From contig JAEOTA010000004.1 in assembly GCA_016840085.1 (NCBI GenBank), positions 203,809 through 267,808 of the forward strand: 64,000 nt of DNA, written 5' to 3'. The position numbers and the translations under genes are program-made. Each line of letters opens with the position of its first letter. Within the stretch, counting starts at the first letter, position 1. Source of the stretch: Promethearchaeota archaeon (GTDB taxonomy: Archaea; Asgardarchaeota; Lokiarchaeia; Sigyniarchaeales; SOKP01). Below the pieces are notes generated by a model that had not been told where the DNA came from, ran no database searches, and worked only from the letters and a program-made list of their open reading frames with translations. Positions 1 to 64,000 of the stretch are shown piece after piece.

Positions 1-713
1 TTTTAAGAACTGGAGATGTTAAGACTTTTAAAGAATATCTTAACAAAAATCTTGATGTGATTGAATCAAAAGGAATAGAAACGGTAGTTTTTAGTTGTGC
101 TGGGTGTTATGATACATTTAAAGTCGATTATCCTCTCTATAGAAAATATAATTTTCGCGTCCTTCATACAGTAGAATTTTTTAATGAATTACTTGAGAAG
201 GAGCATTTACACTTTACAAAAGAGGTGCCTTTAACAGTCACATATCACGATCCATGCCATTTAGGTAGAAATGCTGAAAAGTATGAGGAATGGGATGGTG
301 ATACCGTAAATTTAATGTCGCTGGTGTCTATTAATATTCCACCTAAACCTAAACGGACGGGTTCACAAGGTATCTATGATGTTCCACGAAATATTTTGAA
401 AAAAATACCTGGATTAAATTTTGTTGAGATGGAAAGAATCAAAGAATACTCTTATTGTTGTGGAGCGGGTGCTGGAGTTAAATCTGCTTTTCCAGACTTT
501 GCACTTAAAACAGCTAAAATTAGAATAGAAGAAGCACAAGATACAGGAGCAGAAGTCATTATATCAGCATGTCCCTTTTGTTCAACAAATTTACAAGATG
601 CAATTAAAGAAAGTGGCTCCAAATTAAAATTTTATGATATCAGTGAATTAATCCTAATGGCTCTCAAATTTGATATTAAAACTTCTAAACAAATAGCAGA
701 GGAGGTAACATAG
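1..713 (+). CDS. CCG-domain Fe-S oxidoreductase subunit (5' partial)
   Basis: The reading frame is open from the first full codon at position 3, so the gene begins upstream of the window; the GTG at 57 is internal. The product has two cysteine-rich CCG-type repeats: one with CAGCYD and later DPCHLGR, the other with SYCCGAG followed by SACPFCSTNL. This pattern belongs to the family that includes HdrD/HdrB, GlpC, GlcF and LldE, where the cysteines bind an iron-sulfur cluster and pass electrons from a flavoprotein. The missing N-terminus would probably carry 4Fe-4S ferredoxin motifs. Its stop codon abuts the ATG of the FAD oxidase gene, so the two are probably translationally coupled and form one flavin/Fe-S complex. 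The substrate is not visible from sequence. Confidence 0.85.
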   Translation, partial: LRTGDVKTFKEYLNKNLDVIESKGIETVVFSCAGCYDTFKVDYPLYRKYNFRVLHTVEFFNELLEKEHLHFTKEVPLTVTYHDPCHLGRNAEKYEEWDGDTVNLMSLVSINIPPKPKRTGSQGIYDVPRNILKKIPGLNFVEMERIKEYSYCCGAGAGVKSAFPDFALKTAKIRIEEAQDTGAEVIISACPFCSTNLQDAIKESGSKLKFYDISELILMALKFDIKTSKQIAEEVT

Positions 714-2279
714 ATGGTTCTTAAGAAGGAGATTTACAAGGATTTCGAAAAAATCGTTGGGACTGAAAATATAAATGATGGTGAAGTAATGACTAATGTC
801 TATGCATATAATTGGTGCATGGAAATCTTCAATTATATGGATGATAAAGAACCAATTCCCTTTTCCCCCGTTCCAAAAGCAATTATTTTGCCATCAACAA
901 CAGAGGAAGTTCAAAACATTGTAAAATTATGTAACAAATATGGAATCCAATTTAAAGTCCAATCTACGGGTCTTGGGCCTTGGAACCAGCCCTCTACTGA
1001 TAATTGCATCATTTTTGATATGCGTAGGATGAATAAAATCGTTAAAATTGACGAAAAAAACCTTTATGCCGTAATAGAACCATATGTGAGTGGTGCACAA
1101 CTACAGGCAGAACTAATGAAATATAATCTTAATTGCCACATGCCTGGTGCTGGACCTATGGTTTCTCCATTAGCAAGTCATACTTCGATGAATGGTCCTG
1201 GTTTTACTTCTCCTCAAACAGGACATTCTGCTCGTAATGTGTTAGGTGTCGAATGGGTATTACCTGATGGAGAGATTTTAAGATTAGGTTCTCTTGGTCT
1301 TAAAAATGGATCTGATTGGTATTATGGTGATGGTCCAGGTCCTAGTTTAAGGGGGATCATGCGGGGTTGGGCAGGTGCGAAATCTGGTATTGGTGTGTTC
1401 ACTCGAGTAGCTATAAAATTATTTCCCTATCCTTGTAGTACAGAATATAATATTAAAGGATGTTCTCCTGATTATGATTTTGATATCCCTAATTTTATGA
1501 AATTATATGTAATGGATTGCGGGAACTTTAAGAAGCTCGAATCCACTATGCTAAGAGTGGAAGAGGAGGAAATTTCATTAATGTGTAGTTATTTAAGTGG
1601 TTTTGCGGTAATGGCCATTTTTTCAAATTCTATTGAGAGTTTAATGGATAAACTGACTATCGGAAGGATGAAAACCCCTATTGTAGTGTTAATCACTGGT
1701 CGCACAAAAAGAGAATTTGAATATAAACAAAAAGTTATGGAACAAATTTTACAAGAGTTTAAGTTAAAGAACATAATTGGAAAAATTTATACACCCAAAC
1801 CAATTTTTTATGCTGAAGCTTTACGCTCTAATCTAGGATTGCATGGATTCATAGCTACGGGAGGTTTTCAGTCATCTAAAGGGGGAGCAGATACAGCAGC
1901 GGTATGCCTTCGCAGCACGAAAATGAATATTCCTTTGAAGAAAAAATATATTAAAAAAGGAGCACTCGCCAATGATTTAGGAGAAGGCACATGGATGACT
2001 TCTTACGAATCTGGACACTATTTCCATATGGAATCACCCACTATGTTTGATCAAACAGATGAAAATAGTGTTAAAGGAATGGCAGAATATATGGAAGAAA
2101 GTAATCAATTAGACCTACTTAAGCATCTAGGTGCTCCATTTTTCGTAGAAGGAACGCGAATGCATGATTTATTTGGACCCCATATGTCTAATTATCATAT
2201 ATGGCTTAGAAAGATTAAAGAAGTATTTGATCCAAATAATATTGCGGATTCTGGATTTTATATTTCACCAAAGAATTAA
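714..2279 (+). CDS. GlcD-type FAD-linked oxidase/dehydrogenase
   Basis: This 521-residue protein has a PCMH-type FAD-binding domain near residues 55-230, with PSTTEEVQ, a glycine-rich stretch and GVEWVLPDG. The C-terminal half ends in the VFDPNNI-like motif typical of GlcD, LldE-partner and DLD flavoproteins. Members oxidise 2-hydroxy acids such as glycolate or lactate, or alkyl ethers, and hand electrons to an Fe-S partner. The partner here is the CCG-domain subunit directly upstream with no intergenic base. The SCP2-like and AttH-like genes follow on the same strand and could point to a lipid or hydrophobic substrate, but that is inference. The exact substrate is unknown. Confidence 0.85.
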   Translation: MVLKKEIYKDFEKIVGTENINDGEVMTNVYAYNWCMEIFNYMDDKEPIPFSPVPKAIILPSTTEEVQNIVKLCNKYGIQFKVQSTGLGPWNQPSTDNCIIFDMRRMNKIVKIDEKNLYAVIEPYVSGAQLQAELMKYNLNCHMPGAGPMVSPLASHTSMNGPGFTSPQTGHSARNVLGVEWVLPDGEILRLGSLGLKNGSDWYYGDGPGPSLRGIMRGWAGAKSGIGVFTRVAIKLFPYPCSTEYNIKGCSPDYDFDIPNFMKLYVMDCGNFKKLESTMLRVEEEEISLMCSYLSGFAVMAIFSNSIESLMDKLTIGRMKTPIVVLITGRTKREFEYKQKVMEQILQEFKLKNIIGKIYTPKPIFYAEALRSNLGLHGFIATGGFQSSKGGADTAAVCLRSTKMNIPLKKKYIKKGALANDLGEGTWMTSYESGHYFHMESPTMFDQTDENSVKGMAEYMEESNQLDLLKHLGAPFFVEGTRMHDLFGPHMSNYHIWLRKIKEVFDPNNIADSGFYISPKN

Positions 2280-2291
2280 TAAGTTAGTAAT

Positions 2292-2708
2292 ATGTCAGAA
2301 TTGAAAGTAGAAAATAAAAAAGTAAGAGGTTTTGCGGGGCTAGTTAAAAATATGCTTGCCCCTTTAAATGAAAATGAGAAATTCAAGGAAAAATTTCAAA
2401 ATATTGATGTGAAAATTCTCATAAACGCAGTAAATGTAAATTTTGCAGCATTAATTATCATTGATAATGGAAAATTAACAGTAGAGAGTATCCCAAATAA
2501 ACCAAAAGAAAATTTAAGAAAGAAAAATACGGGTTGGAGTGCATTCATAGAGATGGATACACAGATTTTTCTTGCATTTGTTATGAATCGAATTTCTTTA
2601 TTTGGAATAGCTAAAAAATGGGTAACTCGCAAAATAAGACTGAAGGGAATCATGAAATTACTCAATTTATTGAAATTGTTGAGACTATTAATAAAAAACA
2701 ATAAATAG
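2292..2708 (+). CDS. SCP2-like small lipid-binding protein
   Basis: This 138-residue protein resembles the SCP2 sterol-carrier fold. It has an N-terminal helix, a central run of strands (NFAALIIIDNGKLTVE), a hydrophobic stretch (FIEMDTQIFLAFVMNRISL), and a C-terminal basic KIRLKGIMKLLNLLKLLRLL segment matching the gain-of-function 'G-d....l..l' tail of SCP2 proteins. SCP2 domains bind acyl chains or other hydrophobic ligands in a tunnel. The gene starts 12 bases after the FAD oxidase stop, so the two are probably co-transcribed, and it might present a hydrophobic substrate to the oxidase. The assignment rests on pattern only; a generic hypothetical protein is the alternative. Confidence 0.55.
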   Translation: MSELKVENKKVRGFAGLVKNMLAPLNENEKFKEKFQNIDVKILINAVNVNFAALIIIDNGKLTVESIPNKPKENLRKKNTGWSAFIEMDTQIFLAFVMNRISLFGIAKKWVTRKIRLKGIMKLLNLLKLLRLLIKNNK

Positions 2709-2750
2709 ATTATGTTTTGTAAAAACTAAGAAATAAGAGAGAATATTATT

Positions 2751-3797
2751 ATGAGTGAAAAGATTAAAGAAAAATGGTTGGGGCCTGGTCGAAAAGATGG
2801 AGAAATAAAGCCTATCCGACCAAAAGATGATGCATTACATATAGATATGAAAAAGAGAGGTACTATAGAATGGTGGTATTTTGATGCTCGCCTTGAAAAT
2901 GGATATACAATTGTTGGTTTTTTTCGTGCAAAACACGAAAGAACAGGGAAGACTGGGGTAGAAATAACGGTTTATAAACCAAATGGTGAAAAAATCCAGA
3001 AAATTTTCGATTATAGCCATTCTGATTTTAATGCTTCTCAAGATTTAGCTGAAGTTCAAATTGGCAAAAATTATATAAAGGTTGGTTATTCTAACGAAAG
3101 TTTTCCTGTATATAAAGTGTTTATAGATGAAGGTGAATATGGTTTTCACTTAAAGTATACTGCATTAGTTCACGGCTGGAAACCTGGAACTGGATACATT
3201 GAGTTTGGTAAATCAAATTATTTTGGATGGTGCATAGCTCTTCCTCGAGCAAGTGTAGAAGGAATTATTAAAGTTCACAATCAAACAATTCAAGTAAAAG
3301 GAATTGGATATCACGATCATAATTGGTTAAATTTTAATTTTGCTTTAATAATAGATTATTGGTATTGGGGACGGATATACTCTGAAAATTTCACAGTTGT
3401 TTTTGCATATATTAAATGCAATAAAAAAATGCATAATTATCCAATTAAAGTGCTTATGATTGCTAAAAATGAAAATATTATCCTTAGTACAGGAGAATAT
3501 GAGTTGATCCAAGATAATTTTAACTACAATGATAGGGCTGGGAATAAATATCCAAATCTTCTAAAGATCATTGTTCCTCAACAGCATGAAATTATTCTTA
3601 ATGTTCAAGAGATTATTGATGCTGATAATTTGCTTTTTGAATTAAATCCCATCACACGTTTTATAGCAAAAAACCTCTTAAAATTAAAACCTGGGTATTT
3701 TAGGTTAAATTCTAACTTCATACTTAATATAACACATGAGGGGAAATCATATAGAGAAACAGGAAGCACACTGCACGAAATGGTTATTACAAAATAA
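2751..3797 (+). CDS. AttH/CrtC-like lipocalin-fold protein
   Basis: This 348-residue protein carries the hallmark EWWYFDARLENGY near residues 39-51 and YHDHNW around residue 185, followed by WYWGRIYSENFTVVFAY. These match the AttH/hydroxyneurosporene synthase (CrtC) superfamily, two tandem lipocalin-like beta barrels. Characterised relatives hydrate carotenoid double bonds or act on other hydrophobic molecules; many have no known role. There is no signal peptide or membrane segment. It is the last gene of the + strand cluster after the FAD oxidase and SCP2-like gene, so a shared hydrophobic substrate is plausible. The next gene is convergent, with about 49 AT-rich bases between the stops. Confidence 0.75.
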   Translation: MSEKIKEKWLGPGRKDGEIKPIRPKDDALHIDMKKRGTIEWWYFDARLENGYTIVGFFRAKHERTGKTGVEITVYKPNGEKIQKIFDYSHSDFNASQDLAEVQIGKNYIKVGYSNESFPVYKVFIDEGEYGFHLKYTALVHGWKPGTGYIEFGKSNYFGWCIALPRASVEGIIKVHNQTIQVKGIGYHDHNWLNFNFALIIDYWYWGRIYSENFTVVFAYIKCNKKMHNYPIKVLMIAKNENIILSTGEYELIQDNFNYNDRAGNKYPNLLKIIVPQQHEIILNVQEIIDADNLLFELNPITRFIAKNLLKLKPGYFRLNSNFILNITHEGKSYRETGSTLHEMVITK

Positions 3798-3846
3798 GCT
3801 GATGCTATTTTATATAAATTTTAAAAAACAACTAACTTTCTTTTCT

Positions 3847-4539
3847 TTATTTTTCGTCTAAAGCTTTTTTAGGAAATAATCGCTCTTTTAATTTAACTGT
3901 ACTTGTTTCCATATCATAATCTACAAGTCCGACTTTCGCTAATTCCTGAACAGCCCTTAAAACAAACGCACCAGAAATTCCAGTAGTGTTCTTTATTTCC
4001 TCTCGCGACATAGATTCTTTATCACCGTGGAGAATTTTTAAAATACGATAATGTGGCTGGCCCTCCCAGATTTCTGATACTAAAACTGTATAAATTGAGA
4101 GTAAAGCGCGTACTCGTTCAAAATTAAATTCAGCTTCTTCAGCTTCTTCAGCTACCTTCATAAATTTCTCTAATTCAACCTTCACTTTTTTATATTCATC
4201 TAATAATTTTATTTGTTCTTCTGTTAAAGAGCCAATTTTTTGATCTCTCTCTTGTTTTTCTAATTCAAGTTTCTTTGTCTCTTCCTCTAATTTTTTCTTA
4301 TCGATCTCTAATTGTTGCTTTTCATTTTCCAACTTACTTTTTGCTTCTTCTAATTGTATTTTCTCGGTTTCAAGTTTCTCCTTAATTTTACTTAACTCTA
4401 CTTTATCGGTTTCAAGTTTAATTAATGCAGTTCTAGAGGTTTCCAAAATATCTATAAATTCTTTAAAACTTGATTCAGCAGCTTGAATTGTTTCATCAAT
4501 AATATTTAAGGTCTTATCTTTATCTGACATTGGAATCAC
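3847..4539 (-). CDS. Coiled-coil protein with C-terminal winged helix
   Basis: A long heptad-rich coiled coil (about residues 30-140, rich in K, E, L and Q) is followed by a winged-helix-like domain: HYRILKILHGDKESMSREEI, then TTGISGAFVLRAVQELAKVGLVDYD. The layout suggests a DNA-binding or scaffolding protein that dimerises through its coiled coil. The first possible start is a GTG at 4539, but the ATG at 4530 (MSDKDKT) is the more natural start. No enzymatic motif is present. It lies 97 bases downstream of the PadR-type regulator on the same strand and may be co-transcribed with it. I do not recognise a named family. Confidence 0.65.
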   Translation of the reverse strand: MIPMSDKDKTLNIIDETIQAAESSFKEFIDILETSRTALIKLETDKVELSKIKEKLETEKIQLEEAKSKLENEKQQLEIDKKKLEEETKKLELEKQERDQKIGSLTEEQIKLLDEYKKVKVELEKFMKVAEEAEEAEFNFERVRALLSIYTVLVSEIWEGQPHYRILKILHGDKESMSREEIKNTTGISGAFVLRAVQELAKVGLVDYDMETSTVKLKERLFPKKALDEK

Positions 4540-4636
4540 ATTTATTATTTTTTATTAATACTAATAAAGATTCATTGTCTAATTAAAAAGTTATATAAAA
4601 TAATTATACCTCATATTAAGAACTTAATTTTATTTC

Positions 4637-4960
4637 TTATTCTATAACCTCATTATATAGTTCCTTAAGATATTCTTTAATTTTCTCAAAATGATTTTTC
4701 CCCAATTCTGTAATAGAGTAATATTTTCGAATTCTTCCACTTACATTTCGTTTTTCTAAAGATAAAAAACCTGAAAATGTTAATCTATTTAACCATGGAT
4801 ACAATGTCCCATCTGAAATATTATATTCATGCACAGTTAACTCATTTTTTAACCATGAACCATAAAACGGTTCTTTACTAGCATGATATAAAATGTGTAC
4901 TAAGATCGAACCTTTTTGAAATCTTCTTAAAGGATTTATTGACTTCATTTCAAGAGTCAC
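4637..4960 (-). CDS. PadR-family transcriptional regulator
   Basis: This 107-residue winged-helix protein has the PadR signature: a helix with FYGSWLKNEL, then SDGTLYPWLNRLTFSGFLSLE, then a wing with GRIRKYYSITELGKNHFEKI. PadR proteins bind operators as dimers and commonly repress a neighbouring transporter gene. The gene is divergent from an MFS transporter starting at 5106, with an inverted repeat in the shared intergenic region, which fits local control of that transporter. The ligand is unknown. The length is that of a minimal PadR protein without the long C-terminal dimerisation domain. Confidence 0.85.
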   Translation of the reverse strand: MTLEMKSINPLRRFQKGSILVHILYHASKEPFYGSWLKNELTVHEYNISDGTLYPWLNRLTFSGFLSLEKRNVSGRIRKYYSITELGKNHFEKIKEYLKELYNEVIE

Positions 4961-5044
4961 AATTTTTTACTTTTTAGTCAATTATAATCGAAAATTCAAT
5001 AATATTAATAAAAAATAATATATATTTAATATTATCGAAAATCG

Positions 5045-5061
5045 ATATCGTTAATCGATAT
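5045..5061. promoter_or_regulatory. Inverted repeat, candidate PadR operator
   Basis: ATATCG at 5045-5050 and CGATAT at 5056-5061 form perfect 6-base arms around TTAAT. ATCGATAT also occurs twice as a direct repeat (5041-5048 and 5054-5061). The site lies in the 145-base gap between the divergent PadR and MFS genes, about 45 bases before the MFS start. PadR regulators bind inverted repeats at such positions, so this is the best local operator candidate. The arms are AT-rich and short, so chance cannot be excluded. Confidence 0.4.
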
Positions 5062-5105
5062 TAATGGAATTTAATATAATAATATAGTCATAATACTAAT
5101 TGAAA

Positions 5106-6344
5106 ATGTCTGAAAATAATGAATCAAATGAAAAGACTGGTCAAAAACAGAAAATGGTTTTAGGAGTCTCAATACCTGTTTTCATTATGGGACTCGTTTC
5201 ATTTTTTACTGATGTATCATCAGAGATGATTCAAGCGATTTTGCCTTTATTTATTGTTTCTATTGGTGGAACTGTGTTAATTTTAGGGCTGATTTCAGGA
5301 GTTACTACTGCACTCTCAAATATTATGAAGGGACTTTCAGGCTGGTTGAGTGATAAAATCAACAAGAGAAAGCCATTTGTTGTTGCAGGATATTCTATCT
5401 CTAATCTTTCTAAACCTTTTATTGGTTTTAGTCCTTCATGGCAATATATTCTGGGATTAAAAGCAACAGATCGCTTTGGTAAAGGCTTACGAACATCTGC
5501 AAGAGATACGCTAATTTCTTATTATGCTGTTGAGAGAGGTAAAGCTTTTGGAATACATCGCGCGATGGATACTTTTGGAGCTGTGGTTGGTTCTCTCTTA
5601 GCATCTATATTCCTGCTTTGGGCATGGGCTTATTCACAAATAATCTTTTTTTCAATTTTCCCTGGTTTATTTGCGATTTTTTTTATTTTAATAGTAAAAG
5701 ATGTTGATCCAACTAAATTAGACGAAACCAAGTTTAAGTATTATGGAGTACCAAAAGTAGATAAAATAGACAGAAATTTTATAAAATTAATTATCATTTT
5801 AGGAGTAATAGAATTTGCAAGCTTAGATATTGCATTCCTTATTATTAGATCATGTGATTATGTTGGATCACTACTTTTCATAATACCACTGTTATATCTC
5901 CTTAGTAATGTAGTTTATATGCTTCTTTCACCTATAACAGGGACAATCTCAGATAAGATCGGACGCAAGTCTGTCATTGTTGTCGGTTTATCAGTATTAT
6001 TATTTTCTTGTATTTTATTGGCATTTTCTATTGAAGTTTCATTGTTTTCCTTAATATTGATTATTATAATTTACATATTGTATGGCTTCTATCTGTCTTC
6101 TGTAGATCCAATTTCGAGAGCGTATATCGCCGACTTAGCAGGTAAAAATAAGCGAGGTAGAGCCTACGGATATTATTATTTATCTGTTGGACTTATATCT
6201 ATGGTAGAGTCTTTGATTTTTGGGTTAATTTACGATTTGTTTTCGTTTAGTTGGGCCTTCATTTACATTTCAATTTTGTTGTTCTTTTGTATAATAGTAT
6301 TTATTATAACTGATTTCTCGAAGATTATTCAAAAGAAAGATTAA
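5106..6344 (+). CDS. MFS transporter
   Basis: About 12 hydrophobic helices are visible in a protein of roughly 412 residues. The loop after helix 2 contains GWLSDKINKRKP and the next has DRFGKGLRTSARDTLI, typical of an MFS subgroup with a D-R-x-G-K-G-x-R signature. The second half repeats the loop motif as GTISDKIGRKSVI. It is a probable secondary transporter or efflux pump in the cytoplasmic membrane; the substrate cannot be read. A TTG at 5100 is in frame, but the ATG at 5106 (MSENNES) is the better start. It is divergent from the PadR regulator, which probably controls it. Confidence 0.85.
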   Translation: MSENNESNEKTGQKQKMVLGVSIPVFIMGLVSFFTDVSSEMIQAILPLFIVSIGGTVLILGLISGVTTALSNIMKGLSGWLSDKINKRKPFVVAGYSISNLSKPFIGFSPSWQYILGLKATDRFGKGLRTSARDTLISYYAVERGKAFGIHRAMDTFGAVVGSLLASIFLLWAWAYSQIIFFSIFPGLFAIFFILIVKDVDPTKLDETKFKYYGVPKVDKIDRNFIKLIIILGVIEFASLDIAFLIIRSCDYVGSLLFIIPLLYLLSNVVYMLLSPITGTISDKIGRKSVIVVGLSVLLFSCILLAFSIEVSLFSLILIIIIYILYGFYLSSVDPISRAYIADLAGKNKRGRAYGYYYLSVGLISMVESLIFGLIYDLFSFSWAFIYISILLFFCIIVFIITDFSKIIQKKD

Positions 6345-6375
6345 ATTAATAAAATAAAATTTAATATTTGCTTTT

Positions 6376-7161
6376 ATGAATAATAAATATTGTTTAACCT
6401 CTGAAGATGTTATAAATGTTGCAATTGAGTCTTCTGGGAAAAGTAAAAAGGATTTTGAAGTTGATCCTAATATTTTCTTAATATTTTCAAGTTCTTTATT
6501 AGAATTTTTAACGGAAAAAGCTAAATTAGAACCTTCTGAATGGTTAATGCCATTTCACCCCTATGCAGGTCCAGAAAAAATCTTTAGAGGTAAATATCAT
6601 GATATCCCCATTACTGTGTTAATTCCACCAATGGGTGCTTCGCCAATAGCTTCAATCGCAGAAGATTTAATTCAATGTGGAGCAAAAGTCATTCTTCTTG
6701 TATGTGGTTCTTGGGGCATTGGCAAAGAAGTAAAAGTGCTTGATTACTTAATACCAACTCATGGCTTAGGTCCTGATGGAACATCAATCCATTACGGAAG
6801 AAAAATAGAAGAAGAAATAGAGATTGATAAAGATATAAAGGATATTCTTGCTGTAGAAACTCAGAAAAGAACTGAAAAATACCACATTGGGAAAAATTAC
6901 TCAAAAGAAGCATTCTATACAATAACACAAGAGGAAGTTTACAATCTTCAAGAAAGAGGATGCATCTCGATGGAAAATGGGGAACTAAATGTACTAGCAA
7001 CAATATGCAAAAAAAAAAATGTAAAATTTGGTGCTATTTTTTATAGTTATTACAATCCTCTTGAAGGATGGAGAATTCCATGGATTGAAGATCAGTATAA
7101 AAACTGTGTACATATTGAAGGAGAAATTGCTCTAGCAACGCTGGAAAAAATCATTAGCTGA
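6376..7161 (+). CDS. Nucleoside phosphorylase family protein
   Basis: This 261-residue protein matches the PNP/UDP phosphorylase (NP-I) fold. FRGKYHDIPITVLIPPMGASP is followed by LIQCGAKVILLVCGSWGI, the equivalent of the family's GTCGGL region. VLDYLIPTHGLGPDGTSIHYG corresponds to the motif after the GD(I/L)V strand. NP-I enzymes cleave nucleosides with phosphate to a free base and ribose-1-phosphate. The usual acidic residue pair near the C-terminus is not obvious, so specificity (uridine, purine or other) is open. It lies about 30 bases after the MFS gene, so nucleoside uptake and breakdown could be linked. It is convergent with pepT. Confidence 0.75.
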   Translation: MNNKYCLTSEDVINVAIESSGKSKKDFEVDPNIFLIFSSSLLEFLTEKAKLEPSEWLMPFHPYAGPEKIFRGKYHDIPITVLIPPMGASPIASIAEDLIQCGAKVILLVCGSWGIGKEVKVLDYLIPTHGLGPDGTSIHYGRKIEEEIEIDKDIKDILAVETQKRTEKYHIGKNYSKEAFYTITQEEVYNLQERGCISMENGELNVLATICKKKNVKFGAIFYSYYNPLEGWRIPWIEDQYKNCVHIEGEIALATLEKIIS

Positions 7162-7170
7162 ATATCTTTA

Positions 7171-8430
7171 TTATTGTGTCCATAATTCAGCTAAATATAT
7201 TAGCACCTCAGCGGCTTTTTGTAAAGCCAAAGTAGGTATATACTCTTTTCTAGAGTGAAATAATTCTCCTCCAGTAAAAATATTAGGTGTAGGAATTCCT
7301 TTAGCACTGAGTTGAGCCCCATCAGTACCTCCTCTAATAGCGTGAATTTTAACTTCTAGTCCAGCTAGTTCTATTGCTTTTTGAGCTAAATCTATGACTT
7401 TTTGTTCTTTCTCTAAATATCTAAACATATTTTCATATTGATGTTCAAAATTTAATTCAATTTCTAAGCCAGGATACCGAATTTCATATAGATTTTTCAT
7501 AGTTTTGAGATAATCCAGTCGCCTTTGATTTCTTTTTATATCAAAATCTCTAATCAATAGTCTTGCTGTAGCCTCTTCTGCTTTTCCTTGAAGTTTGGTT
7601 AAATGAAAAAATCCTTCCTTTTCTTCTGTATGTTCTGGTGATTCAGATTCAGGTAATTCACTAAAGAATCTGCAAGCAATATGTATTGCATTTAACATTT
7701 TATTCTTTGCATATCCGGGATGAACACTTAGACCTTTAAACTTAAACGTTGCCAACCAAGCGTCAAAACATTCGAATTCTAATTCACCCATTTCACCTCC
7801 ATCTAAAGTATAACATATTTTAGGAAGCCTTTTCTCATCAACCTTAAGAATTGAATGTTTTCCTGTTTCTTCATCGGTTGTAAAACAAATTGTTATTGGT
7901 CCATGCTTTAATTCTGAATATTTTTTCCAAGAAGCACACGCTGCCATAATTTCTGCAATGCCTGCTTTGTCGTCAGCACCAAGTAGTGTATCACCTTGTG
8001 AAGTAATTATATCAAGACCAATATAATTTTCTAAATTAGGGGAATCTGTAATTGTTAAACTTAAATCTTTATTTTGGACGTATTTTATTTCACTTACATC
8101 ATAATTTTTATGAATAACAGGTTTTACATCTTTACCATTTACAGCAGAGGAGGTATCTAAATGTGCTAATAACCCTATAGTTTTAACCTGCTCACAACCT
8201 TGACTTGGTGGAAGATCAGCATATACAAATCCCAAATCATCTTGAATAACATTTTCTAACCCAAGTTGCTTTAATTCTTCTACTAATATTTTTCCTAATT
8301 CAAATTGATTATCTGTTGATGGAAAAGAAGAGGAACTCTCATCCGAGGTCGTCCAAATCTTAACATATCGTAAAAATCTTTCTAATGCATCATTTAATAA
8401 AAATTCTTGAATCTCTTTCGATATAGCCAT
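7171..8430 (-). CDS. pepT: Peptidase T (tripeptide aminopeptidase, M20B)
   Basis: The 419-residue length and motifs match PepT. AHLDT places the first metal ligands at H90 and D92. LGADDKAG holds the bridging aspartate near D153, followed by the catalytic TTDEETGKH around E187. GGTDGAQLSAKGIPTPN and GGELFHSRKEY at the C-terminus complete the di-zinc site. PepT removes the N-terminal residue from tripeptides in the cytoplasm. Together with the Liv-type transporter further along it supports peptide and amino-acid use. It is convergent with the phosphorylase-like gene. Confidence 0.93.
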   Translation of the reverse strand: MAISKEIQEFLLNDALERFLRYVKIWTTSDESSSSFPSTDNQFELGKILVEELKQLGLENVIQDDLGFVYADLPPSQGCEQVKTIGLLAHLDTSSAVNGKDVKPVIHKNYDVSEIKYVQNKDLSLTITDSPNLENYIGLDIITSQGDTLLGADDKAGIAEIMAACASWKKYSELKHGPITICFTTDEETGKHSILKVDEKRLPKICYTLDGGEMGELEFECFDAWLATFKFKGLSVHPGYAKNKMLNAIHIACRFFSELPESESPEHTEEKEGFFHLTKLQGKAEEATARLLIRDFDIKRNQRRLDYLKTMKNLYEIRYPGLEIELNFEHQYENMFRYLEKEQKVIDLAQKAIELAGLEVKIHAIRGGTDGAQLSAKGIPTPNIFTGGELFHSRKEYIPTLALQKAAEVLIYLAELWTQ

Positions 8431-8471
8431 TATAATTCATTCTTAACTTTTTAGTTATTATTAAGAAATTT

Positions 8472-9275
8472 TTATCTTCCTTTAAATTTAGGATCTCGTT
8501 TTTTAATAAAAGATTTCATTCCCTCTCCAAAGTCATAAGTCCTAATGTTTTTCAAGTATAACATAAATTCATACTGTAAGGAGGGAAATAACTCATTAAA
8601 TTGTGAATAGTTTAACATAGCTTTATTATATCCAAGACATTTTGTTGGCAATTCTGCTACTTTTTGAATGAATTCTAAGGCTTTTTTTTTAAATTCTGAA
8701 GTAGGATAAATCTTATTTATCAATCCTATCTTTAAAGCCTCCTTTGCATCAAGATGTCTCCCAGTTAAAATTATCTCTGTAGCACGACTAAATCCTACTA
8801 TTCGTGGAAGAAACCAACTCATACCACTCATAACACATTGAGCTATAGAAGCCCGATGATCTCCAATTTTCAAATCATCTGCTGCTAATCGAAAATCACA
8901 GGCAAGTGCCAATTCAAAACCTGCTCCTAAGCAATATCCGTGTAGTAATGCTATGACAGGTTTTTGAATTTCTCGTATTAAACGTACAACTTTATGATGT
9001 GGTAATCTTGACCCATCCTCTAATGGAGCAAATCGTGCACCTTCTGGTCCCAAGTTTATCAGATCATCTCCAGAGCAGAAACTTCTTCCTGCCCCTTTAA
9101 TAACAAGGACTCGGACTAGCTTTTTTTTCTTCACATACTCTAACACATCTACAACTTCCATTAATAAAGGATATTGTAAAGCATTGAGTTTATCAGGACG
9201 ATTTAAAGTAATAGTGGCAATACCATTCTCGAAATTGTATATAATGCATTTATAATTTTTACTAATTATGATAAT
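8472..9275 (-). CDS. Enoyl-CoA hydratase/isomerase, non-canonical start
   Basis: A crotonase-fold protein with GAGRSFCSGDDL (oxyanion strand), HGYCLGAGFELALACDFRLA and the later LTGRHLDAKEALKIGLIN. It probably hydrates trans-2-enoyl-CoA in fatty-acid oxidation. The first ATG in frame (9161) would cut off the family's N-terminal strand, yet the frame stays open upstream and encodes GIATITLNRPDKLNAL, the conserved crotonase start. Between the upstream in-frame stop (about 9301) and 9161 there is no ATG, GTG or TTG. A GAGAGG motif at 9276-9281 precedes ATT-ATC-ATA-ATT, so translation may begin at one of these; ATA at 9267-9269 has a 6-base spacing. The family-length product is about 266 residues. 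Confidence 0.8.
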   Translation of the reverse strand: MIIISKNYKCIIYNFENGIATITLNRPDKLNALQYPLLMEVVDVLEYVKKKKLVRVLVIKGAGRSFCSGDDLINLGPEGARFAPLEDGSRLPHHKVVRLIREIQKPVIALLHGYCLGAGFELALACDFRLAADDLKIGDHRASIAQCVMSGMSWFLPRIVGFSRATEIILTGRHLDAKEALKIGLINKIYPTSEFKKKALEFIQKVAELPTKCLGYNKAMLNYSQFNELFPSLQYEFMLYLKNIRTYDFGEGMKSFIKKRDPKFKGR

Positions 9276-9415
9276 CCTCTCTTGATTAGATGAATTAAAT
9301 TATCAAATAATAATAGATTATTTTAATATAGTAGTATGTAGTATAAATTTCTTTAATTTATCTTGAAATACTCTTAAATGTGCACTAATAGAAAAAAAAA
9401 GAAATTAAAAAAAAA

Positions 9416-10048
9416 TTACCAAATCTCAAATTTTTGGTCTATTTTTGTTCCAAATACGATAAAATATGGAATCACTAAATCCCATACACTTGTCAACGCA
9501 TTAAGTAAAATTACTATAAATATCCAATATTCTAATCCTGTTGAGCCGTAAAAAGCCAAATAAACGATAATGTTTAAAATAACCATCACGATTATTCTGA
9601 ATGCAACACCTTGTAATCCATAAATTATGTAAGTCTTCGGATCTTTTAATTTTTGACTCAATCTTCCCCCTCCTCGTTTCTTATACCAGTATAACATCAA
9701 TATTGGAACAATTATTAATGAAAAGGTAGCAGAAAACTTCATAAGAGGACCAATAGGTGTAAAGGGATCAAATGGAAAAAGCGTAGCCATACCAATTATA
9801 CAACATAAAATCCCTGCTAATGGACCAAATATTAGGAAACAAGTGACCCAAATAATCGAAACAGGATCGAAATAAGCAAAACCCTCGGGAGTCCTTGGCA
9901 AAAATGGAACTACAAACAATGATAATACTAAAGACAATGCCCCAAAAATAGCCGCTCCTACAATTTCTAATGTTAAACGTGCTTTTGGAGACATAGATAC
10001 TTCTTTTTCCTCATAAATTTCTACATCAGAAGTTTTGATATCAGACAT
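9416..10048 (-). CDS. ECF-type transporter S-component-like membrane protein
   Basis: A 210-residue integral membrane protein with about six hydrophobic helices. Its topology recalls substrate-binding S components of ECF transporters: helices near FGALSLVLSLFVVPFLP, VSIIWVTCFLIFGPLAGILC, a G-x-A-rich segment and FPFDPFTPIGPLMKF. Such proteins bind a vitamin or other micronutrient and need EcfA/EcfT partners, which are not in this window. The short charged N-terminus (MSDIKTSDVEIYEEKE) is cytoplasmic. The substrate is unknown and the family assignment is by pattern. Confidence 0.55.
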   Translation of the reverse strand: MSDIKTSDVEIYEEKEVSMSPKARLTLEIVGAAIFGALSLVLSLFVVPFLPRTPEGFAYFDPVSIIWVTCFLIFGPLAGILCCIIGMATLFPFDPFTPIGPLMKFSATFSLIIVPILMLYWYKKRGGGRLSQKLKDPKTYIIYGLQGVAFRIIVMVILNIIVYLAFYGSTGLEYWIFIVILLNALTSVWDLVIPYFIVFGTKIDQKFEIW

Positions 10049-10391
10049 TTTCTATACTTTAATTTTATATTATAATTATGGGGGAAAATAAACATTTATT
10101 TAAATCATTTATGAGGAATAAATTATTTCAAATTAAAGAATTGAAACATCTAAAAATAGTGAAAAATTTTTCTATTATTAAAATTGAAGTATTTAATGAA
10201 TAATTAATTAAGAAATCAACAATTATATCAATACAATTATCTTAGCATTTCAAATTTTTAAAAATTCAATCTACCCATTTTTGGAGATATAGAAAAGATT
10301 TAATTAGAGAAGGAATAATTTGATATATGCTATTTTTACTGAATTTCAATTCTTATAAAATTAAAAAATTTAATAATAAGGTCGAAAATCA
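10049..10391. other. AT-rich intergenic region
   Basis: This gap separates the divergently transcribed ECF-like gene and the esterase gene. I see no gene, RNA or clear repeat in it. It must hold both promoters; an AAGG at 10378-10381 lies shortly before the esterase ATG. Confidence 0.5.
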
Positions 10392-11287
10392 ATGATTAGT
10401 AAAGAAATGGAAAATTTAATTAATTTATTAAAGCAAAATCAGGGAGATCCATCTGAACAGAGCGTAGAAGCATTACGAGAGAGTTTTGAACAAATAGGAA
10501 ATATGACTATAATACCTAAAGATGCAAAATGTGAGCCTTTAGATGCCGCAGGAGTCCCTGCTGAATGGATTTCTGTCCCAGAGTCGGTAAATGATCATGT
10601 TGTGCTATATTTTCATGGTGGTGGTTATGTTGCAGGGTCTATCAATTCCCATCGTGAAATGTGTGTCCGATTAGCTCGAGCGTCAAAAACTCGAGTTTTA
10701 TTGATTGATTATCGACGGGCTCCTGAACATCCTTTTCCTGCAGCGTTAGAAGACGCAACAAAAGTATATCAATGGCTCATTTCTTCTGAGGAAATTAAGC
10801 CAAAAAATATAATAATAGCGGGAGAATCTGCTGGAGGAGGTTTAACAATAGCAACTCTTATAAAATTACGAAACGATAAAATAGACTTACCTACAATTGG
10901 GTAATTCTTTCATCTTTCATGGATCTGGCAGTTACAGGCGATTCAGTAAAAACTAAGGCAGAGATCGACCCGCTCGTCACCCGAGAAAATCTTGAATTTT
11001 GTGCAAAAACATACTTAGGAGATGAAGATAATAAAAATCCTTTAGCATCACCTCTATATGCAGACCTTCAAGGTTTGCCTCCTCTATACATCCAAGTTGG
11101 AACATCAGAATTACTACTTGATGATTCAGTTCGCTTTGCAGATCGCGCTAAAGCTGCTGGCGTTGAGGTTACACTTGATATATGGGATGATATGATTCAT
11201 ATGTTTCAAGTTTTCGCTTTTTTTGCACTAGAAGGTCAAGAAGCAATTAATAAGATTGGTGCTTTCATCCAAAAATCTCTACATTAG
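10392..11287 (+). pseudogene. HSL-family alpha/beta hydrolase (esterase), frameshifted
   Basis: The N-terminal part (10392-10904) has the hormone-sensitive-lipase motif HGGGY at residues 75-79, YRRAPEHPFPAA, and the nucleophile motif GESAG (S146). It stops at a TAA right after PTIG. The C-terminal part resumes in the -1 frame and carries the other two catalytic residues: D in LLLDDSVRFADRAKAAG and H in DDMIHMF. One extra G in the GGG run at 10899-10901 would give IGVILSSFMDL and restore a normal protein of about 298 residues. It is either a real pseudogene, a sequencing error, or (less likely) a recoded gene. Intact HSL enzymes hydrolyse short-chain acyl esters. Confidence 0.88.
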
Positions 11288-11291
11288 CTCT

Positions 11292-12644
11292 TTATTTTAA
11301 TAACTTTTTTTCTTTAGCATCTAAATCTAACCAATCACTAACATTTTTGAGCTGTTTTCTTGATGTTCCACATAAAATCTTTAAGAAGGGAAGGAAATTT
11401 TGTATAAATTCAATAGGAGAGATCTCGTATTTTATTCTAATCTTCTTCATAAACTCTTTCTCATTACTACTTAAAGAAAAATAAGCTCCGGTAGTATATC
11501 TAGGAAATGCAACGTTTCGGAAACCTTTAGCTATGGGAGTTTCTTTGCGAGATAAAGCAACGCCTCCAGCAAAAAGGTCAAAAAAATAAGGTAATAACCC
11601 CCAATATTGATTAATTCGGATCCTGCCAAAAATTTCATCCGCTAATGAGAGATTTTCGTATGCCTCGGCGATCTCTCTATTAGATTTTATAAACTTAGGG
11701 AGATTTTCATTTATCCATTTATATAAAAAATTATAATCTACATCAGATTTATCTGTTAAGTTCCGAGCTTCTCTTAACGAGGAGACTTGGAACAAATCTC
11801 GTATTAAAGAAAAAATTTCTTCTAATCTATCTCGATGTAAACTAAGGATTAACTTTTTAGTATCTTCTTCAACTTTTCCTTGACCAATTCCTTGAAGGTC
11901 ATTAATAATTCCTCGTAAATCTCCATTATTCTTTTCAATAAGTAGTTCTAAATCTTCTTCTTTAATACTTGTAATCTTTTCTTTCTTGAGAATTTTATGT
12001 ACAATTTTAGTTACTTCTTTTTTAGGTAAGGGTTTTACCTCAAATCTTCTAATTTTATTATATATTGGTTGAAGATTTGTTTTGTATTCGTTAGAACACA
12101 TAATAATAGGAAATTGAGTATTTTGAATTAAATCAATAACTGTTGGAATTGCTCCTCTATCTTGCACCCCATAAATCCCATCAATCTCATCAATCAAAAT
12201 TAACTTTTCTTTAGATTGAGTTATAAAATCCATTATACCTCGAGTTTTAGTTGTTTCTTTTAATTTTCTCTCTAGTGCAGCTCTAGTTCTAGTATCAGAA
12301 GCATTAGTCTCAATCACTTCCATGTTTAGATCATTAGCAAGTGCATATACAATCGATGTTTTGCCGATTCCAGGAGGACCTTCTAATAGAACAGCTGCTT
12401 TTTCAGGAGAAATCTTAATTTCTTCTTTTTGCTCCTTTTCGATTGCGGTCCTGTTAAAATTTCTAATTTTAGTATTTTCTTTATTTATTTGATTTCTCTC
12501 TCTAAAGAAAGTTACAACAAAATTTTTTAATTCCTCACCCAAATTTACTCTTTGACCACTAACTCTCGCTGTAGGTAATGCCATTTCTTTTAGACTTTTT
12601 GGTCGATATTTCTCTACCCATGGGATTTTAGCAACATTACTCAT
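11292..12644 (-). CDS. rfcL: Replication factor C large subunit
   Basis: An AAA+ clamp-loader protein of about 450 residues. It has KIPWVEKYRPKSL at the N-terminus, Walker A LLEGPPGIGKTS, Walker B LILIDEIDGI and the MCSNEY sensor 1 region. RFC-L with small subunits opens the PCNA ring and loads it at primer ends. A GTG at 12653 touches the upstream stop, but AGGTGA ends 5 bases before the ATG at 12642-12644, so the latter is the likelier start. No clear PCNA-interacting QxxLxxFF motif is visible at the C-terminus, which ends DWLDLDAKEKKLLK. It is the last of three consecutive RFC genes. Confidence 0.92.
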   Translation of the reverse strand: MSNVAKIPWVEKYRPKSLKEMALPTARVSGQRVNLGEELKNFVVTFFRERNQINKENTKIRNFNRTAIEKEQKEEIKISPEKAAVLLEGPPGIGKTSIVYALANDLNMEVIETNASDTRTRAALERKLKETTKTRGIMDFITQSKEKLILIDEIDGIYGVQDRGAIPTVIDLIQNTQFPIIMCSNEYKTNLQPIYNKIRRFEVKPLPKKEVTKIVHKILKKEKITSIKEEDLELLIEKNNGDLRGIINDLQGIGQGKVEEDTKKLILSLHRDRLEEIFSLIRDLFQVSSLREARNLTDKSDVDYNFLYKWINENLPKFIKSNREIAEAYENLSLADEIFGRIRINQYWGLLPYFFDLFAGGVALSRKETPIAKGFRNVAFPRYTTGAYFSLSSNEKEFMKKIRIKYEISPIEFIQNFLPFLKILCGTSRKQLKNVSDWLDLDAKEKKLLK

Positions 12645-12653
12645 TTGATTCAC

Positions 12654-13700
12654 CTATAAATATTCGCTAAATAAACAAATTTTAGATAGTAAACCAGAAA
12701 TTTGAATATCAGTATCTCTAGCAGCAAGTGCTCGAAAATCAGAATCTGCAATATAATTAATTAATTTAATTCTTGTGTATTTACTTAAAGGTAATTTATG
12801 TAATTCATCAAGAAGTAGCTTAAAGAGCTCATGAGAATTATATTTATAATTTGATAGAATTTTACGTGCTAATTCTCTGGTTTTTGGAAAATCTCCTTTT
12901 AAAGCCATCATTAAAAGACTTTTTATTAAATCATTTTGAAACATCTGAGAATTTTCATACAGTTTATTCTTGTCAATAATATTCCCAGTAATACTACTTA
13001 ATTGTAAAAGATCTATTGCTCGAGTGAATTTCCCTCCAGAAATTTTATATAAAGTCTCAATTGTTTCATCAGAAATCTGTAATGATTCCTTTTCAGCGAT
13101 ATCAAGGATTAAATTTTTGAAACTCTTTAATTTAACGCGTGGGATCAAAAATATCTGACATCGACTAACAATTGGATCAATTATACTTGAAATTTTAGTC
13201 GTTATTAGAATCATCCTGCAATTAGTTCCGTATATCTCCATCAATCTTCTAAAACCCTGTTGGTTTGTTCCTAAAGCTTCAAAATTCTTTACAATTAAAA
13301 TTTTGAAAGGAGTATCTCCTAATACTTTTAATTGCACAAAAGGTTTTACCTTAACTTGAATAAATGCAGGAGTAGTTATTCTTTTTCCTGCTAAGCTTCC
13401 AATTTTACTAGTTGAGATATATGCTTCAGATCTTGCTTGTTTTCTTTCCTCATCACTCAGGGGAACATTTGCATAGACTAACTTTAAATTGGCATCAAAA
13501 GTTTTCCCAAGAAACTTTTTTGAAAATAAATATGAAATAGTTCTTTTGCCAATACCCTCAGATCCTACAAACAATAAATGTGGAAAATTTTTTAGTTTAA
13601 TAGTTTGATTCAGCCTTTCTATAATTTCTTTTCTTCCACAAATTTGGTCAAGATTCTTAGGATGATATTTAATTCGCCAAATTGGAATATCTTCGCTCAA
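12654..13700 (-). CDS. RFC small-subunit paralogue lacking ATPase motifs
   Basis: A 348-residue clamp-loader-fold protein aligned throughout with the small subunit encoded next to it. Three catalytic elements are changed: Walker A reads GSEGIGKR at residues 46-53 with the Thr/Ser after the lysine replaced by Arg; the Walker B DE-x-D becomes VKNFEAL; and sensor 1 Asn (LLCNY in the neighbour) becomes ITTK. The SRC motif carrying the arginine finger (PIVSRCQ) is kept. It therefore probably cannot hydrolyse ATP but can act in trans on a neighbour's site, much as reported for eukaryotic Rfc5. It starts with TTG at 13700. Between residues 75 and 120 it has an insertion not seen in the neighbour. 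Confidence 0.85.
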   Translation of the reverse strand: MSEDIPIWRIKYHPKNLDQICGRKEIIERLNQTIKLKNFPHLLFVGSEGIGKRTISYLFSKKFLGKTFDANLKLVYANVPLSDEERKQARSEAYISTSKIGSLAGKRITTPAFIQVKVKPFVQLKVLGDTPFKILIVKNFEALGTNQQGFRRLMEIYGTNCRMILITTKISSIIDPIVSRCQIFLIPRVKLKSFKNLILDIAEKESLQISDETIETLYKISGGKFTRAIDLLQLSSITGNIIDKNKLYENSQMFQNDLIKSLLMMALKGDFPKTRELARKILSNYKYNSHELFKLLLDELHKLPLSKYTRIKLINYIADSDFRALAARDTDIQISGLLSKICLFSEYL

Positions 13701-13744
13701 ATTTGTATTCTCTCTATTAATATGGTTAATAAATATTATAATGA

Positions 13745-14716
13745 TTATGATTTTATATTCTCCAAAATATTTGCTAAAAGAGCTGAAACTTGGATATTCT
13801 CATCAGCACCTTGACTTATTCGGTAGTCTATCTCTCCAATATAGGATCGTATTTCTATTATCTTTTCAGGTTCAATTTTTAATTGTGGTAATACTTCTAA
13901 TAATTGTCTTATAAAATTTCGGCTGTCAAATGATTCAATTGTGTCCACAATCTCTCTTGCTTCTATAAAATCTTTCTTTTTAAGAGCTTGTATTAAATCA
14001 TTCAAGGTTTTTTTGTCTAAAAATCCAGATATTTTTAAAATTTCATCCAAATCTAAGTTTTCTAATAATTCAAGAGATACTGACATTTGAAGAGTATTTA
14101 TCCCTTTTCTTAGATCTCCTCCTGAAATAAAAAATAATAAATTAAAAAATTCTTCTGATATTTCAGGAGCAATCTTTAATTTTTCCTTTTCAGCGATGAA
14201 TTTTAACCTTTCTACAATATTTTCCTTAGCTAAATTCACAAATCTAAATACAGCGCATCTTGAAATAATTGGATCTATTATTCTATTTATATAATTACAT
14301 AATAAGATAAATTTAACATTATAAGATGCTTTCTCAATAATTCTTCTAAGAGCTTGTTGAACTTGTCCAGGGATATTATCAGATTCATCTAGGATCACGA
14401 ATTTTAAAGACCCATTTTTAATTAGATTTTGATTAACAAAATTTTTCAAAACATTTCTTACAAAATCTATTCGTACTGTATCAGAAGCATTTAATTCTAA
14501 TAGGTTTGTGTCTAAATCTTTTGTTTCTAAGAAATTTTTTGCTATTATTAAAGCAGTACTAGTTTTTCCGGTTCCCGCGGGTCCAGTGAAAATCATATGA
14601 GGCATATTGGGGGTTTTCAAAAACTCTCTTAGACGATTTATCGCGATACTCTGGCTCACTATTTCATCAAATGATTTTGGACGATATTTCTCAACCCAAG
14701 GAATGTCTAAACTCAT
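13745..14716 (-). CDS. rfcS: Replication factor C small subunit
   Basis: A canonical archaeal RFC-S protein of 323 residues: IPWVEKYRPKSFDEI, Walker A GPAGTGKT at residues 45-52, Walker B VILDESD, sensor 1 LLCNY and the SRC arginine-finger motif PIISRCAVF. It forms the ATP-hydrolysing part of the clamp loader. It is first of the three co-directional RFC genes, with 44 bases before the degenerate paralogue. The C-terminal collar domain is present (about residues 230-323). It follows a GNAT gene on the same strand. Confidence 0.95.
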   Translation of the reverse strand: MSLDIPWVEKYRPKSFDEIVSQSIAINRLREFLKTPNMPHMIFTGPAGTGKTSTALIIAKNFLETKDLDTNLLELNASDTVRIDFVRNVLKNFVNQNLIKNGSLKFVILDESDNIPGQVQQALRRIIEKASYNVKFILLCNYINRIIDPIISRCAVFRFVNLAKENIVERLKFIAEKEKLKIAPEISEEFFNLLFFISGGDLRKGINTLQMSVSLELLENLDLDEILKISGFLDKKTLNDLIQALKKKDFIEAREIVDTIESFDSRNFIRQLLEVLPQLKIEPEKIIEIRSYIGEIDYRISQGADENIQVSALLANILENIKS

Positions 14717-14734
14717 TTTTTTTATTATAATTAT

Positions 14735-15208
14735 TTAACTTTTGGGTTTTTCTTTTGTTAAATCTAATTCTAAAACCTCATAAACCCTTTTAAAATTCAT
14801 CTTTTCATAAAGACTTGAGGCATCTACTGCTCTTTCTTTAATATTAACTTTTATCTTTTCCACTTTTATTTTTTTTAAATGTTCAAGCGCTTTTTCTAGT
14901 AAAAGATGCCCAGTACCTCTTTTCCTATATTTTTCCTTTAAGAAGAATTGTTTAATATACCCTTCAGATGATCCAAATGGGTCTATTCGTAGCTCAGCAA
15001 TAATCATTCCAACCACTGTATTATCATCTTCATCAAAAGCAATGAGTATGCCATGACGTTGGAGTGGATCATAAAGTCGACGACGAATACCCCAATCAAA
15101 ACGCTTTGGATCAAATTCTTGTCCAAGTCCTTCCACCAATAGCTTAGTCAAATTCTTTAAATCCTCGATCTGCTCAGGGGAGGCTATTTCTACCTTTATA
15201 TTGGTCAT
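14735..15208 (-). CDS. GNAT-family N-acetyltransferase
   Basis: A 157-residue protein with the GNAT fold: a central NTVVGMIIAELRIDP strand pair, then IKQFFLKEKYRKRGTGHLLLEKAL containing the acetyl-CoA-binding R/K-x-x-G-x-G loop, and the C-terminal ASSLYEKMNFKRVYEVLELDL. It transfers an acetyl group from acetyl-CoA to an amine; the acceptor is unknown. It lies 18 bases upstream of rfcS on the same strand and is probably co-transcribed with the clamp-loader genes, which may or may not be functional coupling. Confidence 0.85.
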   Translation of the reverse strand: MTNIKVEIASPEQIEDLKNLTKLLVEGLGQEFDPKRFDWGIRRRLYDPLQRHGILIAFDEDDNTVVGMIIAELRIDPFGSSEGYIKQFFLKEKYRKRGTGHLLLEKALEHLKKIKVEKIKVNIKERAVDASSLYEKMNFKRVYEVLELDLTKEKPKS

Positions 15209-15427
15209 ATCTAACCATTGTAAAATTATTATTTATAGAATTATTATTGATTCTTTATAATTAAAACTTTTTTGACTTATATTTAATAAAGAACTTAAAA
15301 TATGTTAATTTAATCAAAGCTGATTAACTTTTAACTTTACACAGTTCCTAAATTATTTGAATTTATGAAGTTAGAAATTTATTTATTAAAATATTAAAAA
15401 ATAAAGCATCTATTAAAAAAACTTCTG

Positions 15428-15712
15428 TTAAAAATGACGAGCGGATGTTCCGTCCCAAGCTTTTACATCATTATTTACCCATCCACATTTAGGACATTTA
15501 TCTGGAAGCTCCCAAGCCTCAAGAGCGGGATGTATGCGACAATATAAACCTCCACAATTAGCACAGACCAAATATTTTGCTCCACACCCAGAACACATTT
15601 TAAGCTGACCTTGCTCTACAAAAAGAAATGCTCTTCTCATCCACTCATCATGAGCAAGGGAGAATTGCTCTTTTCCACAAACTATGCAATGAACACCATC
15701 CTCCTTTGACAT
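15428..15712 (-). CDS. Small multi-zinc-ribbon protein
   Basis: A 94-residue protein with four CxxC knuckles: CIVC at residues 9-12, CSGC, CANC and CPKC, plus a C/H-rich YCRIHP. It could bind two zinc ions in two ribbons. Such proteins act in nucleic-acid or protein contacts; no catalytic motif is seen. It is flanked on both sides by about 220 bases of AT-rich DNA, so it is probably its own transcription unit. I do not recognise a named family. Confidence 0.7.
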   Translation of the reverse strand: MSKEDGVHCIVCGKEQFSLAHDEWMRRAFLFVEQGQLKMCSGCGAKYLVCANCGGLYCRIHPALEAWELPDKCPKCGWVNNDVKAWDGTSARHF

Positions 15713-15939
15713 ACCTTTACTTCAGCTCTTTCTTTTAGTTATTTTTTTAAATAGATTAGTTAAATCGTTTTTCTAATAATAGAATATTCTAATTGAATTT
15801 TATAATTACTATTTTATAATAATAAATAAATTATGCAATTAAAAATTAAGCAATACTAATTTTTTTTTAATTATCTTATTATTAGTAACAGTTTAAAGAA
15901 GTCTAAAATTTAAAATAGAAGAAAAAAACAAAAATAATT

Positions 15940-16263
15940 TTACATTTTCAATTTTTTAGTTGCGCCATTAGCGGATACTTTTGGGTTAACTTTTTCTATT
16001 TCTCCGATTAATTGAAATGTTTTGTCATCGTTTAAAGCTTCACCAAATTTAATGAGTATTTCCTTATTACCAACAAATAATCCTTTTCTTTTTAGTGGCT
16101 TACCATCCTCTTTTAAAGGATTTATTTCTAAAAATAACAATGCAGGTCTTGTTTTTGTTGCAGGAACTTTAACAACACTAACACCTTCAACAGGAGTCTC
16201 CATTTTTTCCCAATCTTTTCCATTCTTTAAATGTTCTTTTAATTGAATTTCAATATCTGCCAT
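15940..16263 (-). CDS. Conserved small basic protein, possibly PC4-like
   Basis: A 107-residue basic protein with a real-looking composition and a clear ATG start. The segment LLFLEINPLKEDGKPLKRKG followed by LFVGNKEILIKFGEAL loosely recalls the PC4/Sub1 single-strand DNA-binding pattern: a strand, an acidic-glycine turn, K-x-G, then a helix. That similarity is faint. The tail NGATKKLKM is basic. It is divergent from the ribbon-helix-helix gene at 16590, and the intergenic region contains a perfect palindrome. Function unknown; PC4-like is only a hypothesis. Confidence 0.55.
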   Translation of the reverse strand: MADIEIQLKEHLKNGKDWEKMETPVEGVSVVKVPATKTRPALLFLEINPLKEDGKPLKRKGLFVGNKEILIKFGEALNDDKTFQLIGEIEKVNPKVSANGATKKLKM

Positions 16264-16328
16264 GATTATTCAATTTCCATTTGTTTTTTTTATATGATAA
16301 TTATAATCCATAATAAAAATTGTGAGTG

Positions 16329-16342
16329 TGTTACATGTAACA
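16329..16342. promoter_or_regulatory. Perfect 14-base palindrome, candidate operator
   Basis: TGTTACATGTAACA is a perfect palindrome 66 bases upstream of the 15940-16263 gene's start. A second related copy, TGTTACATATAA, occurs at 16408-16419 in the same intergenic region. A palindrome with a repeated half-site suggests a dimeric regulator controlling one or both divergent genes. The regulator is not identified. Confidence 0.4.
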
Positions 16343-16510
16343 TATAAGATACATATAAAAATTTTTGTATAATAGTTATTTCAAATAATTCGGTAAAAGT
16401 ATTGAATTGTTACATATAAACTAATATCTCCCCTTTCTTAGCTCAAATTTATAAATAAAGGATGAAAGAGCTTTCTGTCGGACTTCTAGAGGTCAATTTC
16501 GATTGAAAAA

Positions 16511-16518
16511 TTTAAATA
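16511..16518 (+). promoter_or_regulatory. TATA-like element before the RHH gene
   Basis: TTTAAATA lies 72 bases before the ATG of the ribbon-helix-helix gene and just upstream of the inverted repeat at 16526-16560. It has the composition of an archaeal box A, but such strings are common in AT-rich DNA. Confidence 0.3.
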
Positions 16519-16525
16519 TAACCGA

Positions 16526-16560
16526 GGTGATATCTAGTGTATTGATTTATAAATATCACT
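16526..16560. promoter_or_regulatory. Inverted repeat, candidate RHH autoregulatory operator
   Basis: GGTGATATCT at 16526-16535 is mirrored by AAATATCACT at 16551-16560; the core GTGATAT/ATATCAC arms match perfectly with 19 bases between them. The site lies between a TATA-like element and the start of the ribbon-helix-helix gene, the usual place for autorepression by NikR/CopG-type proteins, which bind widely spaced half-sites. Confidence 0.45.
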
Positions 16561-16589
16561 AATAGAAAATAAATTTGGAGTGTATATCA

Positions 16590-16811
16590 ATGAAATTGAT
16601 ATCTGTAAATTTACCTGAATCCTATTTAAAAGTGTTAGAAATCTTAGTATCGGAAGCAAAATTTCCAAATCGTTCAGAAGCGATTCGCGTGGCAATTAGA
16701 GACTTAATTAAAACAGAATATCTGATAGAAGAATCTATTGAAAGAAATATTTCTCCTAGTTTACTAAAATCTGAAATTTCAAATGAATTAGACGAAAAAC
16801 TTTTAACTTAA
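16590..16811 (+). CDS. Ribbon-helix-helix (CopG/NikR-type) regulator
   Basis: The 73-residue product begins MKLISVNLPESYLKVLEILV, a beta strand followed by helices, then FPNRSEAIRVAIRDLIKTEY, the classic RHH helix-turn-helix with the S-E-A-I-R-x-A motif. RHH proteins bind DNA as dimers through the strand. A TTG at 16575 is in frame, but GGAG at 16577-16580 is an SD motif for the ATG at 16590, which also gives the standard RHH start. There is no C-terminal NikR metal-binding domain; the tail (about residues 50-73) is charged. An inverted repeat just upstream is a likely self-target. Confidence 0.85.
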   Translation: MKLISVNLPESYLKVLEILVSEAKFPNRSEAIRVAIRDLIKTEYLIEESIERNISPSLLKSEISNELDEKLLT

Positions 16812-16940
16812 TTAATTTTTATCCTTTTTTCTTTTTCTTTTTGAACTTGATTTTATAATTAAGAACTAATCGTAGTTTAAAATAAATAAAAAGGGTGAAA
16901 ATTAGACTTTTTTAGAAAAAGAATAACTATATAAATTCTA

Positions 16941-19900
16941 CTACTTTTTTAATAACTCTAATACCCTTTTCTTTCTTTCTTCTCTTCTCGCAGCAATTCT
17001 CGCTTTAAGGCGCTCCATTTCATCATCTTCGGCATCTTCTTCCATTTCAGGTTTTTTCCCCAGCTTTTTTCTAAATTCATTAATTTTATTATCAATTTCC
17101 TTAATGAATTTCTTATCTATTCTAACATTCTTGAGATTAAATTTAGCCTCAGTTAATTCTGAAATTGCTTTCATGAAACGATTATTTGATAAGGAAATTT
17201 GAGCGTTATCTAATGCTTTATATGCTGATTCATATTTTTCATATTTTTCAATCTCAGAGAAATCTTCTAATGTAATTAATGGAATCTGTGCTTGAGCAAT
17301 AATGTTATTAATTTGGTTAGAAATTTTTTCAATTTCATCTTCATTTCCTAATTTCTTCAATCTTGTGACTTCTTGTTTAAATAATAGTATTGCTTCATTA
17401 TATCTGAAATTTTCGATGAATTTTTCAGCTTTTCTCAACCTGATCTTTATCTTTTTGCCAACTTCTTCCTTTTTAAGTTTACGCTTATCTTCTATTTTCT
17501 GTTTTTCAAGTTCTCTGCGTTTTCTCTCAGCTTCTTCTTTTAGTTTCTCCATTTCCACTTCATCCTCAGCTTTTTTCATTTTGAAATCTTCGAGAATTTC
17601 AAATTTTTTCATTTCTCTTTTGAGTTTAAACAACAGTTCATTGTTTATCCTAGAGACCTCTCGTTTCCATGAAATTTTATTAAACAATTTTCGTGCTTCA
17701 ATATACTTTTCATAAGCTTCATCAAACTTATTACGTTCTAGTAAAGCAGTACCTTGTTCCAGAAGCTCGTAAGCCTCTCCTGAGACTTCTCTTTCCCATT
17801 CTTTCTCCCTTTGAATTTTTAAGAATTCTTTTCTCTTTTCTTCTTGATACAATTTCCTCAAATCTTCAGCTTTAGCTAATTTCTCTTCTAATTTTTCTTC
17901 TATTTTTACTTTTTCAACTCTTCTTTCTTCTATGGTTTTCTGTTCAAGCCCAAGTGCTTCCTTTCTTTTTTTAATCATTATAATTGAATCATTGACCATT
18001 TTAATTCCCTCTCGCCAATCTATATCAGAGAATATTTCTTCGCTTGCCTTGTAAAGTTCAATAGCTTTTTCAAATTTATTTTCTTGTAATTCTTTCTTAG
18101 CGAGATCCATTAGATTAAATGCCCTATCCTTTGCTGATTCAAATTCGCTTACCTTTTCCTTTTGTAAAAGGATAGCTTCTTCTTTTTGTTTCAGAAATCT
18201 TTCTTGTTCCTCTCTTGCTTGTTCAAGTAATTTTTGTTGGATTAAAAGTTCTTGTTCTCGTTTCTCTTCCTTTTTAATCTCCAAGGCACGCAATTTTTTA
18301 TCTTTATCTAACTTTTCTTTATAAAATTGTATTGTATTGATAAGTTTCATTGATTCTTCCATCCAACCAATTTCTTCAAAATCTTTTCTAGCATCACGAT
18401 ATATTTTAAGAATATCTTCATATGGCGCCTCTTGATCAAAAACACCCTCTTTTATTTTTATCTCGTATTCTTGTGCCATTCTTTCTGCTTTGTGTATTTT
18501 ATTGAATATCTTTTCTGCTAATTTAGCCTTATCTTTCTTTCTTTTTTCAAATTCTAAAATCTTCTCTTCTCTTGCAAGTAATTCTTTTTCAGTATCAACT
18601 TTTGCTGTTATTAATTCTGTTTGTGGCTCCTCTAATTTCTTTTTCTCGATTTCTCTTAATTTTTCATCTTTATCTTTCTTTTCTCTGTAGAATTTAATAG
18701 TATTAATTAAACGATTAGCTTCATCATTCCAGCCAATTTTTTGGAATAATTTTTGAGCTTCTTCATAATTTGCAATAGCTTTGTTGTAAGGGCTTTCATA
18801 CAGTAAAACATCTGTTTTAATATTTAATTCATAATTTTTAACTAACTTTTCAGCTCCGTCTATAAGATTCATAGCTTGGTCCAATAATATATCTTCTTCC
18901 TTATATCCAACTTCAATTTCTTTTATTTTTTCAGGCTTATAAGGTTTAACTTCTCTTTTCCCTACTTTACGCATTTCTTCTAATTGTTTGTCTCTCTCTC
19001 TTTTCTGAGCTTCTACTTCGAGTAATTTTTCATAATTCTCTAATTTATCTTGATATATTTTTATTTGGTTAGCATAAATTTTTGCTTGTTCTCCCCAACC
19101 TTTCTCTAATACTTTTTTTCTAATTTCGTTATAAATATCTATGATTTCAGCATAAGGGGTTTGCTCAATTATCTTACCTTTTTTCATAGCTTTTTTCATA
19201 GCACGTTCATAATCTCTTTCCATCCTTTCAGCCTTATTAATCAAATCAGAAATAAGTGTCTCAAATTCTTCCTCTCCCCTTTTTCTTTCAATAGCTTTTA
19301 GTCTACTTTCATCCATTTCTGACTTTCGCTCTACCTTGTAGATTTGTTCTACTTGTTTTTCTCTCTCCACCTTCTGAGCTTCTACTTCAAGTAATTTTTC
19401 ATGGTTCTCTAATTTATCTTGATATATTTTTATTTGGTTAGTATATATTATTGATTGCTCTGTCCACCCTCTTTCCAACACTAAATCTTTGATTTGCTTG
19501 TAAATCTCAATGATTTCGAGATAAGGGGTTTGCTCAATTATCTTACCTTTTTTCATAGCTTTTTTCATAGCACGTTCATAATCTCTTTCCATCCTTTCAG
19601 CCTTATTAATTAAATCAGAAATAGATTTCTCAAATTCCTCTTCTTCCTTTTTTCTTTCCATAACTTTTAGTCTTCCTTCATCCATTTCTGACTTTCGCTC
19701 TACCTTGTACATTTGTTCTACTTGTTTTTCTCTTTCTCCTTTCTGAGCTTCTACTTCGAGTAATCTATCATATTTATTTAATTTCTCTTGATACAATTTT
19801 ATTTGATTAGTATATATTATTGATTGCTCTGTCCACCCTCTTTCCAACACTAAATCCTTGATTTGCTTGTAAATCTCAATGATTTCGAGGTAAGGAATGT

Positions 19901-22900
19901 GTTCAATTATCTCTCCTTTTTTCATAGCTACTTTCATAGCCCTTTCAAAATCTTTTTCCATCCTTTCAGCCTTATTAATCATTTCAGAAATAAGTGTCTC
20001 AAATTCCTCTTCTTCCTTTTTTCTTTCTATAACTTTTAGTCTTCCTTCATCAATTTCTGACTTTCGCTCTACCTTGTACATTTGTTCTACTTGTTTTTCT
20101 CTCTCTCCTTTCTGAGCTTCTACTTCAAGTAATTTTTCATGTTTCTCTAATTTGTCTTGATATATTTTAATTTGATTAGCGTATATCCTAGCTTGATCCT
20201 CCCATCCTTTTGCTAATACTTTATCATTTATTTTTTTATATATGGTAATTGCTTCCGCATATGGGGTTTCTTCTATTACTTCTCCTTCTCTCAGAGCCTT
20301 TCTCATTGCTATTTCGTGATCCCGCACTAACTTTTCTGCTTTATCAACCATATTCGATATGAATTTTTCAAATTCTTCCTCTTCCTTTTTCCTTTCTATA
20401 ACTTTTAGGCTTCCTTCATCAATTACTGATTTTCGTTCTACCTTATGCATTTGTTCTACTTGTTTTTCTCTCTCTGCTTTCTGAGCTTCTGCTTCTAGTA
20501 ATTTTTCATGTTTCTCTAATTTATCTTGATATATTTTAATTTGATTAGAATATACCCTAGCTTGATCCTCCCATCCTCTTTCTATTACTTTATTATATAT
20601 TTTTTTATATATAGCAATTACTTCCGTATACGGGGTTTCTTCTATTACTTCTCCTTCTCTCAGAGCCTTTCTCATTGCTATTTCGTGATCCCGCACTAAC
20701 TTTTCTGCTTTGTCAACCATATTCGATATGAATTCTTTAAATTCTTCTTCTTCTTTTTTTCTTTCAATAACTTTTGACTTTTCTTTACTAATTTTAACTT
20801 TTTTACCAACTTTATGCATTTCTTCTATTTCTTTTTGCTTTTCTACTTTTTGTGCTTCAATCTCTCGTAATTTTTGATCTTTTTCTAATCTTTCAGAAAA
20901 TACAAGAATTTGATTTGTGTAGATTGCAGCTTCCTCATTTCTTCCTTTTGTTAATACCATCTGTTTTGCTCTTTCATAAATCCTAATAATTTCTTCAAAT
21001 GGAGGATTTTCTGCCAATGTTCCTTCCCTTACTGCCTTTTTCATTGCTAGATCATATTCTCTAGCCATTTTTTCAGCTTTATTAATCATACTATTGATTA
21101 AATCATTAAACTCTTCTTCCTCTTCTTTTATTCTTTTCTGTTCTTCAATTCTTCTTAATTTTTCTTCGTCTAATTGAATTTTCTCTTCTTTTTTTACTTT
21201 TGATATCTCTTCAGGTTCTATTTCTCTTTTTCTTTTCTCAGCTTCAATTTGTCTCAGTTTTTTGTCTTTCTCTAACTTTTCGTTGTATGACTGAATTTGA
21301 CTTAATAATATTGCGGCATCTGTCTCCCACCCTCTTTCAAATGCTATCTGTCTTGCGTCTTTGTAAATGTTTATAATTTCTGGATATGGACATTTTAATT
21401 CAAATCTTCCTTTCCTTAGTGCAACTTCATACTCCCTAGCTACTTTTTCTGCTCGATTAGTCATCTCATCCACATTTTCTTTGATCCTTTTAATCTCAAT
21501 TTCTTTTCTACGTTGTTCTTCCAATGCTCTTATTTTTTCTTCGCTTAAAGTTGGTACTTGTTCCTCTTTTGAAACTTTTAACATTTCTTCAGCTTCTTTC
21601 TGTTTTTTTACTTTATCAGCTTCAATCTTTCTAATTTTTTTATCTTGGTCAAATTTCTGAATGTATATATTAATTGTCTCCTCATAAATTGTCGCTTCGC
21701 TTCTCCACCCTTTATCAATTAATAATTCTTTAATTCTTTTATAAATCTCAATAACTTTTGGATAAATACATTCTTCAATCATTTCTCCCTTTTTTATTGC
21801 CTTCTGCATAGCCAATTCATATTCACGGGCCATACGAGCAGCTTCTGTGACCATATTGTCAATTTGTGCCTTGAAAAACTCATTTTCCATCTTCTGAAAT
21901 TCTATTCCTCTTAATCTTTCTATTTTCGCAACCCTTTCTTGTTCCTCTTTTTCCTTTACATCTAACTTGATTTTTTCAACTGGTTGCTTTTGGGTCTCAA
22001 TCTCTTTTCTTTTCTCTATTTTTTGTTTTTCACGTTCCTTTAAATAGGTAGCCTTTTGCTGTTCTAATAGAGCTATAGTATCTTCGACTTTTTTAACTTC
22101 ATATGTCCAATTTAATTGTTTGAAAAGATTAGCTCCTTCTATATATAATTGTACTGCTTGATCATATTGATAACTTCTCGCAAACTCCGCTGCTTTTCCC
22201 AATAATTCATATGCTTGGGATGAAATTTCTTCCTCCTGTTTTTTAGAAACAAGATATTGCTGTAGTTTTTCTTCCTTTAATTCTTCGTCCCGTGGTAGAG
22301 CTTCTTGCTCTCTTTCAGTCTCCGTTTCAACTTTGGGAGATTCCTTTTTAATACTACGTAAATAATCAGCCTTTTTATTATAACATTCTTCGATTAATTT
22401 ATAAACTCTTTCTACATCATCTGGTTTTTTCATATCTTCATAAATTCCAATTGTTTCATCATATTTATCAAGAGCCTCTTCAAATTCGCCCCTATCTATT
22501 AATTCATTAGCTTTTTCTAATAATATGTTTACCTTATCAGTCAAATCCACTTCAACCTTTTCGTGAACCGGTTCAACTTCAGTTTCAAAAATTTTTACTT
22601 CTTCTTCGACTCTCTCTTTTTCTAACTCATCAGTTTTTATTTCAGTGGTAATTTCACTTTCTCTAAATACTTGTTCTTTGAGAAGATAAATCTCAGAAAT
22701 TTTATTGTTTATAGCTTTAATTTCCTCTTCTCTATTTATCTGAGTGTATATACCAATCGCTTGGCGTAAGACTTCTATTGCATCATCATAAAATTGTGTT
22801 TCTATTAGCTCCATGGCGTGTTCAGCTAATGCATAAGCTTCAGAAGCAATATCCTCTTCCATTTCCATTAAATCTGAAAAGAAAGCTTCTTTAGTTGGAT

Positions 22901-22964
22901 CAAATCCATCCTCATCAATTTCTTTCTCAAATTCTCCTTCTTTTTGCTCATCCATAAGATTCAT
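16941..22964 (-). CDS. Giant TPR-like/coiled-coil repeat protein (2007 aa)
   Basis: A 2007-residue, highly charged, soluble-looking protein. I count about 17 copies of a degenerate helical hairpin unit: an A-E-x-x-x-x-x-x-x-Y/F helix followed by Y-x-E-A/I-I-x-I-Y-x-x-A and a G-W-x-x-E-A motif. The outer units resemble ordinary TPRs (YDDAIEVLRQAIGIY; FEEALDKYDETIGIY). Central units add a long K/E-rich coiled-coil linker ending LLEVEAQK. Five central units of about 123 residues are almost identical in protein and DNA. There is no signal peptide or membrane segment, so it is probably a long cytoplasmic scaffold. The next upstream gene on this strand is a winged-helix protein, 130 bases away. The function is unknown. 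Confidence 0.85.
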   Translation of the reverse strand: MNLMDEQKEGEFEKEIDEDGFDPTKEAFFSDLMEMEEDIASEAYALAEHAMELIETQFYDDAIEVLRQAIGIYTQINREEEIKAINNKISEIYLLKEQVFRESEITTEIKTDELEKERVEEEVKIFETEVEPVHEKVEVDLTDKVNILLEKANELIDRGEFEEALDKYDETIGIYEDMKKPDDVERVYKLIEECYNKKADYLRSIKKESPKVETETEREQEALPRDEELKEEKLQQYLVSKKQEEEISSQAYELLGKAAEFARSYQYDQAVQLYIEGANLFKQLNWTYEVKKVEDTIALLEQQKATYLKEREKQKIEKRKEIETQKQPVEKIKLDVKEKEEQERVAKIERLRGIEFQKMENEFFKAQIDNMVTEAARMAREYELAMQKAIKKGEMIEECIYPKVIEIYKRIKELLIDKGWRSEATIYEETINIYIQKFDQDKKIRKIEADKVKKQKEAEEMLKVSKEEQVPTLSEEKIRALEEQRRKEIEIKRIKENVDEMTNRAEKVAREYEVALRKGRFELKCPYPEIINIYKDARQIAFERGWETDAAILLSQIQSYNEKLEKDKKLRQIEAEKRKREIEPEEISKVKKEEKIQLDEEKLRRIEEQKRIKEEEEEFNDLINSMINKAEKMAREYDLAMKKAVREGTLAENPPFEEIIRIYERAKQMVLTKGRNEEAAIYTNQILVFSERLEKDQKLREIEAQKVEKQKEIEEMHKVGKKVKISKEKSKVIERKKEEEEFKEFISNMVDKAEKLVRDHEIAMRKALREGEVIEETPYTEVIAIYKKIYNKVIERGWEDQARVYSNQIKIYQDKLEKHEKLLEAEAQKAEREKQVEQMHKVERKSVIDEGSLKVIERKKEEEEFEKFISNMVDKAEKLVRDHEIAMRKALREGEVIEETPYAEAITIYKKINDKVLAKGWEDQARIYANQIKIYQDKLEKHEKLLEVEAQKGEREKQVEQMYKVERKSEIDEGRLKVIERKKEEEEFETLISEMINKAERMEKDFERAMKVAMKKGEIIEHIPYLEIIEIYKQIKDLVLERGWTEQSIIYTNQIKLYQEKLNKYDRLLEVEAQKGEREKQVEQMYKVERKSEMDEGRLKVMERKKEEEEFEKSISDLINKAERMERDYERAMKKAMKKGKIIEQTPYLEIIEIYKQIKDLVLERGWTEQSIIYTNQIKIYQDKLENHEKLLEVEAQKVEREKQVEQIYKVERKSEMDESRLKAIERKRGEEEFETLISDLINKAERMERDYERAMKKAMKKGKIIEQTPYAEIIDIYNEIRKKVLEKGWGEQAKIYANQIKIYQDKLENYEKLLEVEAQKRERDKQLEEMRKVGKREVKPYKPEKIKEIEVGYKEEDILLDQAMNLIDGAEKLVKNYELNIKTDVLLYESPYNKAIANYEEAQKLFQKIGWNDEANRLINTIKFYREKKDKDEKLREIEKKKLEEPQTELITAKVDTEKELLAREEKILEFEKRKKDKAKLAEKIFNKIHKAERMAQEYEIKIKEGVFDQEAPYEDILKIYRDARKDFEEIGWMEESMKLINTIQFYKEKLDKDKKLRALEIKKEEKREQELLIQQKLLEQAREEQERFLKQKEEAILLQKEKVSEFESAKDRAFNLMDLAKKELQENKFEKAIELYKASEEIFSDIDWREGIKMVNDSIIMIKKRKEALGLEQKTIEERRVEKVKIEEKLEEKLAKAEDLRKLYQEEKRKEFLKIQREKEWEREVSGEAYELLEQGTALLERNKFDEAYEKYIEARKLFNKISWKREVSRINNELLFKLKREMKKFEILEDFKMKKAEDEVEMEKLKEEAERKRRELEKQKIEDKRKLKKEEVGKKIKIRLRKAEKFIENFRYNEAILLFKQEVTRLKKLGNEDEIEKISNQINNIIAQAQIPLITLEDFSEIEKYEKYESAYKALDNAQISLSNNRFMKAISELTEAKFNLKNVRIDKKFIKEIDNKINEFRKKLGKKPEMEEDAEDDEMERLKARIAARREERKKRVLELLKK
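18960..20770 (-). repeat. Five tandem ~369-bp intragenic repeats
   Basis: Within the giant TPR-like gene, five consecutive units of about 369 bp (123 codons) share long stretches of near-identical DNA; for example the codons for the ALREGEVIEETPY segment and for KLLEVEAQK recur at the same spacing. Repeat boundaries are approximate. Homogeneity at synonymous sites suggests recent duplication or gene conversion, and the number of copies may vary between strains or be miscounted in assemblies from short reads. Confidence 0.8.
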
Positions 22965-23094
22965 CTATTTTTAAAAAAAATTAAGAATAAAATTATCCAA
23001 TAATAATTATAGTCTAAGATAAATGCATTTTTTTACCATAACTAGAATTCATTAATCAATAATAAAAATTTATTTGATTATAGTTCTAACTTTC

Positions 23095-23475
23095 CTAAAC
23101 TAACCGATTAAGAAAATCATCGCAAATTTTTCCTCCCTCACTCGTTAGAGTCCACCCATTAGTTTCCCGTTTTACTAGATTTAAATTTTCGACACTCTTC
23201 AATATTTCATGAACTTCAGAATCTTCTTTACGAATATTAAAATCGACTCTTAAACTAAATACAATCTCATCAATTGGCACAGGTCCGCCAAGTTCATCTT
23301 CCATAACACCTAATGCTGCAATAATTTGGTTCTGTTCCACCATCCCAGCATCCATAGTGTTTGACATTTCATCAAGTAGCCATGGATTTTTTTTTAGCAT
23401 TTTTTTAATTGCTTTCTCATCGCCTATCTTGAAAATTGCTTGAAATTCCTCTCTAATCTTCTTCTTTTTAGCCAT
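23095..23475 (-). CDS. Small winged-helix protein of unknown function
   Basis: A 126-residue protein with a basic N-terminus (MAKKKKIREEF), a helical middle and a C-terminal winged helix: PIDEIVFSLRVDFNI, then SEVHEILKSVENLNLVKRETNGWTLTSEGGK. The C-terminal wing with the L-V-K-R-x-x-x-G-W-x-L-T pattern is typical of archaeal DNA-binding domains. It sits between the proteasome alpha gene and the giant TPR-like gene, all on the minus strand. I do not recognise a specific family. It could be a transcription regulator or a protein-protein adaptor. Confidence 0.65.
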   Translation of the reverse strand: MAKKKKIREEFQAIFKIGDEKAIKKMLKKNPWLLDEMSNTMDAGMVEQNQIIAALGVMEDELGGPVPIDEIVFSLRVDFNIRKEDSEVHEILKSVENLNLVKRETNGWTLTSEGGKICDDFLNRLV

Positions 23476-23582
23476 TTTTAATCTCCATGCGGATTAAAAA
23501 AAAAATTTGTGATAAAATATTACTATCTAGATATAAATTCAGATAATAAAATCTTTTAGCAAATAAAAAATCTAAAAAAAGT

Positions 23583-24302
23583 CTATGTTAATAAATTTAA
23601 ATATTTCTCTACATCATCTTTTGAGCACATATAAAACTTTTTATCTTCACCTTTCACCCATGCGAGACGAATATTATCTCTAGTTGCGTCTTCATCAATC
23701 GACTCTTTGAGCGCATTTAAGGTTAATTTAACTAACTCTTCAAAAGTTAAATTTTCTTTATAATTATCAGTGAGGTATTCTCTAGCGGTTGCTTCTCCGC
23801 TACCCAAAGCATATGCTTTAAATGAGCGGTAAATGCCACTAGGGGATGTTGTATAAATTTGTGGGCTGATAGCATCAATTCCTATGAAAAAAAGAGCACA
23901 ACCCCATGGACGAACGCCCCCAAACTGAGTATATTGCTGTTTTAGATCTGCTATCGCTTTTGTCAACATATTAAGGCGAACAGGTTCATCATATGTTAAT
24001 CTAAATGATTGTGCTTGTACTCTAGCATAATTAATTAATGCTCGTGAGTCTGCATGTAATCCTGAAATAGCCACTCCTATATGATCATCTATTTGAAAAA
24101 TCTTATCTATTGAATCAGGATCCATCAACACAGAGGCTATTTTAATCTGAGCAGCTAAACATACATCTTCATTTGATTTAACCGCTATCGCAAGTGTTCC
24201 TCGCCTTACGGCTTCTAACGCATACTCAACCTGAAATAGGCGTCCCTCCGGACTAAACACAGTAAGTGCGCGATCATACGCTCTACCTGCACCACCAAAC
24301 AT
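23583..24302 (-). CDS. psmA: Proteasome subunit alpha
   Basis: A 239-residue protein with the alpha-subunit signature AYDRALTVFSPEGRLFQVEYALEAV, whose N-terminal helix forms the gate of the 20S barrel. Later motifs PWGCALFFIGID, YTTSPSGIY and ALGSGEATAREYL fit the family. The alpha ring is catalytically inactive and docks the regulatory ATPase. No beta subunit is in this window. The small GTPase gene is 127 bases upstream on the same strand. Normal family length. Confidence 0.95.
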   Translation of the reverse strand: MFGGAGRAYDRALTVFSPEGRLFQVEYALEAVRRGTLAIAVKSNEDVCLAAQIKIASVLMDPDSIDKIFQIDDHIGVAISGLHADSRALINYARVQAQSFRLTYDEPVRLNMLTKAIADLKQQYTQFGGVRPWGCALFFIGIDAISPQIYTTSPSGIYRSFKAYALGSGEATAREYLTDNYKENLTFEELVKLTLNALKESIDEDATRDNIRLAWVKGEDKKFYMCSKDDVEKYLNLLT

Positions 24303-24429
24303 ACAAATTCTTACCTTCTTTATTCTTTAATTGATAATAGATTGAATTTAGTATTTTAAAATAATTTAAAGAATTTTAACTTATTGTTTATAGCAAATAA
24401 AAAATCAAAAATTTATAGCAAATTAAAAT

Positions 24430-24978
24430 TTAAATCTTTTGAGTGTTCTTGAGAATTGCTAAAGTAATGTCTTTAAATACAGGATTAACCAGAAGATCTT
24501 CTTTCGCACTCGTTTCATAATATCCAAACGCCTTTATTTCATCCTTTAACGCTTCCCCATCTCCTTCTCCAACTTCTCGATTTCCTTGCTCTGCTAAATC
24601 AATTTTATTTCCAACCAAAACACTCGGCTTACCATTACCAATTACTTTTTCTACTTCTAGTTTCCATTCTAATATGTTTTGAAATGAACTCCTTCTGGTT
24701 AGATCGAAGACATATACGATTCCAGTCGCTCCCCGATAAAAAGGGGGCCGCACAAAGCTGAAGTGCTTCTGTCCTGCGAGATCCCATAATTGAAGCTTAA
24801 CGAGAAAGTTCGGATACTCTTCAAGCTCTACTTGTTTTGTTGAAAAATTTGATCCAATAGTCATAATATAGTTTTCTTTAAAACTATTTTCGCAATATTG
24901 TAGAACTATTGAAGTTTTTCCTACTCCTCCGTCACCAACAACTACAACCTTATAGATGAAACTCCTTGTAGCAGCCAT
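24430..24978 (-). CDS. Ras/Rab-like small GTPase
   Basis: A 182-residue small GTPase. All five G motifs are intact: P-loop GDGGVGKT at residues 15-22, the switch I Thr (T40), WDLAGQ at 65-70 with the catalytic Gln, NKID at 124-127 and TSAK at 156-159. This resembles eukaryotic Rab/Ras proteins, a well-known expansion in Asgard archaea. It has no C-terminal cysteine for prenylation, so any membrane attachment must be indirect. It binds and hydrolyses GTP to switch effector binding; effectors and regulators are unknown. A roadblock- or longin-type regulator could be elsewhere. Confidence 0.95.
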   Translation of the reverse strand: MAATRSFIYKVVVVGDGGVGKTSIVLQYCENSFKENYIMTIGSNFSTKQVELEEYPNFLVKLQLWDLAGQKHFSFVRPPFYRGATGIVYVFDLTRRSSFQNILEWKLEVEKVIGNGKPSVLVGNKIDLAEQGNREVGEGDGEALKDEIKAFGYYETSAKEDLLVNPVFKDITLAILKNTQKI

Positions 24979-25170
24979 TTACTTTTACACCATTCTCAAT
25001 ACAGAGAATATTGGAATTTAATTTACGGAAGTTAATATTAATACACTAATTAAAACGACAATCTTTCTTAATTATCGTTATTTTAATGTATAATATTATA
25101 TTATATTCAATAAATAAAAATAATCCCTATTAATATTTTGTCTGATTTACATTTTTGGAGTATTATATAA

Positions 25171-25938
25171 ATGAGTGAGATAGAGGAAAAAATCGAAAGA
25201 CTTGCGAGGTTAATCCTTGAATCAAAAAATATCGTAGTATTAACAGGCGCAGGGATGTCCACTGAAAGTGGTATTGCTGATTTTAGGAGTCCCAGTACAG
25301 GTTTATGGGAAAAAGTCGATCCCTATGAATTTGCATCAATTGACTCATATCGTGCGCATCCAGCTAAAAATTTGGAAGTTATGTTAGAAACAGGGAGAGC
25401 AATTTTTAGTGCACGACCAAATAAAGGTCATAAAGCTTTAACCAGACTTCAAAAACTCGGTAAATTGAAAGGGATTCTTACTCAAAATATTGACAGATTA
25501 CATCATAAAGCTAAAACACAGAATATTGTTGAATTTCATGGTAATGTCATGGAAGCCAAATGCTTACAATGTCGAAGAATTTTTCCAATAACAGATATGG
25601 TTAATCAAGCCTTGCAGGGAAAAGTTCCTATTTGTGAAGTATGTAATGGAATGTTGAAACCAAATGCTATTTTTTTTGGAGAACCTTTAGAATTGGACAA
25701 GTTAGCTGCAGCTGATGATATGCTTGTTGATTGTGATTTATTAGTCGTTCTTGGCTCTTCACTTGTGGTTTACCCTGTGGCATGGTATCCTCAAAAAGCA
25801 TTATCAATGGGTGCAAAACTAGCTATTATAAACATCCAAGAAACAGATATGGACTCTTTAGCAGAAGTAGTAATTCATGAGAAAATTGGAAATGTCTTTC
25901 CAAAGGTAGTTTCTATTGTGGAAGAAAAAATCAATTAG
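25171..25938 (+). CDS. Sir2-family NAD-dependent protein deacylase
   Basis: A 255-residue sirtuin. The NAD-binding motif GAGMSTESGIADFR is at residues 26-39, TQNID at 104-108, the catalytic His in EFHGN at 123, and a zinc ribbon uses C131, C134, C155 and C158. The length suits a single-domain Sir2 of the CobB/archaeal type. It removes acetyl or longer acyl groups from lysines using NAD, as for Alba in other archaea. A GGAG at 25157-25160 precedes the ATG at a normal distance. The dCMP deaminase gene follows 55 bases later on the same strand. Confidence 0.92.
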   Translation: MSEIEEKIERLARLILESKNIVVLTGAGMSTESGIADFRSPSTGLWEKVDPYEFASIDSYRAHPAKNLEVMLETGRAIFSARPNKGHKALTRLQKLGKLKGILTQNIDRLHHKAKTQNIVEFHGNVMEAKCLQCRRIFPITDMVNQALQGKVPICEVCNGMLKPNAIFFGEPLELDKLAAADDMLVDCDLLVVLGSSLVVYPVAWYPQKALSMGAKLAIINIQETDMDSLAEVVIHEKIGNVFPKVVSIVEEKIN

Positions 25939-25993
25939 AATTTATAATATATTTACAATTAATATCTATTTAGAAGGGTTATAGAGATAAGGA

Positions 25994-26470
25994 ATGAATA
26001 AATCTAATCATCGAAGAATTTCAAAAGATAATTATTTTATGAAGATGGCTGAAGTAGCTTCCTTACGTTCAACTTGCATAAAAAGAAAAGTTGGAGCGGT
26101 TCTGGTTAAAGATGATCATATCTTATCAACAGGATATAATGGTGCACCTTCGGGATTGCCACATTGTACACCAGACATCTGCGTTCGAAAGCATCTTAAA
26201 CCCGGCGAAAAACCAGAGTTATGCAGGGGTGTGCATGCTGAAATTAATTGTATAATTCAAGCAGCACTCCATGGAACTGCAATAGAGGGTAATACTTCTC
26301 TCTATACAACAACATTTCCGTGTATGAGCTGTCTAAAATTAATAATTAATGCAAAAATTAAGCGATTAATTTACAAGGAAGGATATAATATGGAAAATAT
26401 GGTAAAAGCTGATCTATTAAAAAATTCTAATATACAAATTGTTAAATTAATGATAAAACAAGATTTCTAA
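25994..26470 (+). CDS. dCMP deaminase-like cytidine deaminase
   Basis: A 158-residue protein with the cytidine/deoxycytidylate deaminase zinc site: HAE at residues 81-83 and PCMSC with C110 and C113. The N-terminal YFMKMAEVASLRSTCIKRKV and GYNGAPSGLPHCTP are characteristic of dCMP deaminases (ComEB type), with C58 and C63 forming a possible second zinc site. It converts dCMP to dUMP for thymidylate synthesis. The 3' end of this gene occurs again, as a fragment, at 27552-27623. Confidence 0.9.
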   Translation: MNKSNHRRISKDNYFMKMAEVASLRSTCIKRKVGAVLVKDDHILSTGYNGAPSGLPHCTPDICVRKHLKPGEKPELCRGVHAEINCIIQAALHGTAIEGNTSLYTTTFPCMSCLKLIINAKIKRLIYKEGYNMENMVKADLLKNSNIQIVKLMIKQDF

Positions 26471-26669
26471 AAGCAAAATTAAATTTTTAAATCAGATTGA
26501 CTTTAAACCTTTCATAGACTATGATAGAGTTAATCAAGTTTTTTACCATAACCTTTATTTTGAAGAGAATAAATTCTTCCTAAAACTCCCAATGGTTCGT
26601 TTGGTTGGAAAAGAATCATTTAAAAGTAATGATAAGCTCACAATAATAGAGAATAAAAATAAAAGTTAA
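26466..26669 (+). other. Orphan open frame, probable gene remnant
   Basis: A stop-free frame of at least 67 codons begins near the end of the deaminase gene and ends at TAA 26667-26669. It encodes FKPFIDYDRVNQVFYHNLYF and then KLPMVRLVGKESFKSNDK. It has no usable start codon at its beginning and no SD motif. The composition is protein-like, but I recognise no family. It is most likely a decayed gene; a gene with an atypical start is the alternative. Confidence 0.3.
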
Positions 26670-26784
26670 GCGGATTTAAGATGGGAAAAGTTTAACTTAA
26701 CAAAATCAGTCTATCTATTGAGTTATAACGATTGAAAAAAAAATTATAAAGATATTATTAAAAATTCATTTTTTTTAGCTTTTC

Positions 26785-27195
26785 TTAAAAACTTACTAAC
26801 ATCAAGCCATTTACGACCTGTAGAGTGAGCAATATGAGTAAAATATAACCTAAATATAAATGACTTTTTCTAAGTTTCTTTCGATCTTTTATTAGGAGGC
26901 TTAGTGAAACTTGGATTATAACTATGATTAAAGCAAAAACTGCTATCCAACCATGTATTCCTAATATTATAGATTCTCCTGAAAAAAAAGGGGGTAAAAT
27001 CATAAAAATAAAAGTAAAAACTACAAAAATCCCCGTTATAATCCCCGAATATTTATGAAATTTATAGAGTTCCTTATGGCCCCTTGAATCTCCTATTCTA
27101 CCAATAAACATTGCTCCCAATAAAACCGTAATTACACATAAAAGCAGTGCAGTCGTTCCAAATATAATATGATACAAAAAAGCGGGAAATGCCAT
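26785..27195 (-). CDS. 4-TM membrane protein, cytochrome b561-like
   Basis: A 136-residue protein with four hydrophobic helices. Histidines are placed for heme coordination: H9 in helix 1, HKELYKFHKY at the start of helix 2, ILGIHGW in helix 3 and SHLYLGY in helix 4. This arrangement recalls small cytochrome b561/ferric-reductase-like membrane proteins, which carry electrons across or along the membrane. It lacks a recognisable catalytic motif, so the assignment is by topology and histidine placement. It lies between two stretches of decayed DNA. Confidence 0.5.
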   Translation of the reverse strand: MAFPAFLYHIIFGTTALLLCVITVLLGAMFIGRIGDSRGHKELYKFHKYSGIITGIFVVFTFIFMILPPFFSGESIILGIHGWIAVFALIIVIIQVSLSLLIKDRKKLRKSHLYLGYILLILLTLQVVNGLMLVSF

Positions 27196-27858
27196 TAACT
27201 AAATCACATATGATTATTGACTATTTTAAATAAATTATTTGATTATTTTATGTATACTCTCCAATTTAAGATTTTATATCATAAAAAATGTGTATCTTAT
27301 AAAAATCGCATATTAAACATTTGTAAAAACAACCTATTAGTATAATTTAAAGGAAGTCGTGTCTTTTAGCAGAAATAGGAAATTGAGCCGTAAACAAGAT
27401 GATTGGGTTATTTCTTTGATATTAATTTTATGAATTCACTTCACCTTATTAAATTATTATACATTATAAAGGAAATGGAAACTTATCTAGGAATAATAGT
27501 TAAAGTTAAAATCAGTCGTGCTTTGTTCGTAAATGCTTGAAAATGTATGCAGGATACAATATGGAAAATATGGTAAAATTTGAATTATTAAAAAATTCTA
27601 ATATTGAAATTATTAGATTATAATAAAACAACAATTGATTTGACTTAAACAAAAAACTTTTTGACTAGAACGGCCAATTTTTTGCCCATTTACTCATAAA
27701 AATCAAAGAGAGAATTTTAAAATAAAACCTATAAATATTAAATTATCAAAATTTTTAACTATTAAGTAAAAATTAGTAAAATTATATTCCAATTATTAAA
27801 TTTAAGGATAATAAGTAAAAATAATATCTAAAAACAATAAAGCTAATGAATACTTAAT
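27196..27858. other. Intergenic region with gene debris
   Basis: This 663-base gap contains a copy of the last part of the dCMP deaminase gene (27552-27623) and otherwise AT-rich sequence without a convincing open frame. The last part should hold the promoter of the profilin-like gene at 27859. Confidence 0.5.
27552..27623 (+). pseudogene. Duplicated 3' fragment of dCMP deaminase
   Basis: The frame GYNMENMVKFELLKNSNIEI followed by IRL and a stop mirrors the functional gene's ending GYNMENMVKADLLKNSNIQI-VKL. At DNA level most bases agree over about 70 bases. Upstream bases do not encode the rest of the enzyme and contain stops. It is therefore a relic of a duplicated or recombined deaminase gene, about 1.15 kb downstream of the intact copy. 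Confidence 0.8.
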
Positions 27859-28239
27859 ATGGATGAAACAAAAAATATTATTGACGAATTGGGAATTATT
27901 GCGCTAGAGACTAACATAAAAATTGCTGGAGTAGCAGTTGTGTCTGATTCGGGAAAAATAGTTTACCAGACAGATAATTGGGATCTGACCACTCAAACGA
28001 ACATTATATTGAATGTTATTAAAGGAGACCGCTCATTTGTTTTAAATGATGTAGAATTTTCGGTTGTTGAAACTACTACTGAAGGAATTATTGGAACCAA
28101 TGATAATGGAATGGGGCATGTAATATTCGTTCCTTTTCAAGGAGGCGTGCTTGTATCATATGCCATGCCTCGAGCAGATCCACCTAAAACATTAGCATTT
28201 CTCAAAACTTTTGCGATGAGATTGAGTGAGAAGGTGTAA
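27859..28239 (+). CDS. Profilin-like protein (Asgard type)
   Basis: A 126-residue single-domain protein: an N-terminal helix (KNIIDELGIIALE), strand IAGVAVVSDSGKIVYQTDNW, a helix, then strands around FSVVETTTEGIIGTNDNGMG and VIFVPFQGGVLVSYAMP, and a C-terminal helix TLAFLKTFAMRLSEKV. Strand and helix order, length and the GK-I-V-Y-Q-T-D-N-W segment fit Asgard profilins, which bind actin homologues. The roadblock/LC7 fold is similar in size and is the main alternative. No actin gene is in the window. It stands alone, divergent or separate from its neighbours. Confidence 0.55.
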   Translation: MDETKNIIDELGIIALETNIKIAGVAVVSDSGKIVYQTDNWDLTTQTNIILNVIKGDRSFVLNDVEFSVVETTTEGIIGTNDNGMGHVIFVPFQGGVLVSYAMPRADPPKTLAFLKTFAMRLSEKV

Positions 28240-28327
28240 TTGTTTGAATGTTTAGATGAAGAATTAAGTTAAGAAAATAGATTTTTATTAAATCAATAAA
28301 AAAAAAAAGAGTTAAAATTAAAAAATG

Positions 28328-30037
28328 TTATTGTTCTCTCAATAACTTTTTATCTACTTTACCTACAGAAGTAACTGGTAATTCATCAGTAAATTCAATG
28401 AATTTGGGAACTTCATAAGGTGAACAATTTTCTTTGGCGAAAGCAGTTATTTCTTCTGTTAGTTTCTCTTCATTTCCATCAAATTTATAATCAGGATCTA
28501 ACTGGATGAAAGCTTTAACAAGTTCAGATCCAGGTCTATCAGGGTTAGGTAATCCAATTACGGCAACCATACCTATTGCAGGATGTTTAGTTAATGTATC
28601 TTCTAGTTTAGTTGAAAATACTTTATATCCTCCTACAATAATCATATCTTTTGTCCGATCTGCGATTCTCAGATAGCCTTCATCATCCATTATTCCAATG
28701 TCTCCTGTGTGCATAAACCCATCAGAATCAATTGCTTTCTTCGTCTCTTCTGGTTTATTGTGATACCCTTGCATAACCATAGGACCTTTAACACAAATTT
28801 CTCCAGGTTCCCCTAGAGGCATTTCTTTACCTGTATCAGGGTCAACTAGTTTTAACTCTACATTAGGGAAAGGTAAGCCAATATGTCCCAATTTCTTCTT
28901 TCCTCTTGAAGGATTACCAACTGTTAATGGTGATGTTTCACTCATCCCATATAACTCTATAAGTTTTCCTTCACCAATAACACTTTCAAAAATTTCTTGT
29001 GATTCTTTCGGAAAAGGAGCTGCAGCGGATATTGCGAAATTTATCATATCTCTATCAATTTTTGTGAATTTAGGATTTTTCAATAACATTTGGTATAATG
29101 TAGGCACATTTGCTAATACAGTAGGTCGATATTTTAACATTTCTTTAATGATATGGGTTGTATCTCTGGGATTTGGGATTAATATTTGACTCCAGCCTAA
29201 CATTATAGCATTCGCGCAAGTAAATAATCCTGCGATATGGAAATATGGAAATCCTGATAAAACTAATCCTGTTCCAAATTCCCAGCTAAGCCAATGTTGA
29301 AATATTTTCACATCCGCAACAAAATTTCTATGACTTAACAATGCTCCTTTAGGTGGTCCTGTTGTTCCTCCCGTATATTGAATAAAAGCTATATCCTTTG
29401 GTCCCAGTGTAATATTTGGCATGGTGCCAGAATACTTACTTTTAACACTTTTATGATACTCAAGAACTATTAATCCTTCTAATGGCTTAACCTTACCTTT
29501 CGGAATTTTTCCTACTAATTTACCCATAGTCCCTAAGAATTTAGGCATAAATCCTGCAACACTCGTAGTAACAACAAGTTTCAATGATGGAATCTTTGTA
29601 TAAATTTTCGTGATATGACCTGCAAAAACAGCGTCTAAAGTGAGCAATGCGACTTGTTTTCCACCAGATCCTAAATCATTTAATTGATATTCTATTTGGA
29701 CAGCTGAAAGGAGGGGAGAAACGCCAGAAATGATCAAACCTGCTTTTAATCCTCCCAAAAATGCGATGATATACTCAGGAATATTGACAATATTAATTCC
29801 TAGCACATCTCCTTTCTTAAATCCATTTTCAATCAACATATTAGCGAATTCATTTGAAAGCTTATCTAATTTTTCAAATGTGACTTCTGTACCATAAAAA
29901 AAGAAAGCAGCTTTTTCGGGGAGTTCTTCAAACGTTTTTCTTATTGCTCGAGTAAAAGATGTTTCAAATTCTTTAGGATCCAGATCCTTTATGTTTGGGT
30001 CCCAATTTGACTTCCAGAATCTATCTTTATATGACAT
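28328..30037 (-). CDS. Long-chain acyl-CoA synthetase (AMP-forming)
   Basis: A 569-residue ANL-superfamily enzyme with the P-loop-like YTGGTTGPPKG, the adenylate-binding motif ELYGMSETSP, MHTGDIG and DRTKDMIIVGGYKV, and the C-terminal catalytic lysine in SVGKVDKK. It activates a carboxylic acid with ATP and CoA to acyl-CoA plus AMP, probably a medium- or long-chain fatty acid. With the enoyl-CoA hydratase and the second ligase at 43649 it suggests fatty-acid use. The exact chain length cannot be read. Confidence 0.9.
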   Translation of the reverse strand: MSYKDRFWKSNWDPNIKDLDPKEFETSFTRAIRKTFEELPEKAAFFFYGTEVTFEKLDKLSNEFANMLIENGFKKGDVLGINIVNIPEYIIAFLGGLKAGLIISGVSPLLSAVQIEYQLNDLGSGGKQVALLTLDAVFAGHITKIYTKIPSLKLVVTTSVAGFMPKFLGTMGKLVGKIPKGKVKPLEGLIVLEYHKSVKSKYSGTMPNITLGPKDIAFIQYTGGTTGPPKGALLSHRNFVADVKIFQHWLSWEFGTGLVLSGFPYFHIAGLFTCANAIMLGWSQILIPNPRDTTHIIKEMLKYRPTVLANVPTLYQMLLKNPKFTKIDRDMINFAISAAAPFPKESQEIFESVIGEGKLIELYGMSETSPLTVGNPSRGKKKLGHIGLPFPNVELKLVDPDTGKEMPLGEPGEICVKGPMVMQGYHNKPEETKKAIDSDGFMHTGDIGIMDDEGYLRIADRTKDMIIVGGYKVFSTKLEDTLTKHPAIGMVAVIGLPNPDRPGSELVKAFIQLDPDYKFDGNEEKLTEEITAFAKENCSPYEVPKFIEFTDELPVTSVGKVDKKLLREQ

Positions 30038-30086
30038 TTTAATACTTTAGTTTTTTTAATTTTAAAATTACAGGAATGATAATATA

Positions 30087-30311
30087 TTATTTAACGTGAC
30101 TTATTATAAAGTTTAATTCAGCCGAAAAAAAAAGAACAATATTTCTGTTATGAACTTTATAAATTAAGAATGATGCTCTTATTCTATTTATCGATGCTCT
30201 AAAAATTTTAGATTCAATAGATACAATTTTTTTGTAATGTTCTTCTCCTAATTGCATTCTATTGTCTTGAGCTTTTTGTCGGACACCTTTTATCAATTTA
30301 GAATTAAACAC
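30087..30311 (-). CDS. Doubtful small hypothetical ORF
   Basis: A 74-codon frame starting with GTG. The first half (KGVRQKAQDNRMQLGEEHYK) looks protein-like, but the second half does not resemble a folded domain. A purine-rich GGGGGAG lies too far upstream (about 17 bases) for a normal SD. It could be a small orphan gene or a remnant. No function can be proposed. Confidence 0.25.
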   Translation of the reverse strand: MFNSKLIKGVRQKAQDNRMQLGEEHYKKIVSIESKIFRASINRIRASFLIYKVHNRNIVLFFSAELNFIISHVK

Positions 30312-30422
30312 AATTTATTTTTACTTTTACTCTCCCCCCTCTCTATCCCTATGGAACGCTATTACTTTTAAAAGAACATTTTTTCTTAAAAAAGGAAATA
30401 GATTTACTAATCTGTAGACATA

Positions 30423-31235
30423 ATGCACGTATTTCAGAAAATTGTCGGTGTATCTCTGTTTTATTTTGAAGAATTGTTACTTTATATAATGTCGTTTAAT
30501 TCAGGATTCAAAGTGTATAAAAGGAACAACCATTTCCGACTCATTTCAAGTGGAGATAAGACTTTAGATGAATTACTTTCTGGAGGCTTTCATCGTGATC
30601 TAGTGTATTTACTCTATGGAGATAAGAAGGTATCCACTAATATTTTAATAACAACTTCTGTTATTGTTCAAAAATCCTTTAGCAATGGAGGGCTCGGGGA
30701 TGGTGTTAGAGTTGCCTTCATTGATGCAAATAATCGATTTAACCCTTATAATATAAGTAAATTTGCAGTTTCACAAAATTTATCGCCCACAAAAGTATTA
30801 GAGAATATTCTAATTGCCCGAGCGTTTACTTGGGATCAAATGGTTGAGCTTTTAGAAAACAAACTTTCCAAACTTGAAGATGTTAAAGTAGTCTTGATTT
30901 CTGGAATTACTACCTTGTTTGAAAGCTACGAAAAACAGACCTTTGAAGACCTGCTAAGAGCAATAGATGGAATAAAAAAAATACTTTGGAAAACAAACCC
31001 ACTAATTATTATAACGGCACCTTTAAACGAGTATTCGCTTTTCAGACCTAAAGGTGGAAAAATTCTTTCCCATTTTGGAAGTGTGTTAGTAATGATAAAA
31101 GATGACGAACGATATATAGAACATACACTTGTTCAGCATCCTTATTTACCTGAAAAGCGATTGTTGAAGTGGAAACCATGTGAACCAAAGAAGAAGGTTC
31201 CTTTAAGAAATATGACACTCGATTTATGGTTTTAA
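30423..31235 (+). CDS. RadA/Rad51-family paralogue with degenerate ATPase site
   Basis: A protein of up to 270 residues covering the RecA core of the RadA family: GDKTLDELLSGGFHRDLVYLLYG, RFNPYNISKFA, ENILIARAFTWDQM, and the L2-like region GGKILSHFGSVLVMIK followed by HPYLPEKR. The Walker A position reads GDKKVST (66-72) rather than G-x-G-K-T, and the Walker B aspartate is replaced (VVLISGIT). The DNA-binding N-terminal HhH domain of RadA is absent. It thus resembles RadB/aRadC-type accessory paralogues and probably does not hydrolyse ATP. The start may instead be the ATG at 30489 (MSFNSGFK). It is convergent with the longin-like gene. Confidence 0.7.
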   Translation: MHVFQKIVGVSLFYFEELLLYIMSFNSGFKVYKRNNHFRLISSGDKTLDELLSGGFHRDLVYLLYGDKKVSTNILITTSVIVQKSFSNGGLGDGVRVAFIDANNRFNPYNISKFAVSQNLSPTKVLENILIARAFTWDQMVELLENKLSKLEDVKVVLISGITTLFESYEKQTFEDLLRAIDGIKKILWKTNPLIIITAPLNEYSLFRPKGGKILSHFGSVLVMIKDDERYIEHTLVQHPYLPEKRLLKWKPCEPKKKVPLRNMTLDLWF

Positions 31236-31240
31236 ATTTA

Positions 31241-31663
31241 TCACCAAAAAGCGTTTTCAAATTTTTTTATAGTATCTTGTAGACTATCTTCAATATGCTT
31301 TTCAAAATCAGTAAAAATACTTATATCATTATCCCAATTTTCAAAAATCTCTTTTGGGTATAAATTAAAGAATCGATTAGCAATATTTCGCATCTCTTCT
31401 TTAACTTTTTTCTCCTTAGTCTTTTTTGAAGAATTTACAATGAATGATAATCCATGTTGCTTCATAAAAATGTATTTTTTATCTTTTAACTCAAAACTAG
31501 ATAATCCTCCTCTTTCTAGCTCTTCTGCTAATAGATTCAATGCAGATATTAATGCCCCAATTAATTGTTCATCTACGCTTTTTTCAAAAACGCGGTGATA
31601 TAAGACAGCGCCTGCATCATTTAGTATCCAAATGTCTTGTATTATTTTTTCCACAGAAATCAC
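31241..31663 (-). CDS. Longin/SNARE-like domain protein
   Basis: A 140-residue protein. It starts with a strand pair IIQDIWILNDAGAVLYHRVF, then a long helix (QLIGALISALNLLAEEL), a three-strand sheet (FELKDKKYIFMKQHGLSFIV) and C-terminal helices. This alpha/beta order matches the longin-like fold of adaptin small subunits and related trafficking proteins, which are known in Asgard archaea. It could be a partner of small GTPases. The start codon overlaps nothing, and its stop is 5 bases from the convergent RadA-like gene's stop. Assignment by pattern only. Confidence 0.5.
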   Translation of the reverse strand: MISVEKIIQDIWILNDAGAVLYHRVFEKSVDEQLIGALISALNLLAEELERGGLSSFELKDKKYIFMKQHGLSFIVNSSKKTKEKKVKEEMRNIANRFFNLYPKEIFENWDNDISIFTDFEKHIEDSLQDTIKKFENAFW

Positions 31664-31753
31664 GGCTTATTATTTTCCAATTAACTTTAATATAAATTAA
31701 GAAAAAATAAATATAAAAAATTTAATGTTAAGTTTTTAAAAAATTATTATTTA

Positions 31754-32488
31754 TTATTCACTAGATTTTGGTCTAATATATCCGTAATATGCTCCAAAAA
31801 TACCTATTATCGCACAAATCCAGGCTAAAAAATAAAACAATGTAAACCCTGGGCTACCTAAAAAGATTAATACCCGATCAATCGCAAAATTGAGAAATAT
31901 CAACATAAAACTAATTGACATAATTGCTAATGATAAAAATGCTTGTTTGTAAGTCTTCTCCTCAACAGTTCGATAAGATTCTATTGCTCTTCGTAGAAAG
32001 GGGGCATAAACCATAACCATATATAAAAATACAATTAAAAAGGCAAAAATATCTAGTAATGTGTTATCTGTCTCATAGATGATCAATACATAAAAACCTG
32101 AGAATATTCCATAGATTATCACAGCATATTTTTGTATGGCGGTGTATCCCTTTTCAAAAACGTTTACTTTTAAGATATAGGATAAAAAAATAGCGATAGT
32201 CACGAAGAATTCACTTAATCTAAAATCTAATATTCTATTATATATCCAAACAACTATGGAACCATCTTGTACGACAGTTGATTGTAAAACTACAAAAACT
32301 TTTGATATCCAAGAAAAAAGAATAGCAATAAAATAGTTTATGAAGATTAATAGAAGCAATCGTGTGAGTTTATGACGCTTAATTAAATACTTTTTCAATA
32401 TAAGTATTAGTAAAACTGCAGCGAATATGATTATAAAAAGTTCAAAGATCATACCGATAAAATTTAGAAGTATATTTAATTCAACCAT
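31754..32488 (-). CDS. 7-TM membrane protein of unknown function
   Basis: A 244-residue protein with about seven hydrophobic helices, an external-looking N-terminus (MVELNILLNF), short loops and a positively charged cytoplasmic end (GYIRPKSSE). Loops are rich in Arg and Lys on one side. No transporter or rhodopsin motif (such as a Schiff-base lysine in the last helix) is visible. It lies 90 bases upstream of the longin-like gene on the same strand. Function unknown. Confidence 0.7.
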   Translation of the reverse strand: MVELNILLNFIGMIFELFIIIFAAVLLILILKKYLIKRHKLTRLLLLIFINYFIAILFSWISKVFVVLQSTVVQDGSIVVWIYNRILDFRLSEFFVTIAIFLSYILKVNVFEKGYTAIQKYAVIIYGIFSGFYVLIIYETDNTLLDIFAFLIVFLYMVMVYAPFLRRAIESYRTVEEKTYKQAFLSLAIMSISFMLIFLNFAIDRVLIFLGSPGFTLFYFLAWICAIIGIFGAYYGYIRPKSSE

Positions 32489-32666
32489 AATAATTAACTA
32501 TTAAAATATAAACATAAAAAATTATATTTTTACAAAATAAATGTGATTTTAATAATCTTAAGATATTTCAACAACTCTCACTTTTTTTGAATAAATTTGT
32601 AAAAACCATTATAAACCTCCAGATTGAATTTTATATTAAATAATAGTATAATTCATTTGATAAAAA

Positions 32667-34715
32667 ATGCAGAAATATAGGAGTTTTAGTTCAATTTGTC
32701 TTATTGGAATTACATTTTACCTATTTATAGAAAGTTTTTATAATGTCCTAGTAGATATTAATGCTTACATTTTCTTGAATTTTTCAGAGATCCTTACTGT
32801 ATTGCCTGCGCTGATAATTGTGGTATTCCTTATAATCTTTGAATATGTCTTCTTTATGTCAGGAAAGATAGAAAAGAAGTATAAACCATATATTTGTCTT
32901 TATCTCATTGCTGGAATTCGAATAAGTACTCAGTTTATTCTTACTCCCGGTGTAATTCTTGTACTTAATTTAATAATGCTTTTTACGATCTTGATTTTCT
33001 TCATGGGTTTTGTTTTCTTAATGGAAGTGAGTGATTCTTATATAAGTATTTCACATTTTTTAGGAAGCGTAATAATTGGATTGGGGATTCAATTTATCTT
33101 TTTAACTATAAATATTTCATCAAGTCTTACATCAGATATTAGCAAAATCATTCCCACAGTTGTTATTGTAGCAATACTAATTGTCCTCAACAGTTATCTT
33201 TTTTACCCTGATAAGTTTAAGAAAGTAATCTATGATATTGATGAAAAAATTAAAAATTCAAATAAAACTAGCATCTCATTATTTCACTTTGTAATCTTAG
33301 GAGTTCTTTTTATCTTTTCAATAATGTGGATCTTTAATCCAATGGCACTTTCAGCATATGATATAATTAATCTGAGCATAAATGACTTAATTTCAAATTC
33401 TTTGAATATTTGGCCTAGTTATGGATTCACCTATTATATTTTATTGATACTTCTTGCTGCAATACTGAGTTATGTAATTATCATTAAATATTTATTTTCG
33501 TTAAGTCAAAAGATACTAAAGAAGATCGTTATCTCTTCTATTGGAATTACTTGTATCTTAACAATATTTGCACTTTTCATAATTGAAAATGATTTTACCT
33601 TAATTTCTTCGATTTACATTTCATTCATGACGGTAATTGGGGTTTTTTCCATTCTATTATATATATCGTATTTATTCAATTTTTATACTTTTGATTCTCC
33701 TAAAAAACTGTTGATTGGGATTATAATCTTTTTTCTTACAAACATGTTTTTTATCATTCTCCATGTTGAGATTCTATGGTATGAATATATGTCATTAATA
33801 ACACATCTAATAATTCAAATAGTTACTGGTATGGTTTTAGTTTTAATTTATGAATTAAAAACTATAAAATTAACATTTTCTCCAAAAGAACGCACATTAA
33901 ATTTGAGTAAACCCATTGGAATATTGTTTATATGTGTTGTTATAATCTATGGTATTGCTATTGGCGTTGTAATTCAAGATCGTAAATCTGCACCTGTTCA
34001 AAATCCAAATCCTAAATTCATGATGTGGAATATTCATACCGCTATCGGAGATGATGACATTTTTCATACTAATCGTCTTATACAAGATATCAAGGAAAAT
34101 GATCCCGACATAGTAGGACTAAATGAAGTTGACTTGGGGGCAATGAAAACTTCATTTGTAGATTTACCATCATTTATAGCCCATAAACTTAATATGTATT
34201 ACTTTTTTGGATTTACGTTTTATAAACATTATGGAGATGTTATTTTGAGCAAGTATCCCATATTAGAAGCAGAAATCATTCCTTTACCTCTAGCTATTCC
34301 ATCTGAAAGACCAAGATCTTTAATAAGAGCCGAAGTCCAAATAAATTCATCAATTTGGGTCATATTTGTAACTCATTTGTCAACAAACTCAGAAGACAGA
34401 TTAGTACAAGTACCTTTTATTGTTAATGAAATTGAAAAAGAAATACCTTGTGAGAGAATAATATGGATGGGTGATTTTAATCATGAACCAGATTCTACAG
34501 AATATTCATTAATCAACAGTACCTCGACTCTGAACTTTACTGATACTTATAGATTACTAAATTCTGATCCTGGTTATACAGGTGATTTTGATGATGCTCA
34601 TAATCCCCATAAAAGGATTGATTATATAATGTGTTCTCCAGACTTAATACCAAAAATTAGTACTGTCTATTGCTCAATTAGTTCCGATCACTGTGCTATA
34701 ATAACACAATTTTAA
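32667..34715 (+). CDS. Membrane-anchored endonuclease/exonuclease/phosphatase-domain protein
   Basis: A 682-residue fusion. Residues 1-430 hold about 13 transmembrane helices. From about residue 450 an EEP (DNase I-like) domain follows: FMMWNIHT, GLNEVDLGA with the metal-binding Glu, VTHLST, WMGDFNHEP with Asp and Asn, and SSDHCAI with the final Asp-His pair. All expected catalytic residues are present, so it is likely an active phosphodiesterase or phosphatase acting at the membrane. A comparable fusion exists in eukaryotic CWH43, which remodels GPI lipids, so a lipid headgroup substrate is possible. Topology places the EEP domain after the last helix; the side is not certain. Confidence 0.8.
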   Translation: MQKYRSFSSICLIGITFYLFIESFYNVLVDINAYIFLNFSEILTVLPALIIVVFLIIFEYVFFMSGKIEKKYKPYICLYLIAGIRISTQFILTPGVILVLNLIMLFTILIFFMGFVFLMEVSDSYISISHFLGSVIIGLGIQFIFLTINISSSLTSDISKIIPTVVIVAILIVLNSYLFYPDKFKKVIYDIDEKIKNSNKTSISLFHFVILGVLFIFSIMWIFNPMALSAYDIINLSINDLISNSLNIWPSYGFTYYILLILLAAILSYVIIIKYLFSLSQKILKKIVISSIGITCILTIFALFIIENDFTLISSIYISFMTVIGVFSILLYISYLFNFYTFDSPKKLLIGIIIFFLTNMFFIILHVEILWYEYMSLITHLIIQIVTGMVLVLIYELKTIKLTFSPKERTLNLSKPIGILFICVVIIYGIAIGVVIQDRKSAPVQNPNPKFMMWNIHTAIGDDDIFHTNRLIQDIKENDPDIVGLNEVDLGAMKTSFVDLPSFIAHKLNMYYFFGFTFYKHYGDVILSKYPILEAEIIPLPLAIPSERPRSLIRAEVQINSSIWVIFVTHLSTNSEDRLVQVPFIVNEIEKEIPCERIIWMGDFNHEPDSTEYSLINSTSTLNFTDTYRLLNSDPGYTGDFDDAHNPHKRIDYIMCSPDLIPKISTVYCSISSDHCAIITQF

Positions 34716-34740
34716 ATTTGAGTTTTTAAAAATAATACGT

Positions 34741-35157
34741 TTAATCTTTTTCCTTTTTTTTATACATATTCGGATCTTTTTCTTCCAAAGTTAATTTATC
34801 TCCACCATATTGAATTTTGCGACCTTTATAGTAAAGAGTAGTTTTTTCATCACAGATTTTGTTCCATTCCTCTAATCCTAATTTTTGTATCATGATTGAA
34901 TTATACACTTTAGAATTATGTGGGGTAAAAATTTCAAAATTTACAATAGGTTGTAACATTTCACAGGGAAAATCAGCACACTCATAACAAAAATCATGCC
35001 CCTTGCTAGTGACACATTCATAAGTCTTACATACGGGAAATTTGAGGATCTGTCCTTTCTGTTCACGACACCCTTTACATCCAGAAGCTTTTACACCTGG
35101 ACATCTAGCACAATATATTCCGCATGGTGCATGCATTTTATTTAAATCTTCAGCCAT
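34741..35157 (-). CDS. DUF3795-type cysteine-rich protein
   Basis: A 138-residue protein with the DUF3795 pattern: APCGIYCARCP, SGCKGCR, VCKTYECV and FCYECADFPC. The many cysteines (over ten) suggest a metal or Fe-S centre. It is small and cytoplasmic. Members are frequent in anaerobic archaea and bacteria, and the function is unknown. It is convergent with the EEP fusion gene. Confidence 0.8.
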   Translation of the reverse strand: MAEDLNKMHAPCGIYCARCPGVKASGCKGCREQKGQILKFPVCKTYECVTSKGHDFCYECADFPCEMLQPIVNFEIFTPHNSKVYNSIMIQKLGLEEWNKICDEKTTLYYKGRKIQYGGDKLTLEEKDPNMYKKKEKD

Positions 35158-35387
35158 AATTCTTACATCATCTTTTTATTGTTAGTATTAAAAAAATTTA
35201 GTACTATTTAATTTTTCTTTTAGTGTTGAATAAAGCTCACTCTTCATAATTTGTTTATAAATCTCAAACTTCATAAAAACACTTAAATAGGTGGAAGACT
35301 CTTAGATTATTGGATTCTAGAAATTTCAAACTTCATGAAAAACAAAAAAAATTATTTATCCTGAGTTTAAGAGAGGTGATTTAAAAG

Positions 35388-35543
35388 ATAACCTATTTTG
35401 TCTATCCAAAAGGAGATGTGAAAATATGTAAGTTATGTAAGGGGAATGGAAGTATTTGGGTTTATAGAAGTGATTTAGAAGATTTTGATGAAATATTATG
35501 CCCTGAATGTAAAGGTAAGAAAATACAAATGAAAGAGAATTAA
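35388..35543 (+). CDS. Small zinc-ribbon protein, atypical start
   Basis: A short frame encodes a DnaJ-like zinc ribbon, KICKLCKGNGSIWVYRSDLE followed by ILCPECKGKKIQ: two CxxC-x-G-x-G/K knuckles. It has no ATG. A strong GAGGTGAT motif at 35373-35380 lies 7 bases before an ATA codon at 35388 that would start ITYFVYPKGDVKICKLC (51 residues). Alternatively a GTG at 35418 gives 41 residues but its AGGAGA is only one or two bases away. The upstream in-frame stop is at 35382-35384. Probably a redox or metal-binding microprotein. Independent of its neighbours. Confidence 0.55.
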   Translation: MTYFVYPKGDVKICKLCKGNGSIWVYRSDLEDFDEILCPECKGKKIQMKEN

Positions 35544-35562
35544 AGATGAGAGTCCTAAATTT

Positions 35563-38232
35563 TTATTCTAAAATATCGAATCTGTTAAAAAGTTTATACA
35601 CTAACTTTAACCTCCAGAACTTTTTTTTAGCTCTCCTACTAGCAATTGTATTTATGAAAGCTATTCCATCATCTCCTTTTGAATGTAAAGAATTTTTAAA
35701 ATCAGGATAAGATAAACCACCAATAGCTTTTGGAGGTCTGCCAAAACTTTTCACTTCTTTCCAATCTTTATTTAATTCTCTTGTAGCTCTCCATGTTTTA
35801 TCTGTTTTAATTTTTATTTGTTCCTCTGTAGTTAAATTAATTTCACCATAAACATTTATTGGGCAGAAACCACCGATGAAATCTATATTTTCAATCATTA
35901 TTAGATTTTCACCTTGTTTTAGATACTCTTTCATATCAAAAATTTTAATATTATTTTCTAGAACAACAAAATTAAGGGAGTGTCGAGTAATAATATGGCC
36001 TACCTCTGAATCATTTATAAAAATTTTAGCAAAGGTTCCAGCAATAACTTGTAAATATGCTTGTTCTATTTTTCCAACAATATTTATTACTTTCTTATAA
36101 AATGTTGTATGAACTCTGTGTAATCCTTCACTATCTAAATAAATTAGTTCACTAGGGATGTTAGGATTTTCCCATCTAACGTTTCTTTCTAATTGGTCAA
36201 TTTTGTCATTATAAAATTTTATTAACCATAAATAACGTTTTTTTATCGATTCAAAACCTTCTTTTCTAGCACATTTCATCCATAGATATTCATATTCATC
36301 AATTATATGGTTCAATTCATCTTTTAGTTCTTGGATCTCTTTAATTTTTTGGTTCTTATAATTCTCTTTAATAGGAAAGTAACCAATTAAAGATTTTGAA
36401 TTTATTCTTTTTTTACAATAAAACTTAATATGTTTTGCGACAAAAGCAAGGTTAGAAATGTTTATTTTATTTTTAGGAACAATTTTTTCTAACTCATCGC
36501 AATTCTTAATTATTTCATTCAATTCTTCTATTAATTTTTTAAATCCGGAAATCTTAATATTTTTTTTATATCTCCGAGATTTTTTTGCATAAGGATGTGC
36601 AAAAAAATGATTGTAATATGCTGTTGGGCTAATATGTAATTTTCGTTCATCTTGGAGTGAGCGAATTGAACTAAAAATTTGTATTAATTTACTATCTATT
36701 ATTCCAAAAAAATGAATAAATAAACATTTCCAAAAATATATGATATTTAATTCTTTTAAAGGATTCCATCCGACTACCGCAGAAAATATAAAACCATAAA
36801 ATCTATTTTCTCTAATTTCTTTGTTTTGATAATCCCCCCAACTTGAGGTTACTTCCCCAATTACTCCCTTCTCATACCCAAACTTGAGTAATTTTATAAT
36901 ATTTTTTTCATATTTATCAATCGAAGGAAAAATTCGATTGAAATCCATTATCGAAGGGCTAACTATTACAGGATAATCATAATCTCTTATTTCATTTAAA
37001 ATTGGATGACTTGCTTTAGTGTTATATTTCCAATACATTATTATCATATCCTTGGGTAAACCTTCAAGAATCTCTCTATATTTATATAGAATATCATGAT
37101 AAATAATGACTTTTTTATACCCATATTTTTTAGCAATATCATACACCTTCTTATAATGATTTAGATAAGTTCTTCCAATACCAACATCTTCAACATGCTT
37201 CTTTGAAGCTACTTTTCCAACATCCCAACTCTCATCAGCACCGATGTGAAAATACTCCGATTTAAAAGCCTTACTTAAATCACCAATCATATCATCCAAG
37301 AGCTCATAAATTTTTTCATTAGTGATATTTAAACTATTGGAACCAGGAAATTCACCATATTTCCAATAATCAGGACGGTGTAAAATATTATCCCAATGAC
37401 CTACAGTTTGAAAAATTGGTATAATTTCAATAAAGAATTTTTTTGCATAGTTTTGCAATTCTATTATATCTTCTTTTGAATAAGCCCCTCTATTTTTTCT
37501 AATTTCAGGATGATTAGTAAACTTAAACATATCTTGCATATAAACTAGATAATATTGATTTATCTTGTAATGGCTCAGTTCTTTAATAAATTTCTTTAAG
37601 CTTTTAATGGTAGGTGCTTGTCCTCGTGATATATCATCTGAAATACCCCTAATTTCTAAGGCAGGAAAATCTATTACCTTTAATTCGCTTAATGATAATT
37701 TTTTCTGACTTGAGTTCAGTAATTGGAGTAAAGTTTGAATTCCGTAAAATAAACCTTGAGGAGTAGATGCTTCTATTAAAACACTAGATTCTTCAGAAAC
37801 TAAGATATATCCTTGTTCAATAAAATTTTTTTCGTTTTTAATCGAATTATAAAGATCTTCCGGAATTATATGTCTTATCGCTTCTAAATTTGATTCAATA
37901 GCTGGAAAATCATTAATCTCCTGAACTTTATGAACTTCTAAATTCATTTTCAATCCAAAAAATTCTAATCTTTCTTGAAGCTGTTCAATTATAAATAAAT
38001 GTTCTTCTTCTAAGTTGGTAAATAATTTTGTCTCTTCAGTAATTTTCAATTTTTTCAAATTTTTCAATTTGAAGTAGCGAGGTTCTGGAATTAAAAATGT
38101 TTGTTGTTCCTTATCTTCGGAACTAATTAATTTATCCAAAAAAATGAACATAATATTATTTAAACTAAAGGAAATTAAAAAATTTAGCAAAATAGGTATA
38201 TAATATTCTATATCGCTTACAGACATTAACAT
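35563..38232 (-). CDS. GH20 beta-N-acetylhexosaminidase-like protein
   Basis: An 889-residue protein. After a hydrophobic N-terminal stretch comes a GH20b-type domain ([14 protein letters not shown] to [13 protein letters not shown]), then the GH20 TIM barrel with [17 protein letters not shown], and the catalytic pair in HIGADESWD at about residues 325-333. Substrate-assisted catalysis removes terminal N-acetylhexosamine. The C-terminal half (about residues 520-889) is poorly conserved and includes a beta-rich segment like a carbohydrate-binding or jelly-roll domain. The start may be the internal ATG giving [15 protein letters not shown]. With GH4 it points to amino-sugar or glycan breakdown. 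Confidence 0.85.
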
Positions 38233-38330
38233 GCATTTTTCGAAAACGTGAATTTCAAAACAAAAATCGAAAAATTGTCAATGTATTTTTTTTTAAATCT
38301 CTTAAAAAATTACTTCTTGTGGTTATTATT

Positions 38331-38597
38331 ATGGGTAGGACTGTTCCTTCTTTTAGACCTGCATTGGAACACGAAATCGAAAGTTGGAAAGATTTTAAAA
38401 GAGCACTTCGCCCTGAAGAACAGAAAGTCTTTGATAGACTGATGAATTTTGCACGAATTCATGCCGATGCTGGGAGTTTGAGCGCTCGCCCTATGCTTTC
38501 CGAAATTCTTTTTATCTCTTTTGCGATTGAGCAGGAAAAGAAGATTATAATATTGGAGAAAAAAGTAAACGAATTAGAAGAAAAGATTAAAGGATAA
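38331..38597 (+). CDS. Conserved small protein coupled to PolB2
   Basis: An 88-residue protein beginning MGRTVPSFRPALEHEIESW, then KDFKRALRPEEQKVFDRLM, and ASARPML-like SARPMLSEILFISFAIEQEK, ending in a short coiled coil. I recall small proteins with this MGRTVPS start in other archaea. A GTG at 38319 is in frame, but the ATG at 38331 gives this conserved start. It ends 7 bases before the TTG start of the DNA polymerase gene, so the two are probably one operon, and it may be an accessory factor. Function is unknown. Confidence 0.7.
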   Translation: MGRTVPSFRPALEHEIESWKDFKRALRPEEQKVFDRLMNFARIHADAGSLSARPMLSEILFISFAIEQEKKIIILEKKVNELEEKIKG

Positions 38598-38604
38598 GAT
38601 TAAA

Positions 38605-41010
38605 TTGGATTGTCAGGAGCAATTTGATGGTTGGCTTTTAGATGTTTCTACTTGTAGTAGCGGAGTTATTCTTTGGGTGAAAACAATAAAAGAGCAAAAA
38701 GTTATAAACATCTTTCACGAATTTGCTCCCGAATTCTTTGCAACACCACGAAAACATACTGGCAAGGACTTTAAGAGATTTAAGCAAATTCTCAAGTCCC
38801 ATCAAAATGTAAAAGATGTGAGAATATGTGAAAAGTATGTAAAGCTCGAGGATCATAACAAAACAAAAATATTTGGGGTTTCTGTTGTAAAACCTTCTGT
38901 ATTTAAAAAAACAATTAAACAAATTGATGAAATTGGGCTCTTTACATTGTATAACACAGATCTTCCAATCTCTCAGATGTATTTCTATGTAAATGACTTA
39001 TTTCCAATGTCTTCTTGTAGTTTCAAGGTAAAAACTGAGAAAAGGAAGAATAGTAATGAAGAATTGATGCGATTAATCTCTTTGGAATTAAAAGATGACA
39101 ATGAAGAATTATTCTACGACTTACCTCCTTTAAAGGCTGTGTGGTTAGATATCAAAATACGACAGCAGGGAATACGTCCTTATTTTAATGATACTCTTGA
39201 ATATGCCGAAGTTAGTATCATCGAAAATGATGAAAATAATGTGCCACGAGCTGATGGATACAAAAAGCAAAAAATCCTAATTGACGAGGCAGATGAAGCA
39301 GAAACTTTGAGAAAAATTAGTAAGGTTATTGAACGGCTTGACCCCGATATTATACTTACTCATAATGGAGATGAGTTTTTATTTCCATATCTGGCTGCCC
39401 GAGCCTCTGTGAATCGTGTTTCAAAGGATCTTTTTTTTTCAAGGAATAGAACATCACTTAGAAACTGCATTTTTAACCTTTCGGGAAGTTCTGACCATTA
39501 TATGTCATATGGGATAATCTTCCGACGCTCAAAAACTCAGGTTTACTTTACTGGACGATTCCATCTAGACACTGCAACTTATGCAAGTTTACACTTCAGT
39601 GACGGGAATATCCCTGGTGTGATCGAAGTTGCCCGTATTTCGCGGATACCAATGCAAAGATTATGTAGAGTTACAATCGGGGGTGCTTTACAATCCATTC
39701 AGTTTTACAATGCTTACAAACTTGATCACCTCGTTCCTCCTTTCAAAAAAAGTCCTGAAGGATTTAGAAACGGTATGGAGTTAATAAGAGGCGATCGAGG
39801 AGGGCATATCTTTGAGCCAATAATTGGGGTATTTGATCAAGTAGTAGAGCTTGACTTTTCTTCAATGTATCCTTCACTGATGGCGAAATTCAATATCTCT
39901 TCTGAAACAATTAACTGTAAATGCTGTAAAGATGATGGAACTGGAATTAAGGTACCTGGGCTTAATTTCCATATTTGCAGCAAGAGACAAGGCATTATTT
40001 CAAAATCGATTAGTCTGCCCTTAGAAAAACGATTAGAGTATAAAGAATACAACAAAACTCATGATGATCTTCGGTACAAGTTCACAGATATCGCACTAAA
40101 ATGGGTACTCGTTGTGAGTTTTGGATATTTAGGATTTAAAAACGCCCGTTTTGGAAAGATAGAAGCACATCAAACGGTCTGTGCGTTTGCTCGAGAATTC
40201 CTGATGCGTGCTGCAGAAATTGCCGAACAGCATGAGTGTCAAATAATTCATGGAATTGTGGATTCAATATGGCTCAAGGACACGAAAAATCGAGCTCCAA
40301 AAGAGTTCGACGAAATAACAAAAAAAATTGCGAGCGAAATCACTGAACATACCAGTATTCCCATGAACTGGGAAGGAAGATACAATGTAATCGTCTTTCT
40401 TCCCTCTAGGGCTGAACCAGATGTTCCTGCTCTCAGTCACTATTGGGGTATCAAAAGTAATGGGGAAATAAAAGTAAGAGGGATTGAAGTCCGGCGCAGA
40501 GATATGCCAAAAATTGTAAAAGATGCTCAGTATGCCTTTATTGACATATTTCAAGGAGCAGAAACTGTTGAAGAGTTCATGGAAAGAGTACCAGACGCTA
40601 AGAAAAAGCTCTATGAATATGTAGAAAGAGTCTATTCCGGAAAGGTATCAAGAGAGGAACTTACAATTCGTCAAAGAATATCTCGCAGACCAAATCAATA
40701 TAAAGTTAATAGTTACCAGGCAGTCGCTGCTAGACAATTAGAACGGTCAGGGGTAGTAGCTTCGGCCGGAAAGAATGTGAGGTATATTATTCTTAACGCT
40801 GATGCCAATCCTGACTTTCCTGAAAAGAAGGTTATTCTTTCAGATTTATTTGATGCTAAGAAACATGAATATGACAGAAGAAAATATGTTGAACTGCTAA
40901 AAAGAGCTTTTGAAAATATTTTCCCTTTTGAGTTCCCTGAACTTGAGGAATTATTGACTTCAGATTATAATAAAAAATCTATTCAAAAAGATTTGTCATG
41001 CTTTATTTGA
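38605..41010 (+). CDS. Family B DNA polymerase, PolB2-like
   Basis: An 801-residue B-family polymerase. Exo I reads WLDIKI (about residue 181) instead of D-x-E, and Exo II lacks the aspartate after F in NGDEFLFPYL, so proofreading is probably lost. Polymerase motif A is normal (LDFSSMYPS, about 416). Motif B keeps LKWVLVVSFGYLG with lysine but without N-S-Y. Motif C reads HGIVDSIW (about 549) rather than YGDTDS: the first aspartate is lost, the second kept. This fits archaeal PolB2, described as partly or wholly inactivated. Residual polymerisation remains possible. TTG start; AGGATAAG lies at 38591-38598. Confidence 0.88.
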   Translation: MDCQEQFDGWLLDVSTCSSGVILWVKTIKEQKVINIFHEFAPEFFATPRKHTGKDFKRFKQILKSHQNVKDVRICEKYVKLEDHNKTKIFGVSVVKPSVFKKTIKQIDEIGLFTLYNTDLPISQMYFYVNDLFPMSSCSFKVKTEKRKNSNEELMRLISLELKDDNEELFYDLPPLKAVWLDIKIRQQGIRPYFNDTLEYAEVSIIENDENNVPRADGYKKQKILIDEADEAETLRKISKVIERLDPDIILTHNGDEFLFPYLAARASVNRVSKDLFFSRNRTSLRNCIFNLSGSSDHYMSYGIIFRRSKTQVYFTGRFHLDTATYASLHFSDGNIPGVIEVARISRIPMQRLCRVTIGGALQSIQFYNAYKLDHLVPPFKKSPEGFRNGMELIRGDRGGHIFEPIIGVFDQVVELDFSSMYPSLMAKFNISSETINCKCCKDDGTGIKVPGLNFHICSKRQGIISKSISLPLEKRLEYKEYNKTHDDLRYKFTDIALKWVLVVSFGYLGFKNARFGKIEAHQTVCAFAREFLMRAAEIAEQHECQIIHGIVDSIWLKDTKNRAPKEFDEITKKIASEITEHTSIPMNWEGRYNVIVFLPSRAEPDVPALSHYWGIKSNGEIKVRGIEVRRRDMPKIVKDAQYAFIDIFQGAETVEEFMERVPDAKKKLYEYVERVYSGKVSREELTIRQRISRRPNQYKVNSYQAVAARQLERSGVVASAGKNVRYIILNADANPDFPEKKVILSDLFDAKKHEYDRRKYVELLKRAFENIFPFEFPELEELLTSDYNKKSIQKDLSCFI

Positions 41011-41166
41011 TTTAAACAAAAAAAATGTTTAAGGAATTGTAAAAATCTCAAAAAAGTCAAATATAATTATCTATACTGTGAGAAAGATTATATGATTTGG
41101 TTTATTCAAATTATTTATAGAAAATTTAGCAAATTGGTATTGAATCTACAAGTAAATTGATGAAAA

Positions 41167-42376
41167 ATGAAAAGAATTGTGATTGATCACGAAACTCTCA
41201 GTGAAAAAGATATTGAGTTTAAAAAAGAAATTGTGAACTGATTGCTTCAGAAGTTGCCCTTAAAACGCAAGATATGGAAGATGGTAAAATAAATGTTTGG
41301 GATGTTTTGGAACCTTTAGGAAAAAAGGGTTTACTTGGATTAACGTATCCTAAAGAATTGGGAGGTAGGGGTGGTTCTTATTTCCAAGATATGTTGCTAT
41401 CAGAGGCATTATCATATGAGAGTTTGGTTTATGATATGGTGCGGGGTTCATCCGTTTATCCCGCAGGTTTGATAAGATTCTTTAGAAAAGAAGAAACTCT
41501 CGGGAAATACATTAAACCTATAGTAACTGGCAAAAAAAAGGATGTTTTTGTTTTACCGAACCCGATGCAGGATCCGATCTTTCAAGGATGAAAACCCTTT
41601 ATAGAAAGGACGAAGATGGTGATTTTATGCTTAACGGAGAAAAAAGATTTATAACTAACGGTAGTGTAGCCGATATAATGGTTGTTTACGGACGAAACGG
41701 AGCATTTATTGTTGAATCCGATTTTACGGGGTTTGAAATGCTTGAAGAATACAAATTAATGGGACTTCATGGTCTAAACCTGGGGCATTTGAAGTTTACA
41801 GACGTCAATGTTCCCAAAGAAAACATCCTATTTTACAGGGAATTAAAACCTACAACCGAAGGATCTCAGAAAAAGAGAACGTCTGCAATTTCAAGTATGC
41901 AACAATTCCTTGGTCCAGAAAGGGTGGCTATGTCATTACAAGCCCTGGCAGTAGCTAAACGAGCAATCGAAATTGCAATAAAATATTCTCAGGAAAGGGT
42001 TCAGTTTAAAAAACCCATAAGTGAATTTGAAGGAATAAGTTTTAAAATTGCTGAAATGGTTGCCAACTACGAAGCAGGAAAGGCTTTATACCTTAGAGCA
42101 TATAGAAAATCACAAAACTCCGCACTTGCTGCTACGTGCAAACTGTTTGTTGTCACAAATACACACAAGATTTGTGATGAAGCATTACAAATTATGGGTG
42201 ATATTGGTTACACAAACAAATATCCCGTAGAACGGTTACTGAGGGATATAAGGCTCCACCGAATAGGTGGTGGTACTGATGAGATTATGAAATATATAAT
42301 TCAAAAGGATATATATAAAGGATTTAATAGGCAATTTAGAGAGGATATAGAAGGAAAAGTGGATTTTTGGTTCTAG
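41167..42376 (+). pseudogene. Acyl-CoA dehydrogenase, two frameshifts
   Basis: Three consecutive frames spell one acyl-CoA dehydrogenase. Frame 1 (41167-41241) gives MKRIVIDHETLSEKDIEFKK and stops at TGA. Frame 2 (to 41591) gives ELIASEVALKT, then GLTYPKELGGRGG. Frame 3 (to 42376) gives the FAD motif TEPDAGSDLSRMKT, LNGEKRFITNG, ERVQFKKPISEFEGI and LLRDIRLHRIGGGTDEIM. Each break is explained by one missing base. Two separate breaks argue for a decaying gene rather than random errors. The intact enzyme would oxidise acyl-CoA to enoyl-CoA with FAD. The glutamate base region near the C-terminus is otherwise ordinary. Confidence 0.9.
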
Positions 42377-42530
42377 TATTTTTTTTTTTAATAGTTGATA
42401 AAAATTGTCCCAAATCCCTATTAATCTAATTTTAAACTACCAATTCTTTCTTATTTTTTTGAAAAAGATAATTTTTAAATCCAAAGAAAGAATTTTTTAA
42501 TATTAAACGAATTAAGGGTGATATTAATCA

Positions 42531-42929
42531 ATGTTCGGTGAGATCCATCATATTGGATTTGTAAATGAAAATGTTGAAGAAGCAGTTAAAAAATTCAAGA
42601 GTCTTTTTGGTATAGAAAAGTTTATTTGGGTTGAAATGGGTGTAGTAAAAGTAGCAAGATCCATGATTGGAAAGCTACAGATAGATTTGATTGAGCCTCA
42701 AGATAGTGAGTCAATATTTCATACATTTTTAGAGAAAGAAAATGTTGGTCTTCATCATATAGGATATCTAGTTGAAAATATTGATGAGAAAATTAAAGAA
42801 TGGGATTCAAAAGGTTTGAAACAAGTTCTAGGAGGTATAATTTCTACGGCAAAATTTGTTTACTTTGATACTACGGACATCCTCGGTCATATTATAGAGT
42901 TTTTGCATCTAAACTATAAGGAACCATAA
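42531..42929 (+). CDS. VOC-family protein (methylmalonyl-CoA epimerase-like)
   Basis: A 132-residue glyoxalase/VOC protein with two beta-alpha-beta-beta-beta modules: EIHHIGFVNENVEEAVKKFK, a Q-I-D-L-I-E-P strand, GLHHIGYLVENIDEKIKEW and DILGHIIEFLHL. Metal ligands H, Q/E, H and E are in place. The layout matches methylmalonyl-CoA epimerase, which would connect propionyl-CoA to succinyl-CoA, but lactoylglutathione-lyase-like or other VOC roles fit too. It stands alone on the + strand. Confidence 0.75.
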   Translation: MFGEIHHIGFVNENVEEAVKKFKSLFGIEKFIWVEMGVVKVARSMIGKLQIDLIEPQDSESIFHTFLEKENVGLHHIGYLVENIDEKIKEWDSKGLKQVLGGIISTAKFVYFDTTDILGHIIEFLHLNYKEP

Positions 42930-43473
42930 GATAAACCATCTTGTCATGACAGAAGTATTTAAAGGAAAAGAGAACATATTTCCGTTTCCTTCTTGAATTG
43001 CTGCCTTTTAAAATAAGAAAAACTACTAATAAAAAGGAAATTTTTTTAGTTACTAATTCAATTAGAATCGAAGGCGTTATATTTTAACAATAAAAACGAA
43101 TATTACCGAAATGTTTGGAATTAAAAAGATCATTTGTCGGCTTTATAAAATCCATAAGTTGTATTATATTTTTATCATTGTTTTTATTATATTTCTTCAA
43201 TTTTTAAAATTTAAGATAATTTGAGATAGAGGCTATTTGAGAAAGTATTAATATAAATCTTAAATAAAACAATTTTGTCGGACACTTCGCTACTGTAAGA
43301 TATATGAAAGTTTACCCTAAAAAACCTTTATAAATTTAACCAGTATGGTCTTTCGGTACGTATTATAGATTATAAAACATAAATCTAAATATACAAATTT
43401 GTATTATTTTTCCAGCTATTAGAAAACCTATACTCTGTAGTAATTTATTTGTATAAAATTAGGTATAAGAATT
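42930..43473. other. AT-rich intergenic region
   Basis: This 544-base gap between the VOC gene and a small open frame holds only very short frames and no recognisable RNA or repeat. The last part should contain the promoter for the small gene at 43474, with AGGT at 43461-43464. Confidence 0.4.
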
Positions 43474-43632
43474 ATGTCAAAAGCAGTTTCATATTACGAT
43501 TGGGAATTATCATTTAAATCAAAAAATAAACCCAAATTAAATGAGACTAAGGAAGAAATAAATTCACTTGGTATTTCTGATTTTAAATTTAAGAACTTCT
43601 TAAAAAAATGGAAAAATAAAAATATGGAATAA
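43474..43632 (+). CDS. Small hypothetical protein
   Basis: A 52-codon frame, MSKAVSYYDWELSFKSKNKP onward, ending FKNFLKKWKNKNME. AGGT lies 9 bases before the ATG. The lysine-rich composition and clean start suggest it may be real, but I recognise no family. It is convergent with the acyl-CoA synthetase gene at 43649. Confidence 0.4.
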   Translation: MSKAVSYYDWELSFKSKNKPKLNETKEEINSLGISDFKFKNFLKKWKNKNME

Positions 43633-43648
43633 AAAATCTTTTTTTAAT

Positions 43649-45334
43649 TTATACTTCTTCTCCACGTCTTCTGGCTTCTATCTCCTTCAAATCTTTACGA
43701 AGAACTTTTCCTACTAATGTTTCAGGTAATTCTTTTCTAAATTCAATAAATTTAGGTACTTTATATGGCGCTACATTTTTTCTACAGAATTCCTTGATTT
43801 CAGCTTTCATTTCTTCTGTTTCTTTATAGCCATCTTTCAATACAACATAGGCTTTAACTTTTTCACTTCCTGGAAGTTCAGGATCAGGGATACCAATGAT
43901 AGCTACATTTTCAATAACTTCATTTTCAAATAATACATCCTCCACTTCTCTAGGATACACTTTAAATCCGCTAACATTTATCATGTCTTTCTTTCTGTCT
44001 ACGATGTAAAAGTATCCATCCTCATCCATTTTTCCGATATCTCCAGTTAATAACCATCCATCTTTTAATTGATAAGCACTAGCATCTGGCTTATTCCAAT
44101 ATCCTTTCATAACCTGAGGACCTTGTATTATAATTTCTCCTTCTTTTCCGAGAGGTAGAATTTTAGTATAGTCATCAATATCTACAATTCTAACTATTGT
44201 ATCAGGAATTGGCATTCCAACAGAACCGATTTTTCTTTGACCGTTAAATGGATTGCTATTTGTTACTGGTGAGGTTTCTGTCAACCCATATCCTTCGAGT
44301 ATTTTACCCCCAGTTCTTTCTTCAAAATCTTTCTGAACTTCTGGTGGCATTGGAGCAGCTCCTGTGTTACAAATTCTAATAGATCTTAAATCTTTAGCAT
44401 AATCTTCAAGGTCATCTCTTTCTAATAAGCGCATATACATTGTTGGTACTCCTGGAAACATTGTAGGATGAGTAGCCTTTATTACTTCAAATAGAGATTT
44501 TTGATCTCGAGGATCAGGGTTTAAAGCTAGTGTTGATCCCATATAAATATGTATATTCATACATACAGTTTGACCATAAATATGAAATAATGGTAGATTT
44601 GTAAGGATCGTTTCTTTTCCTCTCCTAAATTCTTGACCCGCCCATGTTACTACAGCCACGCAATTTGACACAATATTATGGTGAGTAAGCATTGCTCCTT
44701 TAGGTAATCCCGTAGTACCTCCAGTATATTGAAGGCAAACTATATCTTCTTTTGGATTCGTTTCAAATGTAGGTGGATTAGGCTTTGTATTATTAATTAA
44801 ATTTAGAAATTGCATAGTTCCCGAGATTTCTGGTGGGTTTCTTGGAGCCATAGGTGAATAATCTAACACATTTGTAATAATTACATGTCTAAGGCGTGTT
44901 CTTTCTTTTATTTTATTTATTTTTTCTACTTGATTATCCGATGCTATAATAATTTCAGCTCCAGCATCATTTAACTGGTAAGCGAGCTCATGTTCGGTGT
45001 GTAGAACAGAACAAGCAGTAACGATTCCCCCTGCTTTCAAGATCCCATAATAGGCCATTGCAAATTGAGGAAAATTTGGTATCATGATTGCTACAACATC
45101 TCCTCTTTTTAAACCTAAATTGACCAAAGCTGTAGCTAATCTGTCAGCTATATCTTTTAACTTCTTATAAGATATTTTATTTTTCAAAAACCAAATAGCA
45201 GTTCGACCACCAAAATCTTTTGCTGAATTATCAAGAAATTCATATACATTTATTTCAGGATAATCAATAGTGGCAGGGACGCCCTCATCATAATTTTTTA
45301 CCCATGGTTTATCTGAATAAGGGTCTTCACTCAT
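43649..45334 (-). CDS. Long-chain acyl-CoA synthetase (AMP-forming), second copy
   Basis: A 561-residue ANL enzyme with YTGGTTGLPKG, NLPLFHIYGQ, LEGYGLTETSPV, LTGDIGKMDEDGYF, DRKKDMINVSGFKVYP and LVGKVLRKDL, the last holding the catalytic lysine. It activates fatty acids to acyl-CoA. It is clearly a paralogue of the enzyme at 28328-30037 but diverged throughout, so the two may prefer different chain lengths. It is transcribed alone; the Liv operon lies further upstream on the same strand. Confidence 0.92.
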   Translation of the reverse strand: MSEDPYSDKPWVKNYDEGVPATIDYPEINVYEFLDNSAKDFGGRTAIWFLKNKISYKKLKDIADRLATALVNLGLKRGDVVAIMIPNFPQFAMAYYGILKAGGIVTACSVLHTEHELAYQLNDAGAEIIIASDNQVEKINKIKERTRLRHVIITNVLDYSPMAPRNPPEISGTMQFLNLINNTKPNPPTFETNPKEDIVCLQYTGGTTGLPKGAMLTHHNIVSNCVAVVTWAGQEFRRGKETILTNLPLFHIYGQTVCMNIHIYMGSTLALNPDPRDQKSLFEVIKATHPTMFPGVPTMYMRLLERDDLEDYAKDLRSIRICNTGAAPMPPEVQKDFEERTGGKILEGYGLTETSPVTNSNPFNGQRKIGSVGMPIPDTIVRIVDIDDYTKILPLGKEGEIIIQGPQVMKGYWNKPDASAYQLKDGWLLTGDIGKMDEDGYFYIVDRKKDMINVSGFKVYPREVEDVLFENEVIENVAIIGIPDPELPGSEKVKAYVVLKDGYKETEEMKAEIKEFCRKNVAPYKVPKFIEFRKELPETLVGKVLRKDLKEIEARRRGEEV

Positions 45335-45680
45335 TTTAATATCACATTTCTTCTAATTTTTTCTTTTTTTTTATTTTTTGAAAATGTTTGATCTAATAAT
45401 GTTGACTTAATATTATATTTAAAGAAAGTTAATTACTATTAAAACTATTCCTACATAAGAGACTAAAATTTAATAATAATTACATAATTAATGGTGTAAA
45501 AACATTCAAAATTGCTGAAATTAGAAAATTCCCTTCACTATTCACAATTATTAAGGCAATCCTCTATTAAAATTATAACAATCTGATTAAAAATCAAAAT
45601 GAAAAAAAGTGTGAGTTAATAAAATGGTTGATATTGAACGATTGTTAAAACAAGCGGGATTTGATGATGTGTTAATAATA
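45335..45680. other. AT-rich intergenic region with a 28-codon frame
   Basis: This gap lies between the acyl-CoA synthetase start and the end of the HEAT-repeat gene. The only frame I noted is a + strand 28-codon one from ATG 45624 (MVDIERLLKQAGFDD...) that runs into the HEAT gene's 3' end; I do not consider it proven. The rest should hold the synthetase promoter. Confidence 0.35.
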
Positions 45681-47117
45681 TTAATGGTTTTCCTCAGTAA
45701 GAGAATCTAACGCATTAATAGCAGATTCACATACATAATCACACTTATCATGAATTAGATCATTTAAACCGGAAATAACTTCCTCCGTATTAACGCCTAA
45801 TAACCCTAATGCTTCAGATGATCTCCATCTAACATCAGGATTTTCATCTTTTAAGGCAGTTATTAATGATGGAATAGCTATCTTTGCTGTTGATCCTAAT
45901 TTACCTAAAGAAAGTGCTGCTTCATGTCGAACAACATTTTTTGGATCATTTAAAGCTTTCCTAAGAGCATAAACAGCATCTTCAGAATTAATTCCAATTT
46001 TTCCTAATGCTCTTGCTGTTTCTACTCTAACAGAACTTTTTCTTGATAATGGATCCTTAAAAAATGTTAAAAGTGATCTTTTAATCTTATTAATAAATGT
46101 AGGGATATATTCTACTTCTTGTTCGTGTATTCTTAAAATTTCAATTAAGACAGGTATGGCTTCTATAGCATCAACCCCAATACCTCCTAAGGCAGAAATT
46201 ATAATGTTCTTCATTTTTACACCAGATGTTTCAAATGAATTAATTAACGTAGGAACTGCTTCTTTTCCAATACTTCTTAATGCATCAGCAGCTTTTCCGC
46301 GAACAGCTTCTTTTTTATCATTTAGCAAATATCCAATTTTTTCAATAATTTTAGGATCACTTATTTTCATTTCACCTAAAGTATCAAGAGCTCCCTTTCT
46401 CACTATCTCATTTTTATGATTTAATACATTTAAAAGACTTGGGACTGATTCTTCTCCTACGTCTGCTAATGTATTAATAACTCTATTACGAACTCTCCAA
46501 TCACTATCCTCAAGAGCATTAATTAAACTAGGTAGTGCTTTTATCGAACCTCTTCCAATATTACTGATTGATCGGGCTGATGCAGTTCTTACAGTCCAAC
46601 TAACATCCTTAAGGCTGATCATTAACTTAGGAATCGCTTCATACGCATCAGTTCCCAATTCTCCAAGCGCTATAGCAACCTTAGTTCGAACATTTTCACT
46701 TTTATCTTGTAATGCTTTAATCAAATTGTTAATTGAATCTTGAGTAGGGATTCCTATTTTTCCGAGAGCAATTGCAGCTTCTTCTCGAATTGAATCCTCA
46801 TTATCTTCTAATGACTTGGATAATTGAGGTATAGACTCCTTCGCTATTTCTCCTATTTTTCCCAATGCACGAGCAGCTTCACGACGAATACTCCAATCAT
46901 TATCTTCTAAACAATTTATTAATTTTGAGATAGAATTTACGGACTTTTTACCCAATTCGCCTAAAACGTGGATAGAATTGAACTTAACAGACCTAATATC
47001 ACTATTTATATGCCCTATTATTTGATCAATAATTGATAGATCTTTTTCTACCCGTGATAACACTAAATCTATTCTTGCATCTCTCAACAATTTTTCTAAG
47101 GAAGCAGACAAATCCAA
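45681..47117 (-). CDS. HEAT/PBS-lyase repeat protein
   Basis: A 478-residue protein made of about 13 HEAT-like repeats of roughly 31 residues, each with the pattern I-P-x-L-I-x-x-L-x-D-x-x-x-x-V-R-x-x-A-A-x-A-L-G-x-I-G. Such solenoids bind other proteins. The first possible start is TTG at 47117; a second TTG at 47111 has AGGTGA 6 bases upstream and is likelier. It starts about 5 bases after the livF stop, so it is the last gene of the ABC transporter operon. A role as a regulator or assembly factor of that transporter is inference. Confidence 0.85.
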   Translation of the reverse strand: MDLSASLEKLLRDARIDLVLSRVEKDLSIIDQIIGHINSDIRSVKFNSIHVLGELGKKSVNSISKLINCLEDNDWSIRREAARALGKIGEIAKESIPQLSKSLEDNEDSIREEAAIALGKIGIPTQDSINNLIKALQDKSENVRTKVAIALGELGTDAYEAIPKLMISLKDVSWTVRTASARSISNIGRGSIKALPSLINALEDSDWRVRNRVINTLADVGEESVPSLLNVLNHKNEIVRKGALDTLGEMKISDPKIIEKIGYLLNDKKEAVRGKAADALRSIGKEAVPTLINSFETSGVKMKNIIISALGGIGVDAIEAIPVLIEILRIHEQEVEYIPTFINKIKRSLLTFFKDPLSRKSSVRVETARALGKIGINSEDAVYALRKALNDPKNVVRHEAALSLGKLGSTAKIAIPSLITALKDENPDVRWRSSEALGLLGVNTEEVISGLNDLIHDKCDYVCESAINALDSLTEENH

Positions 47118-47122
47118 TCACC

Positions 47123-47836
47123 TTATATACCTAAATATACCTCTTTTATTCGAGGTTCTCTCTTTAATTCTTCTTTTGATCCTCTCATTTCAATTTTTCC
47201 CTCTTCAAGAACATGAATATACTCAGCAACCTCCATTGCTAAAATCGCATCCTGTTCAACTAACAAAGTAGTTGTACCTTCTTGCTTTATTTTTTCAATT
47301 GCTTTAAAAATATCTTTCTTGACTTTAGGAGCCAAACCTAACGAGGGTTCATCCATTAAAAGTAGTTTTGGATTGGACATTAATGAACGTGCTATTGCTA
47401 GCATTTGTTGCTCTCCACCGCTTAAAGTTCCAGCTCGTTGTTTTTCTCGTTCTTTAAGACGAGGGAATATTTCAAAAATAAAATCTAATAATTCATGGAA
47501 TTTTTTCTTATCTTTTAATGTGTATGCTCCCAATCTAAGATTCTCCATAACTGTCATATCATAAAACAACTTACGACGTTCTGGACAATGAGAAATTCCT
47601 TTTTTTGCAATTCTATGAGGTTTTAACTCATCAATCCTTTCCCCTAGAAACTCGATTTTTCCTCTATCAGGTTCTTCTAAACCTGATATTACTCTGAGAA
47701 GCGTAGATTTTCCAGCTCCATTAGGACCAATAACAGCATCTAAAGCTTTTTCTTCGATTTTTAAATTAATTTCTTCAAGAGCTTTAGCTTTCCCATAATA
47801 ATGGTATACTTTTTTTATTTCAAGCAAATTCGTCAC
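47123..47836 (-). CDS. livF: Branched-chain amino-acid ABC transporter ATPase (LivF-type)
   Basis: A 237-residue ABC ATPase: Walker A GPNGAGKST, Q-loop region, signature LSGGEQQMLAIARSL, Walker B LLLMDEPSLGLAP and the switch His replaced by Q in LLVEQDAI, which is typical of LivF. It energises the two LivH/LivM permeases with LivG. The listed start is GTG at 47836, but AGAGGTGA just before makes TTG at 47827 (MLEIKKVYHYYG) likely. It overlaps the 3' end of livG by 8-17 bases. Confidence 0.92.
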   Translation of the reverse strand: MTNLLEIKKVYHYYGKAKALEEINLKIEEKALDAVIGPNGAGKSTLLRVISGLEEPDRGKIEFLGERIDELKPHRIAKKGISHCPERRKLFYDMTVMENLRLGAYTLKDKKKFHELLDFIFEIFPRLKEREKQRAGTLSGGEQQMLAIARSLMSNPKLLLMDEPSLGLAPKVKKDIFKAIEKIKQEGTTTLLVEQDAILAMEVAEYIHVLEEGKIEMRGSKEELKREPRIKEVYLGI

Positions 47837-48560
47837 CTCTACCTAAATATGCTTCAAGCACAATTTTATTATTAGCAACTTCACGAGGAGGGCCATCGGC
47901 AATTAATTTCCCTTGATGCATTGCAAGCACACGCGGTACTAGATTCATTAATTCACGTAATACATGACCAGTAATAAAAATTGTTACGCCATCCTCATAT
48001 AATTCTATTATTAAATCATTAATGACCTTTTGTTCTTCATGAGAAAGTCCACTAAATGGCTCATCAAGCAAAAGTAATTGTGGGTTACTAGCGATTGCTT
48101 TACCAATTTGTAACTTTCTCAGATCGCCATGAGGTAGAATAACCGGAGGAATTCTCGCTTTATCTACAAGTCCAACTGATGCTAGAATTGAACTAGCATA
48201 CTCATCAGTTCCAATCTCTTTCGAACTCTTTCTACCTCTTTTTGAAAGGCTTGGAACAATAATATTATCAAGTAAATTTAAAAATTTAAATGATCTAACT
48301 AATTGAAATGTTCGAGCAATCCCTAGATTCACTATTTTATAAGGGCGCATTCTAGTAATATCAATTCCGTCAAAATAAATTGTACCTGAATTAGTTTTCT
48401 CGAATCCTGATATTAAATTAAATACAGTAGTTTTACCTGCTCCATTTGGTCCAATCAAGCCAATAAACTCTCCTCGCTTGATTTCAAAACTGAAATCATT
48501 TACAGCTGTTAAACCACCAAATTTTTTTGTTAAATTTTTAACCTCTAGAATAATTCCCAT
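47820..48560 (-). CDS. livG: Branched-chain amino-acid ABC transporter ATPase (LivG-type)
   Basis: A 246-residue ABC ATPase with Walker A GPNGAGKTT, DITRMRPYKIVNLGIARTFQ as in LivG, LQIGKAIASNPQLLLLDEPFSGLSHEE (signature variant plus Walker B) and H in ITGHVLRELM. The typical ABC signature LSGG is reduced to LPHGDLRKLQIGKA, a variant common in LivG-type proteins. It pairs with LivF. It lies about 41 bases after livM in the operon. Confidence 0.9.
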   Translation of the reverse strand: MGIILEVKNLTKKFGGLTAVNDFSFEIKRGEFIGLIGPNGAGKTTVFNLISGFEKTNSGTIYFDGIDITRMRPYKIVNLGIARTFQLVRSFKFLNLLDNIIVPSLSKRGRKSSKEIGTDEYASSILASVGLVDKARIPPVILPHGDLRKLQIGKAIASNPQLLLLDEPFSGLSHEEQKVINDLIIELYEDGVTIFITGHVLRELMNLVPRVLAMHQGKLIADGPPREVANNKIVLEAYLGRGDEFA

Positions 48561-48601
48561 TATTAATCACATTTAAATTTTTATTCCATTTAACCTATAT
48601 C

Positions 48602-49654
48602 TTATCTACCCATTAAGACATCCCAGAAATCTTTCAGATGTTCTAAAATAGGTCTTAAAATCCCATGTTCAGCAAATCTAACAACAGTAATTAAAATTAT
48701 GGCGAATATTGCAAATTTCCATAAGCCAACATCAAATGCAAAGGCGCCAATCTCAACCACACCAATCTCTATTAGAATATATTCAAAAAAAATGAAGAAG
48801 AATGATCCTAATGCAGCCCCAATAATAGTAGTTAATCCTCCTAAAGATGCCATAAGAATAGCAAAAAATGAAATGACAAGTCCAAAATTTCCTGAGGGGT
48901 TTACTGAAGTAGTAGATAGGGCATAATAAGCTCCTGCTAATCCAGCAATTAACGCACTTATCATAAAAGCATAAATTTTATATCGTGTTGTATTGATTCC
49001 TGAAGCATCTGCTCCCGTTTCATCATCACGAATAGATTTAAAAATGGTTCCTAATTTAGATTTACTAATTTGAATTAAAACTATAAAAATAACTATTGCT
49101 GATATGAATACAATTAGATATTCTACTATAGGATTTTCAGATAAGGATGGTAAACCCGAAATTCCTTCAGAACCAAAAAATATATGTGAAAGCGATCCTA
49201 ATAAAAAGAGTTTTAATAAAATTAAGCTGAATACGAGAGTTCCTAGTGCTAGATATGGACCTTTTAATCTTAAGCATGGAATCCCAATTAGTAATCCAAA
49301 AAATACTGCTCCTAAAGAACCAAGAATAATTGATAACCAAATAGGAAAATTTTGATAATCAATTAGGTAAGCGCAAAGATAACCAGATATTCCAAAGAAA
49401 ATTGCATGTCCAAAACTAATTTGTCCTGAAATCCCTGTAAGTAAATCCCAACTTGCTGCGAAAATTGCAAATATCAATGCTAATGTAAAATGGGGTAAGA
49501 AGAAATTTATGAAACTCTGATCAGTAGATAGGAATGGTAGAACAGTAAGAATAGCTAAACAAACTACAGTTAATCCTCCAGAAAAAGTCGTTACCCAAGA
49601 TTTTAAATAACCTGGTAAATCACGCATCTTTTCTTTTATTTTATACCTTGTCAT
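48602..49654 (-). CDS. livM: Branched-chain amino-acid ABC transporter permease (LivM-type)
   Basis: A 350-residue permease with about nine to ten helices. It has the LivM features SFGHAIFFGISGYLCAY (helix with G-x-x-F-F-G-I-G), GLLIGIPCLRLKGPYLALGT and the cytoplasmic coupling loop SIRDDETGADASGIN, where E-x-A-x-x-x-G contacts the ATPase. It forms the membrane channel with LivH. Second permease of the operon. Confidence 0.9.
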   Translation of the reverse strand: MTRYKIKEKMRDLPGYLKSWVTTFSGGLTVVCLAILTVLPFLSTDQSFINFFLPHFTLALIFAIFAASWDLLTGISGQISFGHAIFFGISGYLCAYLIDYQNFPIWLSIILGSLGAVFFGLLIGIPCLRLKGPYLALGTLVFSLILLKLFLLGSLSHIFFGSEGISGLPSLSENPIVEYLIVFISAIVIFIVLIQISKSKLGTIFKSIRDDETGADASGINTTRYKIYAFMISALIAGLAGAYYALSTTSVNPSGNFGLVISFFAILMASLGGLTTIIGAALGSFFFIFFEYILIEIGVVEIGAFAFDVGLWKFAIFAIILITVVRFAEHGILRPILEHLKDFWDVLMGR

Positions 49655-49694
49655 TTTTCTATTATCTCCTCATAAGGTTTTAATTTATTAATTA

Positions 49695-50576
49695 TCACCT
49701 AAGTTCTTTCTTTCCAAATAATCCTTGAGGTCTAATTACCAACATGATAATAATAACTATAATGGGGATTAAATGAGCCCAAGAAGGGCCATTAGGAATG
49801 TAAATACTTGTGAAGCTAGTTACAAATCCTACTATATAGGCTCCAATAACGCTTCCAACTAGACTTCCCATCCCTCCTAAAATCACTACTGCAAATGAAT
49901 TTGTTAAAAATTCCCAACCCATTGTAGGGCCATTAATAGCAGCCGCAGGTATATATAAAACTGCAGCTATACTTGCAAGGAATGCGGAGATTATAACAGT
50001 ATAAAGTAGAATTCTATTGGCATTAATACCCATAAGTGTTGCAGCTTCTCTATCTTGGGAAACTGCTCTAATTGATTTACCTATTTTTGACTTATTAATG
50101 AATAGAGCAAATAATGATACAATAATTAATGACATGATAATGACGAATAGGAATTGATTAATCATTGAGTATCCAAATATTTCTGAAGTTCCAGAAATTA
50201 GAATATAATCATTAACTGCATAAGATTCAGTACCTGAAATTATCAAAGCCAACTGCTCAAGGAAGAAGGCTAATCCAAAAGTGATTAAAACAACACCAAC
50301 ATGAGTATCTTGTAAGGGTTTGATTAATATTAAATAAGTAAGACCTCCAAGTATAGTGACAATAATTAAAGCAATAATTACATTAAATAATAAATAATCA
50401 GGCCAAAAATCAAGAAACCATAAAAGCAAATATCCAGTTAACATGAAATAAGCCCCATGAGACAAATTCATAATTTTTCCTACCCCATACACTAAGGAAT
50501 AACCAAGAGCTATCAACGAAAAAACAGCTCCATTTAAAGTGCCATTGAATAAAAAATTAAGAATATCTCCATTCAT
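49695..50576 (-). CDS. livH: Branched-chain amino-acid ABC transporter permease (LivH-type)
   Basis: A 293-residue permease with about eight helices. Family features are FNGTLNGAVFSLIALGYSLVYGV at the N-terminus, KIMNLSHGAYFMLTGYL, and the coupling loop SIRAVSQDREAATLMGIN. It pairs with LivM to form the substrate path. The spacing to livM is 40 bases. Confidence 0.9.
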   Translation of the reverse strand: MNGDILNFLFNGTLNGAVFSLIALGYSLVYGVGKIMNLSHGAYFMLTGYLLLWFLDFWPDYLLFNVIIALIIVTILGGLTYLILIKPLQDTHVGVVLITFGLAFFLEQLALIISGTESYAVNDYILISGTSEIFGYSMINQFLFVIIMSLIIVSLFALFINKSKIGKSIRAVSQDREAATLMGINANRILLYTVIISAFLASIAAVLYIPAAAINGPTMGWEFLTNSFAVVILGGMGSLVGSVIGAYIVGFVTSFTSIYIPNGPSWAHLIPIIVIIIMLVIRPQGLFGKKELR

Positions 50577-50761
50577 AAATATCTTCTCATTCTAAATCAT
50601 TTAATATTATTATTAATATTTTATCTCATATCTTATAAAGCTGATCTTTTTACATTTTTATAAAAAGAAAATACGAGTATAAATTGAGCTTATCTTCATT
50701 TTTATCTTTTATATAATAAAAAAAAAAAAAAAATTATAAATTGAATTTATTAAACTGCCTT

Positions 50762-52153
50762 TTAAGACCATGCCTCATCGACCCATGGTGCAACAAGATA
50801 ATCAGCTGTGTGCAACCAAGGCGCGTATGGTGTATAAATAGCAGCTGGAACTACCTTCTTAGATCCATCAGGTTGCCATTGACACCATAATGTAAATCCA
50901 TAAGGATAACCCGCGACAAGATCGTGAGAATTTGGCCACCATGCTGATTCTCCAGACACACCAATAGGACGTTCAGTATTATCTGTTGTCCAAGTCTCCA
51001 TCTCAGCAATAATATCATCTGTGTCTAATGAATCAATTGCTTCAATAGCATTAGCAAGCGCATTTACAGCATCATAAGCCCCACATGCAATATAAAGCGG
51101 TTCATGTTTAAATTGTGCGATAAACGCATCCCAAAATGCAATAGATTTCTCAGTTTTATTAGTTTTATGTAATGTTTGCATGATTGTCTCATAAGCGCAT
51201 GATTCTCCACTAGACTTCCAAAAAGTATCTAATTGGGACTGAACGTCAATACCAAAGATAAGGTAATCATATTCGTTAGCAGCATATTGTTGCATCATCA
51301 AAACTCCACCTTGAGCGGAAATGACTGGAATTAAAATATCACATCCATCCTCTTGAAATGAAGCTAAATGGGTATTCATGTCCGCAGCACTAAGAGTAAT
51401 ATCATATCTGATTGGGTCTAGAACTTTTGCTTTCATACCTGTAAAAACAGGTAAGTAATCTGCACAAGCAGCCACTAAAGTATCTACCCAGGTTAAATCT
51501 TCTGCTAGAATGCCAAATGTACTGATATCTTCATTAGGATAGGTAGCATTCATTGTTAAGATAAAACCTGCTAATGTTTGCAATATTTGCATCCCTAGTG
51601 AACTTGAATTAATAGGCATAAATCTCCAGAAATATTTGTATGTATCATAATCGGTCATAACATTTGTACAGAAAATATCAGTAGCAGCACCAGTATCAAT
51701 AAAGATAATTTCTTCATCCATGAACTCTTCCACATATGCTAATAATGCTTCCGATCTGAAACCACCTACTGCGAAATCAACTTCTTTATCGAATATAAGT
51801 CTTCTTGCAGCATCAACTCCCCTAGAGGTTACAAGATTAGGATTAGATTCGTCTGTATCTTCTTTGGTAACACCAATGTAGTATTTTACTCCTCCAACAT
51901 CAACACCACCAGCTTCATTTATGTGTTTTGCAGCAAACCATGCTCCTTCGTAATTAGCATCACCTTGAATTTCTCCTGTATCACCAGCACATCCTATTAT
52001 AATTGTATTTTCTTTATCAAAACCGCTTGGAGCTCCAGGGTATTTGAATGGTGCTTCAGGGACTGCAAGGAAATACCAAGCTCCCAAGCCGATACCAACA
52101 CCAATAACGGCGATAAGTACAATAGCTATAATTCTTTTTGTTAATTTTTCCAT
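50762..52153 (-). CDS. ABC transporter substrate-binding protein (Liv/Leu-type)
   Basis: A 463-residue type I periplasmic binding protein anchored by one N-terminal hydrophobic segment (residues about 8-28, IAIVLIAVIGVGIGLGAWYF). The receptor domain starts IIIGCAGDTGEIQGDANYEGAW, with AAKHINEAGGVDV and GGFRSEALLAYVEEF typical of Leu/Ile/Val-binding proteins. It binds the ligand outside the membrane and delivers it to LivHM. No lipobox cysteine; anchoring by the helix is common in archaea. It is first of the operon; 185 bases separate it from livH. Ligand may be amino acids, but other polar compounds are possible. Confidence 0.88.
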   Translation of the reverse strand: MEKLTKRIIAIVLIAVIGVGIGLGAWYFLAVPEAPFKYPGAPSGFDKENTIIIGCAGDTGEIQGDANYEGAWFAAKHINEAGGVDVGGVKYYIGVTKEDTDESNPNLVTSRGVDAARRLIFDKEVDFAVGGFRSEALLAYVEEFMDEEIIFIDTGAATDIFCTNVMTDYDTYKYFWRFMPINSSSLGMQILQTLAGFILTMNATYPNEDISTFGILAEDLTWVDTLVAACADYLPVFTGMKAKVLDPIRYDITLSAADMNTHLASFQEDGCDILIPVISAQGGVLMMQQYAANEYDYLIFGIDVQSQLDTFWKSSGESCAYETIMQTLHKTNKTEKSIAFWDAFIAQFKHEPLYIACGAYDAVNALANAIEAIDSLDTDDIIAEMETWTTDNTERPIGVSGESAWWPNSHDLVAGYPYGFTLWCQWQPDGSKKVVPAAIYTPYAPWLHTADYLVAPWVDEAWS

Positions 52154-52383
52154 TTTTTAGATCACTTTTTTATTTTTTTTTTAGTTTTTAGGATTAAATT
52201 TAAATTGATCACTTACTAGTTCATTTTAGCATATATTTAAAGTTTTCAACTTTCTTTATTTATAAAATGCATATTGAAGTAAAATTATTTAAAAAATTAT
52301 TAAGAATAAAAAAAAATCTTAACAGGAAAATCAAAATCCAGTAAATTTCTAAAAATCAATTAAAAATAACAAATCTTCTTAGG

Positions 52384-55300
52384 CTAAAAACTAAAAATAA
52401 GTTGTAAAACAAACAAAACTCCAAAGCTAATAAATGCGATAAAAAGAGTGATAAGAGTGTAAAATCTCCATTTAATAGAAAGTTTTTCTCTTTCTTCTTT
52501 TCTTCCCATATATACTAAAGTAATTGTACCAATTACGGCGATTGATATAAAAACAGTGAAAATATACCAAACAGGTGTGATATATATAAATAAAAATGCT
52601 ATAACACTACCCCAACCATACGATAACCTTAATACTCTTCTTTTAAATATAACATCTGGATCAGTTGATTTAGCATAAGGAACAACTAGAATTAAAAATG
52701 CAAAAATCGCAATCGTCAATAAAGTCGGATGAATCGGACCTAATAAAATACTTAGAAATAGTTCAGATAACAGAATACCAAGAAATACCGCCACAAAAGC
52801 GCTAAATGTTATCCATATAGATTTGAAATGAGTCTTTAAAAAACCAAAAACTATTTTAAACACATCATTTATCAATTGCTTGATTTTTCTGAAGAATTTA
52901 ATAAGAATTTCAACAAAATTATTGAAAAGTTCACGTAATTCTTCTAATAGAAATACAAAAGGATATATAAGCATTGTTATGAAAAGAATTGCTCCACTAA
53001 GTTCATAAGATAATGATACGTGATATAGTATTGAACTTAATAATGAGAAAAACGCTAGCCAAAAAGCAAAAGCCTTAAAAGAATGTTCTTTAAACGGTTT
53101 AACTATTATACCTAAAAACACTACAAATAATGATAGAGCTACGCTTATATTTAAGAAGAAATTGGTGTTTGGGACAAATCCTAAGAGTATGTGAACATCG
53201 ACTGAAAGAAAAACTCCAATTGTCAAAAAGGAAATCTTTCTAAGACTTGATAATGATTTGTCTTCAAAAACACCTACATATTTATCAATACAAGTTAAAA
53301 TGAAAAAGATTATACACGATAGTATTATTAGATTTAGAGCACGCAATGGATCTAAAGTAAGATAAAATAGTGGCCATATACCAAAGTCCAAGTATAAGAT
53401 CATTAATAGAAAAAACCTAATTTTCTTTTTATTTGAGATTATATACTTTGAAAAATCTAATAGATTAAAAAGATAGGCTGTCTCAATTATTAAGATAAAA
53501 ATTATAAGGGGTATAGATGTAAATAACAATTGAATGAATAAAGCAACATAGAACCAAATTAAGTAAGTTGTGGTAAAGATCATTATGAATATCCACGATA
53601 TAAATCTAAAGTAATTTGCTAATTTTCCTAAAAGTTTCACTAAGAATATATCAAGTATCATTAGAACATGAACCATCAAGCTTAAACTTAAAAATACTAA
53701 TTGGGGATCAATTTCTAATAAAATCAGACCTTGGAGCAAAAGGAAAAATAGATTGAAATAAAAACATATTCCTAATACATGAGTTATATACGCTCTGTAT
53801 TTAATGAGAGCTTCAGTTTTATCTGGATAAAGATGATTCAAAGCTTTAAACAAGGAATAATTTGTGTAAACTTGCATAATTATAAAAATCATGAATTCTA
53901 AACTAAGCAATACGGGATAATGTAAAATATACTGATTAATACTTAGAAGTGTAAATAATGAGATTGCAAAATAACTTATTGTATGTATGAAATTTCCATA
54001 ACTTTTTTCAATCTTCTTTAGGATATGTATATCTAAAAACGTTAAAATGAACAATATTAGTTGTGAAATGATTATACTTTCAAAAACACCTATTATTTCA
54101 GTTAATAACCCAAATATCATTAAACTAATTTCTATATACAATATCAAAATCAATAAAGAATAGAATTTCGTTCTGAATTCTGGAAACTTTTCTTTAGTGA
54201 AAATAAAATCAATATAATTAATTGTTATAAACGAAATACATGTTTCAATTAAAACTAACGAAAAGATGAAGAAAAAGTCTAATACATTATATATAATTAA
54301 AATTAATATCCAATTAATGGCGAGAAATCCTTGAAAACACAAAATTAGGATCAATTCAATTCGTTTTTTTACTCTTTCTTCCACTTTAATGAAAAAGTAG
54401 CTTAAAATAAATAATAAAAGAGAAGCATTTTGGGCAAATAATGAATAATATGCTAATTGTTCTAAATTTTGAAACAATAATAATAAGCCATCAGATATTA
54501 AGGAAGCTAAGTAAAAAGATCCCCAAATAAATGTATTATAATAGAGTATTAAACGATAAATAGAAATTTGTTGACGTGAGATATCTAAATAAGATAAAAA
54601 GTATATAGAAATAAGATTCAACACTGAAATTGTTAAAAATAATAGAAATAAATTTAAATGAGAATGATATAAGAAAACGGATAGAGTATTACAAAATATG
54701 AACCATGATAAAACTATGAATTTGTTTCGTGTTGAATTGAATAAATAATAGAAACTATGTCTATCGATGATGAATGTTTCGAAAAATAAACCTCCACTTA
54801 AAATTAAAACAAATAGATAAATTGATATGACACGATTTAAATCTATAAAAATTAAATAAAGTAAAAAGTTAAGACTTAAACCAATGGGAATAATTAGATA
54901 TAGTATTAAGGAAATCTTATTAACATAGAGAAGTGGGTCTTGTACTTTAAATTCGATTTCAGATTTGATTATAAATCTTAAACATAATAAGAAGAGAATA
55001 GACCAAATTATAAGAAAATCCGTAATTTGATAAATTACTAATATTTGGGTGAATAAAAATTGCCTTAAAATAATTGGTAAGATAATCCCAATGAATAAAG
55101 AGAGGAGTAAAGAATTAAGGATATAGCATGTAAAATTAAGCCATTTTATCTGATTTTTATCTTCATATAATTTCATAATACTATTTTTAATTTCGGCTTG
55201 CTCCTCTTTCACTAAATTTTTAAAAAGATTAGTCAAAATTTGGAAACATGTTAAATACAAAAGAGCCCATGTTAGATACCAATAAGGTCTAATTACTTCA

Positions 55301-58300
55301 AGAATTAAAAGTAGTTCTAAAATAGGTAATGTAATAGGAATTGGAATTAAGAACCAGAGAACATATCGATATTCCGTTATTAAGAAATAGATAAAGAAAA
55401 TGAAGACAATTGAGAAAATTGTAATAAAAATTCCAATTGAAACTTTAAAAAGAGTTAAGAAGAGTAATGATATTGAAGATGAGGCTCCAATGGTAACAAT
55501 TAAATAAGGAATTACTTTATTAATTGGAATGTTCATCTTGAAATGATTAAAAACAAAAAAGGAAGTACCAAAGACGGTTAATGCAAGAAAAAAGGAAAAT
55601 AATAAAAATCCCTGAAATAAACTGAATGTGTTGAAGGTTAACCAAGAAAAACCTAATATTAATAACCAAGAAAGACATAAATCTATAAGTCTTTTATGTA
55701 ATTTTAAATATTTATTAGAAAAGAGACTTAAACCTACAACAATTAAGCTAATATTAATTGAAAATATTGGATTTAATATTATAGAATATAATACAAAATA
55801 TACTGTTAAAAATATACCCGTTAAAATTGTGAAATAAGCTATAATTAATATAAAACCTATTGACCTTATGTTCGGAAAAAAAGAATAAACAATTAAGCAC
55901 AATCCAATTATTAATATATCTATTGAACTCGCAATTTCTAATGAAATCTTTATTGACATCAAGTAAAACTGCCAAAAAGAAGCATTTATTAATATTAATA
56001 TTAACCATATTATTGAAGCAATTTTCCAATATTTAAAAATAGCGAATACAGGGAATAATAAAACTACAGAAAATAGAATAAAAGACATATTTCTGAGTAA
56101 ATGATTAGCAATAAATAGATTTTGGCTAATCCAATACAATAAAAATAGACTTTCAGCCCATATAACAAATATAATATGAAAAAAATATTTCTTTATTTTA
56201 GTATATAATACAGGTAAGAACATTAGAGAGCATATTATTATACTGATAATTAAAGAACCATTAAAATCATAAATTCCGAATAAATTTAACGAATTTGTAG
56301 CTATATCTATACCTGTTAGCCCTTTATATATTATGTAAAAATTTGCAAAGGGTATAATTATCCAAGCGTACCAACCTGATTTCCAAATCATCCAAGAAAT
56401 CTTCCACTGATATATTCCTATAGAGATATAAAAAAGAAGAACACTTAGGTTAATAGCGATAATGATTGGAATAGGTTCTCCAATTGGAATCGATAAAGAA
56501 GAGATAATTAAGAAATATATGAATATTGGAAAAGAAAGGATAGGTGATATTAAATTAATAGTAAATGAGATCTTTCTGAATCTTTCAGATGATTTTTTGA
56601 AAAGAAGGACAAATCCAAATCCGGTTACACTCAGAGTTAAAGTAAAAGTAAGTATAGGATAGAAATCCAAATAAGGGGGATGATTGAAAAGTAATGAATA
56701 TGATATAAAACTGATAAAATCGAATATAAACAGTAAAATGCTGGGTTTTATAAACCATTTATAATTTTCATCATTTTCACGATAAAAATGAATACCAACC
56801 AAAAGTAAAAAGATAAAAACTGAAATCGTTATGGTATAAAGAATCAAAATATTCGTATATGAAATAAGATATACAAATGATAATACCGAGAACGATGTAT
56901 ATAATGAGAATTTTTCGAGAAAATTATTTTTCTTAAAATGTAATAAAATTGAGAACAATAAAACTGAAATATAAGTTAGTAAGTATATGTTAATAGAAAA
57001 ACCAATAAAGATAAGATTAAATTCAAAAATAATGTCATAAATATCAAGAAGAGCAATGATTTTTATTAATGTGATAAAACTTAGTAAATGATAAGATAAA
57101 AATCTAAATATTGGAAATAGACTTCTTTCTGAAAGAATAAGTGTATAAGATAGAATAAAAAGAAAAAGTGAAAGTATAGAGTTGAAGTAAAGCAAGCTTA
57201 AGAATAATAGTATATACAATAGATAAAATCTAAAAATTTTATACTCTGATTCAACATCTATTGCCTTATTAAATTTTAACCAAAGATAACTCAAAAATAA
57301 AACAAGATTAACGATAATCATTGAAATTTGAATTCCGGGATTATTATTAAAGAAGGAGACTGTATTAGATAAAATATAGAATGTTTCGACATAAAAGCTT
57401 AATAATGAAACAGAAAATAAAATTACGGTTACTTTTTTCATTATTGATTGATTAACTTCGGAAAAAAGATTCAATTTTTTGAAATAAGAGAAAGTAATGG
57501 GGGTTAAAAATGTAAAAGCTAGTATATACAAAACGATTTTTGTGAAAATGGTATAGGAGAATATAAATATGAGAAAAAGACATACTATAATTTTAGTAAA
57601 AAGCCATGAGATAAATTCTAATCCATCTCTAAGCTTCTTAAATTCTACTTTTATAATATATGTAAATGATTTAAGCAAGATTAAAACAAATAGAAAAAAT
57701 AGTCCAAGATACCAGACTATATTATACTGTTTCAAAATAGAAGGAAATAAATTCAGAATAGCGCTCTCATGAATTAAGAATATAATTACAAATGATAAAG
57801 AGAATATAATACCATGTAAAAGACTATCGCGTAAATATTTATGAACTTTTAATTCTTTGGAATAATTAAATAGCAGGATCAAAGTATAAATATTTATAAC
57901 AAAAAATATCAAGAATGAACTGCTAATGATAAAAGGGCTAAAATAATGAAAAGAGAAAATTATAGGTAACTCTAAGATAATAAAGATTGAAATTGTTAAC
58001 CAAGTAAATGTTTGAACTAATTTTAGAAAATTTATACTTCTTTCTTTTAATAAAAACTTGTTAGACAAAAAGATTAAGAATTTTAGAGTTGCAAAAAATA
58101 AAAAAAGAGATATAGTAATAATATGGACGATATGGGCGCTTAAGCCTAATCTTTCTAATTCTAATCCAACAAAACTTGGAATTGAAATAATTAATCCTGA
58201 TAGTATTAGGCTATTACCTAATATGACTTTCATAAGGAAATTCTCATTAAATAATCGTTTTTTATAAGAATATACACTTGGTAAATAAAAGAAAATTGAT

Positions 58301-60900
58301 GCCGCAATGAAAGGTAAAAGAAACCCATAAAGAGTCCCATATAATAGGAGATAAATATAATAGAAAACAGTCGTTCCAGCTAAGACTACTTCAATAAAAG
58401 CTTGAGTTTTTAGAATCCTCATAGTGTATTTATCTTTCATTTGATAGTGTTTTATTAAATAGTAAGTAAAGGTTAGAATACCAAATACGATATATAGTGA
58501 ATAATTCACTACTGATATGGTATCAATAGGCAATCCTAAACGAAAAAAACGGTCTAAGCCGACAATAGTAGGGATTAATGTTATACACGCTGCTATTAAA
58601 ACACAATCTATCAATAAAAGTTTACGTGAAATATTCTCATAAATTTTCTTTTTTAATAAGTAATATATTGGAAAAAATAAAATAGAGAAAAAACACATGA
58701 AAGGAATTAAAAAAACATACAAAGTGTTAAGTGTGAGAAGAAATGAAATATAATAGGCTAATCCAGCGCTAAAACCTAATGTTATTAAATTTATTTTAAC
58801 GGTCACTGATTTTGAAAACAAAATTTCATTCCTAGAGAATAGGTTAACGAAGAAAGTCATAATTAGTAATGAAAAATAAATGGAAAATACTAATTTTAGG
58901 TACAAAATTAAGCTTACTAACATAATCGAGTAAAAGAAAAAGAAAAACAAAGCAGTAAGCTCTATCGTCATCAAATAAGAATTTATATCTACAAATTTTT
59001 TGAATATAGATTCTTTTAATCTTTCTATTTTTAATCCAAATTTTAAGTTAATATAACTAAAAATGGATAAAAATAGTAGATCTAATGTTAAAACTATAAA
59101 ATTATTTAATGAATTAATAAATATTGCCAGAAAAATATTTAAAATTAGTACCCAGAACAAATAATAACTATAGATTAAAAAATCGTTATGAGAAAATAAT
59201 CCTATAAGATAATTCACAAATATGAAGAGAATGAAAATTATAGGAAATAATATAGAGGAAACTATTAAGACTTGGAAAAAACTAAATATTTCAACAATAA
59301 AAAATGTCCTTAAATTAATTAAAATAAAAATAAGTAATTCAATCAATAAAATATTTGTAAATACACATATTCTGAAGAGTTTTGAGCGTTTTGCATAAAA
59401 GATTCTAGCGTATAAAATATAAAATGAAAACAATAAAATTATTAGAATAATGGTTGAATGAAGTAAAATATTTGAAAATAATATGATTATTGGGTCTGAT
59501 GTAAATCTAATATATTCAAAAATTAAAATGGGAAAGAAAGAGTATGTTATTAAGGAAAAACTGATAACCGCAATTATATTTTGAAATATGATGATATCTT
59601 CTTTATGGAAATAATCAATTTTAACAAAAATTTGTAGAATTAGATATAAAGATAATAAAAAGACAATAAATTGAATATTTATAAGAAAAACAGTTGAGAT
59701 TAGAGGAAGAACTCCAAATGAGATAGATATTAAAATCCCAATTGTATTAAATAAAAATACATATTTATTATACTTCTTAGGACAAAATTCTGTTTTTTGT
59801 TCATAATAAAAGGGAATATAAAGGAAGGGAAGTATCAGTAATATTAAAGTGGGATTATTTATTAAAAAACTGAATAAAACGACGAACAGAATTAAGATTC
59901 CAGATAAAATTGAACTATTTTTCTGATATTTAATATTTTCTACATTATTTTTAGAATCATTAATTCTTTTCGAAGTCTTATATGTGTTTAATTTGTTATT
60001 ATAATGAAAAAGAATGTAAAATCTGGACTTAAAATAAGCAATTATAAATATTATAGTTAAAAAGGAGCTATTAATTAATTCTAATAAAGTATACTGAACA
60101 CCTGATAGAATAGATGTAATCATTATAATAAATGGCATTTGAATTAATAAAACGAATATTAGACTCACTACTGAAATAACGAATTTTTGCTTGAAAACAG
60201 TTAGATCTTGTAAAAATACTTTTTTATCTTTAATTTTATCTTTTATTTTACTGCGCTGGATTTTTGTATTGAAATATGTGATGAAATAAAATATTAAATT
60301 TGTTATGAGACAAAAAAGCCAAGATAGATTTGTAGAAATAGTAAATGCTAGAAATATGATATGGACGATGTAATTAATTAGAATTATAAAATTGTAAGGT
60401 TGTTTAATCATTAACCTTAGATTGATTGTATGTTTGAATTCATCCTCATTTATGTCATAAAAACCAATTGGTTGGAAACCATAATAGTAATACACAATGT
60501 TATAAAGAGCGATAAAGCTAATTAAAGGAAGTTGCACAAATGTATACTCCACAGGGGAAATAATAATAAATATAGGAACAACTATAAAAGATAGTATAGA
60601 AATTAAAAATAAAACATGAATTCTAGCAACCAGATTGTTTTCCTTATTCACGAAAAAGGATTTATTTCTGTATTTATCAAAAGTTTTATAAAAAAACAAT
60701 AACGCAAACATAAAAGTTAAAACTGAAAGAGGTAATGCCAGAAAATTTCCTGCAGGAAAGAGTCTATAAATCCAAAACCCAGTAAAGGCAGTTGCAAACG
60801 GGGCTATAATCAAATAAAAAAAAAACCACCAGAGCTTTTGAAGAAATTCTGTAGCTTTCTTAAGCTTCTCTTCAGAATTACTACTTCTGTCAGATTTCAT
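52384..60900 (-). CDS. Giant polytopic membrane protein, about 85 TM helices (2838 aa)
   Basis: One uninterrupted 2838-codon frame beginning MKSDRSSNSEEKLKKATEFL. By eye I count about 85-90 hydrophobic helices with short, often Lys/Asn-rich loops and no soluble domain. The helices group into units of about 130 residues with four helices each; for example two adjacent units share IPTIVGLDRFFRLGL and IPSFVGLELERLGL at equivalent places, followed by similar helices. About 21 such units would fill the protein. Many second helices end in L-x-D (LTFLDIHIL, LMILDIFLV). No catalytic or transporter motif is visible. It is expressed alone on the minus strand, upstream of nothing related. Function unknown. 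Confidence 0.85.
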   Translation of the reverse strand: MKSDRSSNSEEKLKKATEFLQKLWWFFFYLIIAPFATAFTGFWIYRLFPAGNFLALPLSVLTFMFALLFFYKTFDKYRNKSFFVNKENNLVARIHVLFLISILSFIVVPIFIIISPVEYTFVQLPLISFIALYNIVYYYYGFQPIGFYDINEDEFKHTINLRLMIKQPYNFIILINYIVHIIFLAFTISTNLSWLFCLITNLIFYFITYFNTKIQRSKIKDKIKDKKVFLQDLTVFKQKFVISVVSLIFVLLIQMPFIIMITSILSGVQYTLLELINSSFLTIIFIIAYFKSRFYILFHYNNKLNTYKTSKRINDSKNNVENIKYQKNSSILSGILILFVVLFSFLINNPTLILLILPFLYIPFYYEQKTEFCPKKYNKYVFLFNTIGILISISFGVLPLISTVFLINIQFIVFLLSLYLILQIFVKIDYFHKEDIIIFQNIIAVISFSLITYSFFPILIFEYIRFTSDPIIILFSNILLHSTIILIILLFSFYILYARIFYAKRSKLFRICVFTNILLIELLIFILINLRTFFIVEIFSFFQVLIVSSILFPIIFILFIFVNYLIGLFSHNDFLIYSYYLFWVLILNIFLAIFINSLNNFIVLTLDLLFLSIFSYINLKFGLKIERLKESIFKKFVDINSYLMTIELTALFFFFFYSIMLVSLILYLKLVFSIYFSLLIMTFFVNLFSRNEILFSKSVTVKINLITLGFSAGLAYYISFLLTLNTLYVFLIPFMCFFSILFFPIYYLLKKKIYENISRKLLLIDCVLIAACITLIPTIVGLDRFFRLGLPIDTISVVNYSLYIVFGILTFTYYLIKHYQMKDKYTMRILKTQAFIEVVLAGTTVFYYIYLLLYGTLYGFLLPFIAASIFFYLPSVYSYKKRLFNENFLMKVILGNSLILSGLIISIPSFVGLELERLGLSAHIVHIITISLFLFFATLKFLIFLSNKFLLKERSINFLKLVQTFTWLTISIFIILELPIIFSFHYFSPFIISSSFLIFFVINIYTLILLFNYSKELKVHKYLRDSLLHGIIFSLSFVIIFLIHESAILNLFPSILKQYNIVWYLGLFFLFVLILLKSFTYIIKVEFKKLRDGLEFISWLFTKIIVCLFLIFIFSYTIFTKIVLYILAFTFLTPITFSYFKKLNLFSEVNQSIMKKVTVILFSVSLLSFYVETFYILSNTVSFFNNNPGIQISMIIVNLVLFLSYLWLKFNKAIDVESEYKIFRFYLLYILLFLSLLYFNSILSLFLFILSYTLILSERSLFPIFRFLSYHLLSFITLIKIIALLDIYDIIFEFNLIFIGFSINIYLLTYISVLLFSILLHFKKNNFLEKFSLYTSFSVLSFVYLISYTNILILYTITISVFIFLLLVGIHFYRENDENYKWFIKPSILLFIFDFISFISYSLLFNHPPYLDFYPILTFTLTLSVTGFGFVLLFKKSSERFRKISFTINLISPILSFPIFIYFLIISSLSIPIGEPIPIIIAINLSVLLFYISIGIYQWKISWMIWKSGWYAWIIIPFANFYIIYKGLTGIDIATNSLNLFGIYDFNGSLIISIIICSLMFLPVLYTKIKKYFFHIIFVIWAESLFLLYWISQNLFIANHLLRNMSFILFSVVLLFPVFAIFKYWKIASIIWLILILINASFWQFYLMSIKISLEIASSIDILIIGLCLIVYSFFPNIRSIGFILIIAYFTILTGIFLTVYFVLYSIILNPIFSINISLIVVGLSLFSNKYLKLHKRLIDLCLSWLLILGFSWLTFNTFSLFQGFLLFSFFLALTVFGTSFFVFNHFKMNIPINKVIPYLIVTIGASSSISLLFLTLFKVSIGIFITIFSIVFIFFIYFLITEYRYVLWFLIPIPITLPILELLLILEVIRPYWYLTWALLYLTCFQILTNLFKNLVKEEQAEIKNSIMKLYEDKNQIKWLNFTCYILNSLLLSLFIGIILPIILRQFLFTQILVIYQITDFLIIWSILFLLCLRFIIKSEIEFKVQDPLLYVNKISLILYLIIPIGLSLNFLLYLIFIDLNRVISIYLFVLILSGGLFFETFIIDRHSFYYLFNSTRNKFIVLSWFIFCNTLSVFLYHSHLNLFLLFLTISVLNLISIYFLSYLDISRQQISIYRLILYYNTFIWGSFYLASLISDGLLLLFQNLEQLAYYSLFAQNASLLLFILSYFFIKVEERVKKRIELILILCFQGFLAINWILILIIYNVLDFFFIFSLVLIETCISFITINYIDFIFTKEKFPEFRTKFYSLLILILYIEISLMIFGLLTEIIGVFESIIISQLILFILTFLDIHILKKIEKSYGNFIHTISYFAISLFTLLSINQYILHYPVLLSLEFMIFIIMQVYTNYSLFKALNHLYPDKTEALIKYRAYITHVLGICFYFNLFFLLLQGLILLEIDPQLVFLSLSLMVHVLMILDIFLVKLLGKLANYFRFISWIFIMIFTTTYLIWFYVALFIQLLFTSIPLIIFILIIETAYLFNLLDFSKYIISNKKKIRFFLLMILYLDFGIWPLFYLTLDPLRALNLIILSCIIFFILTCIDKYVGVFEDKSLSSLRKISFLTIGVFLSVDVHILLGFVPNTNFFLNISVALSLFVVFLGIIVKPFKEHSFKAFAFWLAFFSLLSSILYHVSLSYELSGAILFITMLIYPFVFLLEELRELFNNFVEILIKFFRKIKQLINDVFKIVFGFLKTHFKSIWITFSAFVAVFLGILLSELFLSILLGPIHPTLLTIAIFAFLILVVPYAKSTDPDVIFKRRVLRLSYGWGSVIAFLFIYITPVWYIFTVFISIAVIGTITLVYMGRKEEREKLSIKWRFYTLITLFIAFISFGVLFVLQLIFSF

Positions 60901-61019
60901 TTTTTAAAATAAATTAAATGGTATTTTGAAAAAAATAGAAACAAAAATTAATAAATTTATCAGAACTAGCATTTCTTCTTTTTCCCAAAAAACACAATTA
61001 GAATTGAAAAAAGATGAAA

Positions 61020-62342
61020 TCATTTAAATTTAGGAAGATAATCTTTTTGTATTTGACTCATTTCATTGAACATCTCTTCTGCAATTCCAAAGCTTCCCAC
61101 ATTAGGATCAGTGGCTAAACACGCAATTGCAAGATCTTTAGATTTATTCAACACAGCATCTACGCATAAATCTTGTATTGAAGCTTCAATGCGGAGTAAA
61201 GCAGCAATATTTCTAGGAATCTTTCCTAATTTAACTCCATGAACACCATTTTTGTTAACTGTTGCTGAACACTCTAAGATTAGATCCTGTGGTAAATTAT
61301 CTGTAATATTATCATTAGGAATATTAACTGCAAATTCATAGGAATTTTTATCTGTAATTATTGCCTCGATTATTGGTACTGCTCTTTCTCCAGAAGTTCT
61401 CTCGAATAAAATGCCTTTACTTGGATATCTTCCTCTTTTAAGTCTTTTATGATAGTTGAGATATTTGTAATGAACAAATTGACCCTCATTGTCTATAAAG
61501 TTTATCCAATCAATCATATCCTTGGTTTGTGTGAATTCTTCACCGAATTGTAAGTATTCTCCAACGTGGTTATCGCCAGCATAACAAAACCATCCAAATT
61601 TTTTAAAAACTTCAAATGTTAGAGTTGAAAATTCAAATCGATGTTCATATCCTCTAAAATAATCAAGAGCTTGTTCATTAAAAGTAGGCATTAAATCTTT
61701 GCCTGTTAATAAATCTTCTAAACTTAATAAGAATGCGAAATGATTTAGGCCACCTACTCCCATTTTTAACTCTCTAATTGATTTTTTAAACATGTTGGGT
61801 AAATATCCAACTAAAAACGCGATTTGATGGCATAAACCAATAAATTTTAACTCTTTGACACTTCTCTTTATCGCTAGACATACTCGAGATAATGGATTGG
61901 AAAAATTAATCAAAAAGGCATTTGGGCAAAATTTTTCAGCATCTTTAACAATTTCGACAATTGAAGGGATTATTCTCCAGGCATGAAAAGTCCCTCCAGG
62001 ACCTCCGCATTCACCTAATATTTGTGTTGCCCCGTATTTTCTCGGTATTTCATAATCTTGACGCCATAATTCCATTCTATTTCCAACTTCAATCGAATTA
62101 ATAATAAAATCAGCATCTTTAAAGGCTTTAGCTCTGTTTGTTGTTCTTTCAAGATGAAGCTTATTCTTTTGTCTTTCATTTTCAATCTCTAAAAGATCAT
62201 AAACCATCTCTAATTTTTTTTTATTTACATCATGAAGTACAACGGTAGAACCTTCTAACAAATCACTTAGAAAAATATCGTTAAACATTGGGGGACCGAA
62301 TGATGTCGAACCAGCGCCTACTAGCACAATTTTTGGTTGCAT
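61020..62342 (-). CDS. GH4-family NAD-dependent glycosidase
   Basis: A 440-residue GH4 enzyme. The Rossmann motif IVLVGAGSTSFGP is at residues 5-17. GECGGPGG, INFSNPLSRVC, the metal-binding cysteine in GLCHQ and the GLNHF motif follow, the last with the metal-binding His. GH4 enzymes use NAD and Mn to cleave glycosides by an oxidation-elimination route, e.g. alpha-glucosides, alpha-galacturonides or 6-phospho sugars. The sugar cannot be assigned from sequence. It lies 119 bases upstream of the giant membrane gene on the same strand. Confidence 0.9.
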   Translation of the reverse strand: MQPKIVLVGAGSTSFGPPMFNDIFLSDLLEGSTVVLHDVNKKKLEMVYDLLEIENERQKNKLHLERTTNRAKAFKDADFIINSIEVGNRMELWRQDYEIPRKYGATQILGECGGPGGTFHAWRIIPSIVEIVKDAEKFCPNAFLINFSNPLSRVCLAIKRSVKELKFIGLCHQIAFLVGYLPNMFKKSIRELKMGVGGLNHFAFLLSLEDLLTGKDLMPTFNEQALDYFRGYEHRFEFSTLTFEVFKKFGWFCYAGDNHVGEYLQFGEEFTQTKDMIDWINFIDNEGQFVHYKYLNYHKRLKRGRYPSKGILFERTSGERAVPIIEAIITDKNSYEFAVNIPNDNITDNLPQDLILECSATVNKNGVHGVKLGKIPRNIAALLRIEASIQDLCVDAVLNKSKDLAIACLATDPNVGSFGIAEEMFNEMSQIQKDYLPKFK

Positions 62343-62677
62343 GGTTTCAAATTATAAGCTTATAGGATTGAATTATTTATAATATATTTAAAAAATTGAT
62401 TGATTTAAAGAGTTTTTAAAATCAAGGTTAACAAAATAAGCAAAATTTTATAATTTTTTGAATTATGGGAAAAAATTAATTTCAGAAATAGCTTATTTCG
62501 AACTTTAAATTAGAGATTAAACAATCTATAAAATCTCTTTTTTCTACATTTTTGATTAAGTAAAAAAGATTATCACATTACTTAATTGTAAAAAATCTAA
62601 TATTTAGATATAATGGGAAATCAATGGGTAAAATTTAAATAGATCTTTTCACATTTACTTATTAATGAGTTTTTCAC

Positions 62678-62744
62678 ATAATACTATGGATGTTTGGTGT
62701 AAATTACCTTTACCGACATTTAAGGTAATTATCCGTAGTATTAT
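62678..62744. repeat. Nested inverted repeat, possible structured RNA
   Basis: The outer arms are ATAATACTATGGAT (62678-62691) and ATCCGTAGTATTAT (62731-62744), 14 pairs with one G-U in RNA. The inner arms AATTACCTT (62702-62710) and AAGGTAATT (62722-62730) pair perfectly for 9. They form a hairpin with an 11-base loop (TACCGACATTT) and a 10-base bulge on the 5' side (GTTTGGTGTA). This could be a small RNA, a regulatory leader or the relic of a mobile element. Confidence 0.6.
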
Positions 62745-62888
62745 TAAGAGAGAATAAATCAAATTTCTTGACCTCTTTCTGATAATTTTTACTGATTTGT
62801 TCTCTTTTAACACTACATATCAATAATAATTATTCGAAATTGGTCAAAATTAGCATTTAGGACCTCTAGTGAAAAATTTAATTAAAAA

Positions 62889-62897
62889 AGGAGGTGA
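62889..62897 (+). promoter_or_regulatory. Full-length Shine-Dalgarno before the microprotein
   Basis: AGGAGGTGA is an uninterrupted match to the usual archaeal/bacterial anti-SD and ends 3 bases before the ATG at 62901. It is stronger than the SD motifs of most genes in the window and supports this small ORF as real. Confidence 0.75.
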
Positions 62898-62900
62898 AAA

Positions 62901-63083
62901 ATGCTGGAAAAAGAATCAGATAAAATGGATCTGATATTGGATTATTATAAAGATTGGGATTCTTATAAAACTCCAGTTATGATGATGCTTGATAACTCAA
63001 AAGAATTTAATGAAAATATAGAAAATGTTGATGAGAGAAGACAGGGATATCTTTGGAGTAAATATAGGAAATTTTCCAAATAA
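62901..63083 (+). CDS. Small acidic hypothetical protein (60 aa)
   Basis: A 60-residue protein, MLEKESDKMDLILDYYKDWD onward, ending RRQGYLWSKYRKFSK. A perfect SD motif precedes it. Charge is acidic at the N-terminus and basic at the C-terminus, suggesting a small helical regulator or adaptor. There is no signal peptide or motif I can name. It is convergent with the aminotransferase gene. Confidence 0.6.
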   Translation: MLEKESDKMDLILDYYKDWDSYKTPVMMMLDNSKEFNENIENVDERRQGYLWSKYRKFSK

Positions 63084-63145
63084 TAGGAAACTGTTCCAAT
63101 CTTTTAAATTTTATTAAAATTTTTTTTAAATTAATTTATTTTCCT

Positions 63146-64000
63146 TTAATCAAGAATCAACTTTATCCTTTCTAAAGCTTCTTTAATTTTTTCTTCAGGT
63201 TGAGTTAAAGCAAATCTCACATAACCTTCTCCATATTGACCAAAACCGGTCCCAGGTGTAACAACTACTCCTACTTCTATCAATTTTTTTACGAAATTCA
63301 TGCTACTCTTTTCAGAAAACTTTTTAGGAATTTGTGTCCATACATAAAAGGTTGCCTGTGGTTTTTCTGTTTTCCATCCCATATCATTTAATCTTTTTAT
63401 TAAAATATCCATCCTTTTTTCATACACTCTCACCGTTTTTTTTACTATTTCAGGTTTCTCCTCAGATTTATATTCACTTAAACCTTTCATTACTGCTTTC
63501 TGTATGAATTTTGGACTTCCAGAGTCAATTTGAGACTTAACTTTCCTTACTCCTTGTATTATTTCTTTATTACCTGCTATCCACCCACATCGAAAACCAG
63601 TCATATTAAACATTTTAGAGGCACTATTAATTTCTACATGATTTTGATCTACTTGTAATATTGTCGGCGCAATATACTCATCAAACGTAAATTCTGAATA
63701 TGGATTATCATAAACAATAAAAAAGTTATAGTCTTCAGCATAATCAGCTACCTTTTTTAAAAATTCCTTTGGGGCGATCGCGCCAGTAGGATTATTAGGA
63801 TAATTTAGATACATCATTTTTGCTTTTTTAAGAATTTTAGTGTTAATTGCTTCTAAGTCTGGAAGAAATTTATTTTCTTTTATTAAAGGCATCGGATAGG
63901 GTTCAGCATCGCATAGTTTTGTTGCCCCATTTTCATACACAGGATATCCCGGATTAGGACAAAGAACTATATCTCCTGGATTTATAAAAGCTCTCGCAAT
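63146..64000 (-). CDS. Class I/II PLP aminotransferase (5' partial)
   Basis: The frame is open through the window end, so the N-terminus lies beyond 64000; the ATG at 63940 is internal and the upstream residues read IARAFINPGDIVLCPNPGYP. YLNYPNNPTGA binds the cofactor, YDNPYSEF follows, and SASKMFNMTGFRCGW holds the Schiff-base lysine (K in SASK) and the cofactor-phosphate region. GFGQYGEGYVRFALTQPEE is the usual C-terminal arginine motif. It resembles aspartate or LL-diaminopimelate aminotransferases; specificity is open. Cytoplasmic amino-acid metabolism. Confidence 0.9.
   Translation of the reverse strand: MARAFINPGDIVLCPNPGYPVYENGATKLCDAEPYPMPLIKENKFLPDLEAINTKILKKAKMMYLNYPNNPTGAIAPKEFLKKVADYAEDYNFFIVYDNPYSEFTFDEYIAPTILQVDQNHVEINSASKMFNMTGFRCGWIAGNKEIIQGVRKVKSQIDSGSPKFIQKAVMKGLSEYKSEEKPEIVKKTVRVYEKRMDILIKRLNDMGWKTEKPQATFYVWTQIPKKFSEKSSMNFVKKLIEVGVVVTPGTGFGQYGEGYVRFALTQPEEKIKEALERIKLILD

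Follow-up and report, generated by a model that had tools for sequence, protein, structure and literature searches.

A giant transmembrane protein family of Asgard archaea with two arrays of four-helix units around a conserved tryptophan-rich core

What kind of protein is encoded by an 8.5-kb reading frame that is made up almost entirely of hydrophobic stretches, and what might such a protein do? The frame lies in a 64,000-nucleotide stretch of a Promethearchaeota archaeon contig (hereafter, the window). An initial annotation, made from the letters alone, had described it as a single intact frame with about 85 to 90 helices by eye, and both points held up. Following an ATG start, 2,838 codons run uninterrupted on the minus strand (52384-60900), and a GES hydropathy scan of the product gave 86 non-overlapping hydrophobic segments compared to 79 on the Kyte-Doolittle scale, both counts coming from hydropathy scanning, not from a trained predictor. 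When helices of at least 15 residues were counted manually in AlphaFold2 models, there were 36 compared to 38 GES segments in residues 1325-2490, and 32 compared to 32 in residues 1-1142. The protein is almost wholly transmembrane; it has no large soluble domain because the longest gap between segments is 48 aa. The GC content is 23 to 26% in the four 2-kb bins of 52-60 kb, compared to 25 to 36% in the other bins of the window. Searches with the window protein were negative in Pfam (E value of ≤1), in NCBIfam (≤0.01), and against PDB sequences (≤10). Among 29 core, 19 N-terminal, and 29 core-plus-array members of its family, the only Pfam or NCBIfam match over the cut-off was an oxidoreductase domain at one locus (L038). 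Thus, no strong similarity to a known transporter or polytopic family was found in Pfam, NCBIfam, or PDB, and an open-access literature search found no publications on the family.

The repeat structure was analyzed with a profile of 11 collinear orthologues, of which the ten others are 33 to 88% identical to the window protein. In the self-alignment of this profile, 16 matches scored above 30 and 10 above 35, compared to 1 and 0, respectively, in the reversed control. The offsets were ∼130, 250, 122, and 1,090, and the repeat signal reached a score of 120 whereas reversed sequences stayed at or below 35. A unit model, for which the eight units of the window protein itself were the seeds, describes a four-helix unit of ∼126 residues and places three units in array A (residues 706-1091) and five in array B (residues 1992-2607), which together account for 999 of the 2,838 residues and 32 of the 86 helices. 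The eight scores in the window protein (E values of 1.9e-07 to 1.3e-25) are found by construction, these units being the seeds, unlike the extra units in relatives. Across the 115 family members, the window protein and seeds included, the model gave 986 matches at E < 1, compared to none at E ≤ 10 on the same 115 proteins reversed, a control that keeps composition and loses helix grammar. A small set of 82 further polytopic proteins (30,235 aa), taken from the retrieved loci, gave no match below an E value of 0.1 with this model and one (E = 0.061) with an iterated model.

The initial annotation had the whole protein built from about 21 units. Repeated four-helix units are indeed present, and the elements that it saw as shared, IPTIVGLDRFFRLGL / IPSFVGLELERLGL, occur in array A units 1 and 2, 131 apart. 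However, only eight units in two arrays are detectable, and the count of 21 units throughout was rejected, as five rounds of the unit model never recruited the N-terminal 700 residues, the core, or the tail of the window protein. The best unit matches outside the arrays had E values of 0.77 or worse. Decayed units outside the arrays are possible because some relatives show weak matches near residues 330-440. The iterated model places array A unit 3 at residues 1038-1141. The features of the locus are collected in Table 1.

TABLE 1 Features of the giant gene and its neighbours. Shown are positions in the window, strand, and, where available, the basis of the assignment or a remark; residues are those of the giant protein.
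Feature	Position	Strand	Basis or remark
ABC transporter, branched-chain amino-acid type: binding protein, two permeases, two ATPases	47123..52153	-	downstream of giant
Giant gene; product of 2,838 aa with 86 predicted membrane segments	52384..60900	-	frame, hydropathy scan, dN/dS of relatives
C-terminal tail, residues 2611-2838, ∼7 segments, and stop codon	52384..53070	-	
Array B unit 5, residues 2492-2607	53080..53427	-	E 3.6e-25, seed
Array B unit 4, residues 2371-2492	53425..53790	-	E 4.3e-21, seed
Array B unit 3, residues 2244-2371	53788..54171	-	E 1.3e-25, seed
Array B unit 2, residues 2119-2244	54169..54546	-	E 5e-20, seed
Array B unit 1, residues 1992-2118	54547..54927	-	E 1.1e-14, seed
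Core, residues 1325-1890, ∼20 segments, most conserved, 2.8% Trp	55231..56928	-	
Trp-rich stretch in core with conserved P and N, residues 1499-1549	56254..56406	-	
Array A unit 3, residues 966-1091 (register uncertain)	57628..58005	-	E 1.9e-07, seed
Array A unit 2, residues 838-963	58012..58389	-	E 3.4e-19, seed
Array A unit 1, residues 706-833	58402..58785	-	E 2.4e-21, seed
Region without reliable unit match, residues 311-700, ∼11 segments	58801..59970	-	unit model
N-module, residues 1-310, ∼7 segments	59971..60900	-	separate gene in nine related loci
Polar loop, residues 72-93, probably cytoplasmic	60622..60687	-	positive-inside rule
Glycoside hydrolase family 4 (GH4)	61020..62342	-	upstream of giant
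Class I/II aminotransferase	63146..63940	-	upstream; matches only C-terminal part of family

The consensus of 779 units contains four hydrophobic stretches. Lys and Arg cluster at the junctions of neighbouring units and in the linker that joins TM2 to TM3, whereas the two remaining loops have hardly any. The positive-inside rule then predicts that each unit starts and ends on the cytoplasmic side. In PIEZO proteins, an amphipathic intracellular helix goes with each unit. In 777 units of the giant family, the TM2-TM3 linker has a helical moment of 0.357 compared to 0.261 after shuffling, an excess clearer than at any other place in the unit, and this sequence pattern predicts an amphipathic helix lying on the membrane.

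The core is a single region between the arrays, with no detectable repeats. In the 11 orthologues it has 13 invariant residues per 100, compared to 4 to 6 in the arrays. A 29-row core alignment contains 50 columns that are invariant or nearly so, including 8 Trp and 3 ionisable residues (E5, R118, and D208 in alignment numbering). The fact that only 3 of these 50 columns are ionisable speaks against the core housing a catalytic or ion-coupled centre. Outside the giants, there were 17 core matches of 442 to 1,153 aa, 11 of them labelled partial.

The N-module is encoded by its own adjacent gene, 310 to 317 aa long, at nine loci from three genera (L049, L051, L052, L082, L083, L084, L086, L087, and L088). 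At the nine junctions, the two frames overlap by 4 to 11 bases in six cases and by 53 in one, and are separated by gaps of 1 and 3 bases in the others; in six of eight junctions examined, the start of the second frame is preceded by a GAGG- or GGAG-like stretch, a count that has no chance control. Genus g2 carries both forms, fused in L054 and split at L049, L082-L084, and L086-L088. Of 55 database matches to the N-module, 33 are 305 to 325 aa long and begin with M. All 55 are unnamed or Asgard-named, and a standalone N-module outside Asgard archaea was thus not seen among them. Within the N-module, D75 and Y77 of the polar loop are kept in 32 of 32 rows, and R78, N85, N89, and R93 in 29 to 31 of 32. 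The loop is the most conserved polar site found and, judging from this conservation, is likely a contact point. Five genomes have an N-module and no core match: three with short or truncated frames (G008, G153, and G156), one with a 1,416-aa frame (G048), and one with the weak match of another giant family (G215). In a separate observation, the homologue P0111 has a zinc-ribbon-like segment at residues 168-190 (Pfam E value of 3e-4, below the cut-off).

The arms on the two sides of the core differ in length among relatives. In 96 homologues longer than 2,500 aa and with a core start, some of which may be truncated, array A contains 1 to 6 units and array B 2 to 11 units at E < 0.1. Three trends were apparent. 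First, the length differences fall into discrete classes. In 40 pairs with at least 65% identity and a length difference of at least 60, the 37 internal gaps measured 120 to 135 aa (12 gaps), 179 to 182 aa (10), 247 to 264 aa (14), and 289 aa (1). Strict insertion or deletion of whole units was ruled out, as only 11 of the 37 gaps come as close as 6 aa to a multiple of 126; this is because the 179- to 182-aa class corresponds to 1.5 units. Second, helices tend to come and go in even numbers. In a wider set of 219 distinct blocks from 221 pairs at ≥50% identity, 157 blocks (72%) had an even helix number compared to 60% by random placement. Pairs with ≥65% identity gave 29 blocks of 120 to 135, 179 to 182, or 247 to 289 aa, of which 26 had an even helix count (mostly 4, 6, or 8 in close orthologues); the 60% null was built on the lengths of all 219 blocks and not on these 29, which are not independent because several proteins share one insertion. 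Third, the core is spared: all 29 blocks lie outside it, 13 before and 16 after, and it lacks any unit in 95 of the 96 homologues. Good examples of such differences are L035 and L044, which are 91% identical and differ by blocks of 128 and 250 aa, and L002 and L037, which are 84% identical and differ by 247 aa. The sizes and positions of the blocks therefore mean that even close relatives differ in the length of their arms, for the most part by pairs of helices, while the core stays constant; the step of insertion or deletion looks like a helix pair. A simple law relating unit count to length was rejected; the array B count correlates with the downstream length (r = 0.82) whereas the array A count explains the position of the core poorly (r = 0.34).

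How widespread is this architecture? A search of 5.8 billion proteins returned 115 protein clusters, the window's own included, with lengths of 1,570 to 3,754 aa and a weakest E value of 4e-173. Many clusters are unnamed; the names given are those of Asgard groups (Promethearchaeota, Lokiarchaeota, Hodarchaeota, and Thorarchaeota) with two exceptions, a "marine sediment metagenome" and a bin named Nanopelagicaceae bacterium (P0108), which may be mislabelled. Of 227 genomes of the phylum, 59 gave a match to the core profile, and all 59 belong to one order. By table count, 49 of these belong to the window's own family (65 genomes listed there) and the other 10 to three more families. The match was single in 57 of the 59 genomes and in two pieces on different contigs in the other two. 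Open frames of relatives reach 4,297 aa, and 99 homologues longer than 2,300 aa have 67 to 116 segments (median, 83). Five sequences come from family f2, with L080 cut off by the end of its contig; they have 80 to 118 segments and share the core (E values down to 2e-68) and, weakly, the repeat unit. The dN/dS ratio was 0.16 to 0.34 in 13 of 13 pairs of relatives, a set that does not contain the window's own gene and includes two pairs with dS above 1.2. The relatives are under purifying selection, and the suggestion in the initial annotation that the frame is strongly selected is borne out at that level. The giant is thus a real, conserved family of extreme architecture, resembling no described protein family that we found.

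Two loci have an unusual arrangement. The genome with L038 is a single contig; there, at L038:11320-14454, the reading frame of the giant's N-terminal portion continues into a stretch that matches Pyr_redox_2 (residues 854-1022, E = 1e-22), through either truncation or a chimera. At L055:6227-14836, the giant is split into frames of 2,065 and 796 aa that are 21 bases apart on a contig with a run of X; this is a broken gene, an assembly error, or a C-terminal split.

Among known systems, the closest layout is that of PIEZO1 and PIEZO2, mechanosensitive channels that sense touch. Passages in three papers describe PIEZO arms as arrays of four-TM units that begin and end inside (PMC5788504, PMC12266723, PMC9256749), two of them (PMC5788504, PMC12266723) describe how the arms bend the membrane into a dome, and the third (PMC9256749) gives 38 helices per subunit. 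The eight four-TM units of the giant are likewise predicted, from their K/R linkers and the positive-inside rule, to start and end in the cytoplasm. However, the giant has 86 predicted helices, more than twice the 38 of a PIEZO subunit, and its two arrays flank a core whereas PIEZO has one arm with a C-terminal pore; the giant is also not known to act as a channel. The initial annotation knew of no family with this layout, which stands as far as Pfam, NCBIfam, and PDB relatives go but not for the layout itself, as PIEZO arms share the array of four-TM units. Membership in the PIEZO family was rejected by sequence, since the blade, TM25-28, and cap profiles all failed to match the gene. In the genome, Piezo_TM1-24 (PF24871) and Piezo_cap (PF12166) had no match at E ≤ 10, and the giant has no cap-sized domain; Piezo_TM25-28 (PF15917) had none in the giant and one elsewhere in the genome (E = 1.38) in a frame with internal stops. 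PIEZO families were also absent from the matches of the 29 core, 19 N-terminal, and 29 core-plus-array members. At most, the giant would work like PIEZO arms.

The AlphaFold2 models are of middling confidence, with a pLDDT of 76 and a pTM of 0.49 for residues 1325-2490 and a pLDDT of 70 and a pTM of 0.39 for residues 1-1142. Foldseek found no PDB match at E ≤ 0.001 for these models (best, 0.6 and 0.095). Among the best Foldseek and VIA rows listed, all non-significant, many are soluble helical solenoids, and ABC proteins such as SUR1 and CFTR also appear; no PIEZO chain is among the rows listed for these middling models. The soluble alpha-solenoids that are frequent there (for example, Ski3, Ctr9, and separase) resemble the giant in their stacked antiparallel helices but are soluble and have no sequence relation to it, and their matches were non-significant (Foldseek E ≥ 0.095).

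Other giants occur in Asgard archaea. The aloposons of Heimdallarchaeum are described, in passages of PMC8813620, as mobile elements with giant-protein genes; the likeness to the window's giant lies in both being giant genes of Asgard archaea, and the word "transmembrane" has no occurrence in the text of that paper. Nine sequences of family f8, from the same phylum (L089, whose gene lies at 11951-18052, and L110-L117), are a second kind of polytopic giant, with 2,033 to 2,295 aa, 61 to 75 segments, and their own repeat (offset of 235 to 240, score of 69 compared to up to 37 in the reversed control). Matches to them were found in 15 of the 227 genomes, all in family f8. The f8 profile links to the N terminus of the window's family with a score of 39 (probability of 18%) and to its C-terminal part with a score of 50 (probability of 24%), compared to up to 28.5 in reversed controls, whereas the core gives no link and four HMMER models of the giant family did not match any of the nine f8 sequences. 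These weak links are compatible with a possible common origin of the two families.

What, then, might the giant do? Our preferred reading, a tentative one by analogy to PIEZO, is that it acts through two arms embedded in the membrane, which they would bend or stiffen or whose tension they would sense. On a single chain of 86 predicted helices, two arrays of four-helix units flank the Trp-rich core, with the helices stacked side by side in the membrane as predicted in low-confidence models, and one of the two cytoplasmic linkers of each unit is predicted to form an amphipathic helix. The arms may then deform the cell membrane or feel its tension, much like PIEZO blades, and the length of the arrays would set the size of the membrane patch that the arms organise. 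The invariant polar loop of the N-module may bind a cytoplasmic partner or a lipid head group. Of the three roles guessed in the initial annotation, a "membrane-shaping scaffold" is the best, as a proposal; the other two, a giant lipid conduit and a multi-channel assembly, would be less probable alternatives. A bolder form, which we regard as rather doubtful, is that Asgard archaea independently evolved a membrane-bending or tension-sensing machine that has neither the cap nor the pore of PIEZO, with the most membrane-crossing chain known (∼86 helices, and up to ∼118 in relatives), arms tuned in length by helix pairs, and a fixed Trp hub.

A conduit or a passive packing role would be expected to leave much the same sequence traces as arms. 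A very large conduit for lipid or other hydrophobic cargo, with a groove that runs along the membrane or across it, is lined by the arrays, and has its entry or gate in the Trp-rich core, would suit the aromatic-rich conserved core, the stacked helices of the models, and the presence of only 22 D, E, K, or R residues mid-segment in all predicted segments. We nevertheless consider it unlikely, as no energy-coupling domain was found, array length varies widely, and there is no conserved polar track: only 3 of the 20 residues that are invariant and ionisable in the 11 orthologues lie mid-segment (E521, K1507, and E2257), with 2 more at a segment edge.

Less likely again is that the giant is a fused multi-subunit enzyme or transporter complex, its repeats being old duplicated subunits and its active site lying in the N-module or the core. 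The separate N-module genes, the GAGG- or GGAG-like stretches at their junctions, and the invariant D-x-Y-R ... N ... N ... R loop are what such a complex might show. However, no Pfam or NCBIfam enzyme domain is common to the family, the one oxidoreductase match being that of L038, where the N-terminal portion of the giant continues as another gene. Furthermore, the N-module stands beside the rest of the giant in all nine split loci, and three of the five genomes with an N-module and no core match have short or truncated frames.

The neighbouring genes raise the possibility, which we judge to be slight, of a glycan or cell-surface polymer protein (a flippase, polymerase, or uptake component) working with GH4 and the transporters. 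Homologues of GH4 and of the aminotransferase occur in 25 and 26, respectively, of 44 giant-bearing stretches from several genera, some stretches being cut by contig ends; the fragment P0123 is labelled "O-antigen polymerase" by NCBI; and family f4 has a DUF4838/GH67-N-like neighbour. On the other hand, of seven stretches retrieved from GH4 loci, four (L118-L121, from genomes with no core match) have the aminotransferase-GH4 pair but no giant, and in L118 the gene order is otherwise that of the giant-bearing L050. GH4 homologues are present in 98 of 227 genomes compared to 59 for the core, no GH4 was seen in stretches of genera g4, g6, and g7 or families f2 and f3, and P0123 matched nothing in Pfam at E ≤ 0.1 or in NCBIfam at E ≤ 1. 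Because the pair occurs without the giant, the neighbours are a shared address and give no function, and GH4 and the aminotransferase were rejected as a guide to it. The ABC transporter was likewise rejected, as, among the loci examined, only those of the window's own genus had its binding protein next to the giant. Finally, an assembly artefact or a decaying, functionless frame can be dismissed, for although most public contigs are metagenome assemblies and a few loci are broken or chimera-like (L038 and L055), the 115 clusters, the low dN/dS in every pair, and open frames of 2,500 to 4,300 aa in many genomes speak against it.

Other genes of the window and of related loci deserve mention in their own right. 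The aminotransferase is 393 aa long in a relative, and its gene here probably continues beyond the end of the window. The 682-aa protein at 32667-34715 matches Exo_endo_phos in its C-terminal part (E = 2e-19) and the C-terminal nuclease-like domain of PGAP2IP (E = 4.7e-15), unexpected in an archaeon; in eukaryotes, PGAP2IP is a GPI-anchor-related protein. A second glycosidase, of 889 aa with a GH20 catalytic domain, lies at 35563-38232. At 16941-22964, a 2,007-aa protein has DUF6456, TPR, and MIT matches below the cut-off, and its gene shows strong strand skew in base composition. In family f4 (L056, L057, and L058), the upstream neighbour is divergent and of the DUF4838/GH67-N kind (one scanned), and in L056 a WD40 protein follows the giant.

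No known prokaryotes are more closely related to eukaryotes than Asgard archaea, whose cells carry long membrane protrusions. The family may be relevant to how these archaea shape their membranes. With 67 to 118 predicted helices per chain, and with nearly all named members being Asgard archaea, its proteins would far exceed the 38 helices of PIEZO. The arrays form a natural length series, from 2 to 11 units in one arm beside a constant core. This series and the separate N-module of ∼313 aa mean that single parts could be expressed and tested for membrane bending or a response to tension.
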